Source: a virus. Taken from it: a DNA stretch of 30,347 bases. Position 1 is the stretch's first letter. Every line of letters starts with the position of its first letter. Below, one piece after another: positions 1 to 30,347 of this stretch. Made by a program: the position numbers and the translations under genes. The notes beneath the pieces were generated by a model, which saw only the letters and a program-made list of their open reading frames with translations, was not told where the DNA came from and ran no database searches. The stretch covers positions 1 through 30,347 of IMG/VR virus record IMGVR_UViG_3300030406_000890. One strand, 5' to 3'.

Positions 1-1
1 A

Positions 2-274
2 AAACGTAAAGCAGAAAATGAAGCTATTGATAAAGGATTTAAAACTATAGCTCTTCAAAGTGGTAGTGGTATAAGTAAAGCTATGGGTGAAGATCGCACC
101 GCACCTCTTAAAGAAGATGTAGGCGAAACTATTGCTAGGGGAAATCGAATAGCTGAAATGGAAGCTAAAGCTGCTAAAGCAATGAAGAAAAAAAATAAAA
201 AAACTAAACCAAAGAAAAAACCAATAGTATCTCGTATGACAGGTGGTCAGATTATAGCTGCAATCTATGACTAA
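2..274 (+). CDS. Partial Lys-rich phage protein (5' end outside window)
   Basis: The reading frame is open from base 2, so the gene starts before the window. The first in-window ATG, at 83, sits inside a continuous coding stretch and is probably not the start. The visible part is about 90 residues. It is charged and Ala/Lys-rich, with a very basic segment at about residues 60-74 counted from base 2 (runs of Lys with Asn and Pro), and ends in a short non-basic tail (RMTGGQIIAAIYD). I recognise no family. The stop codon overlaps the next start in the eight bases ATGACTAA (267-274), which suggests translational coupling. It is the first visible member of a run of small basic proteins in a virion-gene region. 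A DNA-binding or internal head role is possible but only inferred. Confidence 0.75.
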   Translation, partial: KRKAENEAIDKGFKTIALQSGSGISKAMGEDRTAPLKEDVGETIARGNRIAEMEAKAAKAMKKKNKKTKPKKKPIVSRMTGGQIIAAIYD

Positions 275-449
275 TCGCTCTAGTATAAGAAAACAAGTTA
301 CTCGCCCCGGCAAGGTAAAAAAAGTAATGGGTGAGTATAAACGGGGCAAACTTAAAAGTAGCTCTGGTAAAAAAGTTAAAAGTCGTAAACAAGCCATAGC
401 TATCGCACTTAGCGAAGCAGGGCGCAAGAAACGCAAAAGGAGAAAATAA
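267..449 (+). CDS. Small basic DUF6496-like protein
   Basis: A 60-residue, extremely basic protein. Its core (VMGEYKRGKLKSS, then SGKKVKSRKQAIAIALSEAG) matches my recollection of the DUF6496 family, small proteins found in phages and bacteria whose hallmark is a Gly-Lys-rich loop followed by an SRKQAIAIALSEAG helix. Function is unknown; the charge suggests nucleic-acid binding. It ends in a Lys/Arg cluster (RKKRKRRK). The start overlaps the previous stop, and the stop (447-449) directly abuts the next ATG at 450. The family assignment comes from motif memory and would be settled by a profile search. Confidence 0.8.
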   Translation: MTNRSSIRKQVTRPGKVKKVMGEYKRGKLKSSSGKKVKSRKQAIAIALSEAGRKKRKRRK

Positions 450-626
450 ATGCCGGGACCACATACACTTATCAAACGGCCACATAACCTTGACGAGATC
501 GTAGGTCGTCCTACTGGTCAAGGCTATGGTGCTGCACGTAAAGGACCGCAAGTAAAAGGACCGCCTCAAGATGTTGTAGTTGACGAAGACTACGATGAGG
601 GCAAAGCTTTTAAAGTTGAAAGTTAA
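450..626 (+). CDS. Small hypothetical protein, Gly/Pro-rich
   Basis: A 58-residue reading frame that begins immediately after the preceding stop codon and ends three bases before the next start. The first 40 residues are Gly/Pro-rich and mildly basic (IVGRPTGQGYGAARKGPQVK). The C-terminal third is acidic (DVVVDEDYDEGKAF). Its place in a gap that would otherwise be empty, its exact abutment and its balanced codon use support a real gene. I do not recognise a family. The mixed charge separates it from its basic neighbours. Confidence 0.7.
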   Translation: MPGPHTLIKRPHNLDEIVGRPTGQGYGAARKGPQVKGPPQDVVVDEDYDEGKAFKVES

Positions 627-629
627 GCT

Positions 630-1385
630 ATGACTTCAGCAGAAAGACGTAAACTTTTAGAGAGACGAAAAACTTTGCAAACACGCAAAAGAATTGCTGG
701 AGATAAATTTCCTGCGTCTGCTCAAAATGAATTAGATAAAATAAAACGACAAATTAAAGAAGAACGTGATGTTCGTCTACAAAGAACTAATCTACGTCCT
801 AAACCTAAAAGTAAAAAATTAAATGTAGACACAAGTGATGTTACTCTTCCTAAATCTAAATCAGGAGTATCACGCTTACGCATGAGAAAAAGAGCAGAAA
901 GAGATGAGCTTATTCCAAAAGGTGCCACAGGACCACAACCTAGAAGAAGTGATGCTCCTATTTTAGCACCCCGTCCTAAAAGAAAACCACCCGCACCTAA
1001 AAAACAAGCACTACCTGCACCTGCAATGATGTTTGATGCTAAATCACAGCAAACAACACCTGATGTTGGTGCTATGAGTCAAGGTATAGAAAAAGTTAAG
1101 AAGGCTAAGAAAAAATCTGTTGGCGGTGGTCGTGGTACAATGGCTGGCAACAAAGGCTTTGAGACAATGAAAGAATATTTTGCTGATGACATGTCTGGCC
1201 GTAAGTCTAGAGTTAAAACACCATTTGGAACAATCACTATAGATAGCTCTGATAAAGGTATGGCTTTTGAAGAATATGATGCTAAGTTTGGTGGACCAGT
1301 AATGCCTAAAGTAGCCAAAGAAAAAAGCCGTAAAGGAAAACGAGCAGCTATTCGTGGTCGTCGTGCAGAAATGAAAGGATCATAA
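630..1385 (+). CDS. Lys/Arg-rich, mostly disordered phage protein
   Basis: A 251-residue basic protein. Residues 1-55 look helical (ERRKLLERRKTLQTRKR, then a Lys/Glu-rich helix). Residues 55-150 are Pro/Lys/Arg-rich and probably disordered. Residues 155-251 alternate Gly/Lys patches with a short ordered-looking piece (FETMKEYFADDMSG and TPFGTITIDSSD). The tail is again basic (RKGKRAAIRGRRAEMKG). No enzyme motif is visible and I do not recognise the family. It shares a Pro-Lys-Gly-Ala-Thr-Gly-Pro-like segment and general composition with the next gene, so the two may be distant relatives. A packaged DNA-binding or head-interior role is an inference from charge and position. Confidence 0.75.
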   Translation: MTSAERRKLLERRKTLQTRKRIAGDKFPASAQNELDKIKRQIKEERDVRLQRTNLRPKPKSKKLNVDTSDVTLPKSKSGVSRLRMRKRAERDELIPKGATGPQPRRSDAPILAPRPKRKPPAPKKQALPAPAMMFDAKSQQTTPDVGAMSQGIEKVKKAKKKSVGGGRGTMAGNKGFETMKEYFADDMSGRKSRVKTPFGTITIDSSDKGMAFEEYDAKFGGPVMPKVAKEKSRKGKRAAIRGRRAEMKGS

Positions 1386-1386
1386 A

Positions 1387-2037
1387 ATGAGTGCTGCTGC
1401 TGCTAAAGTTGTATCTAAACTAGTTAAACCAAAAGCAAAAGGTAAGGGAGGTCGTAAACGTAAAAGGCGTGGGCCAGCCCCTGCAACTGAACAGCAAAAG
1501 AATGCTGCTAAAGTTTTAGGTATGTCAATCAAGGAAATAAAAAAATTATCTCCTTCTGAACTAAAAGCAAAACTTAAAGCAGCTAAACCTGAAAAGAAAA
1601 AAGAAGATAAAGTAAAAAGAACTCCTGCTCAAAATAAAGAACTTGCAAAATTAAAACGTGAGCAAGAAAGAGATATGAGAGAGGAGTCTTCAAATATTCT
1701 TCCTAGACGCCGTGCTACTGGACCTAAAGGACAAGAAGTTCAACAAGGACCACTTCTTTCAAAAATTCCTGCTCCAACTAAAAAAGAAATGTCACCAGCT
1801 ACCCGCAGACGTTTAGGCATGTCTGGTATGCTTAAAAGTGGTGAGTATGCTCCTCCAGCCAGTGTGGTAGCTGAAGAAATGGGATTGGGTAGTAGAGGTC
1901 GTGCCAAGATGCCCACTGGTGAAGAGCTTGATGAGCTTATTGCTTCTGGCTTTGAAATTAAAAAAGGTGGTGGTAAAGTAAAACGCCGTATGGGTGGAAA
2001 GGTAAGAGGTTTCGGAAAGGCGCTTCGTGGTTACTAA
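1387..2037 (+). CDS. Lys-rich protein with C-terminal RRMGG motif
   Basis: A 216-residue, strongly basic protein one base downstream of the previous stop, with AAAGGA as a possible ribosome site. Residues 10-30 are a Lys/Arg/Gly block (GKGGRKRKRRGPAP). Residues 32-65 look like a small helical SAP-like or LEM-like element (VLGMSIKEIKKLSPSELKAK). The middle is Pro/Arg-rich. The end (KKGGGKVKRRMGGKVRG) carries the same GG-x-V-x-R-x-M-GG signature that is repeated four times in the protein at 3173-3436. The helical element could bind nucleic acid, but this is weak inference. No catalytic motif is seen. Confidence 0.75.
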   Translation: MSAAAAKVVSKLVKPKAKGKGGRKRKRRGPAPATEQQKNAAKVLGMSIKEIKKLSPSELKAKLKAAKPEKKKEDKVKRTPAQNKELAKLKREQERDMREESSNILPRRRATGPKGQEVQQGPLLSKIPAPTKKEMSPATRRRLGMSGMLKSGEYAPPASVVAEEMGLGSRGRAKMPTGEELDELIASGFEIKKGGGKVKRRMGGKVRGFGKALRGY

Positions 2038-2227
2038 AGAGTTTCTCAAGAGATACAATAAGTCTCTAGAAGAGGGATATGACGACTATAGTCTTATTGA
2101 CTTCTCAGGAACTAAACCAGATAAGAATGACTATGAAGACTTTCAAGAGTATATCAACGATCTATGTAAATATTTAAAAAACAAATTTAGGTACACACAT
2201 GGCAGTAAAGAGAAAAAGAAAGCCTAG
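2027..2227 (+). CDS. Small acidic hypothetical protein, GTG start
   Basis: A 66-residue protein that stands out from its basic neighbours: its first 50 residues are acidic and aromatic (SLEEGYDDYSLIDFSG, DYEDFQEYINDL). No ATG lies near the front of the frame. A GTG at 2027, overlapping the previous gene by 11 bases and preceded by GGAAAGG at 2013-2019, is the only reasonable start. The last nine residues (HGSKEKKKA) are basic only because they are read out of frame over the first bases of the next gene. I do not recognise a family. The composition makes it a possible partner for the basic proteins around it, which is speculation. Confidence 0.65.
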   Translation: MVTKEFLKRYNKSLEEGYDDYSLIDFSGTKPDKNDYEDFQEYINDLCKYLKNKFRYTHGSKEKKKA

Positions 2228-2501
2228 TAATATGAAAGGCATTACTGTTGGTCGGGGCATGAAGCGTCCCACCAAAGCTGGTGCTGGTATGACTAAAAAA
2301 GGTGTAGCTAAATATCGTAGACAGAATCCCGGTTCTAAACTACAAACTGCCGTAACAGAAAGTAAACCAAGGACTAAAGCAAGGGCCGCAAGACGTAAAT
2401 CATTTTGTGCAAGATCAGCGGGACAAATGAAAAAGTTTCCAAAGGCTGCACGTAACCCTAACAGTCGGCTCCGACAAGCTCGTAGACGATGGAGATGCTA
2501 A
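2199..2501 (+). CDS. Basic DUF6321-like phage protein
   Basis: A 100-residue, highly basic protein that starts inside the end of the previous gene. The segments GAGMTKKGVAKYRRQNPGSK, RRKSFCARSAGQMKKFPKAA and the final RLRQARRRWRC fit my recollection of the DUF6321 group. Those proteins read GxGLTxKGRxKYxRxTGxxL, then RRxSFxARxxGxxxPMKxP, then a Trp near the C-terminus, and are widespread in phages near head or tail genes. Function is unknown. It begins MAVKRKRK, exactly as the otherwise unrelated protein at 3722 does. Confidence 0.8.
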   Translation: MAVKRKRKPSNMKGITVGRGMKRPTKAGAGMTKKGVAKYRRQNPGSKLQTAVTESKPRTKARAARRKSFCARSAGQMKKFPKAARNPNSRLRQARRRWRC

Positions 2502-2508
2502 CAAATAA

Positions 2509-3195
2509 ATGTCCTATTTAATTTCTAATATCCCACACTTTAAGTGTTGGGTGCGTAAAGAGTTTACTAGTAACCATGAAGATTATGAAGGAGAATATTT
2601 ACATGCACTAGCATTTGCAGTAAATACTGTACCAGATAGATCGTTAAGTTTTCAGGTAGTATTTACTGGATGTGATGAAGAAGAAAATATACATGGCGGT
2701 GCAATGTGGGCCAGAATGCCAATAGCTGCTTTGATTGCAGATACAGAATTGGATGAGTGGCCTGAACTAATGCCAACACATTTTGCACAACCGTGGGACT
2801 GTTCTTCTAGAAACCATGCTGTAGTTGTTCTTGATAGAGTATCTTCAAGTCCTTGGATATGTAAAATAAATGGAGAGTTCTACACAGGTCGTTATATGTT
2901 TACCATAGATTATACTGATAGTTATATTTCAGATGATCCTGCACAGCATAAACAATCACATGTGCTAGAACTCATAGATGCAGATGAATTTACAGGTAAC
3001 ATTGTGGCGTTACCTAATAACAGAGTTAGAGTAACTAACCCTGCTTTGTGGGTCACAGGTGAAGGTGCGCCAGACTTTGCACCAAGTCAATACATACACT
3101 CAGCAGAAATAGATAACAGTTATATGAACCCTAATATTACTTTTAACAATCTATATGCAGAGGAGATTGAAGATGATGAAGAGGACGAAGAATAG
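2509..3195 (+). CDS. Conserved marine-phage protein of unknown function
   Basis: A 228-residue, non-basic and probably globular protein within a row of basic ones. It is rich in Trp, Cys and aromatic residues. Recognisable stretches are NIPHFKCWVRKEF at residues 7-19, GGAMWARMPI at about 63-72, HFAQPWDCSSRNH at about 91-103, SPWICKINGEFYTGRYMFTI, DDPAQHKQSHVLEL, and LPNNRVRVTNPALWVTGEGA near residue 170. I remember very similar proteins from marine virome contigs but no assigned function. The tail is acidic (EEIEDDEEDEE) and its codons overlap the start of the next gene. The steady distribution of Trp, Cys and Gly-Pro motifs suggests an enzyme or ligand-binding fold rather than a filament. 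Confidence 0.85.
   Translation: MSYLISNIPHFKCWVRKEFTSNHEDYEGEYLHALAFAVNTVPDRSLSFQVVFTGCDEEENIHGGAMWARMPIAALIADTELDEWPELMPTHFAQPWDCSSRNHAVVVLDRVSSSPWICKINGEFYTGRYMFTIDYTDSYISDDPAQHKQSHVLELIDADEFTGNIVALPNNRVRVTNPALWVTGEGAPDFAPSQYIHSAEIDNSYMNPNITFNNLYAEEIEDDEEDEE
3161..3165 (+). promoter_or_regulatory. Ribosome binding site choosing the start at 3173
   Basis: AGGAG lies seven bases before the ATG at 3173. The longer frame would begin at the ATG at 3155, which is upstream of this site and has no comparable purine run before it. The site therefore favours initiation at 3173 (or the ATG at 3176), inside the 3' end of the preceding gene. Confidence 0.6.
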
Positions 3196-3436
3196 GTCCA
3201 AAGGTGGCGTAGTTCGTCGCATGGGCGGTGGTAAAACTACTAAATATAAATCCAGAGGCGGCACTGTTCGGCGCATGGGTGGTGGTAAAACTACCAAGTA
3301 CAAGTCCAAAGGTGGAACAGTTCGTCGAATGGGTGGTGGCAAAGCTACTAAATATAAATCTAAAGGTGGAACAGTTCGCCGGATGCGTGGTGGTAAAGCT
3401 ACTAAATATCGCTCCCGTGGTGGCCGTGCAAGGTAA
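3173..3436 (+). CDS. Basic protein made of four 18-residue tandem repeats
   Basis: An 87-residue protein that is almost entirely repeat. After a short basic leader (MMKRTKNR) come four copies of an 18-residue unit, SKGGTVRRMGGGKATKYK with small variations, then a partial fifth (SRGGRAR). Unit 4 has Arg in place of the first Gly of the GGG. There are almost no acidic residues. A peptide this rich in Gly, Lys and Arg is probably disordered when free and could bind DNA or RNA, like protamine-type or virion-condensing peptides; that is inference. The start at 3173 is chosen from the AGGAG at 3161. The stop overlaps the next start as TAATG. Confidence 0.75.
   Translation: MMKRTKNRSKGGVVRRMGGGKTTKYKSRGGTVRRMGGGKTTKYKSKGGTVRRMGGGKATKYKSKGGTVRRMRGGKATKYRSRGGRAR
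3197..3430 (+). repeat. 54-bp in-frame tandem repeat, four full copies plus a remnant
   Basis: Units lie at 3197-3250, 3251-3304, 3305-3358 and 3359-3412, with a degenerate remnant from 3413. Each begins TCC or TCT and ends in AAATATAAA, TACAAG or a close variant. Differences are mostly silent third-position changes, so the protein repeat is better conserved than the DNA. This indicates selection on the peptide rather than a very recent slippage event. Confidence 0.9.
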
Positions 3437-3744
3437 TGCGTAAGAAGCGTGATCCTAAAGTTGGTACAGGAAAAAAGCCTAAAGGTTCTGGACGCAGACT
3501 TTATACTGATGAGAATCCAAAAGATACAGTTGGTATAAAGTTTGCTACTCCAGCAGATGCTAGAGCTACAGTGGCAAAGGTTAAACGAATAAATAAACCT
3601 TATGCTCGTAAGATACAGATACTAACTGTGGGAGAACAACGTGCCAAAGTTATGGGTAAAACTCAAGTAGCTTCTATATTTAAAAAAGGTAAAGAAGCTA
3701 TACGAAAAGCAAGAGGTAAAAATGGCAGTAAAAAGAAAACGTAA
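3436..3744 (+). CDS. Basic conserved phage protein
   Basis: A 102-residue basic protein with an ordered-looking middle: RRLYTDENPKDTVGIKFATP, ARATVAKVKRINKPYARKIQ, LTVGEQRAKVMGKTQVASIF. It is flanked by Lys-rich ends. I remember near-identical proteins in marine phage contigs but no function. The alternating beta/alpha look of the centre and the high charge fit a small nucleic-acid-binding domain; this is inference. The start shares TAATG with the previous stop. The last 23 bases overlap the next gene in another frame, which explains the NGSKKKT ending. Confidence 0.8.
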   Translation: MRKKRDPKVGTGKKPKGSGRRLYTDENPKDTVGIKFATPADARATVAKVKRINKPYARKIQILTVGEQRAKVMGKTQVASIFKKGKEAIRKARGKNGSKKKT

Positions 3745-3901
3745 GACTACAGCTAAAAAGAAATCACCTACACCAAAGAATAAAGCTTTGTATGCACGGG
3801 TGAAGTCTGAAGCTAAACGTAAGTTTGATGTATATCCTAGTGCCTATGCTAATGCTTGGTTGGTTAGGACATACAAGAAGCGTGGTGGTACTTACGCATG
3901 A
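3722..3901 (+). CDS. Small basic protein with conserved YPSAYAN motif
   Basis: A 59-residue protein read in a different frame from its neighbours. It opens MAVKRKRK and continues with the conserved core KALYARVKSEAKRKFDVYPS, AYANAWLVRTYKKRGGTY. I recognise this core (KxDVYPSAYANxWxVxxYKxRGG) from many marine and T4-like cyanophage genomes, where it is a small protein of unknown role. AAGAGG lies a few bases before the ATG. It overlaps the previous gene by 23 bases and the next by four (ATGA at 3898-3901). The strong motif makes the call secure despite the length. Confidence 0.85.
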   Translation: MAVKRKRKTTAKKKSPTPKNKALYARVKSEAKRKFDVYPSAYANAWLVRTYKKRGGTYA

Positions 3902-4185
3902 GCTTGAAAGAATGGTTTGGGAAAGGTCCAAAAGGAGATTGGGTGGACATTGGTGCGCCTAAAATTAAGGGCAAGTTCCAAGCCTGTGGTCGTGCGTCCA
4001 CAAAATCAAGCAAAAGAAAATATCCAAAGTGTGTGCCAAGAGCTACAGCTAAAAGAATGACTGCTGCACAAAGAAGAAGCGCAGTAGCAAGAAAACGATC
4101 AAAAGCTCAAGGTGTTGGTGGTAAACCTACTAACGTCAGAACATTTGCCAAAAAGAAAACAACTAGAAAAAGGGCTAAAGCATAA
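3898..4185 (+). CDS. Basic Cys-containing conserved phage protein
   Basis: A 95-residue basic protein. The N-terminal half has a recognisable pattern: KEWFGKGPKGDWVDIGAPK, then GKFQACGRASTK and KRKYPKCVPRATAKRMTAAQ. The remainder is Lys/Arg-rich (RRSAVARKRSKAQGVGGKPT, then FAKKKTTRKRAKA). Related WVDIxAPKxxGxxxxCGR...KYPKCVPxxKAxxM proteins are common in marine phages and have no known function. The two Cys residues are conserved in those I remember, so metal binding or a disulfide is possible. Start and stop both overlap neighbours (ATGA and TAATG). Confidence 0.8.
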   Translation: MSLKEWFGKGPKGDWVDIGAPKIKGKFQACGRASTKSSKRKYPKCVPRATAKRMTAAQRRSAVARKRSKAQGVGGKPTNVRTFAKKKTTRKRAKA

Positions 4186-4859
4186 TGGCAGTTTCAGGAA
4201 CATATGACTTTAACCTTGACATAGATGAGGTTATACAAGAAGCTACAGAAATGATTGGGGGTGAGGATACTCTTGGTCATGAACCTGCTTCTGCTCGTCG
4301 CTCTATAAACCTTATGCTTAAAGATTGGCAGAACAGAGGTGTGCTTCTTTGGACAACTTCTGTTTCTAATGTAACTGTATCTGCAAGTCTAGCTAACTAT
4401 TCTTTATCTTCCTCTACTGTGGATGCATTAGAAGTTGTTATAAATAGAGATGATACAGATTTACAGTTAGAACGTATAACTCCTGAAGAGTATCTTCTTA
4501 TACCTAATAAGACGCAGAAGGGCCGTCCTAATCAATACTCTCTTCGTAGAGGGCGTGATAATGCAGTGCTGTCTTTATGGCCTCTGCCTGATAACTCTAC
4601 AGACATATTAAAGCTTGAGATTGTCTCAGAGCTTCAAGATGTAAATAAATCTGCAATACAAAACGCAGACTTGCCTAAAAGATTTTTACCCTGTCTAACT
4701 TGTGGTCTTGCTTATTACATGTCAATGAAGCGTCCACTTGTTCCTGAAAATAGAATTATGATGCTAAAAGCAAACTATGAAGAAATGTTAGCTAGAGCGA
4801 TGGAGGAAGATAGAGAACGTGCCTCTATGCATATTGTTCCTAAATTGAGGTATATCTAA
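4185..4859 (+). CDS. Putative head-tail adaptor (P22 gp4-like)
   Basis: A 224-residue protein with the look of the P22 gp4 / head-completion adaptor group. The N-terminal half is helical: FNLDIDEVIQEATEMIGGED, then ARRSINLMLKDWQNRGVLLW, the 'two helices then W-x-x-R-G' signature near residues 38-57. A beta-rich insertion follows (TVSASLANYSLSSSTVDALE, RPNQYSLRRG, LSLWPLPDN). The C-terminus is helical (LPKRFLPCLTCGLAYYMSMK; ILMLKANYEEMLARAMEEDRE-type helix). Such proteins sit under the portal and receive the tail hub. A gp10-like hub is encoded at 14128, which supports this reading. The assignment is from motif pattern; a structure comparison with gp4 would settle it. Confidence 0.65.
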   Translation: MAVSGTYDFNLDIDEVIQEATEMIGGEDTLGHEPASARRSINLMLKDWQNRGVLLWTTSVSNVTVSASLANYSLSSSTVDALEVVINRDDTDLQLERITPEEYLLIPNKTQKGRPNQYSLRRGRDNAVLSLWPLPDNSTDILKLEIVSELQDVNKSAIQNADLPKRFLPCLTCGLAYYMSMKRPLVPENRIMMLKANYEEMLARAMEEDRERASMHIVPKLRYI

Positions 4860-5134
4860 TGGCTAGTAATAAAAATGCTCTAGCCATGTGCGATATATGT
4901 GGGTTTGTATATCCACACAGAGTAATGCAACTGAATAGCTATGGGATGCTGGTATGCCCAGAAGACTTTGAGGGACAGTTTGATCTGAAGAACCATCCTC
5001 AGAATAAAGTACCTGATGTAAGAGATAATCCAGCTATTCTCAATCCTCGTCCAGATGTGGGCGGTAGAAATCTTACATGGAGCGAGGCTTCAAGTGCTTG
5101 GGGATCAACAGATAAACATTGGAATCTAGTATGA
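4859..5134 (+). CDS. Small zinc-ribbon-like phage neck-region protein
   Basis: A 91-residue protein beginning with a CxxC knuckle (MCDICGFVYPHR, Cys at about residues 11 and 14) and a second half-knuckle (LVCPEDFEG). It continues NHPQNKVPDVRDNPAILNPR. I know a phage group with CDxCGFxYxxxxL...VCPxCxDxxHPQ...RPD that sits beside adaptor genes. Here the fourth Cys of that knuckle is absent: the residue after CP is Glu-Asp-Phe, so either a His or Asp completes the site or zinc binding is lost. A binding role in virion assembly is likely but unproven. It is joined to its neighbours by TAATG and ATGA overlaps. Confidence 0.75.
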   Translation: MASNKNALAMCDICGFVYPHRVMQLNSYGMLVCPEDFEGQFDLKNHPQNKVPDVRDNPAILNPRPDVGGRNLTWSEASSAWGSTDKHWNLV

Positions 5135-7659
5135 CAGACTTAACGACACAATTAATATCAAATACATATAAGAAGATAATACTTGTTAGTTCCTCTGCAA
5201 CTAACACTGGTGTTAATACTTCTCTCAAAGCTGTACAAACTGGTGATGGAGAAAATACTGCACTGAAGCTGGCAACGAATGCAGTGCAGATTACTGGTGC
5301 GCTAGGAGTAACTGGTAACGTATCTCTGGATGCAAACCTACATGTTGATGACGCAGTATGCGCCAGTGCTTTCTACGGAGATGGTTCTAATCTATCAGGC
5401 GTAACAGCTACGATTGGTGGTAACATATCTGTCAGTAATGCTACAGTAGGTGGCAACTTAAATGTTGCTGGCACTGCTACAGTGGCTGGTGCTACACATC
5501 TACAAAGCACAGTCTCAGTTGGTGGGGCTGCACACTTTGGCTCTACAGCAACAGTAGCAGGGGCAGCACAGCTTCAAGGCACAGTAACGGCTGTAGGTGC
5601 TGCTACATTTAAATCTACAGTTACAGTAGAGAATGCAGCTATACTTAAAAACAATGTGTCAGTTGGTGGTACGTTTGCAGCGGCTGGTGCAGGGACATTT
5701 ACCTCTAAAACAGATTTTAAAAATGACGTATCAGTTAGTGGTCGTTTAGATGTAGCAACATCTGTCTGTGTAGGTGGCATTGCAAAGTTTAGAGACAATG
5801 TTTCTGTTAGTGGTAATTTAAATGTAGTAGGTAATGTAACTGCTGCTCAGTTTTATGGTGATGGTTCTAATCTTACAAACGTAGAAGCTGAACTTGGTAT
5901 TACTACAAATATTTCTGTATCAGGATTTATACATGCTGGTGGTAGTGTATCTGTTAGCGGACCCTTCAATGTTGTAGGTGCAGCTACGTTCCAGAGTGGT
6001 GTATCTGTAAGTGGCAATGCTAATATCAATGGAACACTAACTGTAGCGGCTGCTACATCTCTAGCATCTACACTTACTGTTGGTAGCATTGCAACATTTA
6101 AAGATGATGTAAGTGTAAGCGGTGATACAAGACTAGGTGGTACAGTTACCGTAGGTGGTGCAGTAAGTCTTGCTTCTAGCCTAAGTGTGGGTGGTGCAGC
6201 AAACTTTCTAAGTACAGTAACAATAACTGGTAACAATGTTCAGGCAGCTAATGCAAGAGTATGTGCAAGTGCATACTATGGAGACGGATCAAACCTTACT
6301 GGTATTAGTACATCAATAGAAGGTAACATATCTGTAAATAATGTTTTAGTTGGTGGGACACTTACAGTAGTTGGTGCCGCACAGCTTGGGTCTACAGTAA
6401 CTGCTGTTGGTGCAGCTACTTTTAAAGATGCTGTATCAGTATCAGGTGGACTTACAGTTGGTGGTGCAGTAGCTGTATCAGGTGGTTCTATTGATCTGCG
6501 AACAAGTGCCTCTGATCCTGCATATATCAGATTTTATTGTGAGTCTGGTAATGCTCACTATGCTCAACTACAATCACCGCCTCACTCTTCTTATAGTGGC
6601 AACCTAACTATTACACTACCAGTTAGCACAGCAACAATAGTTGGTACATCTACTACTGATACTCTTACCAATAAAACTTTTGGTGATGCAGTTAAGTTTG
6701 AGTCTACAGTAACTGTCAGTGGTGCGGTTAGCATTGGCGGTGCAGTAAGCATTGGTGGTGCTACAAATTTAGCAAGCACGGTTACTGTGGTGGGTGCTGG
6801 TACGTTTAAAGATGATGTATCTGTATCAGGCAATGTAAATATAGGTGGCACAGTAACTATAGGTGGTGCTGTATCACTAGCCTCTACATTGTCAGTCGGA
6901 GGTGCAGCACACTTTGGTTCAACAGTGACAGTGGCTGGTGCAGCAATCTTTGAAGATGCAGTATCTGTTTCTGGCACAGTAGATATAGCTGGTAACACTT
7001 CTATTGGTGGTACACTAATAACGACAGGTAAGGCAGAGTTTGAGGATGACGTATCTGTCTCTGGTAATACTAACTTAGGCGGTACAGTTACTGTTGGAGG
7101 TGCAGCATCACTAGCTTCTACACTTAGCGTTGGAGGAGCAGCTAACTTTGCAAGCACTGTAACAATAGCTGGTGCAGTAAGCCTAAACTCTACACTTAGT
7201 GTTGGTGGAGCAACCAATCTTCTTAGCACAGTAACGGCTGCTGGTAATGCTGGCTTCCTTGGCACTGTGCGAGTATCTGGTAATACTTCACTAGAGGGGC
7301 AGCTACAGCTAACTGAGTCAGCGGCTGCTGCTGTGCATACTACAGCTATTAATGGTGTAACATCTGTATCTCTTAACTTTGGTATAGCGCAGAATTTCTT
7401 TACCTCTGTTACTGCTGCACATACACTAGCACGACCTACAAATGCAAGGGTAGGACAGGTTGGTAGTATTTTATTAATGCAAGATGGTGGTTCTGGAACT
7501 ATGTCCTACAATGCATGTTTTAATTTTATTGGAGGCACAGCCCCAACATTATCAACGGATGATAATGCAATGGATAGATTAGATTATATAGTTGTATCTG
7601 TTTCTTCTGATAATACTGCTGAAAATATTCAAGCAGTAATGACACAAGCTTATAGTTAG
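5131..7659 (+). CDS. Repeat-rich tail fibre / adhesin with 12-residue beta repeats
   Basis: An 842-residue protein from the ATG at 5131, which overlaps the previous stop as ATGA; a TTG four codons earlier is less likely. Residues 1-70 form a lead-in domain. Residues 100-725 are dominated by a 12-residue periodic unit such as STLSVGGAANFA or STVTVAGAAIFE, with Val/Ala/Phe/Leu at fixed positions and Gly at the turns. This fits a beta-helix or triple-stranded fibrous shaft. Three punctuation blocks with YGDGSNL (bases 5350, 5850 and 6270) interrupt the shaft. One non-repeat insertion at about residues 455-520 (DPAYIRFYCESGNAHYAQLQ) may be a side domain. The last 110 residues (HTLARPTNARVGQVGSILLM, IVVSVSSDNTAENIQAVMTQ) look like a globular tip. 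Role inferred: host recognition or virion decoration. Confidence 0.85.
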   Translation: MTDLTTQLISNTYKKIILVSSSATNTGVNTSLKAVQTGDGENTALKLATNAVQITGALGVTGNVSLDANLHVDDAVCASAFYGDGSNLSGVTATIGGNISVSNATVGGNLNVAGTATVAGATHLQSTVSVGGAAHFGSTATVAGAAQLQGTVTAVGAATFKSTVTVENAAILKNNVSVGGTFAAAGAGTFTSKTDFKNDVSVSGRLDVATSVCVGGIAKFRDNVSVSGNLNVVGNVTAAQFYGDGSNLTNVEAELGITTNISVSGFIHAGGSVSVSGPFNVVGAATFQSGVSVSGNANINGTLTVAAATSLASTLTVGSIATFKDDVSVSGDTRLGGTVTVGGAVSLASSLSVGGAANFLSTVTITGNNVQAANARVCASAYYGDGSNLTGISTSIEGNISVNNVLVGGTLTVVGAAQLGSTVTAVGAATFKDAVSVSGGLTVGGAVAVSGGSIDLRTSASDPAYIRFYCESGNAHYAQLQSPPHSSYSGNLTITLPVSTATIVGTSTTDTLTNKTFGDAVKFESTVTVSGAVSIGGAVSIGGATNLASTVTVVGAGTFKDDVSVSGNVNIGGTVTIGGAVSLASTLSVGGAAHFGSTVTVAGAAIFEDAVSVSGTVDIAGNTSIGGTLITTGKAEFEDDVSVSGNTNLGGTVTVGGAASLASTLSVGGAANFASTVTIAGAVSLNSTLSVGGATNLLSTVTAAGNAGFLGTVRVSGNTSLEGQLQLTESAAAAVHTTAINGVTSVSLNFGIAQNFFTSVTAAHTLARPTNARVGQVGSILLMQDGGSGTMSYNACFNFIGGTAPTLSTDDNAMDRLDYIVVSVSSDNTAENIQAVMTQAYS
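5440..7300 (+). repeat. Degenerate 36-bp repeat coding a 12-residue beta motif
   Basis: Within the fibre gene the motifs TVTVxGAAxF, TLSVGGAAxF and DVSVSGNxNx recur every 12 codons in long runs, broken by YGDGSNL blocks. Longer units of several repeats also recur: a block reading DDVSVSGN then TVTVGGA then SLASTLSVGG appears near 6100, 6810 and 7050. The DNA copies diverge mainly at third positions, so the array is old and kept for protein structure. Its low complexity also produces long stop-free frames on the opposite strand. Confidence 0.85.
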
Positions 7660-7670
7660 GATAAAGAGTA

Positions 7671-10600
7671 GTGGTATTTAGTAATAACTTATTGGCAGGT
7701 TCTGGAGGTCAATCTACAGGGTATGAGATTGATCAGTCCATTCGTTTTAATGCAGATGATTCTGCTTATTTAACTCGTTATCCTAGTGTTGAAGGAAATA
7801 GAAGAACATTTACTTTATCAACGTGGGTAAAATTTAATGAGTTAAGGTCGGACAATATTGTTTTTGCATCTTGGATACCTAGTGGTGCAAGTTCATATGC
7901 TCTATTGTACATGCATAGTGATTTTCGTGTACGGTTTGAAGATCAAGGTACTAGCAAAATTAAACCATCCATGCTTTTTGTAGATACAGCAGCTTGGTAT
8001 CATATCGTTTTAAGGGTTGATACTACAGATAGTGTAGCTAATGACCGCTATCAAATGTACGTTAATGGTGAACGGCAAACAGATTTACATGAAAATGACC
8101 AGCCGTCACAAAATCACCAAACAAATGTAAATAAAACACAGCCTCATTACCTTGGTCGTAATGGCTATAGTTTAGCAATGATCTATAGTGATTTATATCA
8201 AGCAGAAACACATTTTCTTGATGGGGTAGCATATGATGCAAGTTTCTTTGGTGAAACTGATAGTGCTACAGGGCAATGGATTCCAAAGAAATATACGGGA
8301 GGTAATTACGGAACTAACGGCTTTTACATTACTGGTGAGGATTCAACCTTTTTAGGACAAGATGTTCGCACATCTGGTGATCAAGTTAATTCATTTCAAG
8401 CAAGTCAATGGACCGGAGCTACAGGATCATATACATTTACTGATGGTCGTATACAAGCAGATACTGATAATAAAGCAATTAAAAGTGTAGATACTTTTAC
8501 TGGAGACTTTGAGTTTAGTTGGCGATATATTGATATGGCTAACTTTGTTATTGGATTCTATGAGATTGATGAAGATAGTACGTTTAGTGACAGTTCGTCT
8601 GCCGGTAATATGCAGAACATGACAGATAGTTGGTATGTGCAAACATCTTCTGTTGCGGCTAATAGAGATATTTATTATGGCGGAACAGTTGTTGTAAATG
8701 CAACAACAATAGCCAATGGCGATACTTGGAAGCTACAGCGATCTAGTGGAACTATTAAAGTATATCGTAACGGTTCGGCTGTTCATACATTTTCACAAAC
8801 TAGTACAAATGAAGTTAGACTTGTAGTAGCGCAAGGAGATGCATCAGCAGATGTAGGTGAGGTAAACTGGGTAGACAATGCAACTTTAGGTAATAACCTT
8901 TTTTCTTCAGGTTTATCAACAGCAGATCAAATGTTGGATACGCCAACTAATAATTTTTGTGTTTTATCTCAAGTTGATAAGTTTGGCGGTGGCTTAACTT
9001 TATCAGATGGAAATCTTAGGGCCGTTCCCGCTGCTAGTGCATATAGTAATAACCACGGCACTTTTTATATAGATTCGGGTAAGTGGGTTTTTGAATGTAA
9101 ACACACTAGTATTTTTGGTGAGGCTTGTGGTTGGTCACCATCAGGAGAAAGACTTTCTGGTTCGTCTGATCGTGGTTATTTTATGTTTCAAGATGGCCGT
9201 GCTTATGATAATACAACTAATACAGGTACAAAAGGTGCATCGCTAGCTGCTGGTGATTTTCGTTACGTTTTCTACGATGCTGATGCACAAGCTATGTGGT
9301 TTGCTCATGTAGACGTGTCTAGCTCTAATGCTCTCGTTTATGACAACAGTGCTACTAAAGCAGAGATTGAAGCAGGAACAACTACGAATGCTGTGTTTAC
9401 TAGTATCCCAGCAGGATTTTGGGCACCCGGAATCTGGATGGACACTAGTGGTGTTATTGAAGTTAATTTTGGTCAATCAGCTTTTGCTACGACAAGTGAT
9501 TTACCTTCAGGCTTTAAAACTTTATCTGCTGCTAACTTACCAGACCCAACCGTTCCCCTACCTGAAAAATATTTTAACGCAGTTCTTTATGAAGGTAATG
9601 GTGCTGGACAACGTGTTGGTCAGTTTCAACCCCTTACTGAATTATACTCAGTAAGTAATAGTGTTATCTTTAATGATGATGACTCTTCTTACTTAGAAAA
9701 AACTTATAGTGGTTCTGAAAGCACACTAACAGCTTGGTCTTTTAGTATTTGGGTTAAAAGATCAAAACTAGGTGCAGAACAATTTATTTTTTTAGCTGGA
9801 ACTTCATCAGCAAATCTTGAATATCTTAGATTTACTAGCAGTGATGAAATAGAATATAAACTACTTTTATCAAGCAGTCTTGACGCAAACTATATTACAG
9901 ATAGAAAGTTTCTTGATTCTTCGTCATGGATACATATTTATGCTTATCGTTCTTCAACTACTTTTAAGTTATATATTAATGGAGTAGAATTAACTAACTT
10001 TAGCACATCAAACGCTCCCGGTTCTTCAAACGGTGTGCTTGGTTCAAATATTAGACATCGTATAGCGTGTGATTATGCTAGTGTTGCTACTTTGTTTGAT
10101 GGTTATCTAGCAGAAATAAACTTTGTTCCCGGCACTGCAAAAGCAGTTTCTGATTTTGGTCAACTAGATGCATCAACAAATAAATGGATTCCTAAAGAAT
10201 ATACAGATTCTTATGGCACAAATGGTTTTCACCTTGATATGGCAGTTGCTCCCGGCACTGGTAATGGTGCAGGTAATGATGTTAGTGGTAATAATAATGA
10301 TTTTACTGAAAATAATCTTGTAGCAGCAGATCAAGTAACTGATAGCCCTACAAATAATTTTTGCACTTTGGAACCTCTTCAATCTGCTTGGGGTGGAGCG
10401 GTTACTTTGTCAAACGGAAATCTTGCTGTAGCTGGAACAGCGGCGACTGTATGGAATAACGCTGTTGCCACCTTCAAGGTTCCGTCCACCGGTAAGTGGA
10501 TATGGGCAGCAAAACCAAGCACCTCCGGCGGTGGTCAGTGTGATCCGTGGATTGTAAATGAGACGGGATTAACTTCTAGAAATAACTACGTTTATGTTGA

Positions 10601-11960
10601 TACAAATGGGTGGGAAGCATCTTTTGATAGCAGTTCCGCACACTTAGTTTTGAACAATAATGCTGGAACCTCTGCAAGTCATACTTATGGCTCTGGGGAT
10701 TTTCACGTAATTTGTTTTGATGCTGATTCAAAAAAATTATGGTTTGGCGTCTATGATGTTTCCGCAACCACACTAAAGTTTCGTGACGGTTCTACGGGTT
10801 TTACTGGTGACCCTGCTGCTGGCACTAATCAAACATTCACTCTAAGAGGCAGTGAGTTTACGATTGGATTTGCATCTTACACTGGGCGTAGCGGCGACGT
10901 TGATTTTGGGCAGTCTGATTTATTGTCTCAGTTTACTGCGCCATCAGGTTTTAATCAACTTAATAGTGACAACCTCCCACTAAGCAACGGTGAACTATCT
11001 GCATTTGTCTGGATCAAGAACCGTGACGCCGACGATAACCACATGCTCTTTGATGCAGTGCGTGGAGTAAAAAAAGACCTGCATTCAAATGTAAATGATG
11101 CTGAAGTTACCAATGCAAATACGCTAACTCGCTTTCTGAAAAATGGTTTTGAAGTTAGCAATGATGCATTGGTAAACACCAATAATGAAAGCTATGTTGC
11201 ATGGCAATGGCTTAATGATAGCCTCACAACAAGCAGCAATGAGAATGGCAGTATAACCAGTACAGTGTTAGCTGAAACTACAAGCGGCTTTAGTGTTGGC
11301 ACCTACACCGGAAACGGCACAGACAATGCAACTGTTGGTCATGGTCTTGGTGGTGCTGATATGGTATGGGTTAAACGACGCAACACCACTGGTAACTGGA
11401 GAGTTTATGAAAAGTCATCTAATAAACTTTTGTATCTTGATTTAACAAATGCTGGTGTTTCTCCAACAGAGATAAAATCAACTTCGTCAACCACCTTTAC
11501 TTTAGGTAGCGGAAATGGATTTAATGGCAGTGGAGATACTCATGTTTTCTATGCTTTTCAATCTATTGATGGTTTTAGCAGGATTGACATCTATGAAGGT
11601 AATGGTTCTAGTGATGGTCCTTTTGTTTACACTGGTTTTAAACCAAGATGGATAATATTTAAAAGATATGATGCTTCTGATGGGTGGAGTATACTTGATA
11701 CGGCTAGAGGTTCTGGTAATTTTGGTTCTGCTGCTGGCGCAACTGGTAAAGATCCAACGGCTGGTAATGAAATGAATAATAAAATTAACGCAAATGACCA
11801 GTTTGCCGAAGAAGATAATTCTGGTGGTAGTCGTAAATGCTCGTTCTTGTCGAATGGGTTTAAGATAAAAAATACAAATACAGCAATGAATGCCAGCGGT
11901 GGTGATTATATATACATGGCGTTTGCTGAATCACCGTTCAAAACAGCGACGGCACGATAG
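7671..11960 (+). CDS. Giant lectin-like fibre with duplicated modules and DUF7483-like C-terminus
   Basis: A 1429-residue protein from a GTG at 7671, preceded by AGGATAAAGAG. Module A has a LamG/concanavalin-like domain at about 20-215 (SIRFNADDSAYL, TLSTWVKFNELRS, YQMYVNGERQTDL). An inserted beta domain at about 254-402 (FEFSWRYIDMANFVIGFYEI) and a SPRY-like domain at about 415-630 (DTPTNNFCVL, GKWVFECKH, FRYVFYDADAQAMWF, VNFGQSAF) follow. Module B, at about 660-1095, repeats this order without the insertion (VIFNDDDSSYL, FSIWVKRSKLGA, DSPTNNFCTL, FHVICFDADSKKLWFG, VDFGQSDL). The C-terminus has two DUF7483-like units (AFVWIKNRDADDNHMLFDAV at about 1108; GFKPRWIIFKRYDASDGWSI at about 1321). 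These domains bind glycans or form sandwiches in other phage fibres, so a cell-surface-binding role is likely. Confidence 0.85.
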   Translation: MVFSNNLLAGSGGQSTGYEIDQSIRFNADDSAYLTRYPSVEGNRRTFTLSTWVKFNELRSDNIVFASWIPSGASSYALLYMHSDFRVRFEDQGTSKIKPSMLFVDTAAWYHIVLRVDTTDSVANDRYQMYVNGERQTDLHENDQPSQNHQTNVNKTQPHYLGRNGYSLAMIYSDLYQAETHFLDGVAYDASFFGETDSATGQWIPKKYTGGNYGTNGFYITGEDSTFLGQDVRTSGDQVNSFQASQWTGATGSYTFTDGRIQADTDNKAIKSVDTFTGDFEFSWRYIDMANFVIGFYEIDEDSTFSDSSSAGNMQNMTDSWYVQTSSVAANRDIYYGGTVVVNATTIANGDTWKLQRSSGTIKVYRNGSAVHTFSQTSTNEVRLVVAQGDASADVGEVNWVDNATLGNNLFSSGLSTADQMLDTPTNNFCVLSQVDKFGGGLTLSDGNLRAVPAASAYSNNHGTFYIDSGKWVFECKHTSIFGEACGWSPSGERLSGSSDRGYFMFQDGRAYDNTTNTGTKGASLAAGDFRYVFYDADAQAMWFAHVDVSSSNALVYDNSATKAEIEAGTTTNAVFTSIPAGFWAPGIWMDTSGVIEVNFGQSAFATTSDLPSGFKTLSAANLPDPTVPLPEKYFNAVLYEGNGAGQRVGQFQPLTELYSVSNSVIFNDDDSSYLEKTYSGSESTLTAWSFSIWVKRSKLGAEQFIFLAGTSSANLEYLRFTSSDEIEYKLLLSSSLDANYITDRKFLDSSSWIHIYAYRSSTTFKLYINGVELTNFSTSNAPGSSNGVLGSNIRHRIACDYASVATLFDGYLAEINFVPGTAKAVSDFGQLDASTNKWIPKEYTDSYGTNGFHLDMAVAPGTGNGAGNDVSGNNNDFTENNLVAADQVTDSPTNNFCTLEPLQSAWGGAVTLSNGNLAVAGTAATVWNNAVATFKVPSTGKWIWAAKPSTSGGGQCDPWIVNETGLTSRNNYVYVDTNGWEASFDSSSAHLVLNNNAGTSASHTYGSGDFHVICFDADSKKLWFGVYDVSATTLKFRDGSTGFTGDPAAGTNQTFTLRGSEFTIGFASYTGRSGDVDFGQSDLLSQFTAPSGFNQLNSDNLPLSNGELSAFVWIKNRDADDNHMLFDAVRGVKKDLHSNVNDAEVTNANTLTRFLKNGFEVSNDALVNTNNESYVAWQWLNDSLTTSSNENGSITSTVLAETTSGFSVGTYTGNGTDNATVGHGLGGADMVWVKRRNTTGNWRVYEKSSNKLLYLDLTNAGVSPTEIKSTSSTTFTLGSGNGFNGSGDTHVFYAFQSIDGFSRIDIYEGNGSSDGPFVYTGFKPRWIIFKRYDASDGWSILDTARGSGNFGSAAGATGKDPTAGNEMNNKINANDQFAEEDNSGGSRKCSFLSNGFKIKNTNTAMNASGGDYIYMAFAESPFKTATAR

Positions 11961-11972
11961 GAGAATAAAATA

Positions 11973-12506
11973 ATGTGGAAATATCATGGTCAAACAATTA
12001 AAGAAGGAAAAGCATGGACTGATCTATCAGGTGTGCAACATCCTGCTAATTGGAATATATGGCCTAAAGAACACAAAGAAAGTTTAGGGCTTGTAGAGAT
12101 TATTCCTGAGTCTCCGCCAGACAGCCGTCTTTATAAGTGGTCACAGAATCCTGATGGCACAATAACTAAAACAGCTAAAGCTTTAGATGATACTGGCTCT
12201 GGTGATGATATAGTTCGTGGAGTTAAATACAATCTTAAACAAGAAGTAAAAAATCAACAAGGTTCTTTGCTTGCTCAAACAGATTGGGCTATTATTCGCA
12301 AAGCAGATAAAGACATAGCTGTGCCAAGTAATATACAAACATGGCGTGATGCTATTCGCACCAAAGCTACAGAGATGGAAACAGCAATAGACAATGCAGC
12401 AGACACTGATGCGGTAGCTGCGTTATTTTTAACATATACAACAAATGAAGATAATAGTCAAACAAAGTCTGGTATACTTTATGATTGGCCTGAGTTAGGA
12501 GAGTAA
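11973..12506 (+). CDS. Tail-fibre assembly chaperone candidate
   Basis: A 177-residue protein just after the giant fibre, with TAGGAG as a clear ribosome site. The N-terminus (MWKYHGQTIKEGKAWTDLSG) resembles the substrate-like end of phage fibre-assembly proteins. The C-terminal half has the signature of DUF4376 / XkdW-like chaperones: a long helix, then SLLAQTDWAIIRKADKDIAV, then WRDAIRTKATEMETAID. Such proteins bind the C-terminal tip of the fibre encoded next to them and help it trimerise. Its place directly behind the 1429-residue fibre fits. It ends TAATG into the next gene. Confidence 0.75.
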   Translation: MWKYHGQTIKEGKAWTDLSGVQHPANWNIWPKEHKESLGLVEIIPESPPDSRLYKWSQNPDGTITKTAKALDDTGSGDDIVRGVKYNLKQEVKNQQGSLLAQTDWAIIRKADKDIAVPSNIQTWRDAIRTKATEMETAIDNAADTDAVAALFLTYTTNEDNSQTKSGILYDWPELGE

Positions 12507-12709
12507 TGTTTTATTTTTTTTCAACTATAGTAATTGCAATATCACCAATGGGAGAACCTATTTTAGAACGATCAATGACAGGTGGGTTTCCTAGTTATGA
12601 GGTTTGTGAGTCATATCATCAATCTATAAAAGTAATTACAGAACAATCTCCAGCGGCTTACATAGTAGATGCAGAATGTAGAAAGGCAAAAAAAGGAAAG
12701 GCAGTCTAA
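12506..12709 (+). CDS. Small possibly exported protein with two Cys
   Basis: A 67-residue protein. The first 14 residues are hydrophobic (MFYFFSTIVIAISP) without a preceding charge, so it could be a weak signal or a membrane anchor. The remainder has two cysteines, in YEVCESYH and VDAECRKAK, spaced as in small disulfide-bonded periplasmic proteins, and a basic end. I recognise no family, though small signal-bearing proteins in this position are common in marine phages. Overlaps of one base on both sides (TAATG) support translation. Confidence 0.65.
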   Translation: MFYFFSTIVIAISPMGEPILERSMTGGFPSYEVCESYHQSIKVITEQSPAAYIVDAECRKAKKGKAV

Positions 12710-14118
12710 TGGCAAGCACATATACAACAAACATACGCTTGACAAAGCAAGGGGATGGAGAGAACCCAAACAGTTGGGGGCAAATCCTTAACGATGGAGT
12801 TATCAGTCTCGTTGATGATGCTATTGCTGGATACACCACTGTATCTTTGGGCAGTGCTGCAACTGTTACCCTAACTGAGAATCAAGGATCTGGCGATCAG
12901 TCTCGTTCTGCCATACTAGAGTTTAAAGGAACCGTTGGTGGAGCGCATGATACAATTAATGTTCTGATACCCAATAACTCTAAAACTTATATTGTAAAGA
13001 ACTCTGTCTCTTATAATGATAGCTCTGATGCTATTGTTATAAAGGTTGCTGGTAATACAGGGACAACAGTTACAGATGGCTCTACTGCTTTGTACGTGAC
13101 TAACGGAACAACTGTCACACCTGTTACTCAAAATACATTTACTAATCTTACAGCTACAAGCATTACCACTGGAGGTATTACTACAACAAGCTTAACAGGT
13201 GTTAGCCTTGCAACATCCATACTAGCAGCAACTAGTATTACTGGCACAGCAATAACACTGACAGGTAATGTGACTGCTGCAAATGCTGTGATAAGTGATA
13301 AGGTATGTGCATCTGCTTTCTTTGGAAGTGGTGCTAATCTAACAGGTGTTGCTAGTGGTATGCCCAGAGGATATCTGTCTGGTCTTACTCTATCTAACAA
13401 TACTAGTGATAGTGAGCATGATATTGATATTGCAGTTGGTGAAGCAAGAGACACTGCTGATGGTGTTGATTTAACTATCTCTTCTACATTTACTAAAAAG
13501 ATTGATGCTACTTGGGCATCTGGTAGCGGTAATGGTGGTTTGGCAAGTGGTGTAAGTTTGTCAGCAGATACTTGGTATCATGTTTATCTTGTTGAGCTAG
13601 ATGCTGGCGGTACTGATGCTGGTTTTGATACAGCAACTAATGCAGCTAACCTTGTAGCAACATCTGGAGTTGCTTCTGCTTACAGACGTATTGGTTCTGT
13701 TCTTACAGATAGCAGTAGCAACATTCTTGGGTTTACTCAGTTTGAAGATGAATTTATTTTTGATTCTCAGGTTGTAAATGTAAATGGTGTTGGTCTTGGA
13801 ACTAGTCGTGTATTGCAGACAGTTACTACACCAACTGGTTTTGAGGTAAGAGCTATACTTGGTTTGCTTGGTATAATTGCAGGGAGTAATAATGCAGTTC
13901 GTATTACTCTTACACATCCTAATGTAACAGATGCTACTCCTGCTAGTAATATTGTAAATAATGCTGGTGAGAATAGTTCTAATAATAATGGTACGTGGGC
14001 CTCTGGCACACATATAGTTAGAACTGATACAGCAAGCAGGGTAGCATTTAGACAAGACGTTAATAGTACAGTATATATAAATACTAATGGTTATCTTGAT
14101 CCAAGAGGTAGAGGATAA
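12709..14118 (+). CDS. Second tail fibre / virion surface protein
   Basis: A 469-residue protein. The N-terminus (TTNIRLTKQGDGENPNSWGQ, ILNDGVISLVDDAIAGYTTV) is a conserved attachment domain that I remember from many marine phage fibre genes. A beta domain follows to about residue 135, then a short Thr/Ile/Ser repeat shaft (LTATSITTGGITTTSLTGVS, about residues 145-195). A DKVCASAFFGSGANLTGV punctuation block at about residue 195 matches those in the fibre at 5131. The C-terminal 250 residues form a globular domain (WYHVYLVELDAGG, YRRIGSVLTDSSSNILGFTQ, RVAFRQDVNSTVYINTNGYL). That C-terminus resembles generic phage receptor-binding tips. It probably attaches to the hub encoded next. Confidence 0.8.
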   Translation: MASTYTTNIRLTKQGDGENPNSWGQILNDGVISLVDDAIAGYTTVSLGSAATVTLTENQGSGDQSRSAILEFKGTVGGAHDTINVLIPNNSKTYIVKNSVSYNDSSDAIVIKVAGNTGTTVTDGSTALYVTNGTTVTPVTQNTFTNLTATSITTGGITTTSLTGVSLATSILAATSITGTAITLTGNVTAANAVISDKVCASAFFGSGANLTGVASGMPRGYLSGLTLSNNTSDSEHDIDIAVGEARDTADGVDLTISSTFTKKIDATWASGSGNGGLASGVSLSADTWYHVYLVELDAGGTDAGFDTATNAANLVATSGVASAYRRIGSVLTDSSSNILGFTQFEDEFIFDSQVVNVNGVGLGTSRVLQTVTTPTGFEVRAILGLLGIIAGSNNAVRITLTHPNVTDATPASNIVNNAGENSSNNNGTWASGTHIVRTDTASRVAFRQDVNSTVYINTNGYLDPRGRG

Positions 14119-14127
14119 TAAACTACT

Positions 14128-15969
14128 ATGGCAACTAGACTAGCAAAGTTTGAATTTCAACAGGGCTTTCATAGAGAGACTACGGCCTATGCTGAAGGTC
14201 AGCGTTGGTTTGACGGCAACTATGTACGGTTTCGTTCTGGTCGTCCTGAGAACATACGTGGCTATGAGACAAGAGCTTTGGGCGCAACCTTTGATGGTTC
14301 TGCCAGAGACTTGATCGTGTACTCTGATTCAAACAGTAAGAAGAGAGCAGTCTTTGGTACGCCTGAAAAGTTGTATGCACATGAGGGTGATCAGCTATTT
14401 GACATCACACCAATAACAACGGCAGTAACACTGTCCAATGTATTTGGTACATCATCAGGCAGCACCAGAGTTTGTTGTTCTGACAATGGTCATGGCAGAG
14501 TAGTAGGTGACTATGTGTTATTTACATCTGCTGCAACATTCAATAATGTTAGTCTGCAGGGTAATACGTATAAGATTGTCTCTGTAGATAGTGCAAATGT
14601 GTTTACTATCTCTGTTACTGATGCTGCTAATGCTACAGGCAGTGATGTAGGATCAGCAACATTTAAATATTACATACCTACAGGTAACTCCGTAGCTGTT
14701 GCTGGTCTTGGTTATGGTGCAGCAAAGTATCAGGCTACAGTGTGTGCATCACAGACAAGAGCTTGGAACCAACCTGCATCTGCTGGGTCATCTGGTATTG
14801 TATTTAACGTAACACAGTGGAGCCTTGACAACTGGGGTGAAGATGTTGTAGCTAACCGTAGTGGCAGTAATATATTTTACTTTGACAGTGATGCCTCAGT
14901 GTCACCAACAAGGGCTACATCTGTTACAACTTCACCAGTAAGCTCTAACTCTATTATTGTGTCACCTAATGACAGGCATCTTATTTGTCTTGGTACGAAT
15001 GAGTTTTCACCTACAGCTACAGTAAGTGGTACATTTAATCCTATGCTGGTGAGGTGGTCAGATCAAGATGATAGAACTAACTGGGTGCCATCAGTAAGCT
15101 CTACTGCTGGTGAGGTTGTCCTAACAGATGGTACGAAAATTATTGGTGCAGTTCGTTCTAAAAATGCCATCAACATCTGGACAGATAATGCATTGTGGTT
15201 GATGGAGTTTGCAGGACCACCGTTTACATTTAGATTTACACAGGCTGGTACTAACTGTGGCATGGTAGGACAACATGCTGGTATTGACTTTGGTGGTGTT
15301 ACTTATTGGATGGGCTTTGATAACTTTCACAAGTTTAGTGGTCAGGTAGAAGATATAAATTGTACAGTGCGTAGATTTATCTTTGATGATATTAATAGAG
15401 ACTATTACACTAAAGTCTTTGCGGGATTGAACTCAGAGTTTAATGAGATTATTTGGTTATATCCATCAGGAACTAATACTGAGTGTAATAAGTATGTAAT
15501 ATATAATCCAATAGATGACTATTGGGTATATGGTGAAATGATCTTTACAACTTTTGCAGATAAGGAAGTTTTTGGAAACACAATTACAACAGGCGTTACT
15601 GCTGCTGGTAATAATATCTATAACAATGAACCTGTATCTGTCTTCACGGGCAGTGGGGAAACGCTACCGTCTTTTGTTGAGTCTGGTGATTTTGACATTG
15701 ATGATGGTAATGCTATCATGTTCATGAATAGAATTATTCCTGACTATGATCTATCTGGTGGTAAGATTAAGATGAAGTTCACCACCAAGAAATATCCTGA
15801 AAGCACAGAGACAGTGACAAAAGAGTTTGACATTACAAATACAACAGAGAAAGTAAACTTTAGAAGTAGAGGAAGGCAAGCAAAGGTACGGGTATCTTGT
15901 GGCTCTAACAATACAAGCTGGCGTTGGGGAGCGATCAGACTTGGTATACAAGGTGATGGAGCAAGATAA
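14128..15969 (+). CDS. P22 gp10-like tail hub / packaged-DNA stabilization protein
   Basis: A 613-residue, beta-rich protein with the features of the gp10 family (Phage_stabilise). There is an N-terminal GQRWFDGNYVRFRSGRPENI segment at about residues 24-43. Repeated blade-like beta strands follow, with Trp/Asp pairs (MLVRWSDQDDRTNWVPSV at about 307; AINIWTDNALWLMEFAGPPF at about 348; GGVTYWMGFDNFHKFSG at about 390; EIIWLYPSG; YNPIDDYWVYGE). The C-terminus ends RSRGRQAKVRVSC then WRWGAIRLGIQGDGAR, a signature I recall from marine relatives. In P22 this protein forms the six-fold hub that closes the portal after packaging and carries the tailspikes and needle. Together with the adaptor at 4185 it argues for a podovirus-type tail. 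Confidence 0.8.
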   Translation: MATRLAKFEFQQGFHRETTAYAEGQRWFDGNYVRFRSGRPENIRGYETRALGATFDGSARDLIVYSDSNSKKRAVFGTPEKLYAHEGDQLFDITPITTAVTLSNVFGTSSGSTRVCCSDNGHGRVVGDYVLFTSAATFNNVSLQGNTYKIVSVDSANVFTISVTDAANATGSDVGSATFKYYIPTGNSVAVAGLGYGAAKYQATVCASQTRAWNQPASAGSSGIVFNVTQWSLDNWGEDVVANRSGSNIFYFDSDASVSPTRATSVTTSPVSSNSIIVSPNDRHLICLGTNEFSPTATVSGTFNPMLVRWSDQDDRTNWVPSVSSTAGEVVLTDGTKIIGAVRSKNAINIWTDNALWLMEFAGPPFTFRFTQAGTNCGMVGQHAGIDFGGVTYWMGFDNFHKFSGQVEDINCTVRRFIFDDINRDYYTKVFAGLNSEFNEIIWLYPSGTNTECNKYVIYNPIDDYWVYGEMIFTTFADKEVFGNTITTGVTAAGNNIYNNEPVSVFTGSGETLPSFVESGDFDIDDGNAIMFMNRIIPDYDLSGGKIKMKFTTKKYPESTETVTKEFDITNTTEKVNFRSRGRQAKVRVSCGSNNTSWRWGAIRLGIQGDGAR

Positions 15970-16244
15970 TGGCAAGATACCCAACCCTTCCACAAAGTAT
16001 GTCTACAGAAGATATTAAGAAAATGTACAATGAAGTACAAAGATGGGGATCAATATTAATTGGTGAGTTAAACAATAGGGACACCGTGGTTGACAGTAGA
16101 CCAGCAAGCAACATCTTTCGTGTAGTAACTGTGACCAGTATTGGGCGACCACAGAAAGGAGACATTGCATACTCAGCAAGCACGGGGAAGTTTAAGGGGT
16201 ATGTAAGTTTAGGATCAGAAACATCTTGGCAGGATTTAAATTAA
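15969..16244 (+). CDS. Small conserved virion-associated hypothetical protein
   Basis: A 91-residue protein joined to the hub gene by a TAATG overlap. The first 35 residues can form a helix (STEDIKKMYNEVQRWGSILI). The C-terminal half is beta-like and ends GDIAYSASTGKFKGYVSLGS then ETSWQDLN, an ending seen in many phage fibre and hub accessory proteins. No function is known. Its position suggests a small tail component, perhaps one that sits on the hub. Confidence 0.7.
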   Translation: MARYPTLPQSMSTEDIKKMYNEVQRWGSILIGELNNRDTVVDSRPASNIFRVVTVTSIGRPQKGDIAYSASTGKFKGYVSLGSETSWQDLN

Positions 16245-16450
16245 TGGCTACTAAAGAACATCTTGAAAATATTAATCAAAGCACATTTTTTGGAAACCTA
16301 AATACTGGTCAATTTATTGACAACAGTAGGTTTCGCATGGATCAAAAAATAAAAGAATTTGGGAAAATTAAAAATTCAGTGTATAATAATAGTAGTAACT
16401 TTATTGCAGATCAAACTTTCTCTCAATCTAATTATGGACGAATAAAATGA
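16244..16450 (+). CDS. Small hypothetical protein, Asn-rich
   Basis: A 68-residue protein whose ATG at 16244 overlaps the previous stop (TAATG). A TTG at 16226 would extend it by six residues but lies inside the previous gene and looks less likely. The sequence is rich in Asn, Ser and Phe (STFFGNLNTGQFIDNSRF, SVYNNSSNFIADQTFSQSNY) with one basic helix (DQKIKEFGKIK). I recognise no family. It overlaps the next start by four bases (ATGA at 16447-16450). Confidence 0.65.
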   Translation: MATKEHLENINQSTFFGNLNTGQFIDNSRFRMDQKIKEFGKIKNSVYNNSSNFIADQTFSQSNYGRIK

Positions 16451-17064
16451 ACATAAATAAAGATATTAAAGAAACTGTTAGATTGAGTGCGTTAGATAAC
16501 CTAGCGGCAAGAGCGGGAATAACTCGCCAGCAAGTTGATGATGCAAAAAGAATTTTAACCATCTCTAATCAAGATGCTATGCAAAAAGAGATGGAACAGA
16601 TGCAGCCTCAAGCTATGGCTCCAATGTCACCGCCTCCAGCCCAACCAATGCCATCTGATCCACAGAGAATGGCAAAAGTAAAAGCTGTTCAAGATGCACT
16701 AAGAACTGAGTCACAGTTAGATAACCTTGCTATGATGCGTATGAAAGAAGGTGGTATGGTATATGGTGGTTACTCTGGCATGGTTCCGGGTGAGGGACAT
16801 GGTATGGAAGATAATGTCTATATGCCAATAGTAGATAGGAAAAAAGGAGAACAGGTAGCAACACTAGCTGTTAGTCCTGATGAATATATTGTAGATGCTG
16901 CTACAGTGGCTGCACTAGGTAATGGAAGTTCTGATGCTGGTGCAAAAGTATTAGATGAAACAATTAAAGATATACGGCAAGAAGCATTTGGCACAACCAA
17001 GCAGCCAAATCAAATTAATGGCCTTGCTTCATTGCAACAGGCTCTAAAATCAAATATAGGATAA
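16447..17064 (+). CDS. Conserved virion-type protein with LAVSPDEYIVDA motif
   Basis: A 205-residue protein. The N-terminal 60 residues are helical (DNLAARAGITRQQVDDAKRI). Then come a Met/Pro/Gln-rich linker, a Gly/Met-rich patch (GGMVYGGYSGMVPGEGHGME) and a conserved core (DNVYMPIVDR, ATLAVSPDEYIVDAATVAAL, GNGSSDAGAKVLDE). I remember the VPGxGxGMxDxVxxxI...LAVSPDEYVVxA...ALGNGxxxAGA pattern from numerous marine podophage contigs, next to the ejection protein genes. Its role is unknown, but the position suggests an internal virion component. A typical AAGGAAAG ribosome site for the next gene follows. Confidence 0.8.
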   Translation: MNINKDIKETVRLSALDNLAARAGITRQQVDDAKRILTISNQDAMQKEMEQMQPQAMAPMSPPPAQPMPSDPQRMAKVKAVQDALRTESQLDNLAMMRMKEGGMVYGGYSGMVPGEGHGMEDNVYMPIVDRKKGEQVATLAVSPDEYIVDAATVAALGNGSSDAGAKVLDETIKDIRQEAFGTTKQPNQINGLASLQQALKSNIG

Positions 17065-17074
17065 GGAAAGCATA

Positions 17075-19201
17075 ATGGCTATTTTAGATTTTTTGTTTGG
17101 CAGAACTAAACGAACACCAACTACAACGACTGTTCAACAAAGTTCTAAGCTTCCTGAAGAGATAGCTCCTTTTGTTAAGGAGGTTCTTGGTGAAGCACAA
17201 GACCTTTTTCAACAGCGTAAAGCAGAGGGATTTAGAGAGTTTCCCGGTGAGACTATTGCGCCTAGAACTGCTGAAGAGTTGGCGGCAATGGAGGGTTTGC
17301 GTGGTCTTGTAGGAACACAAGAACCTTATCGTGCTGAAGCTGAAGAGGTGATTAGAGCCACACCTACTCAGTTTACTGCTGAAGATGCTCAACGTCTAAT
17401 GAGTCCTTATCAACGTGCCGTAACAGATATAGAAAAGAGAGAAGCGCAAAGAGTTTTTGAACGTGATGTACAGCCAGCATTAGAAGCAAAAGCTATACAG
17501 GCTGGTGGTATGTCTGGTCTAGGCACAAGGGCCGCTCTACAGGCTGCTGAAGCTCAGAGACAGCAAAGTCAGTTACTTGCTGATATAGAAGCCAAGGGGC
17601 AGCAACGTGCCTTTGAGCAAGCTTATAGACAGTTTGGAGATGAGGTTGCTTTACAACGGCAACGTGCTGGTGATATACAGCAACAAGGACAGCAGCGATT
17701 TAATATTGGATTGGCTGAACGAGGACTACAGCAACAGCTTGGTCAGGAAGATCGTGCCGAAGCACAGGCTTTGCTAAATGAACAGTTTGCAGAGTTTCTT
17801 GAGCGTGAGCAGTTTCCTGAAAGTACTCTTGCTCAATATTCTAGTTTTATTTATGGTAATCCATTTTTGAGAACTCCTGATACTACACGCACTACAACTG
17901 GAATGCTAGAACCTACAACCTCAATGGGACAGGGATTGCTTAACCTTGGTTTGACCGGACTTAATATTTATGGCCGTGGTGGAGGTTTTGGTCAGGGAGG
18001 ATTTAGTGCTAATCAATTCTTTACTGGTAGAAGGACAGCAGCAGGTGGTAGTGTTGGTAAAGGTTTAGTTTCTTTACCTGTAGTTAATAGAAGGGGTGCT
18101 GGTGCTGTTGACCCACGCCTTACAAGTTTAAGACAAAGATCACCACAAAGTATAAGAGCGCCTTTTGAAGAACTTTTAAGAAGGGGTGTAACAAATATAG
18201 AACAGCCTGATAGAGCAGAGGCTCGTAGGCTTGGTCAAAAACTTCCTACTGGTTTACAGGCTTTAAGAGATACAACAGAAAAGAATAGAAGGGCTGCATT
18301 AAAAGCAAGGGCTGAAGAGCAAGCAGGGTTTCGTGAGAGGTTAAGAGAAAGTCAAATGGCTCAGTTTGAGGATTCTGATATGTTATCACAACCTATAGCT
18401 GAAGCTGTTAAAGCTATTAATGCACCGGGAATGGAAACTAAAGGATTTATTAATCAGCTTGCTGCTGGTTTAAGTGCCTTAACTGCTGGACAAGATAAAA
18501 TGTCAAGAGCAGAAAAGAAAGAAATAGCAAAAGTTGAAAAAGAACTTATCTCTCAAGAAGCTGCTGCTGCAAGTTTGATGGCAGATCGTAAAGCAGAATT
18601 AGCTAATCAACTTTCAAAAGCAGATGAAGCAATATTAAGGGCTACAACTCAGGCTGAAATAGATGATGCAAACTTTGAAAAGAATAGACTAGCAGAAAAT
18701 CTTAAAATATCAGATACTGCATCACAAATATATGCAAGACTTCTTGATGAAGAAACAGATTACATTAAAGCACTAAATGAAAAAGCAAAAAAGGGTGAGC
18801 TAGATGATGGTGATTATAAAACACTAAGAGCCACGGCAAAAGACATACTTGGTTACTATGTAACTGAAGATGGTAGAACTGTTAGAATAAGTGATAACCA
18901 AGTTTTGTCTGATGATGATCCTGCTCTTGTTAAGTTAGAAGCTGTTGTTACACAACTAGCTGAAGATTTAGAAAGTAGTGGGAAAAACTGGGCAAAATTA
19001 GCTAAGAAGGGTGAAAATATAGCTCGTACTTTAAAAAATGCTAAAACTCTTCCAACTGCAACGACAACAGATAGTGCGGGTAATAAAGTACCTGCTATTG
19101 ATATAAACAAACTTGTAGATGGGGAGTTGTATAAAACTCCAGATGGAACTGGTGTACAAAGATGGAATAAATCAACAGGTGAATTTGAAAAGGCAATATA
19201 A
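17075..19201 (+). CDS. Candidate internal virion / DNA-ejection protein, 708 residues
   Basis: A long, mostly helical protein. Residues 1-130 begin AILDFLFGRTKRTPTTTTVQ and are acidic/helical. Residues 130-260 are a Gln/Ala-rich coiled coil (ALQAAEAQRQQSQLLADIEA and several RAFEQAYRQFGDE-type heptads). Residues 275-350 are Gly-rich and low complexity (NIYGRGGGFGQGGFSANQFF). Residues 380-600 are again long charged helices. The C-terminus is a small domain ending with a DGTGVQRWNKSTGEFEKA motif. Such Gln-rich coiled coils plus a glycine hinge, followed by an even larger helical protein, are typical of podovirus ejection proteins (P22 gp7/gp20/gp16; T7 gp14-16). The role is inferred from composition and order only. 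Confidence 0.65.
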   Translation: MAILDFLFGRTKRTPTTTTVQQSSKLPEEIAPFVKEVLGEAQDLFQQRKAEGFREFPGETIAPRTAEELAAMEGLRGLVGTQEPYRAEAEEVIRATPTQFTAEDAQRLMSPYQRAVTDIEKREAQRVFERDVQPALEAKAIQAGGMSGLGTRAALQAAEAQRQQSQLLADIEAKGQQRAFEQAYRQFGDEVALQRQRAGDIQQQGQQRFNIGLAERGLQQQLGQEDRAEAQALLNEQFAEFLEREQFPESTLAQYSSFIYGNPFLRTPDTTRTTTGMLEPTTSMGQGLLNLGLTGLNIYGRGGGFGQGGFSANQFFTGRRTAAGGSVGKGLVSLPVVNRRGAGAVDPRLTSLRQRSPQSIRAPFEELLRRGVTNIEQPDRAEARRLGQKLPTGLQALRDTTEKNRRAALKARAEEQAGFRERLRESQMAQFEDSDMLSQPIAEAVKAINAPGMETKGFINQLAAGLSALTAGQDKMSRAEKKEIAKVEKELISQEAAAASLMADRKAELANQLSKADEAILRATTQAEIDDANFEKNRLAENLKISDTASQIYARLLDEETDYIKALNEKAKKGELDDGDYKTLRATAKDILGYYVTEDGRTVRISDNQVLSDDDPALVKLEAVVTQLAEDLESSGKNWAKLAKKGENIARTLKNAKTLPTATTTDSAGNKVPAIDINKLVDGELYKTPDGTGVQRWNKSTGEFEKAI

Positions 19202-22200
19202 TGGCTGAACCTAATCTTGTACCTTTGTCTAATTTCTTTGGAACAGAAAAAGAGGTAACAAAAACTACAGAACAACCTGTAGAAGTACAGCAAACTACAA
19301 AAGAGCCTGTAGAAAAAAAGACTCCTCAACCTGATACAGAGAATAAAAGTAATTTAGTACCTTTAGAAAAGTTTTTTGAGACTTCTGGGGTAAGCCCTCA
19401 AGCTGTGCCTGATGACAAAGAAGAAGCTCCTAAGAATACTATGGATAGCCTTGTTAAAAACAAGGATTGGTTGAAAGATGCACAGGTTGTTTATGAGCAT
19501 GAGAGGGGTGAAAAGTTTAAAGGTTCTGATGCAGAGCTAGACTATTGGTTTAGAAATCGTCACTCAAGATTGGGTAATGATTTAACCAACATTGGTCTTA
19601 CAGCCGCTGATGCTTTAGATATGTCAGATGAAGTTAAACTGGCATGGATAAACTCTTTAGATACTTGGGACAATACTGAAGGAACTCTTGGTTCTTTTGG
19701 TAATGCCGTTTATCAAGCTCTAACTGACCCAACAACAGTTGCATCTATTTTTGCTGGCTTTGGTGTTGGTGGTATAGCAAAACTTGCTGGGCAAAAAGGT
19801 GCTACAGTTGCTGCTAAGTTTGCATTTAAAGATCAGCTAAAGAAAGCTTTAACTAAAGAAGTAGGAAAAGAAGCTGCTGAACAGTTTATTAAAACTGGAG
19901 CTAGTAAAAAAGTTAGTGCAGAGGTGCTAAAGAAAGCTAGAGGTAAAGCAGCAACTAATCTTGCTATTAATAGAGGGGGAACTACAGCAGCAAGTGGTGC
20001 AGGTTATTCCGCTGCTGACAACCTTCTCAGGCAATCTTTTAATATTGATATCTCTGAAGCAACAGATGATCCTATACAAACTGAAACAGATTACATACAA
20101 GCGGCACAAGCTGCACTTTTTGGTGCTGGTTTAGGCGGTATTTTTGGTGCTGGTGCTGGTAAGCTTGCTCAAAAATTAGGTGATCAAAAAGCTATTAAAA
20201 AATTAGCTAGACAGAATGAACTAGAAGAGGCAATGCAGCCAAAAGTTCCTGAACAAACTTCGTCTCTTTCTGTTTCTGATGGTGATCTGGGCGCAAGGAA
20301 TGTTGCTGGTCAAGCTCAAAACCAATTAGAAGAAGGTGGAAAACTAACTATTGAGATTGGAGAGGTTGTCCCTCTTGAAAAGCTGCGTGAAATAAACGCA
20401 CAGTTTGCACAAGAAGGAATGAGCGATTTAGAAAAAATTGGTCCCGGCACATATAGGTCTACTAAAATTAAAACACTTCGTGAAGTTACGCCAGAGACAC
20501 CTGACAAGGCAAGAAGTAAAATTTCTAAAATAGTTGGTCGTGTAAAGCGTGGGATATACTCTAATCCTATTGTCTCTGCTAGAAAAACTGCTGATGATTT
20601 TGAGCAAGAACTAATAAATAATAATAAGTTTTTACCTGACAATGAAAAAATACCTTTGTCTGAAATAAAAAAACAAGCAAAGCAAATGGCGGAGGATGCA
20701 AAACAGGCAACAGATAAAGCTGCTATAGCTCAACGTCGCAGAGACTCTGCAAGAGTTTCGTCTGAAAGAAGTATTGCTACAAGCTTTCAAAGATTAGAAA
20801 AAGCTCTAAACAAAGACTTAGGTATTAAAAAACTAGGTACGTTAAGCTCTGCTCAATCTAAGCTTCTTAATGATGCACTGAAAGGTGAACGCCAAGCATC
20901 AGAGGAAGTCGCTAGAATAGCCCCATCTGTAAGCAAAGAGCTTTCTACCATGCGTGGTAATATTCAGAAGCTTCAAACAGACTTGTTAGAAACAGGTGCT
21001 GTTAAAAAAGATTCCCAGTTAGAGGGTAAAATATTAGCATCAATGGGTAAGAAGGGAGATGATGCAGAACTGTATCTTACAACTTCTTATGAAAAGTTTG
21101 ATAATCCTAACTGGAGTAAAGAGGTTACTACCAGAGAAGGTAAAGATGGGCGCACTATTCTAGAAGGAGCAACAGATTATATTATAAACCAAGCGGCAGT
21201 AAGAAATCCTGCCTTTGGTGCTGTTCTCAATAAGTTTAGACGGGGTGAAGCTCTTAACCCACAAGAAGAAAAAATATACAATGACTTTATGGGTGCGGAT
21301 GGAGAGATAAATACTACAATTAATCGTATACTAGATACTAATGAAGATGATGTTCTTAAAGTATTTAGTGAAAGCACTGCTCTTGGTAGAGGGCCAACAA
21401 AAATCTTAGCTAGAAAGCAAGACATACCTGAAGAAATTAAAATGTTAATGGGAGAGTATCAAGACCCGCTTGTTAACTATGCTAAAACAATAAGTAAAAT
21501 AAACCAAACATTAGCTCAAATTAACTATGAAAAAGAAATTGTAGATTTAGCTGATCAAGGCTTTTTGTCTGGAGTTAGAACAACAGATTCAGGAACAGGA
21601 GATTTTGTTCGTGTTGCTGGCCGTCTTCCCCAAAGAGCAGATGTAGTTGATCCTCTAGCAAAGGACATAGAGACAGGTATGGATGGTCTGTATGCTTATC
21701 CAGAACTTGCTGATGCAATTATAAGAGGTAATGATTTTGGTGTTACTCAGATAAAACCTCTACAAACTTATTTAATGTTGCAAGGTCATACTAGAGCGGC
21801 TAAGACTGTGTACAGTATAACTGCTATTGCTCGTAACTTTATTGGTGCTGGTTGGATGTCTATGGGGGCTGGTTATATGTCTCCCAAAAACATAGGTCAG
21901 ATACGTCAAGTTGCTAAAGGTCTTAGCAGCATGGGTGATGAAGATTTAAATGAGGTTATAGAAAAAGGTATTTCTCTAGGATACTTACAAAGTGGTACAG
22001 ATATAGGTGCATTCCGTGCTGCTTTGGGAGATGCCAGTGATGACTCATTCTGGAACTTTACTAATAAAGCACTGCAAGATAAAAACTCTCTTGTAGAGAG
22101 GGCAAAAAAACTTAATGTCAAGGCTGTTAAATTTTATCAGTCAATGGATGACATGTGGAAACAGTTTGCTTTTATTAGTGAAAAAGATAACTATAGACAG

Positions 22201-23688
22201 GTTCTTCGTGACAAGGGTACTAACCCAGATGAAGTGGTAAGGTCTATAATAACTGGTGATGGTAGAAAAGTTGATATTACACAGCTAGATGAGTATGCAG
22301 CAAATGAAGTTGCTAAACACATGCAGAACTATGCTGGTGTGCCACAGTTTGTTCGTAGAGCTAGGCTATTACCAATGGCTGACTTCTTAGCATTTACAAC
22401 AGAGATAATACGGACACAGAAGAATATAATAAAAACTGCCCTTAAAGATATGAAAGAGGGTAGAGAGTTAATGAAAACTGGTCAAGAAGCTGTAGATGCA
22501 GACGGTAAAAAAACTGGTTTATTAGTAGGCCAAGCACAAAAACGTGCAGGAGAACGTAGGCTAGGATCTATAATTGCTGCACAAAGTGCCGCACCTGCGC
22601 TTGCTGCTGGTAGCGTAGCCCTTACAGGCATGGATGAAAAGGTTGTAGATAGAAATGGTAAGGAAATGCCTTACACAAAGAAAGAAGCTTTTGAAGCTTT
22701 TGATCAACCTTGGCAGAAAGGTTCAAACTTTATCTATTTAGGTGAGCCTGAGAAGGGTAAAATAAGAAGAATAAATATAAGTTATATTAATCCTTGGGCT
22801 AAAACACAAGACCCAATACGTGCAGGTCTAAGGGCTTTAGCTTCTGGTGGAGACATAGATCAAAACCTTGATAAAGCTTTTGCTGAATCAGTATGGCGAC
22901 CTGTCAAAGAAACCTTTGGACTTTCTATGTTGGCAGAAGCAACATTTAATATGATAAACAACCAGAATGAGTTTGGTAAGGAAGTATTTAAAGAAACAGA
23001 TACGCTTGGTGAAAAATTTAGAACAGGTGTTGTTGAAACTTTATCAGTCTTTGAGCCGGGAATTGTTAAATCTGGCAGAGATATTGCTACATCTCTTAAT
23101 GCACCTAAGAGAGTTCAGAGAGAAACTTTCTTGGGCAACTATGATATACCTGTTGGCTTTACCAGAAGTGGCGCACAGAAAGGACTTGATGAACAGATAA
23201 TGTCATTGAGTGGTATTAAACCAGAAACAACAGATATTAAAGATACTTTAGGTTTTAAAGTTAATGATATTAAAAGTAATATGGGAGAGTCAGGAGAAAC
23301 ATTTAGGAAAATGTATCAACAAAGAACTCCTATTACTACAGAAGAGCTTGTAGAGGCGTATTCTACTGGGTTAGCAAAAGAATATGAATATGCAAAAGAA
23401 ATGTTTGATCTAATATCTAGAGCTAAAAGTGCAGACTTAAACAACAAAGATATAATACTAGCAATAACAGATGGTGGTCTGTTTAAAAATAGGCTAGATA
23501 AAAAGATGTTGGTTAATCTTGTAAATAAAGGAAGATTTATTCCAGCACCCCCTAATATTAGGGACATAGAAAAGTGGGCTATTTCTACTGAAAAACGTAC
23601 AGGTAGAAAACCACCAGTGCAAGAAGCACGTAACCAAATAATGAGAACGTATCGCAGGTACGTTGGAGAAATAACAGGAGAGCGTTAA
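19201..23688 (+). CDS. Giant candidate DNA-ejection protein, 1495 residues
   Basis: The largest protein in the window, overlapping the previous gene by TAATG. It starts with two copies of a short linear motif, NLVPLSNFF at residues 5-13 and NLVPLEKFF at 51-59, in a Thr/Glu/Pro-rich disordered stretch. Gly/Ala-rich hydrophobic segments at about 180-197 (VASIFAGFGVGGIAKLAG), 303-322 (QAALFGAGLGGIFGAGAGKL), 870-890 and 1122-1142 could insert in a membrane. Between them lie long charged helices. I see no convincing lytic transglycosylase motif (no ESxxxP-type site), unlike T7 gp16. The size, helical content and position before the lysis genes favour an ejection protein that spans the envelope. 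A large polyvalent protein carrying enzymatic domains is the alternative. Confidence 0.65.
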   Translation: MAEPNLVPLSNFFGTEKEVTKTTEQPVEVQQTTKEPVEKKTPQPDTENKSNLVPLEKFFETSGVSPQAVPDDKEEAPKNTMDSLVKNKDWLKDAQVVYEHERGEKFKGSDAELDYWFRNRHSRLGNDLTNIGLTAADALDMSDEVKLAWINSLDTWDNTEGTLGSFGNAVYQALTDPTTVASIFAGFGVGGIAKLAGQKGATVAAKFAFKDQLKKALTKEVGKEAAEQFIKTGASKKVSAEVLKKARGKAATNLAINRGGTTAASGAGYSAADNLLRQSFNIDISEATDDPIQTETDYIQAAQAALFGAGLGGIFGAGAGKLAQKLGDQKAIKKLARQNELEEAMQPKVPEQTSSLSVSDGDLGARNVAGQAQNQLEEGGKLTIEIGEVVPLEKLREINAQFAQEGMSDLEKIGPGTYRSTKIKTLREVTPETPDKARSKISKIVGRVKRGIYSNPIVSARKTADDFEQELINNNKFLPDNEKIPLSEIKKQAKQMAEDAKQATDKAAIAQRRRDSARVSSERSIATSFQRLEKALNKDLGIKKLGTLSSAQSKLLNDALKGERQASEEVARIAPSVSKELSTMRGNIQKLQTDLLETGAVKKDSQLEGKILASMGKKGDDAELYLTTSYEKFDNPNWSKEVTTREGKDGRTILEGATDYIINQAAVRNPAFGAVLNKFRRGEALNPQEEKIYNDFMGADGEINTTINRILDTNEDDVLKVFSESTALGRGPTKILARKQDIPEEIKMLMGEYQDPLVNYAKTISKINQTLAQINYEKEIVDLADQGFLSGVRTTDSGTGDFVRVAGRLPQRADVVDPLAKDIETGMDGLYAYPELADAIIRGNDFGVTQIKPLQTYLMLQGHTRAAKTVYSITAIARNFIGAGWMSMGAGYMSPKNIGQIRQVAKGLSSMGDEDLNEVIEKGISLGYLQSGTDIGAFRAALGDASDDSFWNFTNKALQDKNSLVERAKKLNVKAVKFYQSMDDMWKQFAFISEKDNYRQVLRDKGTNPDEVVRSIITGDGRKVDITQLDEYAANEVAKHMQNYAGVPQFVRRARLLPMADFLAFTTEIIRTQKNIIKTALKDMKEGRELMKTGQEAVDADGKKTGLLVGQAQKRAGERRLGSIIAAQSAAPALAAGSVALTGMDEKVVDRNGKEMPYTKKEAFEAFDQPWQKGSNFIYLGEPEKGKIRRINISYINPWAKTQDPIRAGLRALASGGDIDQNLDKAFAESVWRPVKETFGLSMLAEATFNMINNQNEFGKEVFKETDTLGEKFRTGVVETLSVFEPGIVKSGRDIATSLNAPKRVQRETFLGNYDIPVGFTRSGAQKGLDEQIMSLSGIKPETTDIKDTLGFKVNDIKSNMGESGETFRKMYQQRTPITTEELVEAYSTGLAKEYEYAKEMFDLISRAKSADLNNKDIILAITDGGLFKNRLDKKMLVNLVNKGRFIPAPPNIRDIEKWAISTEKRTGRKPPVQEARNQIMRTYRRYVGEITGER

Positions 23689-24071
23689 TGAGTGATTGGG
23701 GGTACTTTACCCAAGAAGAAATGAGTTGTAAAGGTACAGGCGAGTGTCATATGGATGAAGAGTTTATGGCACGGCTTATACGTCTGAGAGAAGACTATGG
23801 TAAGCCTATGATTGTGTCATCAGGATATAGAGATATTGCGTATAATACTACAATAGGAGGCTCTCCAAACTCTGCACACATATATGGCAGGGCTGTTGAT
23901 ATTGTAGTGGGTGGGCATGATGCCTTTAGATTAATGCGTCTAGCAATCATACATGAATTTACAGGTATTGGTGTTTCTCAACGTGGTATGTATGAGCGTA
24001 GATTTTTACATTTAGATACAATGGAAGATGGGGACCACCATCCTCGTCCTTGGATATGGAGTTATAAATAA
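23688..24071 (+). CDS. Peptidase M15-type endolysin
   Basis: A 127-residue, single-domain enzyme with the Peptidase_M15_3 / VanY-like zinc peptidase signature. It has FTQEEMSCKGTGEC at the front (residues 7-20), SSGYRDIAYN at 44-53, SAHIYGRAVDIVV at 62-74 and RFLHLDT at 105-111. Predicted zinc ligands are His64, Asp71 and His108; Asp110 may be catalytic. It ends HPRPWIWSYK, typical for this group. These enzymes cut peptide cross-links in peptidoglycan. The length matches stand-alone phage members that lack a binding domain. There is no signal peptide, so release would need a holin; candidates lie just downstream and on the opposite strand. Confidence 0.9.
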   Translation: MSDWGYFTQEEMSCKGTGECHMDEEFMARLIRLREDYGKPMIVSSGYRDIAYNTTIGGSPNSAHIYGRAVDIVVGGHDAFRLMRLAIIHEFTGIGVSQRGMYERRFLHLDTMEDGDHHPRPWIWSYK

Positions 24072-24073
24072 AT

Positions 24074-24139
24074 ATGAAATACATCGTAGCGACAGTTTAT
24101 TTTTCAGTGGTAACTGCTTTTGTAGTTAACTGTATATAG
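24074..24139 (+). CDS. 21-residue hydrophobic peptide, possible mini-holin
   Basis: A very short frame between the endolysin and the next gene: ATG at 24074, stop TAG at 24137. The product begins with one Lys (MKYIVATVYFSVV) and is otherwise hydrophobic, long enough for one membrane pass, ending VVNCI. The start lies two bases after the endolysin stop. The stop overlaps an AGGAG-like ribosome site of the following gene (TATAGGAGAGG). Position and composition fit a small lysis regulator or holin. It could also be chance coding in a short gap. The Cys is not preceded by a lipobox small residue, so a lipoprotein is unlikely. Confidence 0.5.
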   Translation: MKYIVATVYFSVVTAFVVNCI

Positions 24140-24148
24140 GAGAGGTGT

Positions 24149-24511
24149 GTGGAAGGAGCCATAGACATACGCCTAGTTGTTACTCTAGCTGGTATACTAT
24201 TTAGTGTAGCAGGAGCTAGTGCTGTGGCAAAGTTACAGATCAAACAGTTAATAGAAAAACTAGAAGATATGGAACAACGTCTACGTAGATTAGATTCTAG
24301 GGGTGATAAGTTAGCCACGCTTACGGAGACACAAGAACAAAGGATAGATATCTTGGCTAAGATGTCATCTCCTGAGAACTTGAGACGTGATCATATGAAT
24401 ATAGCAGAGATGAGTACACATATTAAAAGGCTACAAAAGGACTGTGACAGGCTATATTCCATGCATAATGGGTCACATCCTCCTGTAGCCAGTGAGAAGA
24501 AGGCAGAATAA
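24149..24511 (+). CDS. Membrane-anchored coiled-coil protein, lysis candidate
   Basis: A 120-residue protein from a GTG at 24149, preceded by AGGAGAGG. Residues 8-30 form one hydrophobic segment (LVVTLAGILFSVAGASAVAK). A long coiled coil follows to about residue 105 (QLIEKLEDMEQRLRRLDSRG; LTETQEQRIDILAKM; IKRLQKDCDRLYSMH). The short tail is Pro/Ser/Lys-rich. One TM plus an extended coiled coil directly behind an endolysin fits an inner-membrane spanin (Rz-like) or a holin accessory. No embedded outer-membrane lipoprotein frame was found, which weakens the spanin reading. Confidence 0.75.
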   Translation: MEGAIDIRLVVTLAGILFSVAGASAVAKLQIKQLIEKLEDMEQRLRRLDSRGDKLATLTETQEQRIDILAKMSSPENLRRDHMNIAEMSTHIKRLQKDCDRLYSMHNGSHPPVASEKKAE

Positions 24512-24520
24512 GATAAATCC

Positions 24521-24627
24521 TCTGTATCAAGCTAGGAGCGTCATACAGAAGAATCAGTACCTTTCGGCTAGGTACATACCTGACGGGTTAGAGAAGGCTA
24601 CTCAGTGGCTTTCCTAGCCCGTTTTTT
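24521..24627 (+). other. Series of three RNA hairpins at operon end
   Basis: Three stem-loops follow one another after the last plus-strand gene. A perfect 7-bp stem pairs TCTGTAT (24521-24527) with ATACAGA (24543-24549) around 15 bases. A 5-bp stem pairs GTACC (24557-24561) with GGTAC (24571-24575). The terminator stem follows. The arrangement could be a stable mRNA 3' end or a small RNA processed from it. There is no tRNA cloverleaf. Confidence 0.4.
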
Positions 24628-24629
24628 TT
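24583..24629 (+). terminator. Intrinsic terminator of the late operon
   Basis: ACGGG at 24583 pairs with CCCGT at 24618-24622. The stem extends through TTAG and GAA with one mismatch and wobbles to about 14 pairs around a loop near ACTCAGT. It is followed by eight T (24622-24629). It lies between the two convergent operons. No T-run exists on the other side, so it should work mainly on plus-strand transcripts. Confidence 0.85.
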
Positions 24630-24635
24630 AGATTG

Positions 24636-24968
24636 TTAAGCCAAAATATGCTGACCTTTTGTCTTTCCATCAACAAGTATCCAATCATTAGTTTTTTCAT
24701 TAAAAGTTAGTATCTTTACTCCTAATTTTACTTGAAGCTCTCTTAACTTTGGAATGCGTATACGTTTTTGGTCATCACATAGATGAGTAGTTTTAACATC
24801 TATTTTTAATATTTCATTTGTTTCTTTATTTAAAGCTATTATATCAACGGGGCCACAGGCACAATCATTACGAAAAACTTCATATCCCTGTTTAAGAAGC
24901 CAACATACAGCTTGAAGCTCTAGTAAATCTCCAACTTTAGTTGCATCAAGTTTTACATTATTTTCCAT
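24636..24968 (-). CDS. PD-(D/E)XK nuclease, small
   Basis: A 110-residue protein with the pattern of stand-alone PD-(D/E)XK endonucleases (PDDEXK_5-like). GDLLELQAVCWLLKQGYEVF gives the first acidic residue (Glu17). ACGPVDIIALN gives Asp42. ILKIDVKTTH gives the Asp57-x-Lys59 pair. The C-terminal part (RIRIPKLRELQVKLGVKILT) fits the closing alpha/beta portion. In phages such nucleases serve in recombination, Holliday junction cleavage or genome trimming. Here it is the last gene after the small terminase subunit, so a packaging-related role is possible. Two bases separate it from the terminase gene. No minus-strand T-rich terminator is obvious after it. Confidence 0.8.
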   Translation of the reverse strand: MENNVKLDATKVGDLLELQAVCWLLKQGYEVFRNDCACGPVDIIALNKETNEILKIDVKTTHLCDDQKRIRIPKLRELQVKLGVKILTFNEKTNDWILVDGKTKGQHILA

Positions 24969-24970
24969 AT

Positions 24971-25462
24971 TTACTCTACCAGTATGGATTTTCTCTCTTC
25001 ACCGCCCTCAAACGGTTCTTCTGCATCGTCGCTATCATTTTCTTCAAATAGTGCATCAGCGAAGTCACACTTAGATAAAAGCTGTACAACTTTCTCTTCT
25101 CCCAATACATTGAGGCAACCTATGATAGCTGTCTCCAATGTTTCTTTATCCATAGATAAACCAGTATCACTATTTGCACCACGAATACGAGATAGTAACT
25201 CCAATGCTTTAATCGCACTGTTGGTGTGTCCATTTGCTTTGGCAAACTCATACTGGTTTTCTATTTCCTCTATTACATTAACATCAGTCTCAAGCTGCTG
25301 CTCTAGTTCATGTACTCTATCAATTACTTCTTGACTTTGAAGTAGGCGATAGCCCTGATTATAAGCTGATGCAGCAGCATATCCAGCAGCCTTTGCAGCC
25401 TCAGTTGCATTGCGGTGCAGCACGTAAGCCTGTGCAAACTTTTCTTGCTTTTCGTTTAGCAT
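24971..25462 (-). CDS. terS: Terminase small subunit
   Basis: A 163-residue protein whose N-terminus carries the Terminase_2 helix-turn-helix signature: LNEKQEKFAQAYVLHRNATE then AAKAAGYAAASAYNQGYRLL at residues 2-42. After it come long helices (QEVIDRVHELEQQLETDVNV; YEFAKANGHTNSAIKALELL), as expected for the oligomerisation core, and an acidic tail (EENDSDDAEEPFEGGEE). It recognises the packaging site and regulates the large subunit, which is not in this window. Its position on the opposite strand from the structural genes, next to a holin, is unusual. It overlaps the holin stop as TAATG. Confidence 0.85.
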   Translation of the reverse strand: MLNEKQEKFAQAYVLHRNATEAAKAAGYAAASAYNQGYRLLQSQEVIDRVHELEQQLETDVNVIEEIENQYEFAKANGHTNSAIKALELLSRIRGANSDTGLSMDKETLETAIIGCLNVLGEEKVVQLLSKCDFADALFEENDSDDAEEPFEGGEERKSILVE

Positions 25463-25869
25463 TACTTCTTCATGTTATTTCTGGCTACACCTTTCCACTT
25501 CTCAAATGAACGGGCTGCGCCAAGACCAAGGAGGGCCATGATTAAACTAACAAGCTCACCTGTTTCCAGTGATGGTAGTGTTACCTGTGGATACCACGTT
25601 ATAATAATCCAAGAAGATATAGGTGCTAATATAAACTGCCATGCCAAAGCAAAGCAACATACCCACATAATAGCTGGCCTTGCTCCACTAACAAAGATAG
25701 AGGGGTGTTTTGCCTGTTCTATATTTGCCTGTGCCTGTGCAAGATCAAGAGACATCATCTGTTGTTTTAGTTCTGCATTAAGCCTAGTCTTTAAATCTTT
25801 ATCTTCAACGAACTTATCAAGAACTTTACCAGCCACACCAATGACTGAATCTGCAATACCTAATACCAT
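25462..25869 (-). CDS. Holin of the GTA 3-TM type
   Basis: A 135-residue protein. An amphipathic N-terminal half (VIGVAGKVLDKFVEDKDLKT, then LAQAQANIEQAKHPSIFVSG) precedes the diagnostic ARPAIMWVCCFALAWQFILA segment and two more hydrophobic stretches (SSWIIITWYP; LVSLIMALLGLGAARS). It ends FEKWKGVARNNMKK. This order (Lys/Gln-rich helix, 'SxFVxGxRPAIxWVC', 'LLGLGxxRxxEKxKG') is that of GTA_holin_3TM. It would release the M15 endolysin. It is in a different operon from the endolysin, so the two are probably coordinated by timing rather than co-transcription. It overlaps both neighbours by one base. Confidence 0.9.
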   Translation of the reverse strand: MVLGIADSVIGVAGKVLDKFVEDKDLKTRLNAELKQQMMSLDLAQAQANIEQAKHPSIFVSGARPAIMWVCCFALAWQFILAPISSWIIITWYPQVTLPSLETGELVSLIMALLGLGAARSFEKWKGVARNNMKK

Positions 25870-26561
25870 TAGTCTTTCTCCTCTGCCTTGTTCTTCATCT
25901 TAATGATGCGAGGGTACTGATCAATACGATACCCCAGTGTTTCAAATGTTTTAGTATCTTGGTCTGTCATTGTATCAGCAAATACATAGATAGTCAAGTG
26001 TTTATAGTCTCTGCTTTTGTGGGCAAACAGTTGTAGCCAATCATCAGGATCAAATACAGATATGTGTGCATTACGTCCATCAGGTAAAGTTTTCATAGCC
26101 TTAAAACAGGCAACATTTATAAATACCATCTTTCGTGCATAGCCAAATATTTCATCTACAACCCATGATAAATCATCTTTAGCTATATGTTCAAGAACAT
26201 CTGTACAAACTACAGCATCCCTCTTCTGCCCCGGTCTTGTGCTATACTTCTCATAGGCTGGATCATACAAAGCAAACTCTTCTAGCCCCCAGTATTCAGG
26301 AAGAGGACAATCAATCTCATTGGTGATTGTCTTGTAGTCCTCTCCATATAGAACACCTTTACCACAACCATAGTCTATCACAGACTTACAATTATTAGCT
26401 TCTAAATATGCTTTGATAAGATCAACAAACTTTAGAAGACTGCGGCCATTAAACATACCCTCTCCTTGAGCATGTTTCTCTTCATACATTTTAATTAGAT
26501 TACCAAAATCATCAGAGGGATTAAGTCTACTGTTGCCGTTGTCTATATCAATATTAGTCAT
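25869..26561 (-). CDS. SAM-dependent class I methyltransferase
   Basis: A 230-residue enzyme from the ATG at 26561. The frame is open further upstream, but that part lies inside the previous gene and is Arg/Trp-rich, so I reject it. Motif I is VIDYGCGKGVLY at residues 61-72. An acidic second motif follows at about 99 (LYDPAYEKYS). RDAVVCTDVLEHIAKDDLSW at 114-133 is a typical motif II/post-I region. DPDDWLQLFAHK lies near 171. The remainder gives a C-terminal beta hairpin. The DVLEHI motif is common in small-molecule or sugar methyltransferases. Its start overlaps the preceding sugar-related gene by eight bases (ATGACTAA). It probably acts on a glycan or sugar nucleotide; the substrate is unknown. 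Confidence 0.85.
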   Translation of the reverse strand: MTNIDIDNGNSRLNPSDDFGNLIKMYEEKHAQGEGMFNGRSLLKFVDLIKAYLEANNCKSVIDYGCGKGVLYGEDYKTITNEIDCPLPEYWGLEEFALYDPAYEKYSTRPGQKRDAVVCTDVLEHIAKDDLSWVVDEIFGYARKMVFINVACFKAMKTLPDGRNAHISVFDPDDWLQLFAHKSRDYKHLTIYVFADTMTDQDTKTFETLGYRIDQYPRIIKMKNKAEEKD

Positions 26562-28908
26562 CGTAATATCCTTTAAATTGTGGACGCCTCTCTTGCGATA
26601 CTTTGATGTCCCACAGGTCAGCAACCATAGTATCTTTACCATGATAAGATAGCACACCCTCCAGACCGGGATCATTAAATACTTTCTCACAGTCCTGCGC
26701 CATAGCAAGTAACTCACCTGTAGTCCAGTATGTGTTTTCTTTTACATTGACCTGTATATACTTTGGCTTGGGAACCTCTCCACCCTCAGTATCACCAGTG
26801 GTCTCTGTCTTCTCCTCATCAGTAGGCTCATCTCTGCAACAATCAAAACCAAATAGATGTATATCTCTGAAGCCCATTGTGTGCAGCATACCAATGCCAC
26901 GCATAGCAGCGCATGTGCCACCAGTAATAAGCGTAGCTCCCTGTGGTATGCCAAGCTCCTGACTTAGTTTAACCTGCTGGTTCTCAATAGCTTTGCCTTG
27001 TTCATCCTCCTCACGTAGTGAATCAGTGAAAGCGTGCCAGCCCCATATAGTTGCATCACGTTCTATCAGATGTTCTGTAACAGAGGGGTCTGTCATAGAT
27101 GCAACAAAGAACTTCATGTTAGGATCAAAGTCTTTGAACAAGTCTTTGCGTGTAATATTGTGTGTGCTTTTACCTGTGATAGGTCTGGGATCAAGAACAA
27201 TACAACCCCAAGGAGTGATACCATTCTTAACAAGCCCCGGCAGTGCATGTTTAACCGTAAGTATTTTTGTTTTGGGATTTTCAAATAGAAACTGTTTTAA
27301 ATATTCATAGTCAAGATAAGGACCAGCAGATATGATAGCTGCCTTGTCTTTGTGTGCTGGGTGTTTCTGAACCCACCTGTCTTTACCAATGTGGTTTAGA
27401 TTTGTTTTGATGTTGTTGCGTATGTACTCTTTTGGCACTGAGTCTCTGGGATGCACAACTATAGGAACCTGCTTTAGTTCAGCAGGAATATCAGGCAGCT
27501 TCTCGTCGTGAATAAATACAACAAGATGTGTGCGACCACCATCTAACACTTTGTCATCAGAGGGTAGCACATGTTTACGTACCACAGCTTTCTCATCAAA
27601 AGATGTCCAGCCATCCTCTGTTGTTTTCTCCTCGTTGACTTTCTTTGTGGCAATAGAATCAAAAAGATTTTTCATACCCTGATATTTGTCATCAGGTGTT
27701 TTGTCATCGTCGTCTTTGGTAAAGAAGTGATCACCCATAACAACAGGAACAGTCTTGAGAATATCGTACTCATGCTTTACAGTTTCAATACTGTTGCCGC
27801 TACCCATCAATGCAAAGTCTACCTCCTCCATAAAGATAGGACGTAGAGTATCTCTGACGTTACCTTTGTATAACTCATAAGTAAACTGTTTGCCTTTCTC
27901 TTTGCTCATGTGTTCAGCAAACTCGTCAAACCTTTTCTCCACTGCTTTCCTAGTATTGTGAGGTTTGGCGTTGAACTCTTCTTTGTCTGTCTCTACTGTT
28001 GCATCTTCAAATAAATCATAACCAATGTAGTGAACTGTATCCGTTCTATCAAAGGCAGCAAGAGCCATCTCTATAGCACGGCCACCATTCCATGTTCCTG
28101 TTTCCAGAATGGTACTTGGTTTGTAGAAACGAATAGTATCTGCAAGCTGCTTGTATCTACCGGGAAGAATGTCAGGCGTAGTCTCTGTATCAGATAAATC
28201 AATAACTCTCTTGCCTGAACTGTCTCTGATATTCACAGAGTTTTTGTCGTTGATATTAACAATCAAGTTCTCCATGCCAACAAACTCATGAACAGTCATG
28301 CCATGTGCAGTGTAGATCGTAACAAGTCTGCTAAGAATAAATGCAGCAGTCCACTCACGGTAGTTGGTAAACTCACCTGACATGTAGGAGCCACGCCAAT
28401 CACCCATAATATCTACAGCAGTCTGACGAGATAAATTAAATGCCATAAGGTAGGATGTTTCTGGCGTATATATAAAGTCTACAGAATACTTAGGGTCAGG
28501 AAAATAATAATCTAGTGTGGATGATCTGATGTCCTTTACAGTAGCGCACATAGGATCAAGCCACAAAAGCCAACAACCCTGATTGTTGAAGCCACACTCT
28601 GTAATAGCAAAGACTTCTGGTCCTGATGACAGTGCATCAAGCAGTTCTGTATACTGCACCACACCATCTTCAGTGCCATCGTGATCTTGGTTTTCTTCTA
28701 CAAAAGTATTGTACTCTTCAATATCTTCTAGATTGTGGTAGTGAATGTTCTTGGCTTCAGGCAGAGAGTAGTTACTGATATCAAGATTATAATAATAACA
28801 GTGAAACTCTATGTTGGGTTGCCAGTTATCTTTGAACTCATTGAGGAGTTTGAAGCCATTCTTTTTTAGCTTCTTCTCATCAAAGCATGTTACAATTTTA
28901 TATGTCAT
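26554..28908 (-). CDS. Three-domain protein: GT-like, methyltransferase-like, DUF115-like
   Basis: A 784-residue protein from the ATG at 28908; earlier starts lie inside the upstream gene. Residues 1-215 look like a GT-A glycosyltransferase (TYKIVTCFDEKKLKKNGFKL; GCWLLWLDPMCATV at 111-124), but the usual DxD is reduced to D-P-M. Residues 250-460 resemble Methyltransf_24: TILETGTWNGGRAIEMAL at 266-283 as motif I, VHYIGYDLFED at 292-302, then VDFALMGSGNSIETVKHEYD and VVMGDHFF. Residues 521-700 match DUF115 / MptE-like proteins (KAAIISAGPYLDYEYLKQF; GATLITGGTCAAMRGIGM; DIHLFGFDCC), a family tied to surface-glycan and flagellin glycosylation loci. The substrate is unknown. A glycan-modifying multienzyme is the best inference. 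Confidence 0.75.
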   Translation of the reverse strand: MTYKIVTCFDEKKLKKNGFKLLNEFKDNWQPNIEFHCYYYNLDISNYSLPEAKNIHYHNLEDIEEYNTFVEENQDHDGTEDGVVQYTELLDALSSGPEVFAITECGFNNQGCWLLWLDPMCATVKDIRSSTLDYYFPDPKYSVDFIYTPETSYLMAFNLSRQTAVDIMGDWRGSYMSGEFTNYREWTAAFILSRLVTIYTAHGMTVHEFVGMENLIVNINDKNSVNIRDSSGKRVIDLSDTETTPDILPGRYKQLADTIRFYKPSTILETGTWNGGRAIEMALAAFDRTDTVHYIGYDLFEDATVETDKEEFNAKPHNTRKAVEKRFDEFAEHMSKEKGKQFTYELYKGNVRDTLRPIFMEEVDFALMGSGNSIETVKHEYDILKTVPVVMGDHFFTKDDDDKTPDDKYQGMKNLFDSIATKKVNEEKTTEDGWTSFDEKAVVRKHVLPSDDKVLDGGRTHLVVFIHDEKLPDIPAELKQVPIVVHPRDSVPKEYIRNNIKTNLNHIGKDRWVQKHPAHKDKAAIISAGPYLDYEYLKQFLFENPKTKILTVKHALPGLVKNGITPWGCIVLDPRPITGKSTHNITRKDLFKDFDPNMKFFVASMTDPSVTEHLIERDATIWGWHAFTDSLREEDEQGKAIENQQVKLSQELGIPQGATLITGGTCAAMRGIGMLHTMGFRDIHLFGFDCCRDEPTDEEKTETTGDTEGGEVPKPKYIQVNVKENTYWTTGELLAMAQDCEKVFNDPGLEGVLSYHGKDTMVADLWDIKVSQERRPQFKGYYDD

Positions 28909-29668
28909 ATGGTTTAATAATTCCTTTTCCGGCAAGGTAGGTGTAGTCTCCATTCCACTCAGCGGCATATCTTCCATCAATCTCTCTGGAACATTTCCAC
29001 TCTTTGAACCACGGTCCTCCTGTAGTAAAGTGTACATTCTTTGCTTCTATCTCCTCTGGTGAGTGACCATCTAGCCAGTTCCATTCTTGGTGTATAGTTC
29101 CTATGTCGCCTTCTTTATCAGGCAACCACTCAAAGCCATGCAGCCAAGATCCCGGTTGTGTATTAACATCAATAGGATTTAGTCTCTTGTTAAGTTCATG
29201 ACCACAGTTCCAAAGAATAAGGCTTGACCAGTTCTTACGGCGGTAGGACTCTTGCTTACGGCCATCCATCTTAAACTCTTCAGTTGGTTCATACTTGTGT
29301 TTAACACAGTATAGTGGATAGTAATCTATATTGTATTCGTCAAATAAATCGTTAATGTCAGTGCGAAGATACATGTCGCAGTCCATGTACAATGCCCAAC
29401 CCTGATACATGTTTAATGCAGGGACAAGAAAACGTGTGAAGCTAAAGTCAGTAGAGAACGGCTTACCATCTATGTCATCAATCATCTGCCCATCTTTGAC
29501 AGTATGCTTACGATTATATAAACCCATACGTTCTACAATATCTTTTCGTATTGGCTTGATGTCTACATTATCAACAGAGATACGTTCTATAGTAAACTTC
29601 AATACCTCATAAGCTACATCCTCTCTTGGATCATAGCCAATGTAAACTGTGTTGGGTGACTTTCTCAT
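28898..29668 (-). CDS. GT8-like glycosyltransferase
   Basis: A 256-residue protein. It starts with a nucleotide-binding strand (TVYIGYDPREDVAYEVLKFT) and has PFSTDFSFTRFLVPALNMYQ at 70-89. The DxD motif follows in GWALYMDCDMYLRTDINDLF (Asp96, Asp98). Further on come VKHKYEP, KNWSSLILWNCGHELN, PGSWLHGFEWLPD, GTIHQEWNWLDG and HFTTGGPWFKEW. These fit GT8-like retaining glycosyltransferases of the GT-A fold and relatives I remember from marine viruses. AGGAG at 29674-29678, overlapping the upstream stop, gives the ribosome site. It overlaps the next gene by 11 bases, so both should be made together. Confidence 0.85.
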   Translation of the reverse strand: MRKSPNTVYIGYDPREDVAYEVLKFTIERISVDNVDIKPIRKDIVERMGLYNRKHTVKDGQMIDDIDGKPFSTDFSFTRFLVPALNMYQGWALYMDCDMYLRTDINDLFDEYNIDYYPLYCVKHKYEPTEEFKMDGRKQESYRRKNWSSLILWNCGHELNKRLNPIDVNTQPGSWLHGFEWLPDKEGDIGTIHQEWNWLDGHSPEEIEAKNVHFTTGGPWFKEWKCSREIDGRYAAEWNGDYTYLAGKGIIKPYDI

Positions 29669-29676
29669 CGTATCTC

Positions 29677-29907
29677 CTAATTTTTATCTGATGCAGACTT
29701 AAATATAAAAGCTGTAAAAACAATCCCAAGAAGAAACAGGACATGACCAACGACTAACTCACCGTACCATATCCATGATGTTGTTGCTGCACAAAAGATT
29801 GTTGACCACATAACACTAAGCACAATCATAGTTTGTAAACGCTGTGCAGGTGGCAAGGCTCGTAATGGATTAATCTTTGAGTCCATTAATTGTTCATACA
29901 TATTCAT
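29677..29907 (-). CDS. Small two-helix membrane protein
   Basis: A 76-residue protein. A hydrophilic N-terminus (YEQLMDSKINPLRALPPAQR) leads into two hydrophobic segments, about residues 26-46 (MIVLSVMWSTIFCAATTSWI) and 50-70 (ELVVGHVLFLLGIVFTAFIF), with a short polar tail. I recall the NPLRALPPAQRxQxMxxLSxMWS pattern from other marine phage genomes, without function. GAGG lies eight bases before the ATG. Given the neighbouring glycosylation and holin genes it could be a lipid- or sugar-flipping helper or an antiholin; both are guesses. Confidence 0.75.
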   Translation of the reverse strand: MNMYEQLMDSKINPLRALPPAQRLQTMIVLSVMWSTIFCAATTSWIWYGELVVGHVLFLLGIVFTAFIFKSASDKN

Positions 29908-29926
29908 GTGTTATCCTCATGTAAAA

Positions 29927-29955
29927 TGGGGGAGCAAACACTACTCACTCCCCCA
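29927..29955 (-). terminator. Hairpin with short T tract after hsp20
   Basis: A perfect 8-bp stem, TGGGGGAG (29927-29934) with CTCCCCCA (29948-29955), around a 13-base loop. On the minus strand it follows the Hsp20 stop by seven bases and is followed by TTTT. The short T run suggests partial termination, so Hsp20 could be made in excess over the downstream genes. A symmetric mRNA-stabilising hairpin is the alternative. Confidence 0.7.
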
Positions 29956-29962
29956 AGTTTAG

Positions 29963-30347
29963 TTACAGGCTGTAAACTTTTTCTTTTTTCTCTTCAGGTA
30001 TTACCTTTTGAAGATTGATGGTAAGCATCCCATCACTGAAAGAAGCATCATTTACAACCACGTCTTCGGCAAGAATGAAAGATTTTGAGAAGGGTCGTCT
30101 CGCTATGCCTTTATGTACGATCTTCTTATCGTCTTCCTCTTTAAGTTTCTTGCCGCTAATGGTTAGCTTGTCGGACTCTGTTTTAACTTCCAACTCTTCT
30201 TTGTTGAATCCAGCAGTGGCTAACTCAATAGTGTACTTCCCATCTCCATCTTTGATTAAGTTGTGCGGCGGATAAGAACCTGCACTTGGGTATGGAACAT
30301 TGTCAACTATGCGAACCATTTCATTAAATAGTTTATCATGACCAATC
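29963..30347 (-). CDS. hsp20: Hsp20 small heat-shock protein (partial)
   Basis: An IbpA-type small chaperone. The frame stays open to the window edge, and upstream codons read IGHDKLFNEMVRIVDN, which fits the (G)FDRLFxx start of IbpA-like proteins. The ATG at 30319 is therefore internal and the gene begins outside the window. The alpha-crystallin domain runs from SYPPHNLIKDGDGKYTIELA through GFNKEELEVKTESDKLTISG, the KGIARRPFSKSFILAEDVVV segment and DASFSDGMLTINLQKVIPEE, ending KKEKVYSL. It keeps unfolded proteins soluble. Hsp20 is a frequent virion-region gene in marine phages, probably aiding assembly. Confidence 0.93.
   Translation of the reverse strand, partial: IGHDKLFNEMVRIVDNVPYPSAGSYPPHNLIKDGDGKYTIELATAGFNKEELEVKTESDKLTISGKKLKEEDDKKIVHKGIARRPFSKSFILAEDVVVNDASFSDGMLTINLQKVIPEEKKEKVYSL

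Follow-up and report, generated by a model that had tools for sequence, protein, structure and literature searches.

The locus analysed here raises the question of what a phage does with three overlapping genes predicted to encode enzymes that transfer sugars and methyl groups, one of them a fusion of three domains. The window, i.e. the whole stretch of DNA under analysis, is a viral contig of 30,347 bases and has the appearance of a fragment. On the minus strand, Hsp20 is followed by genes for a small membrane protein, the GT8-like protein, the three-domain fusion, the methyltransferase, the holin and the small terminase subunit (Table 1). That all three cassette genes lie on this strand was not stated in the initial annotation; the structural genes of the window are on the plus strand. 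The overlaps of 8-11 bases described there were confirmed, since the GT8-like gene and the fusion gene share 11 bases and the fusion and methyltransferase genes share 8. A purine-rich, AAAGGA-type stretch resembling a ribosome-binding site is found ahead of each chosen start. Longer reading frames (starts at 29037 and 26717) exist, and the starts adopted were those with the AAAGGA-type site, with the fusion beginning at MTYK.

Table 1. Coordinates of the cassette genes, the domains of the fusion and the neighbouring genes in the window
Feature	Position	Strand	Evidence and remarks
Hsp20 small heat-shock protein	29963..30319	-	PF00011, E 4.5e-18; upstream neighbour kept in most relatives
GT8-like glycosyltransferase, 256 aa	28898..29668	-	phrog_28018, E 2e-50
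Three-domain fusion, 784 aa	26554..28908	-	single ORF; AlphaFold pLDDT 85
Fusion domain 1, residues 1-235, GT-A fold	28204..28908	-	Foldseek and hhalign
Fusion domain 2, residues 236-470, COMT-like class I O-methyltransferase fold	27499..28203	-	VIA-align
Fusion domain 3, residues 486-767, DUF115/MptE-like, Maf_flag10, sialyltransferase-like	26608..27453	-	PF01973 and VIA-align
Class I SAM methyltransferase, 230 aa	25869..26561	-	PF13489, above cut-off
Holin, GTA_holin_3TM	25462..25869	-	PF11351, E 1.6e-14; start overlaps methyltransferase end by 1 base
Small terminase subunit, after holin	24971..25462	-	PF03592, E 2.8e-14

The window phage, a podovirus, has Pelagibacter phage HTVC023P and Roseobacter phage CRP-902 as distant relatives (approximately 31-32 % in one structural protein), and on the strength of this kinship its host is likely to be an alphaproteobacterium. 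A run of small, strongly Lys/Arg-rich proteins is encoded at 630-4185 (plus strand), to the capsid side of the tail genes; one of them ends with KSFCARSAGQMKKFPKAARNPNSRLRQARRRWRC and another of which is built of RRMGGGKTTKYKSKGG repeats; a similar run is present in a 56-kb relative, and these proteins are possibly DNA-condensing or packed in the virion.

The protein encoded by the first cassette gene scored 14.9 bits with PF01501 (E 0.02), below the gathering score of 24.3, so it is called GT8-like only; its homologue gp188 of phage Mosig passes the same profile with 30.9 bits. The DxD motif (D96-C-D98) and a C-terminal H213-FTT-GGPW motif were recognised, and both Asp residues as well as H..GGPW are invariant in all 152 distinct members of the GT8-like group. 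A Pfam line for a staphylococcal toxin domain on this protein (E 0.024) was dismissed as a chance match. The separate methyltransferase passed Methyltransf_23 (PF13489) with 29 bits against a cut-off of 27, and its DYGxGK and DVxEH motifs are invariant (93/93).

The fusion was modelled with AlphaFold using an alignment of 77 diverse relatives, which gave a mean pLDDT of 85, as against 39 with 18 close relatives. Neither Pfam nor PHROGs holds a family for its N-terminal part, and PHROGs has none for the fusion as such. The GT-A fold was assigned to domain 1 on the basis of the model and of a profile alignment with a phage protein that has DxD: Foldseek matched the domain to alpha-1,3-galactosyltransferase (E 4e-5), GlyE, LARGE1 and glycogenin (E 4e-5 to 3e-4), hhalign aligned it to the family of Mosig gp189 (probability 99.3, E 5e-20), and its profile found gp189 by hmmsearch (E 3e-6, in a small set). 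Domain 2 resembles COMT and bacterial O-methyltransferases in VIA-align (Z 15-16, rmsd about 3 Å); Methyltransf_24 matched the window copy weakly (E 0.017) and relatives at E values down to 4e-4. Domain 3 scored 54.8 bits for PF01973 (MptE-like, formerly DUF115; cut-off 34.6) over residues 498-692, a match found in 24 of 31 relatives, the other rows being mostly incomplete sequences. It also aligned with 8sd5, the HPPK (MptE) of M. jannaschii, over 197 residues (Z 15.1, rmsd 3.3 Å). A role of DUF115 as a pterin kinase of a folate pathway was rejected, since no pterin gene is present and the context is one of glycan enzymes. Profiles and folds together bear out the initial annotation, which had described glycosyltransferase-like, methyltransferase-like and DUF115 units in a phage cassette. 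The profile searches that it proposed for each domain gave a divided answer: PF01973 and Methyltransf_23 passed, PF01501 stayed under its cut-off, Methyltransf_24 was weak and domain 1 was covered by no Pfam or PHROG family.

The best PDB match of the fusion was the flagellin glycosyltransferase Maf, 5mu5 of Magnetospirillum, which spanned domains 2 and 3 (Z 18.2 over 326 residues, model residues 261-767) and whose rmsd of 11.6 Å probably reflects a different placement of domains. Maf surfaced by structure only: PDB sequence searches with the fusion and two of its domains returned chance-level matches such as asparaginase, and the VIA-align list was dominated by methyltransferase-domain matches, so that absence of a family from it does not exclude that family. 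Both proteins have a Rossmann/methyltransferase-like domain followed by a PF01973 domain (Maf_flag10). In Maf, methyltransferase motifs are weakly recognisable in the N-terminal Rossmann domain, which was called degenerate, and the PF01973 domain resembles a sialyltransferase; the enzymes glycosylate Ser/Thr of flagellin (PMC11339370). The fusion differs by the additional N-terminal GT-A domain, the domain placement and an identity of only 11 %. It gave no Maf-specific N-terminal Pfam match at E ≤ 1, and its model ends soon after the PF01973 domain. No flagellin or flagellar genes were recognised in the window or in the examined genes of the 56-kb relative, and for lack of a flagellar link the fusion was not filed as Maf.

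The motifs of the three domains tell different stories. In domain 1 of the window copy D118-P-M120 stands where DxD is expected, and the second Asp motif is gone from this lineage too. The DxD was kept in 24 of the 77 relatives, all of which also kept the second Asp, and of the 53 without DxD 38 had lost it (Fisher p 6e-10, with related sequences counted as independent). On a tree built without domain 1 the distribution of DxD needs two to three changes, most simply explained as repeated loss from an active ancestor. Nevertheless, among close relatives that all lack DxD the dN/dS of domain 1 was 0.03-0.08, within a range of 0.01-0.14 for the fusion that signifies strong purifying selection. 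Since dN/dS is low despite the missing DxD, domain 1 would be kept for a role other than ordinary metal-dependent sugar transfer, which suggests that in the window lineage it is catalytically dead yet needed. In domain 2 the SAM motif E269-x-G-x-W-N-x-G (ETGTWNGG) and the acidic D298 are invariant (77/77). In place of the DGDH-type motif, which is replaced in all 77, there is a G(S/G)GNS-type stretch with G369, G371 and S373 equally invariant, equated by its motif position with the acidic metal-binding motif after strand 4. The invariant D393 could be a leftover metal ligand. Without the conserved acidic motif the methyltransferase activity of domain 2 is uncertain. The DUF115 core of domain 3 (SxG, LDPR, ITGGTCAAMR, LFG) is almost invariant among the 77 relatives.

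These observations bear on the number of working enzymes. The two glycosyltransferase units and the DUF115 unit counted in the initial annotation are all present, but not all of them appear to work; because the metal motif of domain 1 is gone in this lineage, it is more plausible that sugars are transferred by two domains only, GT8 and DUF115. It could further be argued that domains 1 and 2 are both dead and that the fusion serves mainly as a scaffold, with only DUF115, GT8 and the separate methyltransferase acting, an explanation compatible with any target. The coupled loss of DxD and second Asp, the replacement of the DGDH-type motif under a dN/dS below 0.14 in both domains and the degenerate state ascribed to the corresponding Maf domain speak for it; the SAM motif and D298, needless in a dead domain, and the DxD kept by a part of the relatives speak against it. 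We regard a mainly scaffolding fusion as a real possibility, though not the likelier one.

The fusion was found in viral contigs in tiers of 79-100 %, approximately 50-70 % and approximately 45-50 % identity. No unfused version turned up in the fetched loci, which contained 144 distinct full-length fusions, every fetched relative long enough to judge having the whole fusion, and a search of the viral contig collection for the PF01973 domain hit at least 529 places. The order (Hsp20)-GT8-fusion-methyltransferase-(holin)-small terminase was seen wherever the contig was long enough; the cassette is thus a core element of a large uncultivated group of marine phages. Chance overlaps of open reading frames were ruled out by the conserved order and the low dN/dS. 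Just upstream of Hsp20 and the cassette most relatives have a gene for the large subunit of ribonucleotide reductase (561 aa; 12990-14675 in one of them). The only match to the fusion in genome_contigs was PAKP01000072.1, filed as a contig of a Sneathiella MAG and identical with IMG/VR 2788500214_000001. Since it carries phage terminase, holin and ribonucleotide reductase genes and is the same as an IMG/VR record, it is phage DNA and not a host gene, present in the MAG through misbinning or infection.

A tblastn search of 50,697 deposited phages found no match to the whole fusion at E ≤ 1e-5 or to its single domains at E ≤ 1. On the other hand, whenever a phage record contains homologues of both the GT8 and the separate methyltransferase, the two lie side by side (not more than 285 bases apart in the 12 records measured). 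Clusters of this kind are CcrColossus gp126-gp131, gp200-gp204 of Stenotrophomonas phage DLP6 and gp188-gp191 of Pelagibacter phage Mosig, whose GT8 proteins are homologous to that of the cassette (34-39 % identity). As in the cassette, they include methyltransferases that are homologous or of the same type and DUF115/sialyltransferase-like or GT-A neighbours; unlike it, they consist of separate genes, contain extra enzymes and lack the three-domain fusion. Mosig gp189, with DAD and HD motifs, adjoins the GT8 homologue gp188, and gp190 and gp191 are FkbM methyltransferases. In or beside the respective clusters, CcrColossus gp126 is PF01973-like (E 1.5e-7, slightly under the cut-off), DLP6 gp202 is similar to GT29 sialyltransferases and virus S20 has a DUF115 or sialyltransferase-like gene (weak match). 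In MW202512 and S20 such clusters are placed between capsid and tail genes. The fusion therefore unites what these phages keep as separate adjoining genes, and since no match to it was found in the 50,697 phages, among which its modules occur as neighbours, the GT-A/methyltransferase/DUF115 fusion as a core gene is new and the glycan-modifying set of modules is of a kind already known. In Synechococcus phage S-SCSM2R the GT8 homologue lies near phage-encoded KdsA and KdsB, hinting at CMP-Kdo as a possible donor in such clusters.

The fused form had been thought undescribed. No description of it was found in the literature searched, but a protein with the same whole architecture by predicted structure (811 columns, E 2.6e-53, 25 % identity) is present in public databases: A0A6J7X5Q0 (UniProt, 714 aa) of an uncultured Caudovirales phage, titled 'Methyltransferase domain containing protein' and with no function described. 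Similar fusions are also known. PBCV-1 A064R is a GT-GT-methyltransferase fusion which, with the separate methyltransferase A061L, makes a methylated glycan that decorates the capsid (PMC9614988). Like the cassette, this pair combines a viral three-domain transferase fusion (units of about 200 aa, GT-A and methyltransferase) with a second, separate methyltransferase, and by this analogy it is the closest functional precedent. A064R has no DUF115, acts on the N-glycan of an algal virus with another capsid type and is compared here with the fusion by architecture. Among phages, capsids and tails of mycobacteriophages are glycosylated according to Freeman et al. 2023, as cited in PMC11256854 and PMC12619734, the capsid and tail proteins of Che8-type phages being decorated by phage-encoded glycosyltransferases (via PMC11256854); hosts differ, and the likeness drawn here is one of function.

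What was observed is the gene order, the fusion, the predicted folds, the conservation or loss of motifs and the co-occurrence of the modules elsewhere; from these we infer reactions, substrates, order of steps and target. The cassette may encode a soluble, probably late-expressed pathway by which a short methylated glycan is attached to a macromolecule, most likely a virion protein rich in Ser/Thr, a proposal to which we give a nearly even chance. The DUF115 domain, Maf/sialyltransferase-like, would transfer a CMP-type sugar of the nonulosonate or Kdo class from the host, presumably making the first link to the protein as Maf does on flagellin. The GT8-like enzyme would then attach a hexose taken from a UDP-sugar, and the sugar would be O-methylated by the separate methyltransferase and perhaps also by COMT-like domain 2. 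Domain 1, which retains its DxD in sister lineages, would serve in the window lineage as a non-catalytic platform for binding or holding. No nucleotide-sugar genes were found among the examined genes of the 56-kb relative, nor was a gene for CMP-sugar synthesis seen in the phage; with no sugar-nucleotide synthesis apparent, host sugars would be used. A tail fibre, adhesin or capsid protein of the phage is a candidate target. A virion protein was preferred because in MW202512 and S20 modules of this type are flanked by capsid genes on one side and tail genes on the other, the cassette is core and not variable, and the fibre-like protein (5119-7659) is Ser/Thr-rich (25 % Ser+Thr). More specifically, the phage might possess a Maf-like protein O-glycosylation system of its own, in which the priming enzyme is joined to a methyltransferase and a catalytically retired glycosyltransferase and which gives virions a coat of methylated glycan of the nonulosonate or Kdo type; this idea is rather doubtful.

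The position of the cassette, on the strand opposite the structural operon and beside lysis and packaging genes, argues against a virion target. The main rival, anticipated in the initial annotation alongside the fibres, is the surface of the infected host. Here the cassette would alter LPS or flagellin glycans, the Maf-like DUF115 acting on flagellin and GT8 on the LPS core, and so prevent superinfection or keep new virions from adsorbing to debris. Enzymes of family GT8 often take part in building the LPS core. Flagellin is the substrate of bacterial Maf enzymes (PMC11339370), and the GT8 genes of pelagimyophages were interpreted as modifiers of host LPS (PMC7029224). Surface-conversion genes are usually variable, however, and the cassette is fixed in all relatives that are long enough; neither a membrane-bound flippase nor a lipid-carrier enzyme adjoins it, the unfused modules adjoin virion genes in other phages, and the neighbouring lysis and packaging genes are late ones, late for exclusion. 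We consider modification of the host surface unlikely, though it deserves to be kept in mind. A membrane-anchored O-antigen conversion cassette was rejected, as no membrane segments were found in the GT8-like, fusion and methyltransferase proteins.

Phage DNA was the third target suggested at the outset, the cassette then glycosylating and methylating modified bases. To our knowledge, the DUF115 enzymes characterised so far have proteins or small molecules as their substrates. A non-exhaustive search of the examined genes of the 56-kb relative revealed no hydroxymethylase, base transglycosylase or comparable base-modifying enzyme, and its ThyX, DNA polymerase I type, primase-helicase and ribonucleotide reductase appear ordinary. 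Although glycosylation of DNA by phage enzymes is well known from T-even phages, as cited in PMC9614988 and PMC12619734, the lack of a base-modifying gene among those examined and the presence of the modules among virion and glycan genes elsewhere make DNA decoration very improbable.

Glycosylation of a phage's own particles is known in only a few cases, and the literature searched yielded none that involves a DUF115/Maf-type enzyme. Should the cassette indeed decorate virions, particles coated with glycan would be widespread in the ocean. The coexistence of one lineage whose GT-A domain is seemingly dead with others in which it is intact also offers a natural test of transferase domains turning into scaffolds.

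Two further features of the window were noted. A gene for a UPF0102/PDDEXK-like nuclease is located at 24636-24968 on the minus strand, at a spot that is occupied in some relatives and empty in others. On the plus strand, 7671-11960 encodes an adhesin-like protein of 1429 aa with a concanavalin A-like (Laminin_G_3) domain and DUF7483, which is just 44 % identical in a relative whose nearby tail genes are mostly 66-90 % identical.
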